Shown piece after piece: positions 1 to 64,000 of a stretch of 64,000 nucleotides of DNA. Under the pieces are notes generated by a model. That model was not told where the DNA came from and made no database searches. It was given only the letters and a program-made list of their open reading frames with translations. Positions within the stretch are counted from its first letter, which is position 1, and the number at the start of each line of letters is the position of its first letter. Both the position numbers and the translations under genes were made by a program. This DNA is from Alistipes senegalensis (GTDB lineage: Bacteria; Pseudomonadota; Gammaproteobacteria; Burkholderiales; Burkholderiaceae_D). The stretch spans positions 484,279-548,278 of the forward strand of contig JAMPER010000001.1 in assembly GCA_023664945.1 (NCBI GenBank). The letters run 5' to 3'.

Positions 1-13
1 TGGCAGAGGAAGA

Positions 14-598
14 ATGAGGTTTTTTATGCAGGCGAAGCGTTTCCGTTTGTTTTCCCCGTTGTTTTTCTTCTTTTTTTCCTGTTTTTGCCTGAATGCCCTG
101 GCGCAGGAGGTGCCGATGCAGGGGACGCGCTACCGAGGCATGGAAGAGGAAGACGAGGTTAAACCAAAAAAGGAATGGAAGGTGGAATTTCCCGCTTTCC
201 CGCAGGAAGCCGATTTGCTGCCTTTTTATGTCAGCCCCATCCAGACGCAAAAGTTTTTTATTGATGCAAAATCGCTGGCGGTGGGGGAGGATGAAATCCG
301 CTATACGCTTGTCGGGATCAGTTCCGGCGGGGCGAAAAATATCACTTACGAAGGGCTGAAATGCGACGGCGGCCTTTACCGCCGCTATGCCATGGGACGG
401 TATGACGGCGTCTGGTCGCCTTCCAGGCGGACGGAATGGCAGGATATCCATTTCCAGGATGCCAACCGGCCGCAGGCTTCGCTGGCGCTGGATTATTTTT
501 GCACGGGCCGCGCCATTGCCAGTGATGCGGAACAGATGCTTTTTCGTATCCGGTACGACCGCTCGCTTCAGGGCGGCAAGTATGATAACCGTTTCTGA
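14..598 (+). CDS. CNP1-like family exported protein
   Basis: The 194-residue protein begins with a basic and strongly hydrophobic segment (residues 8-31, ending in NALAQE) that looks like a cleavable signal peptide, so it is probably periplasmic or envelope associated. The mature part carries the pattern of the CNP1-like family (conserved Cys-containing segments GLKCDGG and DYFCTGR). No biochemical role is established for this family as far as I know. The family commonly lies beside proB/obgE in betaproteobacteria, as here, where it converges on proB. A second ATG at 26 has the better spacing to an upstream GAGG and may be the true start. Family assignment is from memory of the neighbourhood and motif style. 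Confidence 0.75.
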   Translation: MRFFMQAKRFRLFSPLFFFFFSCFCLNALAQEVPMQGTRYRGMEEEDEVKPKKEWKVEFPAFPQEADLLPFYVSPIQTQKFFIDAKSLAVGEDEIRYTLVGISSGGAKNITYEGLKCDGGLYRRYAMGRYDGVWSPSRRTEWQDIHFQDANRPQASLALDYFCTGRAIASDAEQMLFRIRYDRSLQGGKYDNRF

Positions 599-618
599 TG
601 CGGCTACAGCAGGCCGGG

Positions 619-1737
619 TTACAGCAAAACGAGGTTATCCCGGTGTATCAGCTCCGGCGCGCCATGATAGCCGAGGATGCCGGCAATTTCGGATGATTTG
701 TGCCGCAGGATGCGCTTTGCATCCGGGCTGGAGTAGTTGCTGAGCCCCCTGGCAATTTCGCGGCCTGCCTCATCAAAGCAGGCAATGACTTCACCCCGGC
801 GAAAGTTCCCTTTGACGGCTGTTACGCCGATAGGCAGCAGGGATTTGCCATCTTTTAAGATTTTCTGTACGGCCATGTCGTCCAGAATGACTTCCCCGGC
901 GGTGTGGAGGTGGTCAACCATCCATTGTTTGCGGGCCTGGAGGTGGTCTTTTGGGGCTTGCAGCTGGGTGCCGATCATTTCGCCTTCGGCCAGCCGGATG
1001 AGGACGTTTTCCTGTTTGCCCCAGGCAATGACGGTGTGGGCGCCTGAACGCATGGCCCGTTTTGCTGCCAGCACTTTGGTAAGCATGCCTCCCCGCCCGA
1101 TTTCGCTGCCTGCTCCGCCGGCCATTTTTTCCAGCTCGGGGTCGCCTGCCTGTGCCTGGCTTATCAGTTTTGCATCGGGGTTTTTGCGGGGATCCGCGTC
1201 AAAAAGCCCCTGCTGGTCTGTCAGGATGATGAGTGCGCCGGCCTCGACCAGGTTGGCGATGAGCGCGCCCAGGGTATCGTTGTCGCCGAATTTGATTTCA
1301 TCGGTCACGATCGGGTCGTTTTCATTGATGATGGGGATGACCCCCATTTGAAGCAGTTCCAGCAGGGTGGAGCGTGCATTTAAGTAGCGTTCCCTGTCTG
1401 ACAGGTCGGCATGGGTAAGCAGGATTTGCGCCGTATGGATGCCGTAGGAGCGGAAGTTGGTTTCGTAGGACTGGATAAGCCCGGTTTGCCCGACTGCCGC
1501 GCAAGCCTGGAGTTTGTGGATATCGGCCGGGCGCTTTTCAAAGCCCAGGCGCGACATGCCTTCGGCTATGGCACCGGAGCTGACCAGGATAATTTCCTTG
1601 CCGAGCGAGCGCAGGCTGGCTATCTGGGCGGACCATTTGGCGATGGCGGCGTGATCCAGCCCTTTGCCGTTATCTGTAAGCAGGGAGGAACCGATTTTGA
1701 CAATCAGGCGCCTGGCATGGGGAATGACCGATTTCAT
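619..1737 (-). CDS. proB: Glutamate 5-kinase
   Basis: This enzyme phosphorylates L-glutamate to gamma-glutamyl phosphate, the first and feedback-controlled step of proline synthesis in the cytoplasm. The 372-residue product has the amino acid kinase fold first ([10 protein letters not shown] near residue 13, the INENDPI loop near 137, GRGGMLTK near 215), followed by a C-terminal PUA domain from about residue 275. Its length matches the roughly 370-residue bacterial ProB with PUA. It lies directly downstream of obgE on the same strand, 18 bases away, so the two are probably cotranscribed. No proA lies in the window. Confidence 0.97.
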
Positions 1738-1755
1738 GGCATGGATGAACAGGGG

Positions 1756-2920
<1,165 letters not shown>

Positions 2921-2953
2921 CAGTGCATCGCCGGGCGATGCCTTGCCGCAACG

Positions 2954-3211
2954 TTATGCAGGAACAACGGTTGCGTATTGTTTGCTTTTTTCGCCTTTGA
3001 CGATAAATTTGACTTTGCCGTCAACCAGGGCAAACAGGGTGTGGTCCTTGCCCATGCCAACGTTTTCACCTGCGTGTACTGCCGTGCCGCGCTGGCGGAT
3101 GATGATGCCGCCTGCATTGATGGATTGCCCGCCGTACACTTTGACGCCGAGACGTTTGGAGTGGGAATCACGGCCGTTCCTGGTTGTGCCGCCGCCTTTT
3201 TTATGTGCCAT
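2954..3211 (-). CDS. rpmA: 50S ribosomal protein L27
   Basis: The 85-residue protein begins [16 protein letters not shown] and continues with the GVKVYGGQ and AGNII-like ([10 protein letters not shown]) motifs that define L27. The flexible glycine- and basic-rich N-terminus reaches toward the peptidyl transferase centre of the large subunit. Length is normal for the family. It follows rplU 40 bases downstream on the same strand and precedes obgE. Confidence 0.98.
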
Positions 3212-3251
3212 TTCAAGCTCCTGGATAGGTTTCGTTTCTACAAAAGCGCTA

Positions 3252-3563
3252 TTACACGTTGATGGAAACGATTTGCAGTTCGGTATAGTTCTGGCGATGC
3301 CCTTGCCGTTTCTGGTAATGTTTGCGGCGGCGCATCTTGAAGATTTTGACCTTGGGGTGACGCCCTTGCGTGACTACCGTAGCCTGAACCGTCGCACCTT
3401 CGACCAGCGGCGTGCCAAAGCGGATGCTTTCGCCCTCGCCAACGGCAAGAACCTGGTCGATTGTGATTTCGGTCCCAATGTCTGCCGGTATCTGTTCTAC
3501 TTTGTATTTTTTGCCGGCGGCGACTTTGTATTGCTTGCCGCCGGTTTTTATGACCGCGTACAT
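3252..3563 (-). CDS. rplU: 50S ribosomal protein L21
   Basis: The 103-residue protein starts [14 protein letters not shown], the canonical L21 N-terminus, so I reject a longer upstream extension of 32 residues. The C-terminal basic motif [17 protein letters not shown] is the 23S rRNA binding signature. It is the first gene of the rplU-rpmA-obgE-proB cluster and is transcribed away from murJ, with about 195 bases between the two starts for divergent promoters. Confidence 0.98.
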
Positions 3564-3758
3564 GGAAACTCCATCGAAATAAGTTGCAAGAAAATGGAAA
3601 GGCCGGTGAGGCCAATCCGGAAAACTGCCAATTATACAGCGGGTTGCGGTTCCAGTCAAAAGGATGGCGCAGGCTGTTTTCTTTTTGTGCCGGTTTTTTG
3701 CCTGCCGGCGGTGCAGAAAAGATGAACCGGAGGGCGCGGGCGTCTATAATGCCTCTCC

Positions 3759-5309
3759 ATGAATCTGCTGAAGACGCTTTTTACCATTTCCGGCATGACG
3801 ATGCTTTCGCGCATTACGGGGCTGATCCGCGAATTGCTGATTGCGCGTGCTTTTGGCGCATCGGGGCTGACCGATGCTTTTTTTGTGGCTTTCCGCATTC
3901 CCAACCTGCTCAGGCGGCTTTTTGCCGAGGGGGCGTTTTCGCAGGCTTTTGTGCCCATTTTGGCTGAGTATGCCAACAAAAAAGGGGAAGACGCCACCCG
4001 CTCGCTGGTTAACCAGGTGGCTTCCGCGCTTTTCTGGGCACTGCTGGCGGTAACGGCCATTGGTGTGGTGACGGCGCCGACGGTGGTTTTCCTGATTGCC
4101 ACGGGGTTTGACGACAATCCGGCGGTGTTCCATTCGTCGGTGGCCATGACCCGCATTATGTTTCCCTATATTCTTTTTATGTCGCTGGTGGCGCTGGCGG
4201 GCGGCATTTTGAATACCTGGCGTGAATTCCGTGTCCCGGCGTTTACCCCGGTGCTGTTGAATGTTTCGTTTATTATTGCCTCGCTGTTTGTCGCGCCGCA
4301 TCTGGAGCAGCCTGTTTATGCGCTGGCTTTTGCGGTGTTTGCCGGGGGGCTCTTGCAGCTTTGTATCCAGGTTCCCGCGCTGAAGAAGATCAATATGCTG
4401 CCGCGCCTGTCTTTCCGGATTGGCGAGGTTTACCGCAGCGCGGGGGTTAAGCGGGTAATCAGCCAGATGATTCCGGCGACGTTTGCCGTTTCGGTGGCGC
4501 AGATCAGCCTGATGATCAATACCAATATTGCTTCCCATTTGCCCAACGGGAGTGTTTCGTGGCTTTCATACGCGGACCGCTTAATGGAGTTTCCCAATGC
4601 CCTTTTGGGGGTGGCGCTGGGCACGATTTTGCTGCCCAGCCTTTCCCGTGCCCATGCGAAGCAGGATAAGGAGGAGTATTCTGCCCTGCTGGACTGGGGA
4701 TTGCGGCTGACGTTTTTGCTGGCAATGCCGGCGGCGGTTTTCCTGGTGACGATTCCCGAGCCTTTTACGGCCACGCTTTTCCATTACGGGCGCTTTGGCG
4801 GGGAAGATGTGGCGATGACTTCCCGTGCGCTGGTGGCGTATGGTGTGGGCTTGATCGGGCTGATTCTGGTGAGGATTCTCGCGCCGGGTTTTTATGCCCG
4901 GCAGGATATTAAAACGCCGGTGAAGATTGCGCTTTTTGTGCTGGTGGTTACCCAGCTGATGAACCTGGCGTTTGTTCCCTGGATTGCCCATGCGGGGCTG
5001 GCGCTGGCGATTGGCCTGGGGGCGTGCGTGAATGCCGCCTGCCTTTATATCGGGCTCAGGCGGCGGGGTATTTATACCCCGCAGGCCGGATGGCTGCTGT
5101 TTTTTGTGCGGCTGGCCGGGGCGCTTTTTCTTTTGGCCGGGGTATCGCTTTGGGGCGCCTCGCTTTTTGACTGGACGGGGATGCAGGCTTTTCCCCTGAA
5201 GCGGGCCTGTGTTTTGGCAGGCATGATGGCCGGGTGCGGCGTGGTGTATTTCGGCTCGCTTTTTGCCATGGGTTTCCGGCTTCGGGATTTCAGGCGGATA
5301 GCGTTGTAG
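3759..5309 (+). CDS. murJ: Lipid II flippase MurJ
   Basis: Integral inner-membrane protein that moves the peptidoglycan precursor lipid II to the periplasmic face. The 516-residue product is hydrophobic throughout, consistent with the 14 membrane segments of the MOP superfamily. It contains the family's N-terminal SRITGLIREL and the FFVAFRIPNLLRRLFAEGAFSQAFVP stretch (about residues 40-65), which carries functionally important Arg residues. Length is typical (about 510). It is divergent from rplU and converges on uup. Confidence 0.96.
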   Translation: MNLLKTLFTISGMTMLSRITGLIRELLIARAFGASGLTDAFFVAFRIPNLLRRLFAEGAFSQAFVPILAEYANKKGEDATRSLVNQVASALFWALLAVTAIGVVTAPTVVFLIATGFDDNPAVFHSSVAMTRIMFPYILFMSLVALAGGILNTWREFRVPAFTPVLLNVSFIIASLFVAPHLEQPVYALAFAVFAGGLLQLCIQVPALKKINMLPRLSFRIGEVYRSAGVKRVISQMIPATFAVSVAQISLMINTNIASHLPNGSVSWLSYADRLMEFPNALLGVALGTILLPSLSRAHAKQDKEEYSALLDWGLRLTFLLAMPAAVFLVTIPEPFTATLFHYGRFGGEDVAMTSRALVAYGVGLIGLILVRILAPGFYARQDIKTPVKIALFVLVVTQLMNLAFVPWIAHAGLALAIGLGACVNAACLYIGLRRRGIYTPQAGWLLFFVRLAGALFLLAGVSLWGASLFDWTGMQAFPLKRACVLAGMMAGCGVVYFGSLFAMGFRLRDFRRIAL

Positions 5310-5315
5310 CGGCGG

Positions 5316-7217
5316 CTATTCTTTGAGGCTGGCCTCGATTTCTTCCCAGCGGACCATGCAGGCGGTGAGTTCTTCCTCAATTTCGGCATAGCGCTGGTTG
5401 AGCCGCACGCCTTCTTCCCGGTTGTTTTTGTATAGTTCCGGGTCGGAAAGCCGTTTGCCGATGCGGTTTTGTTCTTCTTCCAGCGCGGCGATTTTGCCAG
5501 GCAGCGCTTCCAGTTCGCGCTGTTCGCGGTAGCCCAGTTTTTTGCGGCGCATTGGCGCAGCCGCTTTTTTGTGTTCCGGCGGTTTTTTTGCCGGGGCGCT
5601 GTTTGCCGCCGGGATGGCCGGTGAGGGGCGCATCCGCTGCCAGTCGCTGTAGCCGCCGGGATATTCCCGCCAGAGGCCGCTGCCTTCCGCAGCAATGACC
5701 TGGGTGACGACGTTATCAATGAAAGCGCGGTCATGGCTGACCAAAAAGACGGTGCCGCCATAGTCCTGGAGCAGTTCTTCCAGCAGTTCCAGCGTATCGA
5801 TATCCAGGTCGTTGGTGGGTTCGTCCAGCACCAGCACATTGGCAGGCCGGGCAAAGAGACGGGCCAAAAGCAGGCGGTTGCGTTCGCCGCCGGAAAGGGA
5901 TTTGACCGGGGAGCGTGCGCGTTCAGGCGTAAACAGGAAGTCACCCAGGTAGCTCATGACATGTTTCTTTTGCCCGCCGATTTCCACCCATTCGCTGCCG
6001 GGGGAGATGGTATCGGCCAGGCTGGCTTCATCATCCAGCTGGGCGCGCATCTGGTCAAAGTAGGCGATTTGCAGGTTGGTCCCGTGCCGGATGGTTCCGC
6101 TGTCGGGCTGCTCTTCGCCCAGGATCATGCGCAGGAGGGTGGTTTTCCCGATGCCGTTTGGCCCGATGAGCCCTACTTTATCGCCCCGCAGGATGATATC
6201 GGAGAAATCCCGCACGATGGTTTTTTCCCCGTAGCGCTTGGCTATTTTTTCCATTTCCGCCACGATTTTGCCCGAGCGCTCTCCTGCCGAGATATCCATG
6301 CGGACCTGCCCTTGCGGATCGCGCCTGGCGGCACGGGTGGCGCGCAGTTCGTGCAGGCGGCGCACCCGGCCTTCGTTGCGGGTGCGCCTGGCCTGGATGC
6401 CTTTTCTTATCCATACTTCTTCCTGCGCCAGGAATTTATCAAATTTGGCGTTTTCCACTTCTTCCACGGCGAGCTGTTCGGCTTTTCTGGCCTTGTAGGC
6501 GGAGAAGTTGCCCGGATAGGAAAGCAGCCTGCCGCGATCCAGTTCCACAATGCGGGTGGCCACGCTGTCCAGGAAGCGCCGGTCGTGGGTGATGAAAACC
6601 AGGCTTCCCTTAAAATCATTCAGGAGGGTTTCCAGCCACAGGATGGATTCAAAATCCAGATGGTTGGTGGGTTCATCCAGAAGGAGGATATCCGGCGAGG
6701 AGACCAGCCCGCGCGCCAGTGCCACCCGCTTTTGCATCCCGCCCGAAAGGACGCCCATTTTCCCGTTTTTATCCAGCCCGAGCTGTTGCAGGAGGGTTTC
6801 CACCCGGTTGGAGAGGTTCCATGCCTGGCAGGCGTCAAGCTGTTCCTGGAGGGTGTGCATTTTTTCCAGGAGGGCATCATCCTGTTTGCCGCCCAGTTTT
6901 CCTGCCAGGGTTTCATATTCAGCCAGCATGGCCTGGATGCCGGCCAGCCCAAGGGCAACGGCATCAAAAACGGTCTGGTTTGGCTCAAAGGGCGTTTCCT
7001 GTTCAACACAGGCGATGCGCAGGCCCTGTTTGGCTGAAAAGAGGCCGTCATCCAGGGCTGCCTTGCCGGAGAGTACCTGGAGGAGAGAGGATTTGCCGGT
7101 GCCGTTTCTGCCGATTAAGCCGACGCGTTCTCCTGCTTCCAGCGAGAAATCGGCATGGTCCAGCATGGGAAAGTGGCCGAAGGCCAGTTGGGCATTTGTG
7201 AGGGATAAGAGGGCCAT
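5316..7217 (-). CDS. uup: ABC-F ATPase Uup
   Basis: Cytoplasmic ABC-F protein with two ATPase domains and no membrane part, of the Uup type linked to ribosome function and suppression of transposon excision. The 633-residue product has a first cassette (GRNGTGKSS, LSGGMQKRVALARGL, LLLDEPTNHLD), a linker, a second cassette (GPNGIGKTT, LSGGERNRLLLARL, VLDEPTNDLD) and a charged C-terminal coiled coil from about residue 540, which distinguishes Uup from other ABC-F proteins. The start at MALLSLTNAQ is chosen because an upstream in-frame extension would run through tRNA-Arg. It converges on murJ with six bases between stops. Confidence 0.94.
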   Translation of the reverse strand: MALLSLTNAQLAFGHFPMLDHADFSLEAGERVGLIGRNGTGKSSLLQVLSGKAALDDGLFSAKQGLRIACVEQETPFEPNQTVFDAVALGLAGIQAMLAEYETLAGKLGGKQDDALLEKMHTLQEQLDACQAWNLSNRVETLLQQLGLDKNGKMGVLSGGMQKRVALARGLVSSPDILLLDEPTNHLDFESILWLETLLNDFKGSLVFITHDRRFLDSVATRIVELDRGRLLSYPGNFSAYKARKAEQLAVEEVENAKFDKFLAQEEVWIRKGIQARRTRNEGRVRRLHELRATRAARRDPQGQVRMDISAGERSGKIVAEMEKIAKRYGEKTIVRDFSDIILRGDKVGLIGPNGIGKTTLLRMILGEEQPDSGTIRHGTNLQIAYFDQMRAQLDDEASLADTISPGSEWVEIGGQKKHVMSYLGDFLFTPERARSPVKSLSGGERNRLLLARLFARPANVLVLDEPTNDLDIDTLELLEELLQDYGGTVFLVSHDRAFIDNVVTQVIAAEGSGLWREYPGGYSDWQRMRPSPAIPAANSAPAKKPPEHKKAAAPMRRKKLGYREQRELEALPGKIAALEEEQNRIGKRLSDPELYKNNREEGVRLNQRYAEIEEELTACMVRWEEIEASLKE

Positions 7218-7353
7218 AAAATGGAAAAACAGGGGTGGAAAAACAGGGCGTATTGTAGCAAGACGGCGGTTTTCAGGCAGAGAATATGCGCTTTTCTCTC
7301 CTCCGGAACACCGGCTTGCGGTACAATAGCGTTTCATTCTTTTTCTTTTGACG

Positions 7354-7428
7354 CTCGCCGTAGCACAATGGATAGTGCACGCGCCTCCTAAGCGTGAGAT
7401 GCAGGTTCGATTCCTGCCGGCGAGGCCA
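7354..7428 (+). tRNA. tRNA-Arg (anticodon CCU)
   Basis: A full cloverleaf folds: acceptor CTCGCCG/CGGCGAG, D stem GCAC/GTGC, anticodon stem CGCGC/GCGTG with loop CTCCTAA, T stem GCAGG/CCTGC with loop TTCGATT, discriminator G and genome-encoded CCA. The anticodon CCT reads the rare Arg codon AGG. It sits in a short gap between divergent uup and a LuxR-type regulator, at the left edge of the accessory Lap/toxin-antitoxin region. Confidence 0.95.
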
Positions 7429-7462
7429 TCTCCAAACCAATCCGTATGCCGGACGTGCAACC

Positions 7463-8134
7463 ATGTTTGTGATTGCCTCGGATGACAGCCAGTTTGCGGC
7501 GCGTTGGCGTCAGGTTATCGGGACGGAAGTGCCTGCCAGGGTATTTGACAGCCTGGAACGGCTGCTGGGTTTCCTGAAGGAACAGGCTGCCGGTGCCATC
7601 ATACTGGATATGAACCTGCCCCATGCGCGGCAGATGACGGTTATCAAAGCGGTTGCCGCCGCCGGGAAACAGGCCCGGCTGATTCTTGCCGGTATGGCTT
7701 TTATGCCGGAAACGGAACTGGCGGTTTTGGCGCAGGGCGCTGTTGCCTGCTGTCCTCCGGATATGCCGGAAGCCGAATGCCGCAAGATACTGGAAGCGGT
7801 TTCAAAAAAAGGCGTCTGGCTTTCTTCTTCCGGTATCCATGCGCTGGTATCGCGGTTGCAGGATTTGCCCAGGCAGCAGGATTTGCCGCGCGATGTTTAC
7901 GGCCAGGAAGGCGGCGATGACTTGAAAGCCCGTTATCCGGAAGACCTGACCAGACGCGAGCAGGAAATTTCCCGGCTGGTTTTATCCGGCAAGAGCAACC
8001 GGGAAATTGCCGCCTGCCTGGGCATTACCGAAAGAACGACCAAAGCCCACCTGACGGCTATTTTCAGAAAACTGCATGTGCAGAACCGGGCGCAGATGAT
8101 TGCCCGTTTTGGCGGCAGCCAGTCTTTGCGTTAA
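7463..8134 (+). CDS. LuxR-type regulator with degenerate receiver
   Basis: The 223-residue protein resembles a NarL/FixJ response regulator. Residues 1-120 look like a receiver (acidic DD near residue 8, candidate phospho-acceptor in IILDMNLP), but the conserved Lys near the end is replaced (the segment reads GAVACCPPD), so phosphorylation control is doubtful. Residues about 150-215 form a GerE/LuxR helix-turn-helix (LTRREQEISRLVLSGKSNRE, then IAACLGITERTTKAHL). The start at ATG 7463 is chosen because a longer reading frame would begin inside the tRNA. No histidine kinase is nearby. The target is unknown; it lies just before the accessory region. Confidence 0.8.
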   Translation: MFVIASDDSQFAARWRQVIGTEVPARVFDSLERLLGFLKEQAAGAIILDMNLPHARQMTVIKAVAAAGKQARLILAGMAFMPETELAVLAQGAVACCPPDMPEAECRKILEAVSKKGVWLSSSGIHALVSRLQDLPRQQDLPRDVYGQEGGDDLKARYPEDLTRREQEISRLVLSGKSNREIAACLGITERTTKAHLTAIFRKLHVQNRAQMIARFGGSQSLR

Positions 8135-8162
8135 GGTGTGCCGTTTTCCTCGCCAGTCGTTT

Positions 8163-8468
8163 TCAGACGAAGCGGATTTGCAGTTTTTTCCCGACGGCTT
8201 CCGCATATTTTTTCAGCATGGTCATGGAAGGCAAATTGCCGCAGGCCAGCCCGTTTTCCAGCCTGGCAATGGAGGATTGCCGGGTGCCCATGCGCTCTGC
8301 CAGCTGTTCCTGTGTGAGCCCGGCGGCTTTTCTTGCGGCCAGTATTTCATCGAGCAGCGCAAACTCTTCTTCGAGCTTGTCATATTCGGCTTTTACTTCC
8401 GGATCGGAAAGCATTTTTTTGACAAATTCGGCGTGCGTCATGGCAGGAGGGATACGCCTATTTTTCAT
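8163..8468 (-). CDS. XRE-family antitoxin (HigA-like)
   Basis: The 101-residue protein has a charged N-terminal half and a C-terminal XRE/Cro helix-turn-helix (about residues 45-95: GLTQEQLAERMGTRQSSIAR, then LENG). It is the downstream gene of a toxin-first pair, overlapping the preceding toxin gene by 11 bases, the order typical of HigBA. The protein should neutralise the RelE-like toxin and repress the pair through the inverted repeat upstream of the toxin gene. Confidence 0.85.
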   Translation of the reverse strand: MKNRRIPPAMTHAEFVKKMLSDPEVKAEYDKLEEEFALLDEILAARKAAGLTQEQLAERMGTRQSSIARLENGLACGNLPSMTMLKKYAEAVGKKLQIRFV

Positions 8469-8799
8469 TTTTAATCTCCTTCATGCGGGAAATTGCAATC
8501 TCCAGTTCTTTTTGCGGGGTTTTTTGTGTTTTTTTAATAAAGCTGTGCAGCATAAAAATGCTTTTGCCAACGACAGCGCAATAAAAAATCCGGCCTATGC
8601 CTTCTGCTCCTTTTAGCCGCAATTCAAACAAACCGTTTCCCATCGCTTTCGTATGCGGTTCTCCAAGATTTGTTCCATATAGCTCCATACGCCTGGAGTA
8701 ACTGATGTATTTGGCCTTCAATGTCGGTGGCAAACTGTAAATATCTTGCTGAACATTGTCGCTGTAATAGTGAATGGTGTAGTTTTTCCCGTCTGCCAT
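8458..8799 (-). CDS. RelE/HigB-like toxin (Gp49-like family)
   Basis: The 113-residue protein has the pattern of the phage-derived Gp49-like/HigB group in the RelE superfamily: LFELRLKGAEGIGRIFYCAV for the central beta strands, then FMLHSFIKKTQKTPQKELEIA. Members are ribosome-dependent mRNA interferases. The gene precedes an XRE antitoxin with an 11-base overlap, as in higBA. A TATAAT-like box ends only seven bases from the ATG, so either the transcript is nearly leaderless or the start lies slightly downstream. Confidence 0.85.
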   Translation of the reverse strand: MADGKNYTIHYYSDNVQQDIYSLPPTLKAKYISYSRRMELYGTNLGEPHTKAMGNGLFELRLKGAEGIGRIFYCAVVGKSIFMLHSFIKKTQKTPQKELEIAISRMKEIKNEK

Positions 8800-8806
8800 G
8801 TTTGTA

Positions 8807-8826
8807 TTATAACCATAATGTTATAA
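8807..8826. promoter_or_regulatory. Inverted repeat operator upstream of higB-like gene
   Basis: TTATAAC and GTTATAA form a perfect 7-base inverted repeat with a 6-base spacer, overlapping a TATAAT-like box read on the minus strand. The position immediately before the toxin start suggests an autoregulatory operator for the XRE antitoxin. Binding is inferred. Confidence 0.55.
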
Positions 8827-8933
8827 TTTGCCCAATGCGCTTATGTTTCCCCGTGCCGGTCCGGCAGTCCGAGCGGCGGCGTTGCTTTCTTCCCGGCTCC
8901 CCGGCCGGTTCCTTTTGCTTACGGCCTTTTGGT

Positions 8934-9209
8934 TTATGCGGTGTTTTGTTGTTTCAGCCACTCGCGCATCACCTCATTGACACGCGTCTGCCATCCCTTG
9001 CCGGTAGCACGCAGGCCTTCCAGCACATCCGCATCAAAACGGATAGCTGTTTGCTTCTTTGGTGAAGCCTTCACACTGCCGACAGGCCGGCCTCGCCGGA
9101 CAAGTTTTTTCCCGACATACTCGTCAGCGGAAGCGACCCATTCTTCCGTGATTTCAGGTGCATCATCCGGATCAAAGGAATGGTTCAAGTCTTTTGATTT
9201 CACGTTCAT
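8934..9209 (-). CDS. brnA: BrnA-family antitoxin (copy 1)
   Basis: The 91-residue protein has an acidic N-terminal toxin-binding part and a C-terminal ribbon-helix-helix (KKQTAIRFDADVLEGLRATG, then KGWQTRVNEVMREWL), as in BrnA. It should bind BrnT and repress the operon. Its start overlaps the end of brnT by 38 bases, in a different frame. Its C-terminal motif TGKGWQTR is repeated exactly in the second BrnA at 16806-17081, so the two are related copies. Base composition is lower in GC than the housekeeping genes. Confidence 0.88.
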   Translation of the reverse strand: MNVKSKDLNHSFDPDDAPEITEEWVASADEYVGKKLVRRGRPVGSVKASPKKQTAIRFDADVLEGLRATGKGWQTRVNEVMREWLKQQNTA

Positions 9210-9441
9210 TTGCTTTCCTCATGCTGATGATTCGGCGGGTTTTTCCGCGTTGTGTCCAAACCATAATAACCAAACGGCCATCAAGCCGCCCCGCCGTAAT
9301 AAAACGTTCTTCGCCGTAGTCATTTCGGTCATCGCGCCGGGTCAGATGCCTTCCTGCGAAAACTGCATCAGCGCAAGAAAAATCAAGACCGCGCTCTTTA
9401 AGTGTCTTGTTACGTTTTTCGGGGTCAAATTCAATTTTCAT
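9172..9441 (-). CDS. brnT: BrnT-family ribonuclease toxin (copy 1)
   Basis: The 89-residue protein matches BrnT (RelE-like fold): the N-terminal FDPEKRNKTLKERGLDF, then a central part (DDRNDYGEERFITAGRLDGR), and the C-terminal IISMRKANEREIK that ends nearly all members. BrnT proteins cleave RNA and stop growth when not bound by BrnA. The gene is first in a brnTA operon transcribed away from the adhesin gene, with a recognisable promoter and inverted repeat directly upstream. Confidence 0.9.
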   Translation of the reverse strand: MKIEFDPEKRNKTLKERGLDFSCADAVFAGRHLTRRDDRNDYGEERFITAGRLDGRLVIMVWTQRGKTRRIISMRKANEREIKRLEPFL

Positions 9442-9447
9442 TATTTA

Positions 9448-9483
9448 ATTGTAGAACCAAATAAATCATATATCAACGGTTCT
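9448..9483 (-). promoter_or_regulatory. brnTA copy 1 promoter with inverted repeat
   Basis: On the minus strand TTGATA (9471-9476) and TACAAT (9448-9453) are 17 bases apart, a good sigma-70 promoter. An inverted repeat, plus-strand AGAACC at 9453-9458 and GGTTCT at 9478-9483, brackets the spacer and could be the BrnA operator. Activity is inferred. Confidence 0.6.
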
Positions 9484-9700
9484 CTATTGATTTTTCATAG
9501 AAAATTTCTTGATATTTTTATAAAACCGCCATGATTTTTCCATGTACCGAATCCATGCCTGCGCCAGGTCGGGAAGCGCGTTTTTTTGTGGCTGCTGTGC
9601 GGGTTTAATGGGTGGCAGTGCATAAGGCCGAAGGGCTTGCTGTGCCCTGGCTGCCGGTTTGCCCACCCGCATGGTTCTGCCGCATTTGGGACAGAGGCGG
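9484..9700 (-). other. Noncoding gap with a possible gene remnant (Cys-rich fragment)
   Basis: The 468-base gap between brnT copy 1 and the adhesin gene holds the brnT promoter at one end and the adhesin leader at the other. Between them, on the minus strand, an open frame of about 70 codons without a convincing start encodes TCRLCPKCGRTMRVGKPAAR and ends SMKNQ. The CxxCPKCG motif resembles C-terminal zinc-binding tails of some transposases, so this may be a decayed mobile-element remnant. I cannot assign a family. Confidence 0.2.
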
Positions 9701-9894
9701 CAGGTTCAAACATTAAGTTTTTCCCTGGATGGCATGCGTTTGCGCTATTTTCCCCACCACTGAAAACGGGAGGTTTGCCCGGTTTTTTCAGGATTTATGG
9801 CGGTTTTAGTACCTTTGTACAATTTCCTGACGGCAATAAAAATTCTACACTGGCAAAAAAACCGGTTGTGTTGCCGGAAATAAACCTATTTACC

Positions 9895-9912
9895 TGACGG
9901 GAGAAAAACATG
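9895..9912 (+). promoter_or_regulatory. Ribosome binding site of the adhesin gene
   Basis: GACGGGAGAAAAAC precedes the ATG at 9910 and fixes the start of the long adhesin reading frame. No clear sigma-70 boxes were identified in the preceding 200 bases. Confidence 0.55.
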
Positions 9913-12900
9913 GCTCGCGCGGCATCTAAAGCAGTTGGAGAAATCCGTTCCATCAAAGGCACTGTCAAGGCGGTTGACTCACAAGGCAATGAAAGGGTGC
10001 TTTCGGCAGGAGACAAGGTTTATGCAGATGAAACCATTTTGCCCGGCGGCGAAGGCACGGCGCTTATCAGTATGCCGGGCGGCGGTTTTGCCACGGTGGG
10101 CGGCAATGATATTCTTGTGCTGGCCAACCTGTCCGGCGTATCGAATGGCGAAAACGCCATGGCTCCCGACCAGATACAGGCGCTGATTGCCGCCGGGGCT
10201 GACCCCTCCGACATTACCGATGCCACGGCCGCAGGCGGCTATGAGGAAGCGGGCGAGCCAGGGGAAGGGCAGCATGATTTTGTGGTGGTTGACCAGCTGG
10301 CCGCGCGCGGCAACCTGACGCCGGGCTTTGAAACGGGCACCTTCGGCGACATTCCTCCCCGGCACTGGGAATATGACGGCCGGTATCTGGAGGTGCCGGA
10401 AGATACTGCCGAAATCCCACGGGATCCCGGCATTAATGTGCCAGACCCGAAAGACCCAGAGCCGGTTGACCCGAATAACCCTGCCCTGCCGCCTGATGTA
10501 ACGGATGGGACCGCGACTGTTTGGGAAAGCCAGCTGAAGGGCGGTTCGGCCAATGACAGCGCAGAGAACAAAGCCATCGTAAAAGGCTCATTTAACGTTG
10601 CCGTCAACGGCGAGACCACTATCCTGACCGTAGGAGGAGAAAGCATAGAGGTAGATGCCGTAGGCAACGCCATTTTGGATAAAGCTGTTACTGTTGACAC
10701 TGGTAAAGGCATATTGACCATTACCGGCGTAAATGGCGGCGTAGTGGACTACACCTATAAGTTGAAGGGTGCTATTGATGCTGACGACAAGACGAATCCG
10801 GGAGAATACACCGATGACATTAGCGTGAGCGTTTCGCGCCCGGGAGAAGTGCCGGCAGCAACGGATACGCTGACGATTACCATTATTGACGATGTGCCGG
10901 CGGCCAAAGCGGACGAAGCGACGCTGAAAGAGACCGCAGACCAGGTGGCAAAAGAAGTTTCCGGCAACGTGCTGGGAGGAGAAGGGGCAGGAGCAGGAGA
11001 TGTTGCAGATGTACGGGGCGCAGATGGCGCAAAGGTCGTTGGCGTCCAGGCAGGAGACACAGGCACAGACCAGGATGGCGGTGATCTGACGGTAACCGGC
11101 CAATATGGCACACTGACTTTACATGCCGATGGGAGCTATACCTATACCCTGAATGCGGATTCGGTTACCGAAGCCATGGACGGCAAGACAGATGTCTTTA
11201 CCTACACGATTAAAGACGGTGACGGTGACCTGTCGCATACCACGCTGACCATTAACCTGGAAAATACGGGGCCGGTGCCGACTGTACCGGTGAATCCGGA
11301 TGATCCGACAGATTCGCACAAGATTGTGCTGGAATTAAAAGACGCTGATACACGAGACGGAGGCACATCGGAAAGCGGAGAGGTTACCGCAGACCTTTTT
11401 GACGGGCCGCAAGACTTTGATAGCGTCAAATTTGCAGATGACATGGATTTGGACGCTATCCATGTTGAAGGCGCAGCAGAAGGAGAAAGCTTTAGCTGGA
11501 CGGTGAACGGCAATACCCTGACCGGCGAAGGGACGAGCGGCAGCATTGTTACGGTTACCTTGGGCGGTATAGACAAAGACGGCAATGTCACCATGTCTGC
11601 AACGATGGAAAACGCCGCGCATCATGCAGACGGGAAGGACGATATTACTATAACGGGTATTGCTGTTACGGGAACCGATGCCGGCGGCAGCTCGGCAACG
11701 AACAGCAATGTGACGATTACTATCGTTGATGATGCGCCGGATATTAGCGCCTCGGAGGGTGATGCTTCTACCGGCTTTGGGAATATCGTAGAGCATAATT
11801 TTGTTGTGGAAGGCGGCACTGTTTCAACTGAAGCGGCTTTTAAAGATGCAGGCTGGGATTCAATTAATCTCGACTCAACTGATAAGCATGTCCGCTTTGG
11901 CACCCACAATGGGTTGCTGATTTACGGTTCCTCTGTCGAGTACACCTATAGTGAAGGCAAAGTTGATTCTGTAACCGATACGACGGGTAAAAATACAGGC
12001 GACAGCAGCGGGCGCTATCTTTCCCTTTCCGAAGACGGGCTTTCTGTGGGAGGCTCCAGTTCTTACGGCGGGCAGAACGATATTGCTGCCGGTTCAGAGT
12101 CACAGTATGCAGAATCCCTGATTCTGGAAACGGCAAACCGCTCTGTTTCCTATGGTATTGAGCTGGAACTGGGCCGGTTTGATGAAGGCGATACTGCGGT
12201 TCTTACTTTTTGCCTTACGCCGCAAAACAATGACGACAATTTCCCGGTTCTCACGAAGGTTATTACCTGGGATACGCCTGGAATAACGATAGAAAACGGT
12301 ATTGCCAAGATTACAATCGAGGTTCCTGACGGCTTTAACAAACTCTTTTTGAGTGCGGGCGAATCGACTGCAACGGGTGATGAGGCAGGGTTTACTTTGC
12401 GGGGCATCAATTACAGCCATCCGTATTCGCAGCATGAAGGAACGGTTGATGTGAAGCCTGGTGCAGACGGCATGGCCGAGGGCAGCCTGACCTGGGATTG
12501 GAGCGGGGTGAAAGCCCTGCTGAATGACGGCATTAAGGTGACCGGTTCGCCAGGCGCAGGGGACTATACGGTAGCGTGGAAAGTGCCCGGTGAAAATGGA
12601 ACCTACATTGACGTTTCCTCACTTGACGGGCTGGCTGCCGGGACTACCCTGATAGCTGTTTTGCAGGGGAACAACACGAACGGCGCTGTTTCTCTTGATG
12701 GCAATCCCCTTCTGGAAGCGACACTGGGAGCAGACGGTAAATGGAATATCAAGCAGGTCTATAACTTTACCTTGCCAGATGGTTCTGACCCACAGCTGAA
12801 TTTTACTTTTAGTGTAACGGACAAAGACGGCGATACCGCAGAGACAGATAATGTGAACGTTACACTGAATTCTCCTGCTGTTGATGAACGTTTTGACAAT

Positions 12901-15474
12901 GTGGATGTCGGTAAGTGGCCTGGCGGCAGCAATGATGCCAATAATCACGTTGGCGATTTCCTGCAAGGGGGACAGAGCGGGCAAACAGGCAACGAATTCA
13001 ATGACCTCCTTTTTGGCCGCGGCGGCAATGACCTGTTGTTTGGCGACAACTTCCAGGATAAAGATGGCAACGCATTAACAGCGGCCGAAGCATTGAAGGA
13101 AGCTTTTGGAGAGGGGATTTTTGAAAAGATAGAGGGAGGATATGAAGGATTCCTCCAGCATGTAGCGAATGCCGATCCGGATACAAACAAGAGCAATATT
13201 CTTCATAAGGATATTAGCGCAATTTCTGATGCCCTGAAGGGTATGCTGAAAGATGGCACGCTTGACGATGCCCTTGCCAAACTGGAAGGGCTGCAAGCGC
13301 CGAAAGGCGGGGATGATGCGCTCTTTGGCGGCCTGGAAACGGATATCCTTTTCGGAGGGGGCGGCAACGATTACCTTATTGGCAATGGGCAATATTCAAC
13401 GGATGTTAAGGATAAACAACCGGATACGGATATCCTGATTGGCGGCAGCGGCAGCGATATTATTGTGTATGACGCGGCTGATGCCATTATCCGGGGCGGC
13501 AGCGGCATTGATGTGCTGCTGGTGGGCAAGGATGACCAGATTGACCTGACACAACAAGGCATAACCAGCCGGGTCAACGGGATGGAGGTGCTGATTCGTG
13601 CAAACCATACCAGCCAGGTTACCCAGCTGGGGATTACCAGCCTGGAAGCGTTGAAAAATTATGGCGTGACCATTGACAGTGATACGCATACCATGAGCCT
13701 GGATATGAGCAAGTGGACGGATAAGGGTGATGGCAAATATGAGTACAAGGACGGTTCCATTACGCTGGAGACAACGCTTTCCACCCCCGCTACGCTTGAT
13801 AAGGGTTCGACACTGGTCTTTACCGAAGCGGGTTACCATCTGACTCCCGGCAATGCAGAGGAAATGGCAAACGGGGGGAATGTTATTGGGAGAGAATCTG
13901 ACACGGATCCTAATTACGTTGCCGGCACCGCAGGCAATGATACTTTTACCGGGGGCAGTGCCGATGATGTCATTTATGGCGATGCCAGCGGTACGCCAAC
14001 TTACAGTACTACCGAGGGCGTAGCCGGCGATTTGGCAGATAGTATTGGCAAGATATCTGCTTCCACACCTTCACGTATTATTACCCAGCTGATAGAAGGA
14101 AAAGGCAGATGGGTATCGAGTACAGATAATCTCAGGATTAATGATTCCAACCAAAATATCATTGACCGGCTGGAAGCTTTTGATGATGCTGTTGATGGTA
14201 AAGACATCTATGGCAAGGGGAATGACAACCTGACCGGCGGGGCTGGCCAGGACGTTATCTTCGGTATGGGAGGCAATGATTACCTGGATGGCGGCGCGGG
14301 CAGGGATGTGCTTTCCGGCGGCAGCGGCAATGATATTCTGGTTTATGACCAAAATGATTATGTCGTTTACGGGGGCAAAGGCATCGACGTGCTGCTGGCA
14401 GGCAAGGATGACAAGCCGCTTGCGGATTTGCTCAAGCAGGATGGCAAAACGATTAACCAGGTTGTTGGCGGTGTGGAAGTGCTGCTCAGGACGACCAAGG
14501 ACGCTGATCCCAGGAAGATGGGTATTACCAGCCTTAACGACCTGGCGCTGATTGGCGTGGTAATTTCCGGGGATTTGCTGGCTTTGGACAAGACCTGGAC
14601 GCTTGGTGAGGATGGCAAATATACCAATAATGACGGCCTGGTGCTGGAAGTTGCCGGGTTGGACAAGCAGGTTCTTCCTGATGGAGTAGAAGGAACGGTT
14701 TTTGCCAGCGGAGATTACCACGGCAACCCGGCTGCGGATATTGCGGATCTTCTGGGCACGATAACCGGCACGCATGACAATGATATTTTGTTTGGCGCGA
14801 ATGACCAGCAGGCGCTGGCTGATACCCTGGCCGGGTTGAAGGATGTTAATGTTGCCATTAATGATGCCAACAGTATCCGGAACAACCCGGATGCTGTGGC
14901 GGAAGCGCTTGAACAGGAAGGGGTTTCTTCCGGCGAGGGTGATACGCTGATTGGCAACGGCGGTGACGACGTACTCTTTGGCGGCCAGGGTAATGATGTG
15001 CTGCTGGGCGGAGACGGCAACGATATGCTCTTTGGCGGCAGCGGAGACGATGTGCTGATAGGCGGCAAAGGCAGTGATACTATGACCGGCGGCGCTGGCA
15101 GCGATACATTCAAATGGCAGGAAGGCGACCTGGACAATGGTTCGGTTGACAAAATCCTGGACTTTACGCTGGGCGATACGAAAGACGGGGGCGATGTGCT
15201 GGATATTTCGGATTTGCTTTCCGGCAGGCCGGAGGGGCTGGAAGGCAAGGATCTGATTGATGGAGGATATCTGAATTTCACGGATATCAAACAAAATGAT
15301 GATGGCACGACAACGCTCACGATTACGGTTGATACGGATGGCAAAGGTGAAGCGGCCGGAAGTGTTGAGCTGGCGCAGGTGACGGTGAGCGGACTCGGCG
15401 ACTTGAGCGGCGCAGCTGACCCGGCGCAGGAAATCCTGAACCAGCTGGTGAACAACGACCAGATTACGTTCTGA
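9910..15474 (+). CDS. lapA: LapA-type RTX adhesin with LapG cleavage site
   Basis: This 1854-residue giant secreted protein is a type I secretion substrate expected to hold cells to surfaces. Residues 1-110 form an N-terminal retention module without a classical signal peptide, followed by TAAG at residues 106-109, the dialanine motif cut by LapG proteases. A Pro/Asp-rich linker follows, then cadherin/VCBS-like repeats (about 200-610), a jelly-roll or lectin-like region (about 613-840), another repeat, and six clusters of RTX GGxGxD calcium-binding nonapeptides between about 1030 and 1735. The end is a hydrophobic/acidic type I secretion signal. It is small for a LapA (5000 or more residues in pseudomonads). 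The matching exporter, receptor and protease are encoded at 17162-25266, and a strong terminator follows the gene. Confidence 0.92.
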   Translation: MARAASKAVGEIRSIKGTVKAVDSQGNERVLSAGDKVYADETILPGGEGTALISMPGGGFATVGGNDILVLANLSGVSNGENAMAPDQIQALIAAGADPSDITDATAAGGYEEAGEPGEGQHDFVVVDQLAARGNLTPGFETGTFGDIPPRHWEYDGRYLEVPEDTAEIPRDPGINVPDPKDPEPVDPNNPALPPDVTDGTATVWESQLKGGSANDSAENKAIVKGSFNVAVNGETTILTVGGESIEVDAVGNAILDKAVTVDTGKGILTITGVNGGVVDYTYKLKGAIDADDKTNPGEYTDDISVSVSRPGEVPAATDTLTITIIDDVPAAKADEATLKETADQVAKEVSGNVLGGEGAGAGDVADVRGADGAKVVGVQAGDTGTDQDGGDLTVTGQYGTLTLHADGSYTYTLNADSVTEAMDGKTDVFTYTIKDGDGDLSHTTLTINLENTGPVPTVPVNPDDPTDSHKIVLELKDADTRDGGTSESGEVTADLFDGPQDFDSVKFADDMDLDAIHVEGAAEGESFSWTVNGNTLTGEGTSGSIVTVTLGGIDKDGNVTMSATMENAAHHADGKDDITITGIAVTGTDAGGSSATNSNVTITIVDDAPDISASEGDASTGFGNIVEHNFVVEGGTVSTEAAFKDAGWDSINLDSTDKHVRFGTHNGLLIYGSSVEYTYSEGKVDSVTDTTGKNTGDSSGRYLSLSEDGLSVGGSSSYGGQNDIAAGSESQYAESLILETANRSVSYGIELELGRFDEGDTAVLTFCLTPQNNDDNFPVLTKVITWDTPGITIENGIAKITIEVPDGFNKLFLSAGESTATGDEAGFTLRGINYSHPYSQHEGTVDVKPGADGMAEGSLTWDWSGVKALLNDGIKVTGSPGAGDYTVAWKVPGENGTYIDVSSLDGLAAGTTLIAVLQGNNTNGAVSLDGNPLLEATLGADGKWNIKQVYNFTLPDGSDPQLNFTFSVTDKDGDTAETDNVNVTLNSPAVDERFDNVDVGKWPGGSNDANNHVGDFLQGGQSGQTGNEFNDLLFGRGGNDLLFGDNFQDKDGNALTAAEALKEAFGEGIFEKIEGGYEGFLQHVANADPDTNKSNILHKDISAISDALKGMLKDGTLDDALAKLEGLQAPKGGDDALFGGLETDILFGGGGNDYLIGNGQYSTDVKDKQPDTDILIGGSGSDIIVYDAADAIIRGGSGIDVLLVGKDDQIDLTQQGITSRVNGMEVLIRANHTSQVTQLGITSLEALKNYGVTIDSDTHTMSLDMSKWTDKGDGKYEYKDGSITLETTLSTPATLDKGSTLVFTEAGYHLTPGNAEEMANGGNVIGRESDTDPNYVAGTAGNDTFTGGSADDVIYGDASGTPTYSTTEGVAGDLADSIGKISASTPSRIITQLIEGKGRWVSSTDNLRINDSNQNIIDRLEAFDDAVDGKDIYGKGNDNLTGGAGQDVIFGMGGNDYLDGGAGRDVLSGGSGNDILVYDQNDYVVYGGKGIDVLLAGKDDKPLADLLKQDGKTINQVVGGVEVLLRTTKDADPRKMGITSLNDLALIGVVISGDLLALDKTWTLGEDGKYTNNDGLVLEVAGLDKQVLPDGVEGTVFASGDYHGNPAADIADLLGTITGTHDNDILFGANDQQALADTLAGLKDVNVAINDANSIRNNPDAVAEALEQEGVSSGEGDTLIGNGGDDVLFGGQGNDVLLGGDGNDMLFGGSGDDVLIGGKGSDTMTGGAGSDTFKWQEGDLDNGSVDKILDFTLGDTKDGGDVLDISDLLSGRPEGLEGKDLIDGGYLNFTDIKQNDDGTTTLTITVDTDGKGEAAGSVELAQVTVSGLGDLSGAADPAQEILNQLVNNDQITF

Positions 15475-15513
15475 TGCCTTTCTGTTAGACAGGCAGTTTG
15501 CCGGTAAAAAGCG

Positions 15514-15546
15514 CGTGCGGGGCTGCTTTGCCCCGCACGTTTTTTT
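15514..15546 (+). terminator. Rho-independent terminator of the adhesin gene
   Basis: CGTGCGGGG (15514-15522) pairs perfectly with CCCCGCACG (15531-15539) around an 8-base loop and is followed by seven T. It lies 40 bases after the adhesin stop codon. Confidence 0.93.
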
Positions 15547-15709
15547 ATGGTGCGCGGCTTATCCTGGGCGGCAAGGGGCGGGGCGAAAAGGGAACTGCGG
15601 TCAGGCAGGGGAAACGGCTGAATCCTGGATGCTCCAATCAGGGCTGGTATGCTTTCCATGGAAGAAGCGCCGGATTGCCGGGGCTTTTGCGGGAAAAGAC
15701 AGCGACATG

Positions 15710-15735
15710 AACCCCAAATCAGGCGGTTTGGGGTT
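15710..15735. repeat. Perfect inverted repeat between adhesin and hicB
   Basis: AACCCCAAA and TTTGGGGTT form a 9-base stem with an 8-base loop. No T-run follows on either strand, so it is not a convincing terminator. It lies between the convergent adhesin and hicB genes. The rest of the 289-base gap, apart from the adhesin terminator, shows nothing I can name. Confidence 0.45.
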
Positions 15736-15763
15736 GCCTGTTTTCAGGTAAACAGAAAAAGCG

Positions 15764-16081
15764 CTATAACATGGAGTTGATGTAGCGATTCAGGCTAACC
15801 CCGGACTCCTGTGCCTGGATGGCAAGCCGCCTATGTGTTTCCGGGGTGGTGCGAACCAGGAAATGCCCGGAGAATGAACGGAGGGACAACGGTACGGGAA
15901 TATCTTCTTTTTGTGCCGACATATCCTCAATTACTTCTTTTACCATATTAACGATGCCGGAAAGTGCAGCTGATTGTGTAGAGGCCAGCCATGAAAGTGA
16001 CGGGAATTCTGCACATAACCCAACAAATTCCCGGTCTTGTTCAGACCAAATAACCCGGTAGGTATATTTTTCTGCATCCAT
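15764..16081 (-). CDS. hicB: HicB-family antitoxin
   Basis: The 105-residue protein has the HicB N-terminal domain of degraded RNase H fold (YRVIWSEQDREFVGLCAEFP, then SLSWLASTQSAAL), followed by a C-terminal Arc/CopG ribbon-helix-helix (about residues 75-105, TTPETHRRLAIQAQESGVSL, then NRYI). HicB binds and blocks HicA and represses the operon. Its ATG overlaps the hicA stop codon (TAATG), so translation is coupled. The reading frame is intact although the toxin gene is interrupted. Confidence 0.88.
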   Translation of the reverse strand: MDAEKYTYRVIWSEQDREFVGLCAEFPSLSWLASTQSAALSGIVNMVKEVIEDMSAQKEDIPVPLSLRSFSGHFLVRTTPETHRRLAIQAQESGVSLNRYINSML

Positions 16082-16335
16082 TATTTTTCCCTTTCGCTTT
16101 CCTTGAGTTTTGCAATCGCGGCAAGCACAGCGGCAACCTGATAGCGCTTAGCCTTGCCGTGATCGTTCCGGATATTGATTCGGGGATCCCTTTACCAAGG
16201 CGTTTTATCTATTTTGTGACTGGTTCCCTGTTGCCTGGGTTTCCCGAAAAAATATTGGCAAATGGCATCCAGATCAGAAAACCGGACATTCTGTGGCGCA
16301 TTTTCCATTGCCTTTATCATTTTTTCGGGATTCAT
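16081..16335 (-). pseudogene. hicA: hicA toxin gene interrupted by an in-frame TAA
   Basis: Read from ATG 16335, the frame gives MNPEKMIKAMENAPQNVRFS and then DLDAICQYFFGKPRQQGTSH, reaching KTPW at codon 47. Codon 48 is TAA (16192-16194). The same frame continues RDPRINIRNDHGKAKRYQVA up to the stop that overlaps hicB. Both halves match the longer HicA variant (segments such as NVRF-DL, GSSH, TPW-GDPRINIQ-GKAK-YQV), and the catalytic His (GTSH) lies in the first half. No frameshift is needed, only the nonsense codon, so the full 84-residue mRNA interferase cannot be made without readthrough. Frame and positions were checked base by base. Confidence 0.82.
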
Positions 16336-16364
16336 GAAGCATCCTTTGAAACTTTTTATATTGG

Positions 16365-16378
16365 TATCAATATTGATA
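16365..16378. promoter_or_regulatory. Palindrome upstream of hicAB
   Basis: TATCAATATTGATA is a perfect 14-base palindrome about 30 bases upstream of the hicA start in an AT-rich stretch. It is a plausible HicB operator, with a related half-site TATCATTATCAAG just beyond. Binding is inferred from position and symmetry. Confidence 0.55.
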
Positions 16379-16513
16379 TCATTATCAAGAAATCTTCACT
16401 ATTTGACGATGTCCTTAAAAAAACTTTCCGTTCTTTCTCTGGAAGACATTGCGACCTGAATCCCAAACGTGCAGCCCGGCAAGGCGGCCAGCGTGGGCTT
16501 TGACTGAAAATAA

Positions 16514-16542
16514 TTGACAGTGCACAAATTGTAGATACAATT
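16514..16542 (+). promoter_or_regulatory. brnTA copy 2 promoter and operator
   Basis: TTGACA (16514-16519) and TACAAT (16536-16541) are 16 bases apart, a strong sigma-70 promoter. AATTGTA-GA-TACAATT (16527-16542) is a perfect inverted repeat covering the -10 box, the expected place for BrnA autorepression. The -10 box is identical to that of copy 1. Confidence 0.7.
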
Positions 16543-16549
16543 AAGTAGC

Positions 16550-16828
16550 ATGCAGATTACGTTTGACCCAAAAAAGAACCAGAAGAATATTGAAGAGCGC
16601 GGGCTGTCTTTTGAGCGTGTCATGGAAATCGACTTTCAAACAGCTGTCTTTCGCGAAGATACCAGAAAAGATTATGGAGAAACCAGAATCCGTCTGCTCG
16701 GCAAAATCGCAGAGAGAGTTCATGTTCTGGTTTTCACGATGCTCCCTGACGACACAATGAGGGTAATCAGTTTTCGCAAGGCAAACAAGAGGGAGGTTAA
16801 ATATTATGAAGAAGAAACCCGATCCTGA
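16550..16828 (+). CDS. brnT: BrnT-family ribonuclease toxin (copy 2)
   Basis: The 92-residue protein carries the BrnT signature FDPKKNQKNIEERGLSFERV, the DTRKDYGETRI segment, and the C-terminal MRVISFRKANKREVKYYEEE. It is a RelE-fold RNase paired with the antitoxin gene it overlaps by 23 bases. It is clearly related to copy 1 at 9172-9441 but diverged (for example KANKREVKYYE versus KANEREIKRLE). Both pairs lie on either side of the adhesin gene in outward orientations. Confidence 0.9.
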   Translation: MQITFDPKKNQKNIEERGLSFERVMEIDFQTAVFREDTRKDYGETRIRLLGKIAERVHVLVFTMLPDDTMRVISFRKANKREVKYYEEETRS

Positions 16829-17081
16829 GATGATTGACGATGAGAACCCTGAATGGACGAGAGAAGAGGTAAGAACCGCGATGCGGTTTTCTGACCTTCC
16901 TCTTGACTTGCAAAAGGTGTTAAAAAGCGGACGCGGCCAGCAGAAGGCACCGACAAAAGAGCAGATTACGATACGGCTCTCAAAGAATGTTTTAACGCAT
17001 TTCAGGGAAACCGGCAAAGGCTGGCAGACCCGGATTGACGAGGCGCTTCAGGAGATTGTGAAGCAGCGGGAGGCTGCGTAA
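16806..17081 (+). CDS. brnA: BrnA-family antitoxin (copy 2)
   Basis: The 91-residue protein has an acidic N-terminal part and a C-terminal ribbon-helix-helix (EQITIRLSKNVLTHFRETGK, then GWQTRIDEALQEI). It shares the exact TGKGWQTR motif with copy 1, while its N-terminal toxin-binding half differs, which may keep the two pairs specific. The start overlaps the end of brnT. It converges on lapC about 80 bases downstream. Confidence 0.88.
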   Translation: MKKKPDPEMIDDENPEWTREEVRTAMRFSDLPLDLQKVLKSGRGQQKAPTKEQITIRLSKNVLTHFRETGKGWQTRIDEALQEIVKQREAA

Positions 17082-17161
17082 GAGCAGAGGGGGAAATTTT
17101 CTGCCCTTTCCGAAAGGGCTCCGGCATTACTGTGCCATGTGGCATTGGCATGGCGGCGGCT

Positions 17162-18340
17162 TTACCGTTCGGTAAGTGCCGAGGTTTTGGCCTTGAAGAT
17201 GGGTTTCAGGAGGTAGTTCATGATGCTTTTGCTGCCGGTTTTGACGCTGGCGGTAACCATCATGCCCGGTATGATGGAAAGCGGTTTTTCTTCGGTGCCG
17301 AGGTGGTTTTTCTTTGTGCGGATATGGACGAGGTAGAAGCTTTCGCCTTTTTCGTTGGTGATGGAATCGGCGGTGATGTTTTCGACTTCGCCGTCCAGTC
17401 CGCCGTAGATGGAGAAGTCGTAGGCGGATACTTTGACGGTGGCGGGCTGGCCGACTTTGAGAAAGCCGACGTCGCTTGGGCGGACACGGGCTTCAATCAG
17501 GAGGTTGTCTTCTACCGGGACGATTTCCATGACGTTCATGCCGGGCTGGATGACGCCGCCAACGGTGTTGACGGCAATGGTTTTGATGATGCCGTCAACC
17601 GGGGAGCGGATGGTGGTGCGGTCTAACCGGTCTTTTGCCGCGGTATCGGTTGCGGCTGCGCCTTCGAGTTTGCTTTTTGCTTCATCGAGCTGGGACTGGA
17701 GGCGGGGGATGGCAAGGCGCGTTGCCTCGATTTCGCCGTGCAGGTCGGATACCTGCCGCTGAAGGCGGAGGATTTCAACTTCGGAGACGACGCCCTGGGC
17801 AAGGAGGGGGCGGGAGAGCTGGAGTTCTTTGTTGATGTAGGAGTAGCTTCGCCTGAGCTGTGCCAGGCGGGAGTTTTTTTCAACGAGTTCCTGTTCGCGC
17901 TGTTTGACCTGTTCTTCCATGACCTGGAGGCCGGCGCGGCTTTCTTCGGCGGAGGAGGCGAAGCGGGTTTCATCGAGTTTTAAGACGATCTGGTTTTTCT
18001 TGACGATTTCGCCGATATGGACGGGGATGGCGGAAACGATGCCGCCTTCGAGGTTCTGGATGACCTGGACGTGGCTGGAGGGGATGATTTTCCCTTCCGC
18101 GGTGGTGATTTCGTCAAGCTGGGAGAAGCAGGCCCAGATGAAGGCCAGGATGAAAAGAATGAGGGTGAAGCGGACGATGAGCAGGCTGGCCCTGGGCGGG
18201 TTGAGGAAGAAGGCGGACAGCCGCGCGGGCATGAAGGGGATGTCTTCACGTACCGGCGCGTTGGGGTCGTTTGGCGGCAGTATCCAGTTTTTGAAGCGTT
18301 CGGCCCATGCGGCCTTTTTGCTGTCAGTTTTTTGCGACAT
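17162..18340 (-). CDS. lapC: Type I secretion membrane fusion protein (LapC)
   Basis: The 392-residue HlyD-family adaptor links the inner-membrane ABC exporter to the outer-membrane TolC-like channel. A cytoplasmic N-terminus is followed by one membrane segment (about residues 53-75), a long periplasmic coiled-coil hairpin, and lipoyl and beta-barrel domains (for example RSPVDGIIKTIAVNTVGGVI). The ATG at 18340 is chosen for the GGAGGA seven bases upstream. An upstream start would add 18 residues. It overlaps the end of lapB by 17 bases, so the two are co-translated. Confidence 0.92.
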   Translation of the reverse strand: MSQKTDSKKAAWAERFKNWILPPNDPNAPVREDIPFMPARLSAFFLNPPRASLLIVRFTLILFILAFIWACFSQLDEITTAEGKIIPSSHVQVIQNLEGGIVSAIPVHIGEIVKKNQIVLKLDETRFASSAEESRAGLQVMEEQVKQREQELVEKNSRLAQLRRSYSYINKELQLSRPLLAQGVVSEVEILRLQRQVSDLHGEIEATRLAIPRLQSQLDEAKSKLEGAAATDTAAKDRLDRTTIRSPVDGIIKTIAVNTVGGVIQPGMNVMEIVPVEDNLLIEARVRPSDVGFLKVGQPATVKVSAYDFSIYGGLDGEVENITADSITNEKGESFYLVHIRTKKNHLGTEEKPLSIIPGMMVTASVKTGSKSIMNYLLKPIFKAKTSALTER

Positions 18341-20504
18341 GAAGTTTTCCTCCGGATAGGGCCTGCATGACTTGTTCTTTGGGGCCGTCTGCAATGATTT
18401 GGCCGTTGTCCATGACGATTAAGCGGTTGACAAGCGCCAGAAGCGAGGTGCGGTGGGTGACGAGCAGCAGGGTGTGGTTTTCGAGCTGGGCGGCGAACCG
18501 TTTTTTGAAGTTTTCTTCCGAGCGGTTGTCCAGGGAGTTGCTGGGTTCATCCAGCACGAAGATGGGCGGATTCAGGAGCAGGGCGCGGGCGTTGGCAACG
18601 GCCTGGCGCTGTCCGCCGGAGAGCCCTTCGCCGCGCTCGCCGATGGGCATGCCGAACCCCTGGGGGTGGCGGTTGACAAATTCGGTGACGCCGGCGATCT
18701 GGGCGGCGCGCATCATGACGGCATCGTCAACGTAGGGCGCGCCCAGCACGATGTTTTCCTTGACGCTGCCGAAGAAAAGCATGACGTCCTGCGGGATGTA
18801 GCCGATGTTGCGCCGGAGGTCTGCCGGGTCGATTTGCTGGAGGTCAACGCCGTCTATCCAGACGGAGCCTTCGTTGGGCTCGTAGATGCCGAGGATGAGT
18901 TTTTCCAGGGTGGATTTGCCGGAGCCGATGCGGCCGATGATGCCGACGCGTTCGCCGGGGCGGATTTTGAAGGAGACGTTGTTCAAGGCGGCAACGGTCT
19001 GGCCCGGATAGGTGAAGGTGACGTTTCTGAATTCGATGGCGCCGTGCAGGAGGGGGCGGTGGATGTAGTTTTTGCCCGGGGTGCGTTCAACGGGCAGCTG
19101 CATGATGTTATCTACGCCCTGTACTGCCGAGCGCGCCTGGTAGTAGCGGGTGATGAGGCTGGCAACCTGGGCCAGCGGGGCGGTGACGCGGCCGGTGAGC
19201 ATGGAGCAGGCGATGAGCCCGCCCATGGTGAGCGAGAGGTTGGAGATGAGGTACACGCCCACGATGACGACGCCGATGTAGGCGAGCTGCTGGAAGAGCA
19301 TGGACTGGTTGACGATGGCGGTGGCGAGCAGTTTGGATTTGAGGCTCAGTTCGCTTTGTTCGCCGATGATGCGTTCCCATTTGCGCTGGGCGATGCCTTC
19401 GGCATCAACGGCCTTGATGGTGTCGATTCCGGTTAGGGTTTCTATCAGGGTGGCGTGTTTTTGGGAGCCTACGCGGAAGTTTTGCCGGATGACGCTCTGG
19501 AGCGGCCGTTGCAGGGCCAGGGCAACGATGACGATGACGGGGATGGCTGCCAGGGGGACCAGGACGACGGGGCCGCCAACCCAGAGGATGATGAGCAAAA
19601 ACAGGATGGTGAATGGCAGGTCGATTAAGGCTGTGATGGTGGCCGAGGTGATGAAGTCGCGGAACATTTCGAATTCATGCAGGTTGTTGGCCAGGCTGCC
19701 GACGGATTTGGGCCGGACGGCGGCTTTTAGCCCCATGATTTTTTCAAAGATGCTGGCGGAGAGGATGATATCGACCCGTTTCCCGGCTACATCGAGGAAG
19801 TAGGCGCGGAGGGTTTTCATGATGAGGTCGAATACGTAGATGATGAAGATGCCGATGGCGAGCACCCACAGGGTTTCATAAGCCTGGTTGGGCACGACAC
19901 GGTCATAGACGTTCATGGTGAACAGCGGGGTAATGAGCGCAAAGACGTTGATGAGGAAGGAGGCAATGAGGACTTCGGAATACAGCGGCCATGCTTTTTT
20001 GAAGACGCTCCAGAACCAGTGTTCATTCCCGGGGATGCCGTGTTCGTCTGCCCGGGCATCGAAGCGGAAGGCAGGACGGCAGAAGATGACGAAGCCATTG
20101 TAGAATCCGGCGAGTTCTTCGGTGCTCATGCGGGTTTCGCCGCTGCCGGATTCGGGCGAGATGAGTGTCCAGACGCCGGTTTCGCTTCTTGCCGTGGCAA
20201 CGCAGGCCCGGCCGTTTTTCAGGAGCAGGACGGCGGGGAAGGTCATGCCGGAGATTTCTTCCAGGGTGCGCTTGTTGATGCGCCCGCTCAGTTTTGCGCG
20301 GCTGGCGGCACGCAGGAAGAGTTCCGGCGTGAGCCGCCCGTTTTCAAGCGGCAGGCCGGCGGTGAGCGTTTGCGCCGAGTAAGGCTGATGGTAGAGCCGG
20401 GTCAGGATGACCAGGCAGTTGAGCAGCGGGTCGTCTGACAGGAGCGCTTCAAACGGTATTTTCCATTCCTGCGCTGCGGGGGTTTCCTGGGTGTTGTCTG
20501 GCAT
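18324..20504 (-). CDS. lapB: Type I secretion ABC exporter (LapB)
   Basis: The 726-residue inner-membrane ATPase should energise adhesin export. An N-terminal C39-peptidase-like domain (about residues 15-145) lacks the usual catalytic arrangement and probably only binds the substrate. Six membrane segments follow (about 165-440), then the nucleotide-binding domain with GRIGSGKST (Walker A), LSGGQRQAVANARALL (signature) and FVLDEPSNSLD (Walker B). It is the LssB/LapB type associated with large RTX adhesins. It precedes lapC and follows a small Lap-locus gene. Confidence 0.93.
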   Translation of the reverse strand: MPDNTQETPAAQEWKIPFEALLSDDPLLNCLVILTRLYHQPYSAQTLTAGLPLENGRLTPELFLRAASRAKLSGRINKRTLEEISGMTFPAVLLLKNGRACVATARSETGVWTLISPESGSGETRMSTEELAGFYNGFVIFCRPAFRFDARADEHGIPGNEHWFWSVFKKAWPLYSEVLIASFLINVFALITPLFTMNVYDRVVPNQAYETLWVLAIGIFIIYVFDLIMKTLRAYFLDVAGKRVDIILSASIFEKIMGLKAAVRPKSVGSLANNLHEFEMFRDFITSATITALIDLPFTILFLLIILWVGGPVVLVPLAAIPVIVIVALALQRPLQSVIRQNFRVGSQKHATLIETLTGIDTIKAVDAEGIAQRKWERIIGEQSELSLKSKLLATAIVNQSMLFQQLAYIGVVIVGVYLISNLSLTMGGLIACSMLTGRVTAPLAQVASLITRYYQARSAVQGVDNIMQLPVERTPGKNYIHRPLLHGAIEFRNVTFTYPGQTVAALNNVSFKIRPGERVGIIGRIGSGKSTLEKLILGIYEPNEGSVWIDGVDLQQIDPADLRRNIGYIPQDVMLFFGSVKENIVLGAPYVDDAVMMRAAQIAGVTEFVNRHPQGFGMPIGERGEGLSGGQRQAVANARALLLNPPIFVLDEPSNSLDNRSEENFKKRFAAQLENHTLLLVTHRTSLLALVNRLIVMDNGQIIADGPKEQVMQALSGGKLHVAKN

Positions 20505-20548
20505 ATTGGTTCAATGGCGGGTTCGTTTGCCGGCGGCGTTGCCGGTGA

Positions 20549-20893
20549 TTAAAACAGGGTATCGTCCTGGACAAGGATGTCGCTGGTGTGTTCCAGTTTT
20601 TCACGTGCGCTTTTTTTGTTCAGGATTTTTTGCTGTGCGGCGGCGGGCAGTTCCGAAAAAAGGATGACGCCTTTTTGGGTGAGCAGGTCTATCAGGTCTT
20701 CCAGAATACGGATTTGCCGGAGATCCTGCATGAGCAGTTCCGCATGGCGCCGGTTTTGCCCGGCAGCGCTGCCATCGGCGAGAAATTGCATGATTTCGGG
20801 GTTGTCAAGGCCAAGCAGCTGGTCGTCCTCACGGATGGGTTCGGCTGTGAGGGCAATGATATCGCCTTTTTTGTTGCGTTGTACGTATGGCAT
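20549..20893 (-). CDS. Conserved small Lap-locus protein of unknown function
   Basis: The 114-residue protein starts MPYVQRNKKGDIIALTAEPI, with charged helical segments after residue 40 and no signal peptide or membrane segment. Similar small MPYVQR proteins, often annotated as tryptophan synthase beta subunit-like, accompany lapD and T1SS genes in related bacteria; that name comes from weak similarity and nothing here suggests tryptophan synthesis. It lies between lapD and lapB on the same strand with short gaps, so it is probably in the same operon. I take the ATG at 20893 over a TTG five codons upstream. Confidence 0.7.
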   Translation of the reverse strand: MPYVQRNKKGDIIALTAEPIREDDQLLGLDNPEIMQFLADGSAAGQNRRHAELLMQDLRQIRILEDLIDLLTQKGVILFSELPAAAQQKILNKKSAREKLEHTSDILVQDDTLF

Positions 20894-20923
20894 GGGCTGT
20901 CTTTGCAATGGGTTGTTTCTGTT

Positions 20924-22912
20924 TCAGGAAAGCGGCGCGTTTTTTTCTGCCTGGTTTGTCCAGGTTTCGGGGCGATGCAGTCCGTAGCCCTGCAATCCGT
21001 CCATGTGCAGTTTGACGGCGGTTTCCATTTCCAGCGGGGTTTCGATGGATTCGGCTATGACGAGGATATCCTGCGAATGTGCCATGCTGACGAGGATTTC
21101 CAGCATCCGCTGGTTGGTTTCGTTTTCGTTGATGCGGTTGATCAGGCTGCCGTCTATTTTCAGGTAGTCGGGTTTCAGGCCGCCCAGGGCGCTTAGCGAG
21201 ATGATGTTGCGGCCGAAGTGGTCGATGCCGAGGCCGACGCCGTAAGGCGCGACAGCCTGCCGGAAGGTCTGGATGGCGGGCAGGTTGCGTGCGGCGCTGT
21301 AGTCGTCCAGTTCAAGGAGGAGCTGTTTGGCCTCATCGGGATGCGCTTTCAGGAGCGCAGTAAGCCAGGCGACAAATTCGTGGTCGGATACGGATTGCGC
21401 TGTCAGGTTGACGGCGACTTTTTCCGGGGTATCGTCCCGGGCGGCGAGCTGCTTGAGTACGGTGGCGACGATGAGTTTGTCCAGTGAGGTTGCCAGGCCA
21501 TAATGGTAAACCATGGGGATGAAGAGGGAGGCCGGAATGAGCCTGTCTTTATCGGAGATGCGCAAAAGCACTTCGTGCTGCATGGGTTCGGATGGCGAGG
21601 CGGCTTTCATCGCCGTTTGTTTTAAGAGGGTGATGTTTTTGTTTTCGATGGTCCGGTTCAGCAGTTCGATCCACTGGGTGGCTGTCAGGGTATCAAATTC
21701 GCTGATCAAGCGGCTGTGGTAGTAATGGATGGCGTTGGGGCCTTTGATTTGAGCGGCCCTTAGCGCAATGTCTGTTTCGGAAAGGAATTCGGAAAGTGTC
21801 TGGTTGCGGTAGAAGGACAGGCCGATATGGCAGACTTCCGCAAAGGGGGTAATCTGTTTTTCGTTCAGGGCGGAGAGCGCTTCTGTGAGCGAGAGGCAGA
21901 AGTGCCGCGCCTGGATTTCGGTGACGCCGCTGATGGCAACGGCGAAGGTTGCGCCTGAAAGGCGGGCTGAAAGGGTGTCATGGGCGGCCAGCCCGGCGGT
22001 TTTGGCTTTAATGATTTGCGCCATGCTGCCCAAGAAGGTATCGCCTGCACGGTGGCCGGATTTCCGGTTGATTTCCATGAGGTGGGCGGCCTCGATGAAG
22101 AGGAGCACACCGGGGGCAAAGCCGGCATCCTGCTCAAGCATCTGTTGAAGGCGCATGTTGAAGTAGGCGCGGTTGGGCAGGCCGGTGACGTTGTCGGTAT
22201 AGGCCTGCCGGCGGATGTGCTGCAAGGCGGTTTCCTGCTGGGTGAACATTTCCCTGATACGGGAGGACATGAGGTTCATGGCGGAAACGACTTCGCGCAG
22301 TTCGCGTGTCCAGGGCAGGTTTTTCTGGATGACGTATTCTTTTGAGGAAATGGCTTCGGCCTGCTGCTGGACGGCTTTCAACGGGCGCAGGACGTAATGC
22401 AGCACCAGCATGACGAGGCCGAAAGCAACGGCAAAGCAGCACAGGAAAAGCCAGAAGAAGCGGACGCTGCCATCCCACAGGCGGATGTAGGCAAATTCCG
22501 GGTTGGCGCTGATTTTGACTACGCCTGCCTGGTTCCAGCCGTTCATGACAAGGGAGGTTCCCTGCGGGGTTTCCAGCGGGAAGAAGCTGATGAACCATTT
22601 GGGGACGTTTTCAACGTGGCGCTCGCCGGACAGTTCGAGGATGGTTGTGCCTTTGATATCGGAAACGATGATTTCACGGTAGTAACCGCTGTCGTAGAGT
22701 GCGCTGACATGGCTTTCGATCATGGCGGTATTGTTTTCCGCCATATAGGGCGACAGGGTCAGCCCCAGTGAGGTTGCCACATCCTGGGAGATGCTGTTTA
22801 GCTGGTCGTTCAGGTAGGCGCGGGTATGCTGGATGTTGATGCTGAATGTTCCGATGAACAGCAGCAGGAACAGTATGGCGATGATGAGTGTCAGTTGTCG
22901 CCGCAAGGTCAT
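20924..22912 (-). CDS. lapD: c-di-GMP receptor LapD
   Basis: The 662-residue inner-membrane protein should bind c-di-GMP inside the cell and hold LapG in the periplasm. Domains in order: membrane segment (about 5-27), periplasmic sensor with the MNGW motif matching the LapG-binding Trp of LapD, second membrane segment, HAMP (about 175-230), degenerate GGDEF (SGATF in place of GGDEF) and degenerate EAL (HEVLLR in place of EAL). Both catalytic motifs are lost, as in known LapD proteins, so it is a receptor rather than an enzyme. An upstream start would add 16 residues; I chose MTLRRQL. Confidence 0.93.
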   Translation of the reverse strand: MTLRRQLTLIIAILFLLLFIGTFSINIQHTRAYLNDQLNSISQDVATSLGLTLSPYMAENNTAMIESHVSALYDSGYYREIIVSDIKGTTILELSGERHVENVPKWFISFFPLETPQGTSLVMNGWNQAGVVKISANPEFAYIRLWDGSVRFFWLFLCCFAVAFGLVMLVLHYVLRPLKAVQQQAEAISSKEYVIQKNLPWTRELREVVSAMNLMSSRIREMFTQQETALQHIRRQAYTDNVTGLPNRAYFNMRLQQMLEQDAGFAPGVLLFIEAAHLMEINRKSGHRAGDTFLGSMAQIIKAKTAGLAAHDTLSARLSGATFAVAISGVTEIQARHFCLSLTEALSALNEKQITPFAEVCHIGLSFYRNQTLSEFLSETDIALRAAQIKGPNAIHYYHSRLISEFDTLTATQWIELLNRTIENKNITLLKQTAMKAASPSEPMQHEVLLRISDKDRLIPASLFIPMVYHYGLATSLDKLIVATVLKQLAARDDTPEKVAVNLTAQSVSDHEFVAWLTALLKAHPDEAKQLLLELDDYSAARNLPAIQTFRQAVAPYGVGLGIDHFGRNIISLSALGGLKPDYLKIDGSLINRINENETNQRMLEILVSMAHSQDILVIAESIETPLEMETAVKLHMDGLQGYGLHRPETWTNQAEKNAPLS

Positions 22913-23002
22913 GACATGGTCTCCGGATGTGGCGTGCGCATGGCAGAATAAGGCAGGCAATAGCCGGTTTTGTGCCGTTTTTCCTGATGTGTCCGGCCGG
23001 GA

Positions 23003-23698
23003 TTATTCAAATTCCTGCTCCATCCTGTTTTGTATTTCTTTCCAGAACCTGATTTTACTTGAGTTTCCGACACGTCCCAAATTGCTTGATTTGACTACCC
23101 AGAGGTCGCTGCCGTTAAAGGCGTAAACCGGCGTCAGGTCGGTACGCTGGCTGGCCGGTTTGATCTGGCGGTTCAGGTTGTCCAGAATGAGGGGGACGGC
23201 TCCCGGCTGCGCATAGTAGGCCAATACCATGTGCGCAATGGTGGACTGGTTGACTTTGGCCTGGACGTAGGTAATTTTCAGTTTGTCCATGCTGATGCCC
23301 AAGGCGGCCAGTGTGACGTATTTGGCAATGGCATAGTCTTCGCAGTCGCCGCCGTTGCTGGCGAGCATTTCGGCCGGTGTTGCCCAGTAGTCGTTTTGTT
23401 TCCAGTGCGCGAGGTCGGAAACATAGGGAATGGTATTGAAGAAATCGTTGACGGTTTTCAGTTTTTCCTGTTCCGGCCTGTTTTGGGTGTTTTGCATCAT
23501 GGTTGCCCAGTCTTCCAGGCGTTTTTTCGCCCCAAGGCCGTAACGGCTTGTCATGCTGCTGATAACCGCCGCTTTGAGCCGGGGCAGGGAACTTGCGGCA
23601 TGGAGGAGGGCGGAAAGCAGAAATGCCGCTGCCAGCACGGCAAGAAGGTGTCTGAAAAAAAAGGGTTTTCTGTTTTTTTTCAGACAGGGCTGGCACAT
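23003..23698 (-). CDS. lapG: LapG periplasmic cysteine protease
   Basis: The 231-residue transglutaminase-like protease cuts LapA-type adhesins at a dialanine site, releasing them. An N-terminal hydrophobic segment (about residues 14-34) directs export. The catalytic triad is visible as Cys in GGDCEDYAIAKY, His in STIAHMVL and Asp in LILDNL. It lies directly upstream of lapD on the same strand. The first codons contain A8 and T8 runs inside a perfect inverted repeat, making the reading frame a candidate for slippage. A matching TAAG site is present in the adhesin at residues 106-109. Confidence 0.93.
   Translation of the reverse strand: MCQPCLKKNRKPFFFRHLLAVLAAAFLLSALLHAASSLPRLKAAVISSMTSRYGLGAKKRLEDWATMMQNTQNRPEQEKLKTVNDFFNTIPYVSDLAHWKQNDYWATPAEMLASNGGDCEDYAIAKYVTLAALGISMDKLKITYVQAKVNQSTIAHMVLAYYAQPGAVPLILDNLNRQIKPASQRTDLTPVYAFNGSDLWVVKSSNLGRVGNSSKIRFWKEIQNRMEQEFE
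23650..23685. repeat. Perfect inverted repeat with A8/T8 runs at the start of lapG
   Basis: GTCTGAAAAAAAA (23650-23662) and TTTTTTTTCAGAC (23673-23685) are exact inverted 13-mers with a 10-base loop, located in codons 5-17 of lapG. The hairpin and homopolymers could affect translation or promote slipped-strand mutation. Confidence 0.8.
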
Positions 23699-23806
23699 AT
23701 CACATATTTCGCGACGGCTGGCGGTTATGGCATGGGGGGCTTCCTGTTATGATAACCTGCCCGGCAGGTTCCGGAGAAGATGCCGGGCGCATAAGAAAGA
23801 AGCCTG

Positions 23807-25266
23807 TTATTCGTTCGGTTTTTGGCCGGCCATTTCCTTAAGAGACTGTTTCCGGTTCATTTCCCTTTGCAGCCAGCTTTCTTCCCGTTTTTCGTAGTCT
23901 TTCTTGCTCCAGCGGTTGCTGTGTTCGACTCTTTCTTTTGCGTTGGCTTCTTCCGGCGGATTGACGCCCAGCGAGGACAGGAGCAGGCCTTCGTCTGCCA
24001 TGAGCCGGTACCGGGCGAACAGTTCGAGGTAGAGCCCGTTGGTGTATTCCACTGTGGAGGTGTAGTACTCGTTTTCGGTATCCAGCAGGTCGATCAAGGT
24101 CCGTTGGCCGATGACAAACTGTTTGCTGTAGGCATCTCTTGTGGAGCGGCTTGAATCGGCATGGTCACGCAGGTTTGGCAGCCTGCTTTTGGCAGACTGG
24201 TAGGTGTTCCAGGAGTAGCTGGTGCTTTCGTCAAGCTGCATCTGGGTCCGCTTCATGATTTCCATGGCCTGGTAGAGGAGTTGTTTGGTTTCGCCTACCC
24301 TGGCGTTATCTGCCCCTCCCCTGATGAGGTTCCAGTTCATGCGGACCATGACGTATTTGTCATCGTTTTCCCCTCTTAATCCGCCGGAGTTGTCTATGTA
24401 GTCCATGCCTGCCTGAAGGTCGAATCTCGGGCCGAAGGCTGATTTTGCCGCGTTATGCTGGGCGCGGGCTGCCTCTATATCGGCTTTGGACTGTTTTAAG
24501 AGCGGGTTGTTTTCCCTTGCCGTGTCCATGGCGTCTTCCAGGTTTTGCGGCATGAAGTCATCGCCCGGGCCTTCCGGCTGGATGAATTCATCAGGACGCA
24601 TGCCGGTGTTGCGCTGGTAGGCGATTTCAGCGTCTCTCAGGTTGGCTTCCGAAGAGACGAGGTTGGATTTTGCCAGTGCCAGGCGGGCGGCGGCCTGGTC
24701 AACGTCTGATTGCCTGCCGACTCCCGCATGGGCTCTCATGCTTATCTGGTCGTAGGTTTTCTGGTGGTTTTGCAGGTTTTCCCGGGTAAGGCGCACGATT
24801 TCCCTTAGCCTTAACACATCCAGGTAGGATTCAACGACTTTCAGGGCTATTTGTTCTGATGAGCCTTGCACTTTGTGGGCGGCGGATTCCATCCGTGCCC
24901 GGTTGCGGTCAACTTCGTATTTGGTGGCGAAGCTGTCAAACAGCATTTGCTGGAGGGTGATGCCTTTTTCATGGCGGGTGAGGGTGTCGCTCCAGTGGTA
25001 GCCGGTGTTGCTGTTTAAGGCTTTTTCCCGTCCTGCTCCCCAGTTGACGTCAACCCGGGGCAGGTAGCCGCTGTATGCGCCTGCCAGGGCTTCATCCACT
25101 GACCGGCGGTAGCGGGAATCTATCGCTATATCGGGGTTGTCTCTCAAGGTGTAGTCAACGGCGGCTGTCAGGGTGGTTTGGGCACAGGCAATGCCTGATG
25201 CTAATGTTATGGACGCCGCAAAAAACAGGGAGGTTGCCCGGGGGGCAGGAAGTTTTTAATTTTCAT
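23807..25266 (-). CDS. lapE: TolC-family outer-membrane protein (LapE), frameshifted in its signal peptide
   Basis: The outer-membrane channel partner of LapB/LapC. From TTG 25147 a 446-residue frame encodes the two TolC repeats with long coiled coils (about residues 30-215 and 230-400) but lacks a signal peptide. One is encoded directly upstream: from ATG 25266, MKIKNFLPP is in one frame, and the hydrophobic ATSLFFAASITLASGIACAQ is in the lapE frame, with a C6 run (25240-25245 on the minus strand) at the junction. One extra C would join them into a typical exported TolC protein. A C10 run lies one base before the ATG. Either the gene is phase-variable and currently off, or the sequence has a homopolymer error. 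Confidence 0.85.
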
Positions 25267-25267
25267 C

Positions 25268-25277
25268 GGGGGGGGGG
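25268..25277. repeat. Homopolymer of ten G (C10 on the lapE strand)
   Basis: Ten consecutive G on the plus strand lie one base before the lapE ATG on the minus strand, where a ribosome binding site would be expected. Such tracts change length by slippage and could alter lapE translation. Confidence 0.9.
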
Positions 25278-25420
25278 AGAAATCCCCTTTATGAGTTGTT
25301 TAACATATTGTTAAATATTACAGGATTTTGCCGTCAATTTGAATGGGCCGCATGAGGGCTTCCGTCACGGGCTGACGCATGGTGGCGGGGTTTGCGGGCA
25401 AAAATTCAGGAAAGCGGGGG

Positions 25421-26257
25421 ATGGGGATGCTGATTAAGCGGAAATCGGTGGAAAAGGAGGCGGCCTTGCGCCGTCCGGAGGAAAAACCGGCAAAAGGGGG
25501 GCGGCGCAAGGTTCGTTTTGCGCCGGTGATTCTTTCGGAGTGCGGCGGGGTGCGTTATCTGCATTTCGGGACGGAATGGGTGCAGGGGGCGATGCGGATT
25601 CGCGATCCGTACCGGCTGGAATTGGCTTATGCCCGCCAGATGATGGCCTGGATGTTGTTTGGCAGGCAGCCGGGGCATATTGTGCAGTTGGGCCTGGGGG
25701 CAGGGGCGCTGACCCGGTTTTGTTACCGGTATTTCCCGCAGGCGCGGGTGACGGCGGTGGAGCTGAATGAAGAGGTGACGGCAGTTTGCCGCTCGATGTT
25801 TGCTTTGCCGCCGGAGGATGGCAGGCTGGCGGTGGCAGAAATGGATGCGATGGATTTTGTGGCTGAAGCGCCGTCCGGTTCGGTTTCGGTGATACAGGCG
25901 GATTTGTTTGATGCGACTGATCTTGGGCCTGTGCTGGATATGCCGGCATTTTATGCCGCGTGCGCCCGCTCTTTGGAAGAGGAGGGGGTGCTGGCGGTGA
26001 ATCTTTTCGGCCAACATGAAAGTTACCCAAGGAATTATGAGGCGATAGCGGCGGCTTTCCCCTGTGTTTTGACGCTGCCGGCCTGCCGGGAAGGCAATGT
26101 GGTGGTGCTGGCCATGAAGAAAAGGCCGGTGCCGGAGCAGGAGGCGCTCAGGGAGCGGGCGCGGGCTATCCGCCGGGAAACGGGGCTGGCGCTTTTGAGG
26201 TGGGCTGACGGGTTATACCGGGCGCTTTCGGCAGCATCGGAGCCAGGGCAGGGGTGA
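25421..26257 (+). CDS. Spermidine synthase-like methyltransferase-fold protein
   Basis: The 278-residue protein has the Rossmann core of the spermine/spermidine synthase family: HIVQLGLGAGALTRFC (motif I, about residues 85-100), RVTAVELNEEVTAVC, and VIQADLFD. The polyamine synthase aspartates are not clearly preserved, so the substrate is unknown. A basic N-terminal stretch (KRKSVEKEAALRRPEEKPAK) has no signal peptide. AGGA nine bases upstream supports the ATG at 25421; an ATG at 25427 or an upstream one at 25379 are alternatives. It is divergent from lapE and precedes the malonate decarboxylase operon by 113 bases. Confidence 0.75.
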   Translation: MGMLIKRKSVEKEAALRRPEEKPAKGGRRKVRFAPVILSECGGVRYLHFGTEWVQGAMRIRDPYRLELAYARQMMAWMLFGRQPGHIVQLGLGAGALTRFCYRYFPQARVTAVELNEEVTAVCRSMFALPPEDGRLAVAEMDAMDFVAEAPSGSVSVIQADLFDATDLGPVLDMPAFYAACARSLEEEGVLAVNLFGQHESYPRNYEAIAAAFPCVLTLPACREGNVVVLAMKKRPVPEQEALRERARAIRRETGLALLRWADGLYRALSAASEPGQG

Positions 26258-26370
26258 CGGGGTGTTAATTGTTACTTTCAGGCTAATGATTTTGCCGGCA
26301 GCCTGATTGATGTATCCGGCAGGTTTCCCCAGAATGGCGGTATTGATTTTCCCGCCAAAGGAGAGAAGCC

Positions 26371-28026
26371 ATGTTGGAACGATGTGTATCGCCGGGCAAA
26401 TGGGATACGAAGCGGCAGGAGAAGGCAAGGCGGATAGCGCGCCTGGGCCTGAAAGGGAAGGTGCTGCCTTCGGATGATTTGCCTGCCATGCTGGAGAAGC
26501 TGATTGCGCCGGGCGACCGGGTGGTGCTGGAGGGCAATAACCAGAAGCAGGCGGATTTTCTGGCACGGATGCTGGCGGAGGTGAATCCAGAGAAGCTGCA
26601 TGATTTGCATATGATTATGCCGAGCGTGAGTTTGCCGGAGCATCTTGACCTGTTTGAAAAGGGGATTGCCCGGAAGATGGATTTTTCCTATTCCGGCGCG
26701 CAGAGCCTGCGCATGTCGCAGCTTTTGGAGGATGGCCTTTTGGAGGTGGGGGCGATCCACACTTATATTGAGCTGTATGCCCGCCTTTTTGTTGACCTGA
26801 TTCCGAATGTGGCGCTGATTGCGGCTTACAAGGCGGATAAAGACGGGAATCTTTATACGGGCCCCAGTACGGAGGATACGCCTGCGATTGCGGAGGCGGC
26901 GGCTTTCAAGAACGGGATTGTGATTGCGCAGGTCAATGAGCTGGCGGAGGATGCCGCCGGTTTGCCCCGGGTGGATATTCCCGGTTCATGGGTGGATTTT
27001 GTGGTGAAGGCGGACAGGCCCTTTTTCATTGAGCCGCTTTTTACCCGTGACCCCCGCCTGATCAAGCCGGTGCATATTTTGATGGCGATGATGGCGATCA
27101 AGGGGATTTATGCCAAGCACCAGGTGCAGTCGCTTAATCATGGTATCGGGTTCAATACGGCGGCGATTGAGCTGCTTTTGCCGACTTATGGCGAAAGGCT
27201 GGGGCTGAAGGGGAAAATCTGCCGGAACTGGACGCTGAATCCGCATCCGACTTTGATTCCGGCGATTGAGTCGGGCTGGGTGGAAACGGTGCATTGTTTT
27301 GGCGGCGAGCTGGGGATGGAGGATTATATTGCCGCGCGGCCGGATGTGTTTTTTACGGGGCCGGACGGTTCGATGCGTTCGAACCGTGCGTTTTGCCAGA
27401 TGGCGGGGCAGTATGCGGTGGATATGTTTATCGGCTCGACGTTGCAGGTGGATGGCGCGGCGAATTCTTCGACGGTGACGCGGGGACGGGTTTCCGGTTT
27501 TGGCGGCGCGCCGAATATGGGGCATGACCCGCGCGGCAGGCGCCATGCCACGCCTGCATGGCTGGATATGATGGAGGGAACCGACTCCCTGGAGCGCGGC
27601 CGGAAGCTGGTGGTGCAGATGGTGGAGACTTACCAGTCTGGCGCAAACCCGACTTTTGTGGAAAGCCTGGATGCGGTTGAGGTGGCAAGGGACTCCGGTA
27701 TGCCTTTGGCGCCTGTGATGATTTATGGCGACGATGTGACGCATGTGCTGACGGAGGAGGGGATTGCCTATCTGTACCGGGCAAAATCGCTTGAGGAGCG
27801 CAAGGCGATGGTTGCCGCTGTGGCAGGGATTACGGAGATTGGCATGGGCGCAGACCCGGAAACGGTGCGGCGGCTCAGGCAGGAAAACAAGGTGGCTTTC
27901 CCGGAGGACCTGGGCATTGCCCGCACGGAGGCCAAACGCTCATTGCTGGCGGCGGGCAGTATTGCCGAGCTGGTGGAATGGTCCGGCGGCCTGTATAACC
28001 CGCCTGCCCGTTTCCGGAGCTGGTGA
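26371..28026 (+). CDS. mdcA: Malonate decarboxylase alpha subunit (malonyl-S-ACP:acetate transferase)
   Basis: The 551-residue cytoplasmic subunit exchanges the acetyl group on the acyl carrier protein for malonate, the first step of each decarboxylation cycle. Length and sequence (for example LERCVSPGKWDTKRQEKARR at the start, and EMDYIAARPDVFFTGPDGS-like segments near residue 320) match MdcA. The RBS AAAGGAGAGAAGCC precedes the ATG. It opens a tightly packed operon mdcABCDEGH in which nearly all genes overlap or nearly touch. The TGA overlaps the mdcB ATG. Confidence 0.96.
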   Translation: MLERCVSPGKWDTKRQEKARRIARLGLKGKVLPSDDLPAMLEKLIAPGDRVVLEGNNQKQADFLARMLAEVNPEKLHDLHMIMPSVSLPEHLDLFEKGIARKMDFSYSGAQSLRMSQLLEDGLLEVGAIHTYIELYARLFVDLIPNVALIAAYKADKDGNLYTGPSTEDTPAIAEAAAFKNGIVIAQVNELAEDAAGLPRVDIPGSWVDFVVKADRPFFIEPLFTRDPRLIKPVHILMAMMAIKGIYAKHQVQSLNHGIGFNTAAIELLLPTYGERLGLKGKICRNWTLNPHPTLIPAIESGWVETVHCFGGELGMEDYIAARPDVFFTGPDGSMRSNRAFCQMAGQYAVDMFIGSTLQVDGAANSSTVTRGRVSGFGGAPNMGHDPRGRRHATPAWLDMMEGTDSLERGRKLVVQMVETYQSGANPTFVESLDAVEVARDSGMPLAPVMIYGDDVTHVLTEEGIAYLYRAKSLEERKAMVAAVAGITEIGMGADPETVRRLRQENKVAFPEDLGIARTEAKRSLLAAGSIAELVEWSGGLYNPPARFRSW

Positions 28027-28880
28027 TGCAGGCGTTGGCACAAATGGATGCGGCTGGTGCAAGGGCGCTGGCTTCGCAGCTGGCGGGGAAGGCGGTTTGT
28101 GCGCTCCTGGAGGAGGCGCGGCTTTCGCCCAAGCCGGGCCTGGTGGATGCGCGCGGGCGCGGTTCCCATGCGGATATGGATTTGCCTTTGCTGGAGGCTT
28201 CTGCGTTGAGTCTTGAGCCGTTTTTTTACGAGATGGCGCTGGCGGGCTGTTCCTGTATGCCGGAGGGCGCTTTGCGCCGGAAGATTGGCGCGATTGGCCG
28301 GGAAGGGGAAAAAGCCATGATGGAGGTGACCGGCGGCGTGAATACCCACCGCGGTGCTATCTGGGCGCTGGGGCTTCTGGTGACGGCCAGCGCCATGCAC
28401 GGGGGCGCGGCAACCAGCGGTGCGGCAGCCAAAACGGCGGCGCGGCTGGCGCGGCTGGATGACAGGGGCTGCCTGCCGGGGTTTTCGAAGGGGCGGTATG
28501 CAACCGGGCGGTATGGTGTGCCGGGGGCGCGTGAGGAGGCGCAGTGCGGTTTCCCGCATGTGACGGGGCTGGCGCTTCCTTTTCTGGCGAGGAGCCGGAA
28601 GGCGGGCGTTGGCGAGGAGGCGGCGCGTATTGATGCCTTGCTGGCGGTGATGACGTCGCTTACGGATACCTGCGTGTTGTTCCGGGGCGGGCGGGCCGCG
28701 CTCAATGCCATGCATGAGGGTGCGCGGCAGGTGCTTCTTTGCGGCGGGGCAGGCAGCCGGAAAGGGAAGAAGGCGCTGGCAACGCTTGAGGCGGCGATGC
28801 TTTCGGCGGGGGTTTCACCCGGCGGGGCAGCAGATTTGCTGGCGGCGGCATTGTTTCTGGACGGCACGGCTATCCAATAA
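28026..28880 (+). CDS. mdcB: Triphosphoribosyl-dephospho-CoA synthase
   Basis: MdcB (CitG family) makes the 2'-(5''-triphosphoribosyl)-3'-dephospho-CoA precursor of the prosthetic group carried by MdcC. The 284-residue protein shows the CitG-type motifs LSPKPGLVDARGRGSHADMD (about residue 34), VTGGVNTHRGAIWALGLL (about 100) and HVTGLALP. The start overlaps the mdcA stop as TGATG; a GTG one codon upstream is also possible. Confidence 0.95.
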   Translation: MQALAQMDAAGARALASQLAGKAVCALLEEARLSPKPGLVDARGRGSHADMDLPLLEASALSLEPFFYEMALAGCSCMPEGALRRKIGAIGREGEKAMMEVTGGVNTHRGAIWALGLLVTASAMHGGAATSGAAAKTAARLARLDDRGCLPGFSKGRYATGRYGVPGAREEAQCGFPHVTGLALPFLARSRKAGVGEEAARIDALLAVMTSLTDTCVLFRGGRAALNAMHEGARQVLLCGGAGSRKGKKALATLEAAMLSAGVSPGGAADLLAAALFLDGTAIQ

Positions 28881-28889
28881 GGAGGAAGA

Positions 28890-29189
28890 ATGGAGAGAAT
28901 TGAACTGGAATATCCCGGCAGCCTGGCTGCCGGAAAAAAGGCGCTGGCCGGGGTGGTTGGCTCGGGCGATATGGAGGCGCTTTTTGAGCCTTGCGCCGGG
29001 GGACGGCTGGCGGTGAGCATTAAAACTTCGGTGGATGGCAGCAAGCTGCGCTGGCAGCGGCTTTTCGAGCGGATTGCCCTCTCGCGCACCTTGCCGCAGG
29101 GGCGGCTGTTTATCCATGATTTTGGCGCGACGCCCGGTGTGGCGCGCCTGAGGATTGAGCAGGTTTTTGAGGAGGCAGGCCATGAATGA
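28890..29189 (+). CDS. mdcC: Malonate decarboxylase acyl carrier protein (delta subunit)
   Basis: The 99-residue carrier holds the malonyl/acetyl group on a phosphoribosyl-dephospho-CoA arm. The attachment serine is Ser25 in VVGSGDMEAL, the conserved site of the family. An RBS AAGGAGGAAG lies upstream. Its end overlaps the mdcD start by 8 bases, giving coupled translation of carrier and decarboxylase subunit. Confidence 0.95.
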   Translation: MERIELEYPGSLAAGKKALAGVVGSGDMEALFEPCAGGRLAVSIKTSVDGSKLRWQRLFERIALSRTLPQGRLFIHDFGATPGVARLRIEQVFEEAGHE

Positions 29190-30015
29190 TACCCGTTTTA
29201 TTGAGTTGGCGGCGCGTGACCGGGCGAAGGGGCTTCTGGATGCCGGTTCTTACCGTGAGCTGCTCGGCCCGTTTGATTATGTGATGTCGCCCTGGCTGGA
29301 GCCGCAGGGGATTGTTCCCCAGGCGGATGACGGCATGGTGGTTGCCAAGGGGACGATGGCGGGAAAGCCGGCGGTGGTGGTTGCCATTGAGGGGGTGTTC
29401 CAGGGCGGCAGCATGGGTGAGGTATCCGGCGCGAAGATGGCGGCGGCGCTGCAGCTGGCGGCGGCGGATAACCGCAATGGTATCCCGACGCAGGCGGTGC
29501 TTTGCCTGGAGACGGGCGGTGTGCGGCTCCAGGAGGCGAATCTGGGGCTGGCGGCGATTGCGGATATTCATGCCGCGATTGTGGATTTGCGCCGCTATGT
29601 GCCGGTGATTGGCATTATTGCGGGGACGGTGGGGTGTTTTGGCGGCATGTCGATTGCGGCTGCCTTGTGCAGTTACCTGATTGTGACGCGTGAGGCGCGG
29701 CTTGGGCTGAACGGCCCGCAGGTGATTGAGCAGGAGGCGGGCATTGAGGAATATGATTCGCGCGACCGCCGGTTTATCTGGAGCCTGACGGGGGGCGAGG
29801 CACGCTGGCGCACGGGTTTTGTGGATGCGCTGGTTGAGGATTCTCTGGACGAGGTGAGAAAAGCGGCGCTGGCCTGTATTGGGAAGGGGCGTCCCGGGCA
29901 GCTTCGCTGCGAGCAGTATGACGCTTATCTGGAGAAGCTTGCTGCTTTTGATACCCGCGAGCAGGCCAGTGCGGAGCGGGCGGCGGCGCTGTTTGGAAAG
30001 GGAGGAAAGGCATGA
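29182..30015 (+). CDS. mdcD: Malonate decarboxylase beta subunit
   Basis: Together with MdcE this biotin-independent subunit decarboxylates malonyl-S-ACP to acetyl-S-ACP. The 277-residue protein has the crotonase/carboxyltransferase fold (VVVAIEGVFQGGSMGEVSGA about residue 63, LETGGVRLQEANLGLAAIAD about 105). The ATG at 29182 has a good GGAGG upstream; an earlier in-frame start overlaps mdcC by 35 bases and is less likely. Overlaps mdcE by 4 bases (ATGA). Confidence 0.95.
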   Translation: MNDTRFIELAARDRAKGLLDAGSYRELLGPFDYVMSPWLEPQGIVPQADDGMVVAKGTMAGKPAVVVAIEGVFQGGSMGEVSGAKMAAALQLAAADNRNGIPTQAVLCLETGGVRLQEANLGLAAIADIHAAIVDLRRYVPVIGIIAGTVGCFGGMSIAAALCSYLIVTREARLGLNGPQVIEQEAGIEEYDSRDRRFIWSLTGGEARWRTGFVDALVEDSLDEVRKAALACIGKGRPGQLRCEQYDAYLEKLAAFDTREQASAERAAALFGKGGKA

Positions 30016-30836
30016 TGGCATCCGGCAAAACGGGCGGCAAGGGCCGCGGCGAAGTCTGGTTTGGGCTTTTTACAGACGGGTTTACTCCCAGGGAGGGGTT
30101 TTGCCCGTCTGTGAAGGCGGCTGACGGGATGATGGATGGCCGGGCGGCGCGGGTGATTGCGGTTGTGCCTGACGCCCAAAACCATTATCCGCGGGCGGCA
30201 AAAGGCGAGGTGGGGCTTCTGGAGGGCTGGACGATAGGCAAGGCGGTTGCCGAAGCAGTTGAGGCGGACAGGGAAAAAGCGGAGAAGCGGATTATTCTTG
30301 CCATTATTGATGTGCCCAGCCAGGCTTATGGCCGGCGGGAGGAGGCATTTGGCATTCATCTGGCGCTGGCAGCGGCGGCCGGGGCGTATGCCACTGCGCG
30401 GCAGGCGGGGCATCCGGTTATCGGGTTGATTGTGGGCAAGGCGATGTCAGGTGCTTTTCTGGCGCATGGTTACCAGGCCAACCGCCTGGTTGCCTTGAAT
30501 GACGGGGAGGTGATGATCCATGCGATGGGCAAGGCTTCTGCTGCGCGGATTACCAGGCGGACGGTGGCTTCTTTGGAGGCGCTGGCTTCGACTATTCCCC
30601 CAATGGCTTACGATATTGCCAATTACCGGACGCTGGGGCTTCTGGAGGCACTGGTGGATGTGGCCGACCCGCTTCACCCAACGGGCGGGGAGGTTCAGGC
30701 GGTGCGTACGGCGGTTTCGCGTGCGGTGGGCGCGGCGGTTGCAGGCGGTGCTTCGCTCTCAAACCGGCTGGGTTCGCCAAACCGGGCGGGCACGGTGCGG
30801 GTTCGCGAGCTGATGCGCAAACAGTGGCAGGTGTGA
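30012..30836 (+). CDS. mdcE: Malonate decarboxylase gamma subunit
   Basis: The 274-residue partner of MdcD has the second carboxyltransferase-like half. Typical segments are GMMDGRAARVIAVVPDAQNHYPRA-like near the start, PSQAYGRREEAFGIHLALAA (about residue 107) and HPVIGLIVGKAMSGAFLAHG (about 138). GGAGG precedes the ATG. It overlaps both mdcD (4 bases) and mdcG, so the complex subunits are translated together. Confidence 0.94.
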   Translation: MMASGKTGGKGRGEVWFGLFTDGFTPREGFCPSVKAADGMMDGRAARVIAVVPDAQNHYPRAAKGEVGLLEGWTIGKAVAEAVEADREKAEKRIILAIIDVPSQAYGRREEAFGIHLALAAAAGAYATARQAGHPVIGLIVGKAMSGAFLAHGYQANRLVALNDGEVMIHAMGKASAARITRRTVASLEALASTIPPMAYDIANYRTLGLLEALVDVADPLHPTGGEVQAVRTAVSRAVGAAVAGGASLSNRLGSPNRAGTVRVRELMRKQWQV

Positions 30837-31495
30837 CGGAAGCTGTGCAGGCCCGGCCGCACGATTTGCTGTGGACAGGTTCTTTTTCTGACTTGTTTTT
30901 TGGCGAGCCGCCGCCGGCATGGGTATTTGCGCAGTGGCATCCCGGCTTGCCGGTGGTGGTGAGGCGGGATGCGGGCAGAAAGGGCCTGATTCCGGTGGGG
31001 ATTCGAGGCCGGGCGCGTTCGGAGCGGGCGGCGGCCTGGCTTTTGCCGGAGGGGGTGAAGTGTGTGGTGACGCCGGAGGCGCTGGTTGCCGATGGTGAAA
31101 GACTGGCGCTTTCTCCTTTTGCGGCTTTCCGGCCGGTGAAAGCGCTTTTGATGCTGGCAGCGCGGCGTTTGCCGTGGCGCTGGGGGGTGACCGGCAGCTG
31201 CGCTTATGCGCTGGCAACGGGCGAGGCGGTGCTGCATGAGGACAGCGACCTGGATTTGCGGGTTTGCTGTCCGTCTGAAAGGCGGGAGGCGCTGGCAGTG
31301 TGGGAGGAGCTGTGCCGTTTGCTGCCGTGCCGTGCCGATATCCAGGTGGAAACGCCCTGGGGGGCGTTTGCCTTGCGGGAGTGGCTGCATCCGCATGGGG
31401 GGAGCGGCAGGCGGGTGATGTTGAAGACAAATACCGGCCCGGTGTTGACGGATGATCCCTGGCGGCCGGTTGCTGCCGTGAGGGGGAGAGAATGA
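30824..31495 (+). CDS. mdcG: Phosphoribosyl-dephospho-CoA transferase
   Basis: MdcG attaches the prosthetic group to Ser25 of MdcC. The 223-residue protein has a nucleotidyltransferase core with the metal-binding motif HEDSDLDLRV (about residue 140) and the conserved N-terminal RPHDLLW. It starts with GTG at 30824 or, more in the style of its neighbours, GTG at 30833, which overlaps the mdcE stop as GTGA. The end overlaps the mdcH start by 4 bases. Confidence 0.93.
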   Translation: MAGVTEAVQARPHDLLWTGSFSDLFFGEPPPAWVFAQWHPGLPVVVRRDAGRKGLIPVGIRGRARSERAAAWLLPEGVKCVVTPEALVADGERLALSPFAAFRPVKALLMLAARRLPWRWGVTGSCAYALATGEAVLHEDSDLDLRVCCPSERREALAVWEELCRLLPCRADIQVETPWGAFALREWLHPHGGSGRRVMLKTNTGPVLTDDPWRPVAAVRGRE

Positions 31496-32424
31496 GGCGG
31501 ATGCTTTTTATGTTTCCGGGGCAGGGAGCGCAGTATCCCGGTATGCTTGGGGAGCTGGGCAAGACGCTGGATTGCCGTTTATGGTTTGACCGGGCCAGCG
31601 AGGCATTGGGAGAGGATGTGGCGCAGCTGGATACGCCGGAGGCGCTGAAACGAACCCGTGCTGTTCAGTTGTGTATCCTGGTTGCCGGAGCAGCCTGCGC
31701 AGACTGGCTGATGCGGGAGGAGGGTGCGCCGGATTTTGTTTCCGGCCTTTCTATCGGCGCGTTTCCGGCGGCGGTGGTTTCCGGTGCGCTCGGGTTTGAG
31801 GAGGCTGTCCGCCTGGTTTCATTGCGGGGGGAGCTGATGGAGAATGCCTGTCCGGCCGGGTATGGGCTTTCGGCTGTCGGCGGTCTTCCCGAACGGGTGG
31901 TGGCGGCGCTGGTAAAGGCTGTCCATTCGCCGGATTGCCCGGTTTTTCTGGCGAATTTCAATGCGGCAGACCAGTTTGTGATTGCCGGGGCGGATGAGGC
32001 GATGCGCCGGGTGCTGGAAAAGGCGCGGGAAGCGGGCGCAACGGTGACGGAGCGGCTGGCGGTGGCGGTACCTTCCCATTGCCCGCTTCTGGAGGAGGCT
32101 TCCCTTCGTCTTGGGGAGGCGATGCGCCGCGTTTCATTTAAACGGCCATCTGTTGCTTATTTGAGCGGCAGTACGGGCCGGGTGCTGTGGCAGCCGGAGC
32201 GCATTGCGGATGATTTGGCGGGCAATATGGCGCGGCCGGTCCGCTGGGCTGATGCCATGACAGCGGCTTATGAGCGGGGGGTACGGCTGGCGGTGGAGAT
32301 GCCGCCTGGTTCGGTGTTGACCGGGCTGGCAAAACGGGTGATGGACGGGGGGGAGGCGCTTGCCTGCGACCGGCGGGAGGCCGTCCCGCTTTTGGGGTTG
32401 ATCCGGCGGTTAAGGTGCGGTTGA
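31492..32424 (+). CDS. mdcH: Malonyl-CoA:ACP transacylase of malonate decarboxylase
   Basis: MdcH primes the carrier protein with malonyl from malonyl-CoA. The 310-residue protein is of the FabD fold with the GQGAQYPGM motif (about residue 8), active-site serine in VSGLSIGAFPAAV (about 84) and the catalytic His in VAVPSHCPLL (about 195). It is the last gene of the mdc operon and converges with the LysR gene, the two frames overlapping by 15 bases. Confidence 0.94.
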   Translation: MRRMLFMFPGQGAQYPGMLGELGKTLDCRLWFDRASEALGEDVAQLDTPEALKRTRAVQLCILVAGAACADWLMREEGAPDFVSGLSIGAFPAAVVSGALGFEEAVRLVSLRGELMENACPAGYGLSAVGGLPERVVAALVKAVHSPDCPVFLANFNAADQFVIAGADEAMRRVLEKAREAGATVTERLAVAVPSHCPLLEEASLRLGEAMRRVSFKRPSVAYLSGSTGRVLWQPERIADDLAGNMARPVRWADAMTAAYERGVRLAVEMPPGSVLTGLAKRVMDGGEALACDRREAVPLLGLIRRLRCG

Positions 32425-33354
32425 TTCTGTTGGCGCGGGGCTTGCCTGCCGGCGGGCCATCATGCGCGCTTCGGCTACGAGGGCCAGTATATCCGGATCG
32501 CGTTCGCGGTTTTTGGGGAAAACCAGTGCAACGGTCTGGCTTTTGCGGTATTTTTCCGCCAGGCTGACGAGCCTGACGGAGCTGGCGAAGGCTTTTCCGA
32601 TGCGGCCGGGAACCAGTGAATAGCCGACGCCTGCCTGTACCATGTTCATCAGGGAGAAGATATCGTTCAGCCGGGTGACGATAAGCGGTTTGTAACCGGC
32701 TTCTTCAAAGGCATCACGGAATTGCTGTGCGGTGGCGAAGCCGTCGTTTAATGTCACGAATTTTTCCCCGCGCAGGTCGGCCAGGTCGGCCGGTTCCCTG
32801 ATATGTTCCGATGCGGTGAGCGGCACAGCCAGGTAAAAGGAATCTTCAAAGAGGGGCAGGGCAGCCAGGCCGGCTGTTTCTGTTTTTTTGCCGGGAAGCG
32901 ACATGAGGACGGCATCAAGCTGGCTGTCTTTTAACTGGGCGAGCAGGTTGCGCCCGGCATTCATGGAAAGATCAATTTCCATTTCAGGGCGGCGGCGTTT
33001 CAGCCCCATGATCAGCTGCGGCACGATTTCTGCTGTCAGTGAGTACTGGCATCCCAGTTTCATCCTGCCGTTGCCAAAACCGGCCGCTTCGCGTGTGGCG
33101 TCTATCAGGCGTCGGACGGAAAGCAGGGTTTCCCCGGCATGGCGTGCCAGGGTTTGTGCGGCGGGAAGCGGCCTCAGATTTCTGCCATCCTGCACGAAGA
33201 GCGGGCATCTCAGGACGGCTTCAAGGGAATGCAGGGCACGGTGGACGCTGACGCCGCTCATGCCCAGGGCTTCTGCCGTGCGCGCAATGTTTTGCCGCTC
33301 CATGAAGGCCAGGAAAATTTCCAGTTTCCGGATGGTCAGGTCGCTGTCGATCAT
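32410..33354 (-). CDS. mdcR: LysR-family regulator of malonate decarboxylase (MdcR-like)
   Basis: The 314-residue protein has an N-terminal winged helix (about residues 8-68: TIRKLEIFLAFMERQNIART, then AEALGMSGVSVHRALHSLE) and a C-terminal LysR effector domain. MdcR regulators near mdc genes respond to malonate. Here the gene is convergent with mdcH rather than divergent from mdcA, so it controls the operon from its far end if it does. I use the ATG at 33354; a TTG at 33399 would add 15 residues. Confidence 0.85.
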   Translation of the reverse strand: MIDSDLTIRKLEIFLAFMERQNIARTAEALGMSGVSVHRALHSLEAVLRCPLFVQDGRNLRPLPAAQTLARHAGETLLSVRRLIDATREAAGFGNGRMKLGCQYSLTAEIVPQLIMGLKRRRPEMEIDLSMNAGRNLLAQLKDSQLDAVLMSLPGKKTETAGLAALPLFEDSFYLAVPLTASEHIREPADLADLRGEKFVTLNDGFATAQQFRDAFEEAGYKPLIVTRLNDIFSLMNMVQAGVGYSLVPGRIGKAFASSVRLVSLAEKYRKSQTVALVFPKNRERDPDILALVAEARMMARRQASPAPTESTAP

Positions 33355-33395
33355 TTTGTTGGAAACAGCTTGTTGTTCTCCTGTGGCTAGAGGGA

Positions 33396-34208
33396 TCAAA
33401 AGCTGTTTTCCGGCGCAGGGAAGGTTCCTTCTTTGACGGCGCGGATGTAGGCGCTGATGGCGCCGGCAATGCTGTTTTGCCCTTCCATGAAGTTGCGGAC
33501 AAAGCGTGCCTTTTTGCCGGGATAGACGTCGAGCATATCGTGCATGACCAGTACCTGGCCGGAGCAGTCTGGCCCTGCGCCGATGCCGATGGTGGGGATG
33601 GAGACGGCTTCGGTGATTGCCTTGCCGACAGCAGCCGGAATGGCTTCCAGAAGCAACAGGCTTGCACCGGCTTTTTCCAGCAGGATGGCATCGTCAACCA
33701 GCCGCTGTGCGCTTTCTGCTGTTTTGCCCTGGACGCGATAGCCGCCCATCTGGTGGACAAACTGGGGTGTCAAGCCGATATGGGCCCAGACGGGGATGGC
33801 GCGTTCTGCCAGGAAGCGGACGGTATCGGCCAGCCATGCGCCGCCTTCTATTTTGACCATGTGCGCGCCGGCGCGGATGAGTTTTGCCGCGTTGTCGCAG
33901 GCGGTTTCAGGCGTGGGGTAGGAACCGAACGGCATGTCGCTGGCAATGAGGGCGGTTTTGTTGCCGCGGGCAACGCAGGCGGTATGGTAGGCCATTTCCT
34001 CAATGGAAACGGGCAGGGTGGATTCATGGCCCTGGCAGACCATGCCGAGGGAATCGCCGATCAAAAGGATTTCCACCCCGCATTGGTCCATGAGCGCGGC
34101 AAAACTGGCGTCATAACAGGTAAGCGAGGTGATTTTTTCCCCTTTGGCAAAGAGGTTCATCAGGGCGGGGATGGTGACGGCTTTGCGGTCTTGCAGATAG
34201 GTAGCCAT
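33396..34208 (-). CDS. panB: Ketopantoate hydroxymethyltransferase
   Basis: PanB transfers a hydroxymethyl group from methylene-tetrahydrofolate to alpha-ketoisovalerate, the first step of pantothenate synthesis. The 270-residue protein shows MITCYDA-like [13 protein letters not shown], the metal-binding Asp in [16 protein letters not shown] and the catalytic Glu in [11 protein letters not shown]. Length is normal. No panC or panD is adjacent. It follows folK/DUF486 on the same strand with a 66-base gap. Confidence 0.96.
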
Positions 34209-34274
34209 GATTGTCCTTTATGTTTCATTAAGCGCTTGCCGGTAGCGGCACAAGCGGTATCATACCGCGCCTTT

Positions 34275-34622
34275 TCAGGAGCGGAAAATAAAATAGACTG
34301 CGCCGATGAGGCATAGCGCTGCCCAGACGTAGTCCAGTTTGAAGGGTTCTTTCATGTACAGCATGGCAAAGGGCACAAAAACGCCGAGGGTAACGGTTTC
34401 CTGGAGGATTTTGAGCTGTGCCAGGCTGTATTGGGTAAAGCCGATGCGGTTGGCTGGCACTTGCAGCAGATATTCAAAGAGCGCAATGCCCCAGCTGACG
34501 ATGGCGGCAATGTACCAGGGGGCGGCGCTCAGGTTGCGCAGGTGGCCGTACCAGGCAAAGGTCATGAAAACGTTGGAGAGAATCAACAGGCCTGCGGTCT
34601 GGAAAATAACGGGGATTTGCAT
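34275..34622 (-). CDS. DUF486-family small membrane protein (DMT-like)
   Basis: The 115-residue protein has four hydrophobic segments and the conserved family stretch NVFMTFAWYGHLRNL (about residues 20-35), AWYGHL being typical. Members resemble half-size drug/metabolite transporters and have no established substrate. The ATG at 34622 is chosen because it gives the usual family length; the longer upstream extension is not membrane-like. It sits between folK and panB in the same direction. Confidence 0.85.
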   Translation of the reverse strand: MQIPVIFQTAGLLILSNVFMTFAWYGHLRNLSAAPWYIAAIVSWGIALFEYLLQVPANRIGFTQYSLAQLKILQETVTLGVFVPFAMLYMKEPFKLDYVWAALCLIGAVYFIFRS

Positions 34623-34650
34623 GGTGTTTTGAGCGGTTGGAAGGGAAAAA

Positions 34651-35136
34651 TCAGGCGGTGAGCCGGGCGACAGGCTGATGGCTGACGGCGTTGAGGCAGG
34701 TTTTGGCATCGCCTTTTCCCGGAATGGTTATTTCAGGCGCGATTTCCAAAAGGGGAACGAGGACGAAGGCGCGTTCTGCCATTCCCGGATGGGGAAGCGT
34801 CAGCCGGGGCGTTTGCATTTGCAGGCTGCCGTAGAGCAGGAGGTCCAGATCCAGGGTGCGCGGGGCGTTGCGAAAGGGGCGCTGGCGGCCGAAATCGTTT
34901 TCGATTTCCTGGAGCCTGTCGAGCAGGGTTTCGGGCGAAAGGGCGGTGCAGAGGCGAACGACCGCGTTGATGTAATCATCGCCGCAGGCTTCTACCGGCG
35001 CGGTGCGGTAGAGGCCTGATTGCCCGGCAAGGCGGGTTCCGGGCAGGGCAGCCAGGCGTTCAATGGCGGAAAGCACTTGCTGGGCAGGATTGCCGAGATT
35101 GGCGCCGAGGCCGATGTAGGCGGTATGTTCTGCCAT
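34651..35136 (-). CDS. folK: 6-hydroxymethyl-7,8-dihydropterin pyrophosphokinase
   Basis: FolK transfers pyrophosphate from ATP to hydroxymethyldihydropterin in folate synthesis. The 161-residue protein has AYIGLGANLGNP at the start, RTLDLDLLLYG (about residue 92) with the metal-binding aspartates, and LPHPGMAERAFVLVPL (about 112). The gene is three bases downstream of pcnB, the usual pcnB-folK order in proteobacteria, and is probably translated from the same transcript. Confidence 0.96.
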   Translation of the reverse strand: MAEHTAYIGLGANLGNPAQQVLSAIERLAALPGTRLAGQSGLYRTAPVEACGDDYINAVVRLCTALSPETLLDRLQEIENDFGRQRPFRNAPRTLDLDLLLYGSLQMQTPRLTLPHPGMAERAFVLVPLLEIAPEITIPGKGDAKTCLNAVSHQPVARLTA

Positions 35137-35139
35137 TTT

Positions 35140-36507
35140 TTATGCCATTGTTTCAGCCGGAACGGAAGGGGCAGGTGTTTTGCCGCGCCGCCTGCCGCCG
35201 CGTCTTCTTTTCCGGGAAGGGGCGGCAGACAGGATGCCTGCGCGGGATTTGAGCAGTTCATCCCGTTCGGCGCTGCCGGCCTGGATAAAGCTGCTCCACC
35301 AGTTGCCTGTTTCGGGATCGGTTTCTCCGGCTTCGCACCGCAGCAGCAGGAAGTCGTAGCCGGCGCGGAAGCGGCCGTGTTCCATGAGTTTGTAAACGGT
35401 TTTTCCGGTGCGGCGTTCCAGGCGGGGCTGGAGGGCCCAGATGTCCCGCATGTCGGAAATGATCCGCCGCTGGATGGCCAGTTTTTCTGTTTGCGCATCC
35501 AGGATATCGCTGGCGGCGGTGTGCAGGGCCGGGATGGGGTATTCGCCTGCTTCGCGGTATTGCGCCCATTTTTCAGCGACGAGCGGCCAAAGCAGCGCGG
35601 CAAAGATGAAGCCGGGCGAAACGGGTTTTTCTTCCTGGATGCGCTGGTCGGTCCTTTCCAGCGCCAGGCTGACGAAGCGGGCGTGCTGCGGCTGTTTTAG
35701 TGCCAGGTCAAGCAGCGGAAGTAGGTTGTGGTGCAGCCCCTGGCGGCGCAGTTCTTCAAGGCAGGCCAGGGCGTGCCCGCTCATTAGGAGCTTGAGTATT
35801 TCATCAAACAGCCTGGCGGAGGGCACGTTGCTGATGAGCGGCGCCAGGCTGGCTATGGGCTTGCGGGTTGCCGGGTCGATCCGGAAATCCAGTTTTGCGG
35901 CAAAGCGGACGACCCGCAGCATCCTCACCGGATCTTCCCGGAAGCGTTCTGCTGGGTCGCCGATCATTTTCAGTACGCGGTTGCCCAGGTCGGCCATGCC
36001 GCCGTGGTAATCGTGCAGGGTCTGGCGCGTGGGGTTGTAGTACATGGCGTTGACGGTGAAGTCACGGCGCATGGCGTCTTCTTTCTGGGTGCCGAAGGTG
36101 TTGTCCCTGAGCAGGCGGCCGTCGGCATCTTTGGCGGCCGAGGCGGAAGCCAGGCTGCGGAAGGTGGTGACTTCGATCAGGTCCTGGCCGAACATGACAT
36201 GGACGATCTGGAAGCGGCGGCCGATGAGGAAGGCCCGCCTGAAGAGGCGGCGGACCTGTTCTGGCGTGGCATTGGTGGCGACATCAAAGTCTTTGGGACG
36301 GACTCCCAGCAGCAGGTCGCGGACGGCACCGCCGACAAGGTAGGCATCGTAGCCGGCTTTTTCCAGGATATGGATAACGCGCACGGCGTTGGAGGAAAGC
36401 AGCCGGGGGTCGATGCCGTGCTCGGCCTGTTGCAGGATGTGGGGTTTCCTGGCAGGAAGGGGGATTTCTTTTTTTCCCAGTATTTTCCGGATGAATCGTT
36501 TAAGCAT
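35140..36507 (-). CDS. pcnB: Poly(A) polymerase I
   Basis: PcnB adds short 3' poly(A) tails that promote RNA decay. The 455-residue class II nucleotidyltransferase contains LVGGAVRDLLLG (about residue 57) and the catalytic acidic pair in RPKDFDVATNATPEQV. An RNA-binding middle region (about 190-330) follows, and the C-terminal tail is rich in Arg and Lys (SRKRRRGGRRRGK). The gene overlaps the HAD hydrolase by 8 bases and leads into folK. Confidence 0.95.
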   Translation of the reverse strand: MLKRFIRKILGKKEIPLPARKPHILQQAEHGIDPRLLSSNAVRVIHILEKAGYDAYLVGGAVRDLLLGVRPKDFDVATNATPEQVRRLFRRAFLIGRRFQIVHVMFGQDLIEVTTFRSLASASAAKDADGRLLRDNTFGTQKEDAMRRDFTVNAMYYNPTRQTLHDYHGGMADLGNRVLKMIGDPAERFREDPVRMLRVVRFAAKLDFRIDPATRKPIASLAPLISNVPSARLFDEILKLLMSGHALACLEELRRQGLHHNLLPLLDLALKQPQHARFVSLALERTDQRIQEEKPVSPGFIFAALLWPLVAEKWAQYREAGEYPIPALHTAASDILDAQTEKLAIQRRIISDMRDIWALQPRLERRTGKTVYKLMEHGRFRAGYDFLLLRCEAGETDPETGNWWSSFIQAGSAERDELLKSRAGILSAAPSRKRRRGGRRRGKTPAPSVPAETMA

Positions 36508-37174
36508 GGAAGAGGTGCAGTACTGTCCAGTTGTGGGCGTCGGCGTAGGCTTTTAAGCGGGCGTCCGGGTTGGTGGCAACCGGGTGGGTGACTTTTTGCA
36601 GCAGGGGCAGGTCGTTGTATGAATCGCTGTAAAAATAGCTTTTTTCATAGCTTTCCAGTTTTTTCCCCATGGAGGCAAGCCAGTTTTCCGTATGGGTAAT
36701 TTTGCCTTCCCCCGAGGTGGGTATGCCGACGAGCCTGCCTGTCAGCGTGCCGTCTGCCCTTTCTTCCGGGATTGCCGCGATCAGGTGTTGGACGCCGAAA
36801 GCGCGCGCGATGGGTTCGGTAATGAAACGGTTGGTTGCGGTGACAATGGCGACAAGGTCGCCGTTGTCCTGGTGTTTTTTGAGAAGCTGCCTTGCCGGAG
36901 GCAGGATGGCCGGCCGGATGATTTCTTCCATGAACCGGTTATGCCATTCATCCAGCTGCCTGCGGGAAAAACCGGCGATTGTGCCCAGCACAAATTCCAG
37001 GAAGTCTTTCGGGTTGAGTGTGCCGGCCTTGTATTGCTCGAAAAACACCGCGTTTTTTCTTTCGTATTCCACGGTATCAATAGCGCCGGTGCGGGCGATA
37101 AAGCAGCCCCACTCATAGTCGGAATCCAGGGGCAAAAGCGTGTTATCCAGGTCAAACAGGGCAAGATTGCTCAT
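36500..37174 (-). CDS. HAD-IB family hydrolase
   Basis: The 224-residue protein begins NLALFDLDNTLLPLDSDYEW, the DxD nucleophile motif of the haloacid dehalogenase superfamily, and has VTATNRFIT (motif II) and a C-terminal YFYSDSYNDLPLL acidic motif typical of the SerB-related IB group. The physiological substrate is unknown (probably a small phosphate ester). It overlaps hda by 23 bases and pcnB by 8 bases, as in other betaproteobacteria, so it is in one operon. Confidence 0.9.
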   Translation of the reverse strand: MSNLALFDLDNTLLPLDSDYEWGCFIARTGAIDTVEYERKNAVFFEQYKAGTLNPKDFLEFVLGTIAGFSRRQLDEWHNRFMEEIIRPAILPPARQLLKKHQDNGDLVAIVTATNRFITEPIARAFGVQHLIAAIPEERADGTLTGRLVGIPTSGEGKITHTENWLASMGKKLESYEKSYFYSDSYNDLPLLQKVTHPVATNPDARLKAYADAHNWTVLHLFHA

Positions 37175-37841
37175 TTCCGTTTTCTGTGTTTTGCATCATT
37201 TCCCGCAGAAGCGGGAGGGTGATGGCGCGTTTGGTTTGCAGGGAGTAGCTGTCCAGGGCGTCCAGCATGACGACAAGGGAGCGCATATCCCGCGGATAAT
37301 GGGTAATGAGATAGGGTAGCACATCCGGGGAAAGGACAATGCCCCTTTCCCCGGCAGCTTGTTTCAGGGCGTTGATTTTTTCTTCGTCTGTCAGGCCATG
37401 AACGCGATAGGCCAGGCCCCAGCTCATTCTGCTTTTCAAGTCATCCCTGGCGGGCAGCAGTGCGGGGGAGACGGCGGAGGCAACAACCAGGTATGCCGCG
37501 CCGGCACGCACGGCGTTATAGAGGCTGAAGGCTTCAGCCTGTTTTTCCGGGGAGAGCTTTTCGCAGTCGTCCATGAGGTAAAGGGTTGTGCCGGGGTCGT
37601 ATTGGAACCGGCTGCTGTCTGAATCGGGTGGGATGTAGCGGCTGTCCGGATATTGTGCCAGCGCTTTGAGGAGGTGCGTTTTGCCAACGGCGCTGTCGCC
37701 CCACAGGTAAATGAAGCGTTCCGGCGCATTGCGCCGGGCGATGAGGAAGAGCAGCGAAAGCAGTTCTTCGTTTCTGCCTGCAACGAAGGTATCAAGGGAA
37801 GGAAGGCTTTTTTTGCCGATATCCAGCAGCAGTTGTCGCAT
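37152..37841 (-). CDS. hda: DnaA regulatory inactivator Hda
   Basis: Hda promotes hydrolysis of DnaA-bound ATP with the beta clamp and so prevents over-initiation of replication. The 229-residue AAA+ protein starts MRQLLLDIGKKSLPSLDTFV, containing a clamp-binding QLLLDI-type motif. It has SAVGKTHLLKAL (Walker A), YLMDDCEKL (Walker B) and the sensor regions. It is the first gene after the AI-2E transporter, four bases away, with overlapping downstream genes. Confidence 0.93.
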   Translation of the reverse strand: MRQLLLDIGKKSLPSLDTFVAGRNEELLSLLFLIARRNAPERFIYLWGDSAVGKTHLLKALAQYPDSRYIPPDSDSSRFQYDPGTTLYLMDDCEKLSPEKQAEAFSLYNAVRAGAAYLVVASAVSPALLPARDDLKSRMSWGLAYRVHGLTDEEKINALKQAAGERGIVLSPDVLPYLITHYPRDMRSLVVMLDALDSYSLQTKRAITLPLLREMMQNTENGNEQSCPV

Positions 37842-37846
37842 GGGGG

Positions 37847-38926
37847 TTACGAATTATAGAAATTGCTGTTGATGTAATGCCGCCGCAGGTGCCGGAAGGC
37901 GACGGAAAAGATGGCGGAGGACGGCAGGGCGACCAGTACACCCACAAAACCGAAGAGGTGGCCGAAGGCGAGCAGGGAAAAAATCACTATCAGGGGGTGG
38001 AGCTGGATACGCCTGCCAACCAGGGTTGGCGTCATGAAGAAGGCGTCGAAGGAATGGCCGAACCCGTAAATGGCGGCCAGTGTGATCCACGCCTCGACAC
38101 CGGAAAATTGCAGCATGGTGGCGATGATGGCAAGGGAAAGCCCGATGGTGATGCCGATATACGGGATGAATGCCAGCATGCCGCTGATGATGCCGACCGG
38201 CAGCGCGACGTTGTAGCCCACGATGCCGAGCGCGGTAGAGTAATAGACAGCCAGCGCCAGCATGACGGAGAGCTGTCCCCGCAGGTACTGCGCCAGCATG
38301 ACGTTGACTTCATCGGACAGGCTGATGGTTTGGTGAACCCACCGGCGGGGGATGGAATCGCGCAGTTTCCGGACGGCGAGGTGCCAGTCTTTGAGCAGGT
38401 AGAAAAGTACGACCGGGATCAGGATCAGGTTCCATGCCCAGGTAAGGACGGTGGCGCCGCCGAATTTTGCGGAGGCAAGGATGGATTTCCACAGGCCTTC
38501 TCCCTGGAGCATGAATTGTTCGGTCAACAGGCGTTTGAAGCTGGCGGTATCAACCGGAAGATCGATGCCGATATCCCGGACAAAGGGCCGGATGGATTCG
38601 CCCAGACGGATCGCCAGAACAGGGATTTGCTCATAGAGCAGGGGCCATTCGTTGAGCAGCATCGGCACAATGATGAGGCACAAGGCGGTGACAACGGCGA
38701 ATAAAACGGCCATTACTATCAGGACGGACAGGGTGCGCGAGAGCCTGAAGCGCCCCATCCTGATGGAGCGCAGCCAGTCCACGCCGGGGTTTAAGGCGTA
38801 GGCCAGGATGGCGCCGGCGATAAAAGGCGTCAGGATGGGGCCGAGCAACAGCAAAAATAGCGCCATCATGACGCCGATGCTGAGCCACAAGGCGGTTTGT
38901 TTCTGACGTTGTGTAAAAAATACCAT
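37847..38926 (-). CDS. AI-2E/PerM family membrane protein
   Basis: The 359-residue protein has about eight hydrophobic segments and the family's central region, with RGQLSVMLALAVYYSTALGI, then PVGIISGMLAFIPYIGITIG. The family includes TqsA and PerM, permeases without a firm common substrate. It is the first gene of the perM-hda-HAD-pcnB-folK cluster and is divergent from purM. Between them lies an 89-base promoter region. Confidence 0.9.
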   Translation of the reverse strand: MVFFTQRQKQTALWLSIGVMMALFLLLLGPILTPFIAGAILAYALNPGVDWLRSIRMGRFRLSRTLSVLIVMAVLFAVVTALCLIIVPMLLNEWPLLYEQIPVLAIRLGESIRPFVRDIGIDLPVDTASFKRLLTEQFMLQGEGLWKSILASAKFGGATVLTWAWNLILIPVVLFYLLKDWHLAVRKLRDSIPRRWVHQTISLSDEVNVMLAQYLRGQLSVMLALAVYYSTALGIVGYNVALPVGIISGMLAFIPYIGITIGLSLAIIATMLQFSGVEAWITLAAIYGFGHSFDAFFMTPTLVGRRIQLHPLIVIFSLLAFGHLFGFVGVLVALPSSAIFSVAFRHLRRHYINSNFYNS

Positions 38927-39015
38927 GTCGCCCTACCCGGCGTGACAGTTTGTTAAAATGCGGTTTTCCAATCTGTTCAATTCCGCTATTTTACGCTGGA
39001 TAACTGTTTTTTATC

Positions 39016-40059
39016 ATGAATTCACCTTCCCCTTCTTCTCTTTCCTACCGTGACGCCGGTGTGGATATCGACGCCGGCGAAGCGCTGGTTGACGCTATTA
39101 AACCTTTTGCCAGACGCACTATGCGGGAAGGCGTCCTGGCCGGCATAGGCGGTTTTGGCGCGCTTTTCGAGATTAGCAAAAAGTACCGCGAGCCGGTGCT
39201 GGTTTCCGGCACGGACGGCGTTGGCACCAAGCTCAGGCTGGCGTTTCAGCTTAACCGACATGATACGGTGGGGACTGACCTTGTGGCAATGAGTGTGAAT
39301 GATATCCTTGTCCAGGGGGCGGAACCGCTGTTTTTCCTGGATTATTTTGCCTGCGGCAGGCTGGATGTGGCAATGGCTGCGGATGTGGTCAAGGGGGTGG
39401 CTGCCGGATGCGAGCAGGCCGGATGCGCCCTGATAGGCGGGGAAACGGCTGAGATGCCCGGCATGTATCCGGATGGCGAATATGACCTGGCCGGTTTTGC
39501 TGTCGGGGTGGTTGAAAAGTCGAAAATTATTGATGGCAGCACTATTGTGCCGGGGGATGTGGTGCTTGGCCTGGCTTCTTCGGGTGCGCATTCCAACGGG
39601 TATTCCCTGATCCGCCGGATTCTTGTGGAGGCCAAACCGGATATGAACGCCGATTTTTACGGCCGTCCGCTGGCGGATGTGCTGCTGGCTCCCACGCGCA
39701 TTTATGTGAAGCCGCTTCTTTCCCTGATGAAAGCGCTGCCGGTAAAAGGGATGGCGCATATTACCGGGGGCGGCCTTCTGGATAATGTGCCGCGGATTTT
39801 ACCGGAGAACTGTACCGCTCTTTTGCATCGGGATGCCTGGACGAGGCCGCCGCTTTTTGACTGGCTGCAACAGCATGGCGGGGTGGCGGATGAGGAAATG
39901 CACCGGGTGTTCAATTGCGGGATCGGCATGGCGGTGATTGTTGCCGCCAGTCAGGCTGACGCGGCCATGTCGCAGCTTAAGGCCCAGGGCGAGGCGGTTT
40001 ACCGTATTGGGGAGATACGGGCAAGGCAGGGCGGCGAGGCGCAAACGCTGGTTTTATGA
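39016..40059 (+). CDS. purM: Phosphoribosylformylglycinamidine cyclo-ligase
   Basis: PurM (AIR synthetase) closes the imidazole ring in purine synthesis using ATP. The 347-residue protein has [20 protein letters not shown] at the N-terminus, [16 protein letters not shown] (about residue 63), [14 protein letters not shown] (about 140) and [16 protein letters not shown] near 255. Length is standard. The stop overlaps the stop region of the convergent nuclease-fold gene by 6 bases. Confidence 0.97.
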
Positions 40060-40938
40060 CGGACTGGCGTCCAGTTCCATGAGCAGGGCCTGGTGATCCG
40101 AGGCGGCGCTTGTTGTTTCAACACGCATGTCCCGCACGCGGGGTGCCAGGTTCTGGCTGATAAAGATGTAGTCGGAAACAAAGGGGCCGCCGGGCCATCT
40201 TTTTCTATCAAAGTAACCCATTGTCGGCGCGTGTTTTTGGTGCGGATGGCAAATTTCCCAGGCGTCTGCCAGCGGGGGAGTGCCGGGCTGCCCCAAAGGC
40301 GCGAGCAGCTGCGTTTTTTCCGCGGCGGTTTCCGGAAAGTTGAAGTCTCCTGCCAGGATGATGCCTGATATGGGCGGATAAGGGGCAAAGGGCCCTTTTG
40401 CCGCCGTACGGGAAGCGGAAAGGGAATGCGCCCAGGCATTGCGGCAAATGCCTCGCAGGTAGTCAACCTGCGCTATCCGGTGGCTGGCTGAATGATATTC
40501 CAGGTGGGTGGTGATGATGCAGAAGAGGCCGGCAGGGGTCTGGATGAGTGCTTCAAGGGCCATGCGCGCCATGCCTTTTTCTTCGGCCCCGGCAGGCTGC
40601 GGCAGGCGGTGCCGGTATACCTGCAATACGGGAAAACGGGAAAGCAGCATGTTGCCGAAGCGTTTGGTGATACCGCCGCTGCCGGGCTGCTCAACGGCAT
40701 AGCCGCAAACCGGCGTGTAGTCTTTGAAGCGGGAGGCCAGCGCCTCAAACTGGTTGGTCCCGTCGGCATGTTTTAATTCAGGATCGCGCCAGCCGGAGGA
40801 AATTTCCTGCATGCACAGGATGTCAAAGCCGGAAAATTGCCGAAGATGCCGAAGGGTGCGGTCAAGGTCAACGGTATTATCTATGCCGCGCCCCCAGCGG
40901 ATGTTCCAGGTAACCAGTCTGATTGTTTGCGGGTTCAT
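40054..40938 (-). CDS. Endonuclease/exonuclease/phosphatase family protein (copy 1)
   Basis: The 294-residue protein has the EEP fold motifs: [11 protein letters not shown] at the start, [36 protein letters not shown] and the final SDHQALL, with the catalytic Glu, Asp, Asn and His residues in place. Members are Mg-dependent nucleases or phosphodiesterases, and the substrate cannot be read from sequence. I begin at ATG 40938, immediately before the LVTWN motif; the long upstream extension of 88 residues has no family similarity. Confidence 0.85.
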
Positions 40939-41185
40939 GGCTTCAGGCAGAAAGGATGAAAAAACGGCAGTGGAACGGGCTTGTCCGGTATGGCAGGTTG
41001 TTTTTCCTTTTCCACGGGGGATTTCCTGTTGCCTGGCGTTTCCTGGTTCGTCTGTTCTTTCCAGGCCAGTATAGCCGGTTATACCGCCTTGTGCGGGTAT
41101 TCTTCTGCCTTTTCTGTGTTGATTCGGGTGATGGGCAAGGAGGCGGGTTACTGCGCCGGAAAATTCCCGGGAGGGAAGGTGGCTA

Positions 41186-41222
41186 CGTCCCCGTGCTGCC
41201 AAAAGGCGGATTCACGGGGACG
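41186..41222. ncRNA. Candidate structured RNA element
   Basis: CGTCCCCGTG pairs perfectly with CACGGGGACG. Inside is a second small GCC-AAAA-GGC hairpin. It stands about 100 bases upstream of a terminator in a gene-free region, so it could be part of a small RNA. A riboswitch match was considered and not supported. Confidence 0.3.
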
Positions 41223-41295
41223 CCAGTCACGCTACTAAGGAACAGTACAAAACACAATGCCTGCCAGGAGAGTAAATGCCTGCATTGTGAAGAAG

Positions 41296-41340
41296 CATGA
41301 TGTCCGCAAAAATGGCTGATTTTGCGGGAATCATGTTTTT
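41296..41340 (+). terminator. Rho-independent terminator in the gap upstream of oxlT
   Basis: CATGAT-GT-CCGCAAAA (41296-41311) pairs with TTTTGCGG-GA-ATCATG (41320-41335) around an 8-base loop, followed by five T. No gene ends just upstream on the plus strand, which suggests an unannotated transcript. Confidence 0.7.
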
Positions 41341-41952
41341 ACCGGTTTTTACATAACCGGTATCAGCAATATGCCGGTATCACGTATGGCTGGCCGCGAT
41401 TATCTGCATTTGCAGGTTGATATGCTAGGTATATTTTCCCGATCCGTAAAATTGTTTTTATTTATGATTTCATTAAATCGTGTGATGGCTTTTTATTGCG
41501 ATATGCCGCCGCATGGATTATTTAATAATTTTTATTATTCAAGAAAAAGTATTTATCACAACAGGCTGCCTTTTCTTTGGCATTGGCCGGAAACATAAGT
41601 CTGTAGCGGATTTGCGGAGTTTTGACCGGAAACAAAAATTGTGATTAAGAAAGTTGATGAATTCATAAATAAAAACAATTTTACTTATGAAAAGTGCGAA
41701 GGGTACTCTTCTAACCAGGCAATATGTTTTTATGTATAAACAGTGTGTTTGCATGTAAATGTATTGTTTTTCTTTTATAACAAAAAGCAGTTTGCCGGTA
41801 TTGATGGTTTAATCGTTCTGTCGGGTTTGTTTGAACGCTGACTTATTCATTGCCGGGCTTTTTGTAATAGGCGATTAAGCATTGGTTCTGTGTGTTGCTT
41901 TACGCTGAATTAATGCCGGATTTTTTAACTTACTTAAAAAGAGAGGAACGCG

Positions 41953-43224
41953 ATGAGTACTTCAGAGCCAACTCAGCCAGCAAAACCGGCGATTCCGGAA
42001 GGAAACCGGTGGTTTTATCTCATCCTGGCCGTTTTATTGATGTGTATGATTTCCGGCGTCCAGTATGCCTGGTCGCTGTTTGCCCGTCCGCTGACAGAAA
42101 GCCTGGCAGTTTCTTTGGCTGCTGTCCAGACGGCCTTCACCCTTTCCCAGGTGATCCAGGCCGGTTCGCAACCGGGTGGCGGTTATTTTGTTGACCGCTT
42201 TGGTCCCCGGTGGCCGCTTTTTGTCGGCGGCCTGATGGTTCTGGTCGGCTGGGTCAGCATGGGCCAGGCTAGCAGCCTGCCGGTGCTTTACGGGCTGTAT
42301 ATTCTTGCCGGTGCAGGCGTTGGCGTGGTTTATGGTATTGCCATTAACACGGCCAACCGCTGGTTCCCGGACAAACGCGGTCTGGCTTCCGGTTTTACGG
42401 CAGCCGGTTACGGCCTGGGCGTTTTGCCGTTCCTGCCGTTGATCAGCTCCGTGCTGAAAACTGACGGCGTTGGCCCGGCTTTCATGTACACGGGTGTGGT
42501 TATGGGCGTAATCATTATGATTATTGCTTTCATTATCAAATTCCCGGGCGGTGCAGCAGGCGCCAAGAAGGTGATTGTTGCTACGGAACGGGATTTCAAC
42601 TCCAATGAAATGCTCCGTACGCCGCAATTCTGGATTCTGTGGATTTCTTTCTTCTCCGTCAATTTCGGCTTCCTGTTCCTGGTTGCCAACAGTGCGCCGT
42701 TTGGCCGCGAGCTGGGTCTTCCTGTCGGCGTCATCACGATTGCGGTTGCTATCCAGAACCTCTTTAACGGCGGCTGCCGTCCGTTCTGGGGATTTGTTTC
42801 CGACAAGATCGGCCGTTTCAAAACCATGTCGGTCATGTTCGGGATTAATGCCGTTGCCATGTACTCTTTTGCCCACGTAGCCAAACTGGGTACACCGTTC
42901 TTTATCGTGGTTCTGGCTATCGCCTTCTTTACTTCCGGCGGCAGCTATGCCTTGTTCCCGCCGACCAACAGCGACCTGTTCGGTACGGCTTACTCGGCAC
43001 GGAACTATGGTTTCTTCTGGGCTGCCAAAGCAACGGCTTCCATCTTTGGTGGCGGTATCGGCGCAGCAGTTGCTACCCAATACGGCTGGGCAGTTGCCTT
43101 TACTATCTCTGCCATTGCTTCCACGCTCTCTTTCTGCCTGGCAACGTTTGTTATGCCGAGGATGGGACGGCCGAAGAAACGCGTTATGACAACGCTGGCA
43201 ACCAACACGGCTGCACAACACTGA
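41953..43224 (+). CDS. OxlT-like oxalate:formate antiporter (MFS)
   Basis: The 423-residue inner-membrane protein is very close to OxlT of O. formigenes from memory: conserved blocks include FYLILAVLLMCMISGVQYAW (about 21-40), AFTLSQVIQAGSQPGGGYFV, NTANRWFPDKRGLASGFTAA and TPQFWILW. The essential Arg and Lys of OxlT (R272, K355) align with Arg276 (GGCRPFWG) and Lys359 (FFWAAKATAS). Expected role is exchange of oxalate for formate, which with oxalyl-CoA decarboxylation drives a proton motive force. At the position of OxlT Trp324 (FFTWGG) this protein reads FFTSGG, so selectivity may differ. It may be an OxlT paralogue rather than the main transporter. Start: ATG 41953 with a GAGAGGAA upstream. 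Confidence 0.9.
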   Translation: MSTSEPTQPAKPAIPEGNRWFYLILAVLLMCMISGVQYAWSLFARPLTESLAVSLAAVQTAFTLSQVIQAGSQPGGGYFVDRFGPRWPLFVGGLMVLVGWVSMGQASSLPVLYGLYILAGAGVGVVYGIAINTANRWFPDKRGLASGFTAAGYGLGVLPFLPLISSVLKTDGVGPAFMYTGVVMGVIIMIIAFIIKFPGGAAGAKKVIVATERDFNSNEMLRTPQFWILWISFFSVNFGFLFLVANSAPFGRELGLPVGVITIAVAIQNLFNGGCRPFWGFVSDKIGRFKTMSVMFGINAVAMYSFAHVAKLGTPFFIVVLAIAFFTSGGSYALFPPTNSDLFGTAYSARNYGFFWAAKATASIFGGGIGAAVATQYGWAVAFTISAIASTLSFCLATFVMPRMGRPKKRVMTTLATNTAAQH

Positions 43225-43250
43225 TATTTCACTCAAATATCCAGTTAACT

Positions 43251-43278
43251 GTACCAACCCCTTTCGCGGGGTTGGTAC
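43251..43278 (+). repeat. Perfect 11-base hairpin between oxlT-like and usp
   Basis: GTACCAACCCC (43251-43261) pairs perfectly with GGGGTTGGTAC (43268-43278) around TTTCGC. No T-run follows, so it may be an mRNA stabilising or processing element between two cotranscribed genes rather than a terminator. Confidence 0.65.
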
Positions 43279-43327
43279 ACAGCCGGGAAGCCGGTCTCAC
43301 CAAATAGCCAATTGAGTGGAGAAACGT

Positions 43328-43828
43328 ATGTTTTCAAAAATAATGATTCCAACTGATGGTTCCATCCTGGGCGATATTGCCGCAACGGAAGGTATCAAGA
43401 TGGCCGCCAAGCTGGGAGCAGAGGTTGTTATTATCCACATCGTTCGCGAGTACGATAAGGCAGGGGTAAGCAAATCCATGTCCAAAGCGGAATATGAAGA
43501 GGCGGCAAAGGTTACTGGCCGGAAAATTCTTCAGCCGCTGGAAGAGCTTGCGCAGAAAATGAAGGTCAAATACAAGACGATTCTTGGCATGGCCAACCAT
43601 ATTGCGCTGGCTGTTGTCCGGGAAGCGAAGGAATGCGGATGTGACCTGATTTTTATCGGTTCAAACGGCTGCGGCGGCTGGGATCACCTTCTGGTCGGCA
43701 GTGTTTCCAACAAGGTGCTGGCCAGTGCGGAAATCCCTGTGCTGGTTTATCGCCTGAGGGAAGACCAGGTGCCGGCAGATGCGCCGGAATACCATAGTTC
43801 TTCGGTGTTTGTTTTCCCACCTGCCTGA
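43328..43828 (+). CDS. Universal stress protein
   Basis: The 166-residue protein begins MFSKIMIPTDGSILGDIAA, the UspA nucleotide-binding fold, and has the ATP-binding style end IFIGSNGCGGWDHLLVGSVS (GxxG-type motif, about residue 110-128). Such proteins often bind ATP and respond to stress or energy state; here it is downstream of the OxlT-like gene and probably cotranscribed. Start ATG 43328 has GGAG six bases upstream; a GTG four codons earlier is possible. Confidence 0.88.
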   Translation: MFSKIMIPTDGSILGDIAATEGIKMAAKLGAEVVIIHIVREYDKAGVSKSMSKAEYEEAAKVTGRKILQPLEELAQKMKVKYKTILGMANHIALAVVREAKECGCDLIFIGSNGCGGWDHLLVGSVSNKVLASAEIPVLVYRLREDQVPADAPEYHSSSVFVFPPA

Positions 43829-43883
43829 TTTTCTTTTCCGTTTCGGGCAGAAAGAAGTATTACGGCGGTAAGGCCGGTAATGA

Positions 43884-43925
43884 GGCAAGGTTCCGGTTGT
43901 TATCTGCCGGAACCTTGCCGTTTTT
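43884..43925 (+). terminator. Terminator after oxlT-usp
   Basis: GGCAAGGTTCCGG (43884-43896) pairs perfectly with CCGGAACCTTGCC (43907-43919) around a 10-base loop, followed by G and five T. It ends the oxlT-usp transcript. Confidence 0.92.
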
Positions 43926-44005
43926 ATTGGGTCATACGGCAAAGCGGGGTTGTCTGTTTACGGAAAAGTAGAATATTATATTTCTCTTTTCGCTTTACAG
44001 TTTCT

Positions 44006-44015
44006 CCCCCCCCCC
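44006..44015. repeat. Homopolymer of ten C upstream of a LysR gene
   Basis: Ten consecutive C lie about 90 bases before the LysR gene start, between the usp terminator and the LysR gene. It is the second length-10 G/C homopolymer of the window, and its length could vary and alter spacing of promoter elements. Confidence 0.9.
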
Positions 44016-44104
44016 ACCCAAATGTGGCCTTTGCCGGCAAGGCAGGGACAGGGGGAACTGCGTAGCGTAAGGGCGTTGTTACCTTTTTTGAAGGGGCAAA
44101 AATT

Positions 44105-45043
44105 ATGCTTATTCGCCAGCTTGAATACTTTGTGACGCTTGCCAAGGTCAAACACTTTGCACGGGCAGCAGAAATATGCTGCATTACCCAGCCGGCTTTA
44201 TCGACGGCTATCCGCAACCTGGAGGTTGAACTTGGTATTCCGGTCATGAAGCGGGGAAGACGCTATGAAGGGTTGACGCCGGAAGGTGAGCATATTCTCC
44301 AGTATGCCAGCCAGATTTTATCCAGCTGGAGAGGGATGAAACAGGTGGCGGCGGTGACGAAAAATCCCAACAAGCTGCGAATCGGGGTTATTCCGACGGC
44401 CATGCATGTGGTGGCGCTGCTGACGGATTCGTTTCTTTCTGCCAATATTGATGTCCGCGAGCATGTGAAGACAATGAGTATGCAAAAGATCATTGCTTCG
44501 CTGAACCAGCATGAAATTGATATGGGCATTGGTTATGTGAATGAGTCTCCCAGCCAGGGAATGAAATGCCTGCCGATTTTCAGGGAAAATTTTGTGCTGA
44601 TGGCCCGCAAGGATTCGGAAGTGGCCCAACGCACCTCCATGAGCTGGGGCGAAGCGGCCAAGCTGCCGTTGTGCTTGCTGACGGATGAATTGCGCAGCCG
44701 GCAGCAAATCAATATGGCTTTTGAGCAGGCCGATGCCAGGCCGCACATTGTGCTGGAAACCAATTCTCCGGCCACGTTGTATAACCATGTTCTTTCTGCC
44801 GGGTTATACAGTATTGTGCCGCATTGCCTGGGCGTACTCCGCATTTTGCCCAGTCTGGATGAAGTGGCGCTGATTAACCTGACGCCGGCGATGTATGATG
44901 TGGTGGGTTTGATCGCGCTTGACAAGGATTTGGATTTGCCCCTGATCAAGGCAGCATGGGAGTATGTTGAATCTTTGGGCGATGAAAAACTGGTTGGCGG
45001 CGAATCCGCCAAAAAAGCAGCCGGAGAAAACGGGAGCTGTTAG
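44105..45043 (+). CDS. LysR-family transcriptional regulator
   Basis: The 312-residue protein has an N-terminal winged helix (about residues 1-60: RQLEYFVTLAKVKHFARAAE, then ICCITQPALSTAIRNLE) and a LysR effector domain (about 90-295). It follows the OxlT-like/usp operon on the same strand after a terminator and a C10 tract, so it may respond to an organic acid such as oxalate or formate, but its effector is unknown. A Gly/Ala/Lys-rich tail ends the protein. Confidence 0.9.
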   Translation: MLIRQLEYFVTLAKVKHFARAAEICCITQPALSTAIRNLEVELGIPVMKRGRRYEGLTPEGEHILQYASQILSSWRGMKQVAAVTKNPNKLRIGVIPTAMHVVALLTDSFLSANIDVREHVKTMSMQKIIASLNQHEIDMGIGYVNESPSQGMKCLPIFRENFVLMARKDSEVAQRTSMSWGEAAKLPLCLLTDELRSRQQINMAFEQADARPHIVLETNSPATLYNHVLSAGLYSIVPHCLGVLRILPSLDEVALINLTPAMYDVVGLIALDKDLDLPLIKAAWEYVESLGDEKLVGGESAKKAAGENGSC

Positions 45044-45075
45044 GCTTGTTTCCGGGTGAGCCGGAGAAGAGGAGA

Positions 45076-45151
45076 TGGCGCGCTCGGCTGGGATCGAACC
45101 AGCAACCCCTGCCTTCGGAGGGCAGTACTCTATCCATTGAGCTACGAGCGC
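45076..45151 (-). tRNA. tRNA-Arg (anticodon CCG)
   Basis: Cloverleaf on the minus strand: acceptor GCGCTCG/CGAGCGC, D stem GCTC/GAGT, anticodon stem CTGCC/GGCAG with loop CTCCGAA, T arm GCTGG-TTCGATC-CCAGC, discriminator G and encoded CCA. The anticodon CCG reads the Arg codon CGG. Confidence 0.95.
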
Positions 45152-45254
45152 TTTATGTGCCGTTGCCTGTCAATTTGCAACAGCAGGCGCTATTTTACCT
45201 CAATTATGCGCCGGCTGGCAGGCAGGGTGCGATAAAAAGATTGCCGGGAAAGTA

Positions 45255-46559
45255 TTACATCATCCTGTTGCGGGGTTTCGGCGGGTTTTTTGCAAAGTAT
45301 TTTTTGATACCGCTCATGATGGCTTCCGCCAGGTTTTGCTGATGGGCCTGGTTGTTGAGTTTGGCTTCTTCCTGCGGATTGGAGATGAAGGCGGTTTCAA
45401 CCAGGATGCTGGGGATATCCGGCGCCTTGAGGACGGCAAACCCGGCTTGTTCCACATGGTTTTTGTGCAGGCGGTTGATGCCGCCGATTTCGCCCAGGAC
45501 GGCGCTGCCGAGCCGGAGGCTGTCTTTGATTTGCGCCGAGGTGGATAAATCCAGCAATACGCTGGCTACCTGGCGGTTGTGGCTTTTGATGTTGACACCG
45601 CCGATCAGGTCTGCATCATTTTCCTTTTTTGCCAGCCATTTTGCGGTGGTGGACGATGCGCCTTTTTCCGAGAGGGCAAAGACGGAAGAGCCGTTTGCGC
45701 GCGGTTCTATGAAGGCATCTGCATGAATGGAAATAAAAAGGTCGGCCTGCGCCTGGCGCGCTTTTTGTACCCGGGTATGCAGCGGGATGAAATAATCGCC
45801 GTTGCGGGTCATGACGACGCGCATGTTGGGTTCCTGCTCAATGCGTGAGTTAAGGCGGCGGGCAATTGCCAGGACGACATTTTTTTCTTTGCTGCCCCGG
45901 TAGCCGATTGCGCCGGAATCTTCCCCGCCGTGTCCCGGGTCCAGGACGATGGTGACCATGCGGCTGATTTGCAGTTTGGCGGTTTCGCGGGCAGGTTTTG
46001 AAACTGCGGCAGGGGCGGTTTCTTTTTTGGTGGTTGGTGCGGCGCTGGCGGAAGGCGAGGTTTTTTCCTGTTCGCTGCTGCGGATGAGCGCGGCAATCGG
46101 GTCTGCCGGGGCGACAGGGTAAAGGTCAAGCACAAGGCGATGGCGGTACTGGTTAACGGGTTTTAATGTAAAGACCTGGGGCTTGACGGGTTCCCTGAGG
46201 TCAAAGACGATTCTCACGACACGGGGTTTGGGTTGGCCTACGCGCGCTTTTTTGACGTAGGGATCGTTTGTCTGGATTTTGCCTACCAGTTCTTTCAGGG
46301 CCTGGTTCAGTTCAATGCCTTCCAGTTCGACGACCAGCCTTTCCGGGTTATGGAGGGTAAAGTGCGAGGTTTTTGCAATGCCGTTATGTTCCAGTGTAAT
46401 GCGGGTATGGTCTTCTGCCGGCCAGACCCGGACGGCCAGGATACCGGCACTCCATGCCGGCAGGGAGGCCGCCAGTGAAAGCAGCAGGGCGAAAAGGGCA
46501 GTCAGGTAGGGGAACCGGTTGCGTTGCCTGGTACTCATGATAGGGATGGTTTCAGTCAT
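45255..46559 (-). CDS. amiC: N-acetylmuramoyl-L-alanine amidase AmiC
   Basis: AmiC cleaves peptidoglycan amide links during cell separation. The 434-residue protein has a signal peptide (hydrophobic LFALLLSLAASLPAWSA), an AMIN domain (about 35-130), a linker rich in Ala/Ser/Thr and an Amidase_3 domain (about 205-420) with LDPGHGGEDSGA, LFISIHADA and VETAFISN holding the zinc ligands and catalytic Glu. ATG 46559 overlaps the tsaE stop; the ATG seven codons later would also work. An upstream extension is rejected because it overlaps tsaE. Confidence 0.93.
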   Translation of the reverse strand: MTETIPIMSTRQRNRFPYLTALFALLLSLAASLPAWSAGILAVRVWPAEDHTRITLEHNGIAKTSHFTLHNPERLVVELEGIELNQALKELVGKIQTNDPYVKKARVGQPKPRVVRIVFDLREPVKPQVFTLKPVNQYRHRLVLDLYPVAPADPIAALIRSSEQEKTSPSASAAPTTKKETAPAAVSKPARETAKLQISRMVTIVLDPGHGGEDSGAIGYRGSKEKNVVLAIARRLNSRIEQEPNMRVVMTRNGDYFIPLHTRVQKARQAQADLFISIHADAFIEPRANGSSVFALSEKGASSTTAKWLAKKENDADLIGGVNIKSHNRQVASVLLDLSTSAQIKDSLRLGSAVLGEIGGINRLHKNHVEQAGFAVLKAPDIPSILVETAFISNPQEEAKLNNQAHQQNLAEAIMSGIKKYFAKNPPKPRNRMM

Positions 46560-47037
46560 ACGGTTGTTTGCTGATGGCGCGGATGATGGCTTCGCCAGCC
46601 TGGCTTTGGGCGCACAGGGTAATTTGCCGTTCTGTTTCCAGAATGGCAAAGGCAGCTGTAATATCGGCCGGCGGCAGGATGCCGGTGGCTTTTTCCGGCC
46701 ATTCCACGATACATATGGCATCGCCGCCGAGGTATTCCAGAAATCCTGCTTCGGCAAATTCTTCCGGGCTGGCCATGCGGAAAAGGTCAAAATGGACGAG
46801 TTCAACCGGTTTGCCGCCTACAGGAACGGTATAGTGTTCGGCAAGGGCGTATGTCGGGCTTTTGACCGGGCCGTTATGCCCGGCGGCGTGAAGGATGGCG
46901 CGTGTCAGGGTGGTTTTTCCCGCGCCCAGATCGCCATACAGGTAAAGTTTGAGGCCTGGCTTCAACAGGCGTGACAGAAGAGCGCCCAGGGAGCGGGTTT
47001 TTTCTTCTGTATTGATGTTGACGGTGATTTGCCGCAT
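46552..47037 (-). CDS. tsaE: tRNA threonylcarbamoyladenosine synthesis ATPase TsaE
   Basis: TsaE is the ATPase that works with TsaB and TsaD to make t6A at position 37 of tRNAs reading ANN codons. The 161-residue protein has GDLGAGKTTLTRAIL (Walker A, about residue 33), the switch VKSPTYALAEHY, VHFDLFR and the CIVEWPEKA motif. Start is taken at MRQITVNINTE rather than a GTG 20 residues upstream. It overlaps amiC by 8 bases; this tsaE-amiC order is common in proteobacteria. Confidence 0.95.
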   Translation of the reverse strand: MRQITVNINTEEKTRSLGALLSRLLKPGLKLYLYGDLGAGKTTLTRAILHAAGHNGPVKSPTYALAEHYTVPVGGKPVELVHFDLFRMASPEEFAEAGFLEYLGGDAICIVEWPEKATGILPPADITAAFAILETERQITLCAQSQAGEAIIRAISKQPYD

Positions 47038-47316
47038 GGTTTTTTGCGTTTTGGTATTTTTTTGTCCTGTCTCTGTCTGGCTGGTACATTTTGCCACAAT
47101 TTTGTTATTTTTGTCGAAATTTGATATACAACCAATTGATTTTTATGGTTCTGTTGAGGGGTACCCCAGCGTTTTGACATATCGGTTCCAGATTGTGTGG
47201 CGGGAGAAAACGGGCGCAAACTGTTATGATTGAAACCCGGAGTGGAAACCAATACCGGCGGAGGACGCCGGTTTTTCCAAAAGAGGAAGGACAGGGGGCG
47301 CGGCGTGTACAGAGAA

Positions 47317-47811
47317 ATGACGCAGCAGGCTGGGGAATATAACGGTTTTTCTGCTGTGGTTCCTGCGCCTTTTGGCGCTATTGGCGTTAAGGTTGACGGC
47401 GGCTGTGTTGCCGGGCTGGTTTTTCTCCCTGGCCCGGTCAGGGAAGAACGGGCGGCAGATGCTTTTACGAAGGCGGTTTGCCGGCAAATTGCGGCTTATC
47501 TGGCTGATCCGGCGGTGCAGCTGGATTTTCCTGTTGCCTGTACCGGGACTGTTTTTCAGCGCCGGGTCTGGGAGGCGATGCGGCGGATTCCGGCAGGGCA
47601 GACCCGGACTTATGGCGAGGTGGCCCGGCATGTTCATTCTGCCCCGCGGGCGGTGGGAGGCGCTTGTGCGGCAAATGCCATGGTTTTGTATTATCCCTGC
47701 CACCGCATTGTGGCGGCAAACGGGCTGGGCGGCTTTGCGGGGGAACGCGGGACGGATGGTGTTTTTCTCCGTATCAAGCGGTGGCTGCTGGCGCATGAGG
47801 GGGCGGTATGA
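47317..47811 (+). CDS. ogt: Methylated-DNA-protein-cysteine methyltransferase (Ogt-like)
   Basis: This suicide repair enzyme takes the methyl group from O6-methylguanine. The 164-residue protein has FQRRVWEAMRRIPAGQTRTY (about residue 85-105) and the active-site YYPCHRIVAANG with the acceptor Cys, followed by GGFAGERGTD. ATG 47317 or GTG 47305 may be the start, both downstream of a purine-rich leader. Its stop overlaps the xerD start by 4 bases, a common ogt-xerD arrangement. Confidence 0.93.
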   Translation: MTQQAGEYNGFSAVVPAPFGAIGVKVDGGCVAGLVFLPGPVREERAADAFTKAVCRQIAAYLADPAVQLDFPVACTGTVFQRRVWEAMRRIPAGQTRTYGEVARHVHSAPRAVGGACAANAMVLYYPCHRIVAANGLGGFAGERGTDGVFLRIKRWLLAHEGAV

Positions 47812-48722
47812 CGCTGGCGAACCAGCAATTGATTGATGAATTTTGCGACCTGCTCTGGCTGGAGGACGGGCTGTCCAAAAATACGATGGATGCTTACCGG
47901 CGGGATTTGCGGCAGTTTGCCCAATGGCTGGAGAAGACGCGGCCAGACGCCGGGCTGCTTGAGGCTGCGCCAGAGGATTTGAACGCCTATTTTGCCGCAC
48001 GCCATGCCCAGACCAAGGCGACTTCGGCCAATCGCCGCCTGACGGTATTCCGGCGGTTTTACCAGCTTTTTCTCCGCCAGGGGCGGATTGGTGAAGATCC
48101 GTGCCTGAAGCTCAAGTCTGCCAAGCAGCCGGAGCGTTTCCCCTCGACGCTTTCGGAATCGCAGGTGGAAGCGCTTTTGGCAGCGCCGGATGTGAATACG
48201 CCGCTGGGATTGCGGGACAGGACGATGATTGAGCTGATGTATGCCAGCGGGCTGCGCGTTTCGGAGCTGGTTTTGCTCAAGCTGGTGGAGCTGAGCTTAA
48301 ATGAGGGGATTTTGCGGATTGTGGGCAAGGGAGGAAAGGCGCGGCTGGTTCCGTTTGGTCAGGAGGCGCGGGACTGGCTGGACCGCTATATGGGAACTTC
48401 CCGCCCGCTGATTTTGAACGGGCAGGTGACGGATGCCCTGTTTGTGACGGCGCGCGGAGGCGGCATGACGCGGCAGATGTTCTGGATTCTGATTAAAAAA
48501 TATGCGAAGCAGGCGGATATCCATATGCCGTTGTCTCCCCATACTTTGCGTCATGCCTTTGCTACCCATTTGCTGAATCACGGCGCGGATCTGCGGGTGG
48601 TGCAGCTTCTTTTGGGCCATGCCGATATTTCGACTACCCAGATTTATACGCATGTGGCACGCGAACGGTTAAAGCAGATTCATGCAGAGCACCATCCGCG
48701 CGGCGGGAAACAGCCGGATTAG
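47808..48722 (+). CDS. xerD: Tyrosine recombinase XerD
   Basis: XerD with XerC resolves chromosome dimers at dif. The 304-residue protein has an N-terminal SAM-like core-binding domain (about 1-95) and a catalytic domain with the Arg in ASGLRVSELV, the Lys in GKGGKARLVPF, HTLRHAFATHL (HxxR), LLGHADISTTQIYTHV (His and the nucleophile Tyr). Identity as XerD rather than XerC rests on length, the LGHADISTTQIYTHVA end and the ogt neighbour. Its 3' end overlaps the convergent nuclease-fold gene by 89 bases. Confidence 0.93.
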   Translation: MTLANQQLIDEFCDLLWLEDGLSKNTMDAYRRDLRQFAQWLEKTRPDAGLLEAAPEDLNAYFAARHAQTKATSANRRLTVFRRFYQLFLRQGRIGEDPCLKLKSAKQPERFPSTLSESQVEALLAAPDVNTPLGLRDRTMIELMYASGLRVSELVLLKLVELSLNEGILRIVGKGGKARLVPFGQEARDWLDRYMGTSRPLILNGQVTDALFVTARGGGMTRQMFWILIKKYAKQADIHMPLSPHTLRHAFATHLLNHGADLRVVQLLLGHADISTTQIYTHVARERLKQIHAEHHPRGGKQPD

Positions 48723-49698
48723 ACGCTTGTTTGAGTTGCAGTGTTGCCACAAGCAGGCCGTGGTCGGATGTTTCGGGCCGGTTGGCATGGAGGTGGCTGC
48801 CGAAGTGTTTGACGCTGCTTATTTTTCCCCGCCTGAAGCGGGATTGCGCGGTAAATTCTTCCGACAGCAGGATGTGGTCAATTCGCGGGATGGCGGTTTC
48901 CGGAAAAAAGGGGCTGTATTTTTCTCGGTGCGGCAGGCCGGGCTGGATATCGTAGCAGTTGTAGAGGATATCTCCCGTGGAGGCTAGCGAAAGGGACATG
49001 TCGCCTGCAATGATTTGCATGGGGACGGAAAGGGGAAAGTCGTTGAAATCGCCCATGACGATGACGGGGGCTTTTTCGTTTTTCCGCAATCGGGCAAACA
49101 GGCGGCGGATGCCGATTGCATCGGTTGACCGCCGGATCAGGGCGCGCAAAGCGCCCAGTTCCGGCACAGGCGGCGTGGCCAGAGGATTTTCATCCGGGTA
49201 ATCCGGCCTTTTGGATTTGAGGTGGACCAGCAGGATATGAACCGGGTAATTGCCCGGGAAGCAAAAGGTTGTGTGCAGGACGGGCCGGGTAAAGTGGGTA
49301 ATGCAGGTTTCGCTGCCAGGCAGGGGGATTTGCAGGTTATCCGGCAGGCGGCTGTAAAACACGGGAGGCGCAGCGGGCGGCAGGCGCGATATGAGCGCTA
49401 CGTTGGGGGTTGCTGGCAATCCTTCATCCGGTTCTGCTGTTATGGTGTGGGCGTTTTGGTAATACCGGGTTTTTGCCAGGATGTGCGGGATGGATTCCGG
49501 CGAAAAGATTTCCTGCAATCCGATGATATCTGCCCTGCTTTCGTCAAGCTGGCCTGCAATCCAGGCGGTTTTGCTTTCGTAGGCTGCCGGCGAGCAGGGC
49601 GGTGTGTTTTCATAATATGTCAGCCCGGGCAGGGCAAGATTGCGGACGTTTAGGCTCGCCAGCCGGATTTCATGCTGCATAATATCTGTTTCATCCAT
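48634..49698 (-). CDS. Endonuclease/exonuclease/phosphatase family protein (copy 2)
   Basis: The 354-residue protein has ASLNVRNL, GLQEIF, LLVHLKSKRPD, VMGDFNDFP, RIDHILLS and SDHGLLVA, the EEP fold with the catalytic residues present. It has no signal peptide. The Lys after HLK and the DFND core resemble the ExoIII/synaptojanin superfamily. It is distinct in sequence from the EEP gene at 40054-40938. Its C-terminus (about 30 residues) is encoded within the xerD 3' end. A second ATG at codon 7 (MQHEIRLAS) is an equally good start. Confidence 0.85.
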   Translation of the reverse strand: MDETDIMQHEIRLASLNVRNLALPGLTYYENTPPCSPAAYESKTAWIAGQLDESRADIIGLQEIFSPESIPHILAKTRYYQNAHTITAEPDEGLPATPNVALISRLPPAAPPVFYSRLPDNLQIPLPGSETCITHFTRPVLHTTFCFPGNYPVHILLVHLKSKRPDYPDENPLATPPVPELGALRALIRRSTDAIGIRRLFARLRKNEKAPVIVMGDFNDFPLSVPMQIIAGDMSLSLASTGDILYNCYDIQPGLPHREKYSPFFPETAIPRIDHILLSEEFTAQSRFRRGKISSVKHFGSHLHANRPETSDHGLLVATLQLKQASNPAVSRRADGALHESALTVRVPHAYKSG

Positions 49699-49782
49699 AC
49701 AACGGCATTTGTGGGATGGCCTGTTGGCGTTTTATCATACAGGTTAAGGCGGCAGGGGGATTGTTATTTTCTGGCAGGAAAC

Positions 49783-50391
49783 ATGAATACGGCATTTTAT
49801 GTGATAGCGGCTTATCTGATTGGCTCGGTTTCGTTTGCGCTGGTTTCCAGCAAGCTGTTTGGCCTGGCAGACCCCCGGACATACGGTTCCGGCAATCCGG
49901 GCGCGACCAATGTGCTTCGCAGCGGCAACAAGAAGGCGGCGCTGCTGACGCTTTTGGGGGATGCGGCCAAAGGCTGGGTGGTGGTGTGGGCCGGTGTGCA
50001 ATACGGCAGCCAGTGGGGGATTGGCGCAACAGCGGTGGCTTGCGGCAGCCTGGCTGTGTTTATCGGGCATTTGTGGCCGGTTTTTTCCCGTTTCCAGGGC
50101 GGCAAGGGGGTCGCCACGGCCTTGGGTGTTCTTGTTGGTATCAATCCCTTGCTTGGCGGGGCGGCGCTTCTGACCTGGCTGCTTGTGGCTTTTATCTGGC
50201 GCTATTCTTCGCTGGCAGCCCTGGTTGCCGCGGTGCTTGCCCCTTTGTATTACGGGTTGACGGCCGGTTTTGATATCCAGTTTGTTGCCATTGCCGTTAT
50301 GGGGGGGCTTTTGCTTTTCCGGCACACGAAAAATATCGGCAATCTGATCAGGGGAAAGGAAAGCCGGATTGGCAGTAAAAAGAAAGCCTGA
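49783..50391 (+). CDS. plsY: Acyl-phosphate:glycerol-3-phosphate acyltransferase
   Basis: PlsY makes lysophosphatidic acid in the inner membrane from acyl phosphate made by PlsX. The 202-residue protein has five hydrophobic segments and the family motifs GSGNPGATNVLRSGNK (about residue 38), LGDAAKGWVVVW and FSRFQGGKGVATALGV (about 98). ATG 49783 is preceded by GCAGGAAAC. A longer reading frame from 49672 is rejected as its 37 extra residues are unlike PlsY. Confidence 0.95.
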   Translation: MNTAFYVIAAYLIGSVSFALVSSKLFGLADPRTYGSGNPGATNVLRSGNKKAALLTLLGDAAKGWVVVWAGVQYGSQWGIGATAVACGSLAVFIGHLWPVFSRFQGGKGVATALGVLVGINPLLGGAALLTWLLVAFIWRYSSLAALVAAVLAPLYYGLTAGFDIQFVAIAVMGGLLLFRHTKNIGNLIRGKESRIGSKKKA

Positions 50392-50398
50392 AAACCGG

Positions 50399-51043
50399 TT
50401 AGTTGCCGGTGCGGGAAAGCAGGTTGTGCATGACGGCATACTGCACCATTTCTGCCAGGGTATTGATTTGCATTTTCTGAAGGATACGGGTTTTGTGTGT
50501 GCTGACGGTTTTGACGCTCAGGTGAAGCTGTCCGGCAATTTCCGTGAGGGTTTTGCCGGCGGTCAGCATGGAGAAAACCTCGAATTCCCGATCTGACAGC
50601 AGGGAGTGGGGCAGGGGGGCATCCTGTTTGCCGATATTGAGCGCCAGCTGTTCGGCAACTTCCGCGCTGATATAGTGCCTGCCGGAAGCAACGCGGCGAA
50701 TGGCGCTGACCAGCTGGGTCCCGGCGCTTTCTTTGGTGAGGTAGCCCAGCGCGCCTGCCCGGATGGAGCGCACGGCATATTGTTCTTCTTCATACATGGT
50801 CAGGACCAGTATGGCCAGGCTGGGCGCGGTTTGCTTTATCAGCCTGATCAAATCAATTCCGCTGCGGCCGGGCATGCAGAGGTCAAGCAGGAGGACTTCA
50901 AAACCGCCTTCTTTTACACGGTCAAGCGTGCTTGTGCCGTCTGTTGCCTCGCCTGCCACGCAGATATCTTCCATGCCGTGCAGGATGCGTTTGAGTCCTT
51001 CACGCATGATGGTATGGTCATCGGCAATAACGATGCGGATCAT
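50399..51043 (-). CDS. NarL/UvrY-type response regulator
   Basis: The 214-residue protein has a standard receiver (DDH near residue 8, LLLDLCMPGRSGID with the phospho-acceptor Asp near 54, LTMYEEEQY, GYLTKESAG with the Lys) and a LuxR helix-turn-helix (about 148-205: LSDREFEVFSMLTAGKTLTE, then IAGQLHLSVKTVSTHKTRI). It resembles UvrY/GacA regulators. No sensor kinase is nearby, so its partner lies elsewhere. Confidence 0.9.
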   Translation of the reverse strand: MIRIVIADDHTIMREGLKRILHGMEDICVAGEATDGTSTLDRVKEGGFEVLLLDLCMPGRSGIDLIRLIKQTAPSLAILVLTMYEEEQYAVRSIRAGALGYLTKESAGTQLVSAIRRVASGRHYISAEVAEQLALNIGKQDAPLPHSLLSDREFEVFSMLTAGKTLTEIAGQLHLSVKTVSTHKTRILQKMQINTLAEMVQYAVMHNLLSRTGN

Positions 51044-51201
51044 GGCATACCCAAAAAGAAAAAGAGAGGTAACTACTTGTTTGCGCCGGGCTATTTTACC
51101 TTATGCCGGAAGATTATATATCAGGAAGCACTCGCGCTATTTGTGTGCCGGCGCGCCGGCTTACGGTACAATGATGCCGGTCATTTTTTTATGGGCGGGA
51201 C

Positions 51202-52959
51202 ATGAGCGACGACAGCAAAAACAGGGTATCTGAACCTTCGAATTCCAATTTTTTACGTGCCGTCATTGAACAGGACGGCAAAAAGGGGACTTACCGGCGG
51301 GAGGGGATGCCGGATGTGGTTACGCGTTTTCCGCCGGAGCCGAACGGTTATCTGCACATCGGGCACGCCAAATCCATTTGCCTGAATTTTGGCCTGGCGC
51401 GCGATTATGACGGGCGCTGCCACCTGCGCTTTGACGATACCAATCCGGCCCGCGAGGATACGGAATTTGTCGATACGATTATTGACAGCGTGAAGTGGCT
51501 GGGATTTTCCTGGACGCAGGGGGGGACGGAATATCTCCATTATGCAAGCGATTATTTCGAGATGCTTTACCAGATGGCAGAGTATCTGATTGAGGCTGGC
51601 CATGCCTATGTTGACAGCCAGAGCGCGGAGGAAATTGCCGCTTCCCGGGGCAATTTTTCCGAACCGGGGAAAAATTCGCCTTTTCGCGACAGGCCGCCCG
51701 CAGAATCGCTTGCGCTTTTCCGCCGGATGAGGGACGGCGAGTTTCCGGACGGTGCGCATGTGCTGCGTGCCCGGATTGATATGGCTTCGCCCAATATGAA
51801 TATGCGCGACCCGATTATTTACCGGATTCGCCATGCGGAGCATCACCGGACCGGAAACCGCTGGTGTATTTATCCCATGTATGATTACACGCATCCGGTT
51901 TCCGATGCGCTGGAGAAGGTGACGCATTCTATCTGTACGCTGGAGTTCCAGGATCACCGCCCTTTTTATGACTGGATTCTTGAGCGCCTGGCCGAGAGGG
52001 TAACGCTGCCTGACGGCCGGGTTGCCGGCGGTTTTCTTTCCGGGCCGCTGCCGCATCAGTATGAGTTTGCACGGCTTAATCTGACGTATGCTGTGATGAG
52101 CAAGCGCAAGCTGATTCAGCTGGTGGAGGAGGGCCTGGTTGATGGCTGGGATGATCCCCGGATGCCGACGATTGTCGGGTTGCGCCGCCGTGGTTATACG
52201 CCGGAATCCATCCAGCTTTTCTGCGAGCGGATTGGGGTGGCCAAGTCTGACGGCTGGATTGATATGGCGACCCTGGAAGCCAGTTTGCGGGATGACCTGG
52301 ATCCCAAGGCCAGCCGGGCGGTGGCGGTATTGAATCCGTTAAAGCTGGTTATTGACAATTTCCCGGAAAATGAAGAGGTGTTGTGCACAGCGCCTTTGCA
52401 CCCGCATTACCCCGAACGGGGAAGCCGCCAGTTTCCGATCAGCAGGGAGCTGTGGATTGAGAAGGAGGATTTCATGGAAGCGCCCTTAAAGGGGTATTTC
52501 CGTCTTTTTCCCGGCAACCGTGTGCGGTTGCGTTATGGCTATGTGGTGGAATGCACCCATGCCGACAAGGATGAAAACGGGCAGGTTACGGCGGTGCATT
52601 GCACGTATTTTCCGGACAGCAAGAGCGGCACGCCGGGCAGCGCCAATTACAAGGTGAAGGGGAATATCCACTGGGTGAGCGCGGCGCATGCTTTTGAGGC
52701 GGAGGTGCGCCTGTATGACCGTCTTTTCTCCGACCCCAATCCGGATGCGGGCGGACGGGATTTCCGCGAGGCGTTAAATCCGAAGGCCAAGGAGATAAGG
52801 ACGGCTTATCTGGAGCCGGGGCTGGAGAAGGCCTTGCCGGAGGATCGTTTCCAGTTTGAACGGCATGGTTATTTTGTGGCAGACCGGGAGGATTCCCGCC
52901 CGGGCAGGCCGGTGTTTAACCGGATTGTGACGCTCAGGGATTCCTGGGGAGGGAAGTAG
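51202..52959 (+). CDS. glnS: Glutaminyl-tRNA synthetase
   Basis: GlnRS charges tRNA-Gln with glutamine. The 585-residue class I synthetase has PPEPNGYLHIGHAKSICLNF (the HIGH motif), FDDTNPARED, and YAVMSKRKLIQLV (KMSKS-equivalent). The two C-terminal beta-barrels that read the anticodon follow from about residue 350. Presence of glnS means glutaminylation may be direct. Length is slightly above E. coli (554). A terminator follows directly. Confidence 0.97.
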   Translation: MSDDSKNRVSEPSNSNFLRAVIEQDGKKGTYRREGMPDVVTRFPPEPNGYLHIGHAKSICLNFGLARDYDGRCHLRFDDTNPAREDTEFVDTIIDSVKWLGFSWTQGGTEYLHYASDYFEMLYQMAEYLIEAGHAYVDSQSAEEIAASRGNFSEPGKNSPFRDRPPAESLALFRRMRDGEFPDGAHVLRARIDMASPNMNMRDPIIYRIRHAEHHRTGNRWCIYPMYDYTHPVSDALEKVTHSICTLEFQDHRPFYDWILERLAERVTLPDGRVAGGFLSGPLPHQYEFARLNLTYAVMSKRKLIQLVEEGLVDGWDDPRMPTIVGLRRRGYTPESIQLFCERIGVAKSDGWIDMATLEASLRDDLDPKASRAVAVLNPLKLVIDNFPENEEVLCTAPLHPHYPERGSRQFPISRELWIEKEDFMEAPLKGYFRLFPGNRVRLRYGYVVECTHADKDENGQVTAVHCTYFPDSKSGTPGSANYKVKGNIHWVSAAHAFEAEVRLYDRLFSDPNPDAGGRDFREALNPKAKEIRTAYLEPGLEKALPEDRFQFERHGYFVADREDSRPGRPVFNRIVTLRDSWGGK

Positions 52960-52969
52960 TGTTTGGGTA

Positions 52970-53002
52970 TCCGGCCGGTTTAAGCCGGCCGGATGGCTTT
53001 TT
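52970..53002 (+). terminator. Terminator after glnS
   Basis: TCCGGCCGG (52970-52978) pairs with CCGGCCGGA (52985-52993) around TTTAAG. Four bases after the stem comes a T5 run at 52998-53002. It lies between convergent glnS and the M48 protease gene. Confidence 0.8.
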
Positions 53003-53008
53003 GCCTGT

Positions 53009-53866
53009 TTATTGTTTGGCGGCGCGCCGTGTTTTTCTGGCTGCCGTGCCTTTTTTGGCTTTTGTGGCTTCATAAAGCGGCATGACTTTGGGCAGTTCTT
53101 GTTCCAGGTTGGCGATGCGGGTGGCATCAGACGGGTGGGTTGACAGAAATTCGAGCGGCGCTTCCCCGTTGTTGAGTTCGCTCATCTTGCGCCAGACGTT
53201 GATGGCGCTTTCCGGGTTGTAGCCTGCCCGTGCCATCAGTTCCATGCCGATGATGTCGGATTCGGCTTCCATGGTGCGGGAAAAGGGAAGGATGAGGACA
53301 TATTCGCTTGCCATGTTTGCCAGGTTTTGCGAGAGAGAATCCATGCCGATGAGGGAACCGCCGATGGCGATGGCCTGTTGTGTGGCAATTTTCTGCGAGA
53401 TTTGCTCGCGGCTGTGTTCCCTTAAGGCATGCGCCATTTCATGGCCGATGACGGCAGCCAGTTCATCGTCTGTCAGTTTCAGTTTGGAAATGATGCCGGT
53501 ATAAACGGCGATTTTGCCGCCGGGCATGCAGTAGGCGTTGACGGTGTTGCTGTTGACGACATTGACTTCCCATTTCCAGTTTTTGGCATCCTGTCGGAAG
53601 ACATCGACTTGCTTGATGAGGCGTTTGGCAATGGTGTTGACGCGCCGGTTATAGGCGGCGTTGGTGTTGAGTGCCCTGGCGGCACGGGCTTTGCCCATTT
53701 CTTCTTTATAGGCTTTGGCTGAACCGACATTCACTTCTTCGGATGAAATGAGCAGGAACTGGCTTCGGGAAGAATCGGTTGCGCCGCCGCTGGTGGTGCT
53801 TTCACAGCCGGAAAGCAGCAAGGTGCCGGAGAGGATGGCGGCAGAAAAATACAGGATGTGTTTCAT
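53009..53866 (-). CDS. M48-family metalloprotease lipoprotein
   Basis: The 285-residue protein has a lipoprotein signal ending in LLLSGC, then a zinc metallopeptidase domain with VIGHEMAHAL (HExxH) and the third ligand Glu in MEAESDIIGMELMARAGYNP. It is related to the LoiP/YcaL/BepA group, which degrade or refold outer-membrane proteins in the periplasm. It lacks the C-terminal TPR of BepA and so is LoiP-like. GGGAGA precedes ATG 53866. A basic Lys/Ala/Arg-rich tail ends the protein. I reject a longer upstream frame. Confidence 0.92.
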   Translation of the reverse strand: MKHILYFSAAILSGTLLLSGCESTTSGGATDSSRSQFLLISSEEVNVGSAKAYKEEMGKARAARALNTNAAYNRRVNTIAKRLIKQVDVFRQDAKNWKWEVNVVNSNTVNAYCMPGGKIAVYTGIISKLKLTDDELAAVIGHEMAHALREHSREQISQKIATQQAIAIGGSLIGMDSLSQNLANMASEYVLILPFSRTMEAESDIIGMELMARAGYNPESAINVWRKMSELNNGEAPLEFLSTHPSDATRIANLEQELPKVMPLYEATKAKKGTAARKTRRAAKQ

Positions 53867-54091
53867 AAGAAGTCTCCCAGTTTGATTGAAAAACAAAAAA
53901 TAAAACGGCCTGATGAAAATCAGGCACGGAGGTATCCCGTGGTTGCCTGCCTTAAAAAAACAGGCGGCAGGTTCGTATTTTATCAATAAGCGCAGCCGCA
54001 GCGGAAAAAGACAGGCAGCGGAATTTGGCGTAATCTTGTTGCTGCCGCCAGGTATCAGGGCAGTTTGTTTACTGGAGTCAGAGGAGAAAAT

Positions 54092-54697
54092 ATGATGAAA
54101 CTGTATTACACACCGGGAACCGGTTCGCTGGCTACCCATATTGCACTGCGGGAAGCCGGGTTGGATTTTGAACTGGAAAGGGTAGATTTGCGGGAAAAGA
54201 AAACCGTATCGGGCGGGGATTTTTATCAGGTGAATGCCAAAGGGGCTGTGCCGGCCTTGCAGCTGGATGACGGCCAGGTTTTGACGGAAGGGGCGGCGGT
54301 GCTTCAGTATGTGGCTGACCAGGCGCCGGAAAAGAAGCTGGCGCCGGCAGCGGGGAGCATGGCGCGTTACCGCCTGATGGCGTGGCTGAACCTGATTGCG
54401 ACAGAGCTGCATAAAAGCTACAGCCCGTTTTTTAACCCGTCTATGCCGGAGGATGGCAAGGCGGTTTTCAGGGATAACCTTAACCGGTATTACGCCATTG
54501 TGGAAAAACAGCTTGCCGGTCAGGATTTTTTGCTGGGCGGGGATTTTTCTGTCGCAGACGCCTACCTTTTCACGGTAACCAGGTATGCGCGGGTAGCCAG
54601 GCTGGATTTGTCACAGTGGCCTTCTGTGCAGGCTTTTCAGCAGCGTGTGGCGGCACGCCCTGCCGTTTTGGAAGCCATGCGCGCCGAGGGGCTGTAA
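54092..54697 (+). CDS. Glutathione S-transferase family protein
   Basis: The 201-residue protein has a thioredoxin-like N-terminal domain (MKLYYTPGTGSLATHIALRE, with NAKGAVPAL and the glutathione-binding LTEGAAVLQYVAD) and an all-helical C-terminal domain (GGDFSVADAYLF, typical N-capping box). It is close to the beta-class enzymes such as GstA of Proteus, which have a Cys10; here position 10 is Gly (TPGTGS). GAGGAGAAAA precedes ATG 54092; the next codon is also ATG. Confidence 0.9.
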   Translation: MMKLYYTPGTGSLATHIALREAGLDFELERVDLREKKTVSGGDFYQVNAKGAVPALQLDDGQVLTEGAAVLQYVADQAPEKKLAPAAGSMARYRLMAWLNLIATELHKSYSPFFNPSMPEDGKAVFRDNLNRYYAIVEKQLAGQDFLLGGDFSVADAYLFTVTRYARVARLDLSQWPSVQAFQQRVAARPAVLEAMRAEGL

Positions 54698-54775
54698 AGT
54701 CTTTTTGTTTCCTGCCGTAAACAAGGAACGGATACCGTTTTTTGAATTTGCCCCTTTGGGGTAAAGAGGTTGGAA

Positions 54776-55324
54776 ATGAAAAAGTATTCCTATTATTCCT
54801 ATCTTCTGCTTGATGACACGATCAAGCAGAAGCTGACGCATATCTGTATGTATGGCAATAACCGGGAACAGGCCATTGGTTTTTTCCGGCTGGCGACAGG
54901 GCTTTATTATCTTTCCCGGATCATGGTGGAGGATGAGCTGGATTTCAAGGCGATTGACAAGAATTTCAACCGCTTTATTTTCCAGGTGATTGGCCGGGGC
55001 CACAGTATTACCAGTGTGCTGCAATATATGAGCAGCAAGAAGGTATTGTGGGTGCTGGAATCCCGTGCTTTCCTGAATCTTTTTCTGGACCAGTTTCCGG
55101 ATATTCCTTTTTCCAAGATTCTGATTATGCTGACGGTCAATTTGTCGGTTTCCAAGAAGATATCCGGTTTGCCGGTGACGGGGCCGCTGCGGGACTGGCT
55201 GCTGAAACAGAATGAGATGCTGAAAATTACGGATGACAGGGATGCGGTTCCCGATTTGTCTGTCCAGATGCCGCCGCCTGCCCAGATTGAGCGTTTTTCT
55301 GCCGCTTTGGCGCAAGCTGCCTGA
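54776..55324 (+). CDS. Unrecognised protein
   Basis: The 182-residue protein is rich in aromatic residues and helices (KKYSYYSYLLLDDTIKQKLT at the start) and has no signal peptide or membrane segment. Segments such as FFRLATGLYYLSRIMVEDEL and VIGRGHSITSVLQYMSSKKV do not match a family I know. Translation probably starts at ATG 54776, downstream of AAGAGG. It lies between a glutathione transferase and pyrD, with a hairpin after it. I cannot say what it does. Confidence 0.75.
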   Translation: MKKYSYYSYLLLDDTIKQKLTHICMYGNNREQAIGFFRLATGLYYLSRIMVEDELDFKAIDKNFNRFIFQVIGRGHSITSVLQYMSSKKVLWVLESRAFLNLFLDQFPDIPFSKILIMLTVNLSVSKKISGLPVTGPLRDWLLKQNEMLKITDDRDAVPDLSVQMPPPAQIERFSAALAQAA

Positions 55325-55337
55325 TGCCTGTGGGTTT

Positions 55338-55359
55338 TGTCCGGGCTTTTCCCCGGACA
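55338..55359. repeat. Hairpin between convergent genes
   Basis: TGTCCGGG and CCCGGACA form an 8-base stem with loop CTTTTC between the stops of the unrecognised protein gene and pyrD. No clear T-run follows on either strand, so terminator status is uncertain. Confidence 0.5.
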
Positions 55360-55379
55360 GGCACAGAAAGCATATAGGG

Positions 55380-56414
55380 TTAAGCAAGTGCCCTGGCGCA
55401 TTCCCTGACCAGGGCAGGGCCCCGGTAAACCATGCCGGTTAAAAGCTGGACGAGGGAAGCGCCTGCTTCTGTTTTTTCTTTGGCATCCATGCCGTTCATG
55501 ATGCCGCCTGATCCAATGATGGGGATGGCTTCTCCCAGCTCGTTTTTAAGCATCCGGATAACCCGGGTGGAGAGATCACGCACCGGCGCGCCGGACAGCC
55601 CGCCGGCTTCTTCGGCATGGGGAAGTCCGGCGATGGGTTCGCGCCGGATGGTGGTATTGGTGGCAATGACGCCGTCTATTTCATAGCGCAGCAGGGTGGC
55701 GGCGATGTTTTTGATCTGTTCTTCATCCATATCCGGCGCGATTTTCAGGACGAGCGGTACATAACGGGAGTGGATATCGGCCTGCCGTTTTTGCGCATCC
55801 TTTATCTGCGAGAGCAGCTGGTCCAGCTCGGATTGGCCTTGCAGCTGCCTGAGGTTTTTGGTGTTGGGGGAGGAGACGTTCAGGACGATATAGTCGGCGA
55901 CCGGATAGACTTTTTCCAGGCAGATGAGGTAGTCTTCCACGGCACGGTCAATAGGCGTATCGGCATTTTTGCCGATGTTTAAGCCGATGACGCCTTCTTT
56001 TTTCTGAAAGTAGCGGGAAGCCCGGACGTTTCTGACCAGCACATCTACCCCGGCATTGTTGAATCCCATGCGGTTAATTAGGCCTTCTGCCGCCGGGATA
56101 CGGAACATGCGGGGTTTGGGGTTGCCCGGCTGCGGGCGCGGTGTGACGGTGCCCAGCTCGATAAACCCGAACCCGAGGGAGGCCAGGCCATCGATAGCCA
56201 TGCCGTTTTTATCCAGCCCGGCTGCCAGGCCGACCGGATTGGGGAAGGTGATGCCCATGACGGTTCTTGGTGAAGCCGGTGTTTTCGGGTTCAGGCGAGA
56301 CAGTCCGCTTAACCCGGCCATTCTCAGGGATTTCAGGGTAAATTCATGGGCGTTTTCCGGGTCCATGGAAAAGAGGACCGGCCGGATAAGCGCATACATC
56401 AGTTTTTCCATCAT
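55380..56414 (-). CDS. pyrD: Dihydroorotate dehydrogenase (class 2)
   Basis: PyrD oxidises dihydroorotate to orotate and passes electrons to quinone at the inner membrane. The 344-residue protein has an N-terminal membrane-associating helix ([20 protein letters not shown]), [12 protein letters not shown] (about residue 60), [11 protein letters not shown] (about 177), [11 protein letters not shown] and [11 protein letters not shown] with the FMN phosphate loop. The quinone-dependent class fits the N-terminal helix. The gene follows aat on the same strand. Confidence 0.96.
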
Positions 56415-56528
56415 GAGAGCAATCCGCCAAGGGTAAAAAGAATGGGCGGGGAACAGGCCGCCGTAACCGGGAATCAGGGGATAAATCCGCTATATTGTAG
56501 CGTAAGCGGGAGCAGAAAGGGTTGGAGG

Positions 56529-57257
56529 CTAGAACGGTTCCATCAGCAGGGGCGCCCAGTTGGTGATGGGGGGCTGGTTGACTGCTGTGGCAAGGTGGGC
56601 GGAAAAGGCTTCGCGGGAGAGGGATATACCGCCCAATGATGCCAGGTGCGCGGTTTCCTGCTGGCAATCGATGAGTTTGACGCCGTTGGCGCGCAGGAAA
56701 TGCACCAGCCAGGCGAGGGCGATTTTGGAGGCGTCGCTTACGCGGGCAAACATGGATTCGCCGTAAAACATTTTGCCAATGGCAATGCCATAGGCACCGC
56801 CAACCAGTTTGCCTTCCAGCCATACTTCAGCGGAGTGGGCGTATCCCATTTCGTGCAGCCTGACGTAGTTTTCAATCATGGTTTCCGAAATCCAGGTGCC
56901 GGGCTGGCCTTTCCTCGGTTCTGCACAGGCTTGCATAACGGTCTGGAAGGCTGAATCAAAGCGGATTTGCCACTTTCCCCCGTTGATCATGTTTTTCCTG
57001 ACCTGGTTCAGTTTTTTTTTCAGGCTGTGGGAAACAATGAAGCTGTCCGTTGGCAGCACCATGCGGGGATCGGTACTCCACCAAAGCACCGGCTGGCCGG
57101 GGGAAAACCAGGGGAAGATGCCTTGCCGGTAGGCTTCCAGCAGCCGTCCGGGCCAGATGCCGGCGCTGGCAGCCAACAGCCCGTTTGCACCGCTGGCTTT
57201 GGACAAGGCCAGCGAGATATCCGGAAAGGGGTCTTCCGGTTCCAGCCAGGGTATCAC
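56529..57257 (-). CDS. aat: Leucyl/phenylalanyl-tRNA-protein transferase
   Basis: Aat adds Leu or Phe to proteins with N-terminal Lys or Arg, sending them to ClpAP. The 242-residue protein has [20 protein letters not shown], then GIFPWFS (about residue 30-55), [31 protein letters not shown] and GVSL-type end motifs of the family. A run of nine A lies in codons for KKK but the frame is intact. It precedes pyrD with about 115 bases between. Confidence 0.95.
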
Positions 57258-57313
57258 GTTGTCTCCATTGAATCAGAAAAGCCTCCCCTGTGCGCGGGAA
57301 GGAAAGGCCGGGG

Positions 57314-57730
57314 TCAGCTGACTGCCTCGATGGCTTCTCCCAGTTCTTTGGCGTCCCATTTGACCATTTTTTTGGCTTCCCGTTTTTCCCGGGATGAAGT
57401 GTATTTGGGGGCTGCCGCTTCGACCAGGACAACCGGTTTTTTCAGTTTTTTTGCGATATCCAGTTCCAGGTCGATCCAGCGTTTGTAATCTTCAAAGACA
57501 CCGGCCAGCACGACCAGGCAGGAACAGGTACGCATTTTTTCTTCAATGGCCATTGCCAGCGCTTTTTTTGAGGGCAGCTGCTGGATGGGGTCATCTTTGG
57601 AAATGCTGAAAAGTTCGTAGGCGAAGTCCGGGGCATGACGAATCCTATAGTTTTCCAGCAGGCCGTACAGGCGCTGTGTACCGTCATCCGGCAGCCAGCC
57701 GTAGCTGACAAAGAGGGAGTAGGTCGCCAT
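57314..57730 (-). CDS. TIR-like (MTH538/Thoeris ThsB-type) small protein
   Basis: The 138-residue protein has the MTH538 TIR-like pattern: SLFVSYGW at the N-terminus, FAYELFSISKDDPIQQLPSK, CLVVLAGVFEDYKRWIDLEL and IAKKLKKPVVLVEA. Proteins of this type in other bacteria make nucleotide signals or bind NAD-derived molecules and belong to anti-phage systems such as Thoeris, but many single copies have no known role. Here it stands alone with no ThsA-like gene beside it; a Nudix hydrolase gene lies upstream on the same strand. Family assignment is from motif pattern and memory, and activity is unknown. Confidence 0.75.
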   Translation of the reverse strand: MATYSLFVSYGWLPDDGTQRLYGLLENYRIRHAPDFAYELFSISKDDPIQQLPSKKALAMAIEEKMRTCSCLVVLAGVFEDYKRWIDLELDIAKKLKKPVVLVEAAAPKYTSSREKREAKKMVKWDAKELGEAIEAVS

Positions 57731-57807
57731 CAGTGAGAGTCTCCTTTTTCATTCACGGGGTAGCAGGCATGATACCCGCCGGTTTTTTTTCTGCAACCCG
57801 GCGCTGT

Positions 57808-58374
57808 TTAAACCGGGTTGATCAGCTGTTTCAAGTCAAGGGAGTGCAATTTGTATTCTCCTTTGATTGCTTTTTCCGGGTTGGCGAAAAACAGTTCAAG
57901 GGCGCGGCAGGTGCTGGCAAAGGCGATTTCGTGCCAGGGGAGGGTTTCCCGGGTAAACATTTGTATTTCAAGGGTTTCCAGTCCTGGAGCAAAAGAGAGG
58001 TTTTTCAGCTCTGCCAGGTAGAACAGGTGCACTTGCTGGACGGTGGGCAGGCTCATCAGGGCAAAGAGGTCTTGCATGACGATATCTGCCCCGGCTTCTT
58101 CCTCGGTTTCCCGCCGGGCGGCTTCTTTTGTGGTTTCGTTATTTTCCATGAATCCGCCGGGAAGGGTCCAGAAGCCTTCCCTTGGCTCGATGGCGCGGCG
58201 GCAGAGCAGGACGGAGAGTTCGTTTTCTTTTTTCCAGAAGGGAAGGGTGCAGACGACGATTTTGGGGTTCTGGTAGTGGATGGTCTTGCAGCGGCGGCAG
58301 ATGTAACGCGGCAGGTTGTCATCCGGCGGAATTTCAAAAACGACCGGGTTGGCGCATTCGGAGCAGAATTTCAT
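57808..58374 (-). CDS. Nudix hydrolase with N-terminal zinc ribbon
   Basis: The 188-residue protein starts MKFCSECANPVVF with a CxxC...CRRC zinc ribbon (about residues 4-30), then the Nudix box GFMENNETTKEAARRETEEE (about 80-100) with the metal-binding glutamates. Zinc-ribbon Nudix proteins related to NudC hydrolyse NAD(H), ADP-ribose or NAD-capped RNA. The substrate here is not determined. The start at ATG 58374 is chosen to begin with the zinc ribbon. It lies directly upstream of the TIR-like gene, 77 bases away. Confidence 0.88.
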   Translation of the reverse strand: MKFCSECANPVVFEIPPDDNLPRYICRRCKTIHYQNPKIVVCTLPFWKKENELSVLLCRRAIEPREGFWTLPGGFMENNETTKEAARRETEEEAGADIVMQDLFALMSLPTVQQVHLFYLAELKNLSFAPGLETLEIQMFTRETLPWHEIAFASTCRALELFFANPEKAIKGEYKLHSLDLKQLINPV

Positions 58375-58514
58375 GGGGCCAGGAATCAGGAAAAACAGGT
58401 TGCACAAATGATTTACGAAAGCCTGTCATTTTATCATTACTGCCTTTCCCGACAGGGCAGTTTTTCTTCAGGTTGAAAGATTCTTGGAAGAATGCTATAA
58501 TTACTTTCTTCAGA

Positions 58515-58591
<77 letters not shown>

Positions 58592-58599
58592 GACATTGC

Positions 58600-58634
58600 A
58601 AAGCGCTTACGGTTTTTGCCGTAAGCGCTTTTTT
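58600..58634 (+). terminator. Terminator after initiator tRNA
   Basis: AAAGCGCTTACGG (58600-58612) pairs with CCGTAAGCGCTTT (58619-58631) around TTTTTG, with the T-run extending to 58634. It ends the tRNA transcript. Confidence 0.93.
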
Positions 58635-58765
58635 GTTTTTTCGGTAACTTGTCGGGGAGATGTTCCGGCAGGCCGGGGAAGGTGCGGTTTCCGGCAAATA
58701 AATGCCTGACCTGGCTGAGTCAGGGTATGCTATACCTGACTGCTTTATGACATGGAGAAGGCTGC

Positions 58766-60118
58766 ATGGCGAATACCTTCCAGGATGATGTTACAGATGA
58801 AATTAACAAGGCCATACGGAATAAAGCCGATTTGCTGGCGTTGGATGGCTGCTGGCATAAGGGGCGGCTTTCGACAGCTATCCTGGACATACCTTCATTG
58901 CGGCATTTATCGTTAAGTCATTACTATGTCGATATGCCCGCATGGATTGCGGACATTGCTTCGCTTGAATCCCTGGAAATTGAAGAAGCCCACGATGTCG
59001 GCGGGCTACTTCCTTTTTTATGGAAGCTGAAAAATTTATGCCGGCTAAAGCTGGCTTATGTGGACGGCCTGACGGATTTACCGGCATCCTTTGGAAAGCT
59101 GCGGAACCTGCAAGACCTTAATGTTGATGGCGCTGATTTTCAGCAGTTTCCGGCAGTTATTTCTTCGCTTTCCTCACTTCGTTCGTTAAGCTATCACTAT
59201 TGTGATTGTGCCTTGCCGGAAGTTTTTGATTCGCTTGCCGGGTTGCCTCAACTGACGCGCCTGCACTTTACGCATTACGGTGATGATGGCGGCGATTTTC
59301 TTCCCGAATCTTTTACTCGCATGCATGCTCTTGAAGAAATGGATTTCAGCCAATGGATTGACCTCAATGCGTTGCCTGAAAATATCGGCGAGATGCGCAA
59401 TTTGAGAGTTATTAACCTGAGCAATAGTGACTACCAGATGGGGCGAAAGTCCAATATACGAGAATTGCCAGAGTCTTTGGGGGAACTTCACAATCTTGAG
59501 GAACTGGATGTTTTCGGGGTACAGGATCTGACGAAGTTGCCTTCCAGCTTTCGCCGTCTTTCCCGGCTGAAACGGATAGACACGGTGTGTTCAGGCATTA
59601 AGGTGTTGTCGCTGACGGAAAATCAATGGCGCAATCTTGAAAGTCTGCGCATACAGGGCCCTTTGCCGGATTTGCGTTTGTGCGAAAACCTGAAAATGTT
59701 TTACTGGTATAAAAATGCGGTCTCTGTTGACAGGGACATGATTCCGCGCGGTACAAATGAAGTTCTCAATGTGTCTCTTTCGCCGCTTATCAATCTGGAA
59801 AAATTGATTGTTACAGGCGGCTCGTTTGAATCGCTTGATTTTCTGCTCCGGATGAAGAATTTGCGTTATCTTAGTTTAAGCTGTGATTTTGAGGATTTTC
59901 CTGCCGGTTTTGAGCAGTTGAGCAAGCTTGAGGATATTCGTATATGGGGCGCAAAGTCGCTTTCGGTTTTGCCGGAATCGTTGGGTTATTTACCGTCTTT
60001 GAAGTATTTGCAGATCGTAGGTTGTAGCAGCCTGAAAGACGGTTTGCCGAAGTCTGTGTGTGGACGGAAAGACTTGCGCGTAGAGTTCAATTTTTGCGTC
60101 GTGCAGATACCGGAGTAG
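58766..60118 (+). CDS. Leucine-rich-repeat protein
   Basis: The 450-residue protein is made largely of leucine-rich repeats of the LxxLxxLxLxxxxLxxLPxxxGxL type (for example SFGKLRNLQDLNVDG, NIGEMRNLRVINLSN and SLGELHNLEELDVFG), about 12 to 14 copies from residue 45 onward. No signal peptide or membrane segment is visible, so a cytoplasmic or secreted protein-binding role is possible. GC content is clearly lower than the neighbouring genes (about 42-45% in sampled stretches), and it lies directly after a tRNA gene and terminator, suggesting acquisition. No effector domain is visible. Confidence 0.8.
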   Translation: MANTFQDDVTDEINKAIRNKADLLALDGCWHKGRLSTAILDIPSLRHLSLSHYYVDMPAWIADIASLESLEIEEAHDVGGLLPFLWKLKNLCRLKLAYVDGLTDLPASFGKLRNLQDLNVDGADFQQFPAVISSLSSLRSLSYHYCDCALPEVFDSLAGLPQLTRLHFTHYGDDGGDFLPESFTRMHALEEMDFSQWIDLNALPENIGEMRNLRVINLSNSDYQMGRKSNIRELPESLGELHNLEELDVFGVQDLTKLPSSFRRLSRLKRIDTVCSGIKVLSLTENQWRNLESLRIQGPLPDLRLCENLKMFYWYKNAVSVDRDMIPRGTNEVLNVSLSPLINLEKLIVTGGSFESLDFLLRMKNLRYLSLSCDFEDFPAGFEQLSKLEDIRIWGAKSLSVLPESLGYLPSLKYLQIVGCSSLKDGLPKSVCGRKDLRVEFNFCVVQIPE

Positions 60119-60121
60119 CGA

Positions 60122-60148
60122 TTGCCTGTTTGTCTGGCAAACAGGCAA
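60122..60148. repeat. Perfect 11-base hairpin after the LRR gene
   Basis: TTGCCTGTTTG (60122-60132) pairs with CAAACAGGCAA (60138-60148) around TCTGG. No T-run follows on the plus strand, but position four bases after the LRR stop suggests a transcript end or stabiliser. Confidence 0.55.
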
Positions 60149-60189
60149 GAGAAGAGAACTGGCAACAGGAATGGCTTTTGGTAAGAGAG

Positions 60190-60224
60190 CGCAAAAAAGA
60201 AAGCGCCCAATTATCAGGCGCTTT
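60190..60224 (-). terminator. Terminator of the adhE-kinase operon
   Basis: AAAGCGCC (60200-60207) pairs with GGCGCTTT (60217-60224). Read on the minus strand, the stem is followed by CTTTTTT, a rho-independent terminator about 85 bases after the kinase stop codon. Confidence 0.75.
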
Positions 60225-60309
60225 GTGAGTGTTAAGCTATTTACTTTTTAGGCGGGTTGTTGCTGCGTCCTCCCCCGGAGGGATTGCCTGTTTTGTGCTG
60301 TTATCACTA

Positions 60310-61056
60310 TCAGTAAGCCACGACGTTGGTCCAGCGGACGAGGAATTCGCGTTCAACGGGCTGGCCTTTGACGAGATGGCTGGCGGCAACGATGGGCAGC
60401 CATTTCTGCACATAATCCGGGTCGCAGCCGGTTTTTTCGCAAAAGAGGGCCATGTATTTTTCTGCTCGCTGGTCCTGGCCTTGCAGTTTGAAGAGCAGGT
60501 AGGTGCGGGCGGCATCGGCACTGGCGTTTCCCTGGGTGGCATGGGCCCAGTCCAGCACGAAGGCTTTGCCGTCTTCGGTGATGACGATGTTGCCGGGGTT
60601 CATGTCACCGTGGCAGAGTTTGAGGTGTTTGGGCAGGCTGCCCAGGCGGGCGTGCAGTTCGAATTGCACGGAATGGCTTAGGCCCGACAGGCCGATGCGC
60701 TCGTACATTTTGTCGGTAAGGTGCCTGAGTTTTCCGGCGCTGTATCCGTGCATGGCAAGCTGGACTTCTACCATGCGCGCCAGGCAGGCATCGGCTTTTT
60801 CGGGGGTTTCTTCCATCATTTGCGCCAGGGTTTTGCCTTCGATGAAGCGGGTGATGATGGCCCACCTGCCGTCAATTTTGTTGACGCCTTCCAGCGGCGG
60901 GATGGGGAAGCCGGTTTCTTCCACAATGGCGTGGTTGTGGGCTTCGTTGAGGATATCGGCCAGGGAATAGCCTTCTTCGAAGAGTTTGACGGCGGTGCTG
61001 CCTTCCCGGTAGATGATTTTGTTGGGACGGGTGGCGATGATGTTGTCCGGTTTCAT
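60310..61056 (-). CDS. Aminoglycoside-phosphotransferase-fold kinase
   Basis: The 248-residue protein has the APH/choline-kinase fold: AVKLFEEG with a candidate ATP-binding Lys, ITRFIEGKTLAQMM as the hinge, LCHGDMNPGNIVIT with the catalytic Asp, and AFVLDWAHATQGN as the metal-binding DxD-type Asp. Substrate unknown; members phosphorylate small molecules, not only antibiotics. Its ATG overlaps the adhE stop by 4 bases, so it is translationally coupled to adhE. The order suggests a link with alcohol/aldehyde metabolism or AdhE regulation rather than resistance. Confidence 0.85.
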   Translation of the reverse strand: MKPDNIIATRPNKIIYREGSTAVKLFEEGYSLADILNEAHNHAIVEETGFPIPPLEGVNKIDGRWAIITRFIEGKTLAQMMEETPEKADACLARMVEVQLAMHGYSAGKLRHLTDKMYERIGLSGLSHSVQFELHARLGSLPKHLKLCHGDMNPGNIVITEDGKAFVLDWAHATQGNASADAARTYLLFKLQGQDQRAEKYMALFCEKTGCDPDYVQKWLPIVAASHLVKGQPVEREFLVRWTNVVAY

Positions 61057-63668
61057 GCTTGCTGCTCCCTGCCGTAATAGGCATTAAGGTACATTTGCCT
61101 GATTTCGCCCAAAAGCGGATAGCGCGGGTTTGCGCCGGTGCACTGGTCGTCAAAGGCCTGTTCGGTCATCTCGTCCAGTTTGGCGAGGAATTCCTGTTCG
61201 TTGATGCCGTAATCCCGGATGGTTTTTTTGATGCCGATCCGGCTTCGCAGGGTTTCGACTGCGGTAACGAGGTTTTCAAATTTTTCCTGTTCGGTGCCGC
61301 CTGCCAGTTTGAGCGCTTCGGCAATTTCGGCGTAGCGCGAGAGGGTATCGGGATAGACGTGCTGCGGGAAGGTGCCCATTCTTGGGGGGACTTCGGTAGC
61401 GTTAAAGCGCATGGCTTCGGTAATGAGCAGGGCGTTGGCGACGCCGTGCGGCAGGTGGAAGAAGGCGCCGAGTTTGTGCGCCATGGAGTGGCAGACGCCC
61501 AAGAAGGCGTTGGCAAAGGCCATGCCGGCCATGGTGGCGGCGTTGGCGGTTTTTTCCCGTGCGAGCGAATCGTGCGGGCCGTTGTCGTAGGCGCGGGGAA
61601 GGTAGGCAAAGAGGATTTTCAGCGCGCCGATGGCCAGGCTGTCGGTATAGTCTGTTGCCATCATGGAGGCGTAGGCCTCAAGGGCGTGTGTGACGGCATC
61701 GATACCGGAGGCGGCTGTCAGCCCCGGCGGGGCTTCCATCATCATGTCGGCATCGATGATGGCCATGTCAGGCAGGAGTTCATAGTCTGCCAGGGGGTAT
61801 TTGATGCCGGATGCTTCATCGGTAATGACGGCAAAGGGGGTGACTTCGGAGCCGGTGCCGGAGGTGGTTGGCACGGCGATGAAGCAGGCTTTTTCGCCCA
61901 TGCGGGGGAAGGTGTAGATGCGTTTGCGGATGTCCATGAAGCGCATAGCCATGCCGGCAAAATCCGCATCCGGATGTTCGTACAGTACCCACATGATTTT
62001 GGCGGCATCCATGGCGGAGCCGCCGCCTACGGCAATGATGCAGTCCGGGCGGAAGGAGGCCATTTGCCTGGCGCCTTCGCGGGCGCAGGCCAGGGTCGGG
62101 TCGGGTTCCACATCAAAGAAGGTGGCATGGGGGATGCCCATGTCATCCAGTTTTTTGGTGACGGGGCGGGTGTAGCCGTTTTCGTACAGGAAGCGGTCTG
62201 TGACGATGAAGGCCCTTTTTCTGGCAAGGGGTGTTTTCAGTTCGTCCAGCGCTGTCGCCAGGCAGCCTTTGTTGAGGTAGATTTTTTCCGGTGTGCGGAA
62301 GCAGAGCATGTTTTCCCTCCTTTCGGCAACGGTTTTGATGTTGAGCAGGTGCTTGACGCCGACGTTTTCGCTGACGGAGTTGTTTCCCCAGGAGCCGCAG
62401 CCCAGTGTCATGGAGGGCGGCAGGCTGAAGTTGTATAAATCGCCGATACCGCCGAAGCTGGAGGGCGAATTGATGACGATGCGGCAAGCCTGCATGCGTT
62501 GGGTGAATTGCCCTATTTTTTCCCTGGCGGCATCCGGGTCGGCAAAAAGGGAGGCGGTATGCCCGTGGCCGCCGTCTTCAACCAGGCGTTCGGCCTTGTT
62601 CATGGCGTCTTCAAAGCTTGCTGCGCGGTACATGGCCAGAACAGGCGAGAGTTTTTCGTGGGCAAATTCTTCGGAGAGGCGTACGCTGGCGACTTCGCCG
62701 ATTAAAATTTTGGCGGTTTCCGCTACCTGGATACCGGCCAGCGCGGCGATGCCCGGCGCGGATTGCCCGACGACATGGGAGTTGAGCGCACCGTTGATGA
62801 TGAGGGTTTTGCGGACTTTTTCCAGTTCGTCCGGCGTGAGGAAATGGCAGCCCCGCCGGGCAAATTCTGCCTTTGCGGCGTCATAGACGGTGTCCAGCAC
62901 AATGACGGATTGTTCGGAGGCGCAGATGACGCCATTGTCAAAGGTTTTGGAATGGATGATGGAGTTGACTGCCAGGCGGATGTCTGCGCTGTCGTCAATG
63001 ACGGCGGGCACATTTCCTGCCCCGACGCCGATGGCCGGGGTACCGGAGGAATAGGCAGATTTGACCATGCCCGGCCCGCCGGTAGCCAGGATGGTATCTG
63101 CCTCGCGCATGACCAGGTTGGTCAGCTCAAGAGTGGGGTAATCCACCCAGCTGATAATCCCTTCCGGCGCGCCGGCTTTGACAGCGGCTTCGAGTACGAT
63201 TTTTGCTGCCGCGATGGTGCTTTCCCTGGCGCGGGGGTGGGGGGAAATGATGATGCCGTTTCGCGTTTTGAGCGCAATCAGCGTTTTGAATATGGCGGTG
63301 GATGTCGGGTTGGTGGTGGGGATAACGGCGGCCACTACGCCGACAGGTTCGGCATATTTCCGGATGCCGGCGGCGGCATCTTCTTCTATGAGGCCGCAGG
63401 TTTTTGTATCTTTATAGGCGTTGTAAATAAATTCGCTGGCAAAGTGGTTTTTGAGTACTTTGTCTTCCAGCTGGCCCATGCCGGTTTCCGCTATGGCCAG
63501 TTTTGCCAGGGGAATGCGTGCGGCGGAAGCGGCGGAAGCGGCTGCCAGGAATATCCTGTCAACCTGTTCCTGCGTGTAGGTGGCGAAAATCCGCTGCGCA
63601 GCCCTTGTCTTGTCCATCGCTGTGCGCAGGCTGTCGGCATCTTTTACTGTTTCATACGGCGCTGCCAT
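61053..63668 (-). CDS. adhE: Bifunctional acetaldehyde-CoA/alcohol dehydrogenase
   Basis: AdhE reduces acetyl-CoA to acetaldehyde and then ethanol, or the reverse, forming filaments called spirosomes in other bacteria. The 871-residue protein has an N-terminal CoA-acylating aldehyde dehydrogenase (about 1-440, catalytic Cys in NGVICASEQSVIV) and a C-terminal iron-dependent alcohol dehydrogenase (about 460-870; GGGSAMDAAKIMW, the iron ligands near GVCHSMAHKLGAFFHLPHG). Start at MAAPYETVKD has AGGAGG seven bases upstream; an upstream start would add 14 residues. It is presumably the first gene of the adhE-kinase operon. Confidence 0.95.
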   Translation of the reverse strand: MAAPYETVKDADSLRTAMDKTRAAQRIFATYTQEQVDRIFLAAASAASAARIPLAKLAIAETGMGQLEDKVLKNHFASEFIYNAYKDTKTCGLIEEDAAAGIRKYAEPVGVVAAVIPTTNPTSTAIFKTLIALKTRNGIIISPHPRARESTIAAAKIVLEAAVKAGAPEGIISWVDYPTLELTNLVMREADTILATGGPGMVKSAYSSGTPAIGVGAGNVPAVIDDSADIRLAVNSIIHSKTFDNGVICASEQSVIVLDTVYDAAKAEFARRGCHFLTPDELEKVRKTLIINGALNSHVVGQSAPGIAALAGIQVAETAKILIGEVASVRLSEEFAHEKLSPVLAMYRAASFEDAMNKAERLVEDGGHGHTASLFADPDAAREKIGQFTQRMQACRIVINSPSSFGGIGDLYNFSLPPSMTLGCGSWGNNSVSENVGVKHLLNIKTVAERRENMLCFRTPEKIYLNKGCLATALDELKTPLARKRAFIVTDRFLYENGYTRPVTKKLDDMGIPHATFFDVEPDPTLACAREGARQMASFRPDCIIAVGGGSAMDAAKIMWVLYEHPDADFAGMAMRFMDIRKRIYTFPRMGEKACFIAVPTTSGTGSEVTPFAVITDEASGIKYPLADYELLPDMAIIDADMMMEAPPGLTAASGIDAVTHALEAYASMMATDYTDSLAIGALKILFAYLPRAYDNGPHDSLAREKTANAATMAGMAFANAFLGVCHSMAHKLGAFFHLPHGVANALLITEAMRFNATEVPPRMGTFPQHVYPDTLSRYAEIAEALKLAGGTEQEKFENLVTAVETLRSRIGIKKTIRDYGINEQEFLAKLDEMTEQAFDDQCTGANPRYPLLGEIRQMYLNAYYGREQQA

Positions 63669-63814
63669 ATTTTTCCCTCCTTTATCCGGGCTGCCGGCCG
63701 CGAAAGGCAAACCGCGACGCCTGTCCCGGTGACAAGGGAAATACTAACAGTTATTTGGGCTGATGGCAGGCGCTTCCCTGTATTTTTTACGGCTTTTGCG
63801 GGCAGCTTGCAGGG

Positions 63815-64000
63815 TTATACGCGGTAGTAGTGCCTGTACCACTCGACAAAGCGCGCTACACCTTCTTTGAAAGGGGTTTGCGGGCGGTAGCCAAAGCGGT
63901 TTTCCAGGTCGGATACGTCCGCATAGGTATCGGGCATATCGCCCGGCTGCAACGGCAGCAGTTCCTTTTGGGCGGTTTTGCCGAGGGCGGCCTCAAAGGC
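63815..64000 (-). CDS. NAD-dependent epimerase, 3' end (UDP-glucuronate 4-epimerase-like)
   Basis: The window edge cuts this gene: 61 C-terminal residues are visible, beginning [20 protein letters not shown] and ending [11 protein letters not shown]. The [20 protein letters not shown] pattern is that of the C-terminus of UDP-glucuronate/UDP-galacturonate 4-epimerases (CapI/WcaG type), which interconvert nucleotide sugars for capsule or LPS synthesis. The N-terminal Rossmann domain lies outside the window. It is transcribed in the same direction as adhE, 146 bases upstream of it. Confidence 0.8.

What the first reader, a model, noticed from the sequence alone, without database searches (positions are those of the whole stretch)
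25238..25277. lapE signal peptide is split by a frameshift at a C6 run, next to a C10 run before the start codon
Minus strand from ATG 25266 reads MKIKNFLPP, then leaves frame at six C (25240-25245). The lapE frame upstream of codon TTG 25147 encodes ATSLFFAASITLASGIACAQ with no start codon. One added C joins both into a typical exported TolC signal. Ten C lie one base before the ATG, where the ribosome binding site should be. Without a signal peptide the outer-membrane partner of the Lap exporter cannot reach its site, so adhesin export would be off. Homopolymer slippage is a known phase-variation mechanism, though I know of none described for lapE.
Basis: partly seen in the sequence, partly recalled or inferred. 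Interest (0 to 1): 0.82.

Follow-up and report, generated by a model that had tools for sequence, protein, structure and literature searches.

The report
Frame-broken adhesin-exporter gene beside C-tract
In this gut oxalate-eating bacterium, the gene for the outer pore that exports a sticky surface protein is out of frame at its start and has a run of ten C in its ribosome-binding spacer, so it looks switched off, but reversible switching is not shown.

Summary
In this Oxalobacter genome the lapE start ATG (25266, minus strand) opens a 19-codon frame, and the conserved LapE frame has no start before inner codon TTG 25147. Six of six Oxalobacter relatives with a close lapE have an in-frame signal, so this allele is off as assembled. 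Mature LapE is under purifying selection (dN/dS 0.083). Against the one sister genome compared, no other conserved gene core has a net frame break, so the break looks recent and probably real.

The C6 explanation is weak: the run is short, absent in relatives, and the missing base cannot be placed in it. The C10 tract is the better slippage candidate. It lies inside the AAGGGG-to-ATG spacer (17 nt here; 20 nt with C11 in the sister; 5-8 nt and no tract in five others). It cannot change the frame, and folding predicts no switch by one base.

In passing, several Oxalobacter genes, many surface-related, carry C9-C26 tracts; some split the frame, some differ between sister genomes. This fits poly-C contingency loci; my searches found no report for the genus. 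Interest is moderate; reads are needed.

The parts
25268..25277 (-). C10 tract inside the Shine-Dalgarno-to-ATG spacer of lapE; C11 at the same place in the sister genome
25284..25289 (-). AAGGGG, Shine-Dalgarno-like; 17 nt from ATG (7 nt if the tract is not counted)
25207..25266 (-). ATG and the 19-codon frame that ends at TAA: start of lapE as assembled
25240..25245 (-).
23807..25255 (-). open LapE frame (TolC family outer-membrane part of a type I exporter) without a usable start; signal-like codons up to about 25178
23003..23698 (-). lapG, periplasmic cysteine protease (Peptidase_C93)
20924..22960 (-). lapD, LapD/MoxY periplasmic domain with GGDEF and EAL
18324..20504 (-). lapB, type I secretion ABC permease/ATPase (TIGR03375, 1007 bits)
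17162..18394 (-). lapC, HlyD-type adaptor (TIGR01843, 340 bits)
9910..15474 (+). RTX adhesin of 1854 aa with N-terminal LapA retention module and C-terminal type I secretion target

Best explanation
lapE of this Oxalobacter genome is an off allele. A single-nucleotide indel in the signal-peptide codons puts the start ATG out of frame with the rest of LapE. No LapE with a signal should reach the outer membrane, and the RTX adhesin should not be exported or held at the surface; translation of lapGDBC downstream may also suffer by polarity. The locus also carries a slippage-prone C tract inside the ribosome-binding spacer, shared with the sister species but of different length, which probably lowers or tunes lapE translation through spacing. 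I take lapE to be one of a set of poly-C contingency (phase-variable) loci in Oxalobacter. Shown: the broken frame, intact relatives, the tract in two sister genomes only, purifying selection. Inferred: loss of adhesin export, tuning by the tract, reversibility.
For: Frame and tract. Six of six relatives with a close lapE (G007, G011, G003, G006, G001, G008) have in-frame signal peptides. Purine-rich site to ATG: 17 and 20 nt with tract, 5-8 nt in five relatives without it. lapE mature part dN/dS 0.083 over 458 codons against the sister. Among 33 ORFs aligned to the sister (some are shadow frames), no other conserved gene core shows a net frame break; odd gaps near gene ends are listed in the full report. 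Tracts in other genes: a GT9 gene reads through with C10 here and is split with C9 in the sister; two sulfatase-domain genes are split at runs of 9 and 10; an acyltransferase gene in HOxBLS has C14 near its start; O. formigenes HC-1 has five tracts of C22-C26. Precedent for a homopolymer in a leader changing translation: espR of M. tuberculosis (PMC11898584, passages).
Against: Only two genomes carry the tract, one of them a metagenome assembly, and no within-species variation was seen. C10 is not in the reading frame. Folding shows the G of AAGGGG paired at all lengths 4-16 and mostly paired (mean unpaired 0.06-0.10) even with no tract, so a change of one base is not predicted to switch access; in one tract-free relative (L008) the GG is paired too. 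C6 is short and not conserved. C-run number in the window is not above shuffled chance. Runs of C14 or more occur also in 15 of 110 genomes of other genera in the family.
Confidence: 0.42

Rival explanations
1. An ordinary, non-reversible loss-of-function indel in lapE, for example picked up during laboratory passage of an isolate grown in broth, where surface adhesin is not needed. The C tract is incidental.
For: The break is in one genome only, at or near a short run, and five of seven lapE genes have no tract. If the genome is O. paeniformigenes OxGP1, it was grown in oxalate broth.
Against: Low dN/dS shows only that any loss is recent; the locus has a tract shared with the sister, and other genes of the genome have tracts.
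Confidence: 0.27
2. Sequencing or assembly error of one base at or near the C6/GGG hairpin; lapE is intact in the organism.
For: A small GC hairpin (25234-25248) lies exactly there; lapE is otherwise conserved and under selection.
Against: No other net frame break in the conserved gene cores compared. If the genome is OxGP1 (1.93 Mb; here 1,927,671 bases), it was sequenced with Illumina MiSeq, where a six-base run is rarely miscounted (recalled).
Confidence: 0.2
3. One reading: reversible slippage at the C6 run itself turns LapE export on and off. (This overlaps with the best explanation, of which it is one special form, so the odds do not add to 1.)
For: The break lies at or next to the run. 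A seven-base run is a variable site in M. tuberculosis (7G upstream of espR; PMC11898584, passages).
Against: The run is absent in the six relatives; the missing base is placed at 25237 by the aligner and cannot be localised; C/G runs of six are common in the window (16 of exactly six).
Confidence: 0.13
4. LapE is made despite the assembled frame, by ribosomal or transcriptional slippage at the C run or by a rare non-standard start codon.
For: A run of C followed by GGG is a possible slip site (inference); the gene is under purifying selection.
Against: No such run in relatives; no ATG, GTG or TTG in frame before 25147.
Confidence: 0.06

Closest known systems
Lap adhesin system of Pseudomonas fluorescens (LapA, LapEBC, LapG, LapD)
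   Same: All five accessory genes are present together; the adhesin has the retention module and RTX repeats. System as described in PMC6890996 (passages).
   Different: lapE is out of frame and has a C tract in its ribosome-binding spacer. LapD and LapG score below the NCBIfam equivalog cut-offs (460 of 1020 and 223 of 320 bits).
Homopolymer phase variation of surface genes (Neisseria, Campylobacter, Helicobacter; PMC5084427, PMC8437040, PMC2715451, abstract starts in listings)
   Same: Poly-C/G tracts in or just before surface-type genes, some splitting the frame, in several Oxalobacter genomes.
   Different: No length variation within one strain has been seen here; the lapE frame break is not in the long tract.
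espR 5' leader homopolymer of M. tuberculosis (PMC11898584, passages)
   Same: A tract in the leader, proposed to act on translation through access to the ribosome-binding site.
   Different: There the tract is 144 bp upstream and its effect was measured; here it is in the spacer itself and folding predicts no effect of one base.

Membership tests
Lap (LapA-type) adhesin export system | RTX adhesin with N-terminal retention module and type I secretion target | tested here: met
   NF033682 61.9 bits (cut-off 50) and TIGR03661 32.2 bits (cut-off 17.6)
Lap (LapA-type) adhesin export system | type I exporter parts LapB, LapC, LapE | tested here: met
   TIGR03375, TIGR01843 and TIGR01844 all above cut-off; LapE has no usable start in this assembly
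Lap (LapA-type) adhesin export system | LapD c-di-GMP receptor and LapG protease | tested here: met
   Pfam LapD_MoxY_N, GGDEF, EAL and Peptidase_C93 above gathering scores; NCBIfam equivalog cut-offs not reached
Lap (LapA-type) adhesin export system | LapG cleaves the adhesin next to the retention module | not tested
   A TAAG sequence is seen near residue 107 of the adhesin; the motif is recalled and the cleavage was not tested
Homopolymer phase-variable (contingency) locus | tract in or before the gene that is long beyond chance | tested here: inconclusive
   C10 number is within shuffles, but the place is shared with the sister (C11) and the tract is absent from five relatives
Homopolymer phase-variable (contingency) locus | tract length differs between close relatives | tested here: met
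   C10 and C11; one pair of genomes only, at species distance, lengths as assembled
Homopolymer phase-variable (contingency) locus | length change turns expression on or off | tested here: inconclusive
   spacer changes, but predicted access to AAGGGG does not
Homopolymer phase-variable (contingency) locus | reversible variation within a clone | not testable with these tools
   no reads or further strains of the species were available in the collections that I searched

The most novel reading that the evidence does not exclude
Oxalobacter, a harmless gut oxalate degrader, runs a genome-wide set of poly-C contingency loci over its surface sugars, a sensor kinase, a possible outer-membrane protein and the Lap adhesin exporter. 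In the lapE lineage a C tract has grown inside the ribosome-binding spacer, so adhesion is set both by c-di-GMP (LapD/LapG) and by random changes at lapE.
Probability: 0.35. Interest if true: 0.66.

Novelty: new member of a known kind. Interest (0 to 1): 0.42.

Why it matters
Oxalobacter is considered as a supplement against kidney stones (PMC9812493, abstract start), so its adhesion and persistence in the gut matter. If surface genes and adhesin export switch at random, cultured strains may be locked in an off state, which could bear on poor colonisation. It would also put a c-di-GMP-controlled adhesin under a second, genetic on/off control. The last two points are inference.

Tried and rejected
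Rejected: a start at TTG 25147 (inside the mature protein of relatives, no signal). Rejected: reading through the C10 tract in the LapE frame (a stop, TAA 25258-25256, follows the tract in that frame). Rejected as a simple switch: occlusion of AAGGGG by the C tract, since predicted pairing hardly depends on length. The promoter scan of 25200-25500 found none, so it is not known whether the tract could act on transcription. Runs of C14 or more occur in 4 of 13 Oxalobacter genomes; those in G002 and one in G008 (L121, L122) look like assembly junk or a contig end and were not counted as evidence. Long C runs are not special to the genus: 17 of 116 family genomes have C14 or more, 2 of the 6 Oxalobacter and 15 of the 110 others. 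The listing of tract frames was cut in the middle (parts of L101 and L102; their pieces were printed), and one search listed only part of its places.

Paper searches: 'Oxalobacter formigenes' with 'phase variation' gave 1 paper, a biofilm review, not on the point by title and abstract start; 'Oxalobacter' with 'phase variable' gave 0; 'lapE' with 'phase variation' gave 34, 20 listed, none on lapE switching by title or abstract start, one of them (PMC6890996) looked at in passages; lapA, lapG, lapD with 'phase variation' gave 6, none on switching of lap genes by title; with Oxalobacter and repeat terms listed 20 of 834, all with 0 occurrences of Oxalobacter; PMC9812493 on Oxalobacter genomes has 0 occurrences of 'homopolymer', 'adhesin' and 'biofilm' in its main text; leader-tract searches are.

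Full report
What it is. The window is G000:C8:484279-548278 of a 1,927,671-base genome in 16 contigs. That this is OxGP1 is my inference; that strain was sequenced by Illumina MiSeq and assembled with SPAdes/Unicycler.

The locus. On the minus strand lie lapE, lapG, lapD, lapB and lapC, and further on, on the plus strand, an RTX adhesin of 1854 aa with a LapA retention module and a type I secretion target. Among 13 Oxalobacter genomes including this one, 7 have a close lapE (E below 1e-170) and 6 have only distant TolC relatives (four of those six are less than 90% complete).

The frame. The start ATG at 25266 leads into a frame of 19 codons. The LapE frame is open from 25255 but has no ATG, GTG or TTG before TTG 25147, which lies where relatives have mature protein. 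All six relatives with a close lapE have an in-frame signal peptide with an A-x-A-like end before Q (read by eye, no signal-peptide program was run). So 1 of 7 is broken.

Real or error? Against the sister genome, 33 non-overlapping window ORFs of at least 80 codons with a match were compared, some of them shadow frames; ORFs in the unaligned part 40660-45070 were left out. Together with the list of gaps, lapE is the only gene with a net frame break inside a conserved gene core that I can see. Other odd-length gaps are paired and compensate each other, lie between genes, or lie at gene ends: the end of the ORF 25379-26257, the first codons of ORF 32410-33399, and 49686, a few codons after the first ATG of ORF 48634-49698. 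ORF 53012-54610 changes frame in front of its conserved part. ORF 40057-41211 has only fragmentary matches and cannot be judged. Seven of the 33 have at least one stop in the matching sister frame, which I did not follow up. The mature part of LapE has dN/dS 0.083 (458 codons); the other eight genes gave lapB 0.085, lapC 0.102, lapD 0.241, lapG 0.229, mdcA 0.060, 39016-40059 0.143, 51202-52959 0.073 and ORF 48634 0.99. The gene was therefore probably in use until recently.

Where is the break? The aligner puts it at 25237 and not in the C run, and the stretch around it is too diverged from the sister to decide. The relatives have no run of C there. The C6 run is one of 16 C/G runs of exactly six in the window.

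The C10 tract. AAGGGG (25289-25284) lies 17 nt before ATG here, and 20 nt in the sister, where the tract is C11. The other five lapE leaders have a purine-rich site, chosen by eye, 5-8 nt before ATG and no tract. Without the tract the spacers would be 7 and 9 nt. The simplest reading is that a C tract arose inside a normal spacer in the common ancestor of the two. By number alone, C10 runs are not beyond chance in the window. Folding pairs the G of AAGGGG almost fully in both natural leaders, but this holds for all lengths 4-16, and nearly so with no tract; the GG of the tract-free leader L008 is paired too. Folding gives no support for a switch by one base, so only the spacing argument is left.

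Other tracts. This genome has 14 C/G runs of nine or more (counted). By stop-to-stop frames around the tracts (output partly cut) and Pfam: two sulfatase-domain genes (L090 run of 9, L093 run of 10) and one GDPD-like gene (L090 run of 10; below the Pfam cut-off) are split at the tract; a GT9 gene reads through with C10 here and is split with C9 in the sister (L091, L112); a GT2 gene carries a run of 11 (L091). Not all 14 are in such genes: several lie between genes (for example L087, L095, L096), and one of nine in a 657-aa frame has the same length in the sister (L092, L109). In five places where I matched tracts of nine or more in both genomes by eye, lengths were 10/11 (lapE), 10/11, 10/9, 10/10 and 9/9, so 3 of 5 differ. 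Matching asked for a tract in both, so sites that lost the tract are missed. O. formigenes HC-1 has five tracts of C22, C24, C25, C26 and C25; one splits a sensor-kinase gene (L100) and one lies 58 nt before a 696-aa protein with a signal-like start by eye and no Pfam match above cut-off (L098). HOxBLS has C14 near the start of an acyltransferase gene, in frame (L115). Such tracts resemble contingency loci of Neisseria and Campylobacter. Tract lengths in assemblies may be wrong by a base or more, and I saw no reads.

How it would work. As assembled, lapE gives no exported LapE, so the adhesin should stay inside (inference from the LapA pathway as described in PMC6890996, passages). Ribosomes stop after 19 codons, which may also lower lapG-lapC by polarity (inference). 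A second TolC-like gene exists in the genome (21% identity); whether it could stand in for LapE was not tested. A small length change could undo or redo the off state, and C-tract length may tune initiation through spacing. None of these steps is shown.

Verdict. Observation confirmed, interpretation partly supported. Known kind of mechanism, possible new gene target and genus.

Noticed in passing
L097-L101 (O. formigenes HC-1 contig, G003:C1 near 611481, 959706, 1385869, 1567472, 1756543): Five C tracts of 22-26 bases; one splits a sensor histidine kinase gene, one lies 58 nt before a 696-aa protein with a signal-like start. Possible phase-variable loci of O. formigenes.
   Followed up: partly
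L090 3046-3054 and 4604-4613; L091 2994-3003 and 7991-8001; L093 2988-2997 and 3216-3225: C/G tracts of 9-11 in sulfatase-domain, GDPD-like, GT9 and GT2 genes of the window's genome; three genes are split at the tract. L093 has one tract 9 nt before an ATG and another inside the gene.
   Followed up: partly
window 44006-44015: Second C10 tract of the window, about 90 bases before a LysR-type regulator (44105-45043) that follows an oxalate/formate antiporter gene (41953-43224; TIGR04259 486 bits). Both C10 tracts of the window are preceded by TTTCT.
   Followed up: no
L085 4714-4724 (G007:C11:334713-334723): In the sister genome a C11 tract lies about 0.9 kb past lapC, next to a 100-base scaffold gap, on the side where the adhesin gene would be.
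   Followed up: no
window 20552-20923 (-): A 124-residue frame between lapD and lapB, 91% identical and open in the sister genome; may be an undescribed gene of the operon.
   Followed up: no
L089, L090, L091, L093, L097, L099, L100, L115, L140, L143: Many C tracts inside genes follow TA or TTA (not all), while those in leaders such as lapE, L087 and L088 follow CT. Cause unknown.
   Followed up: no
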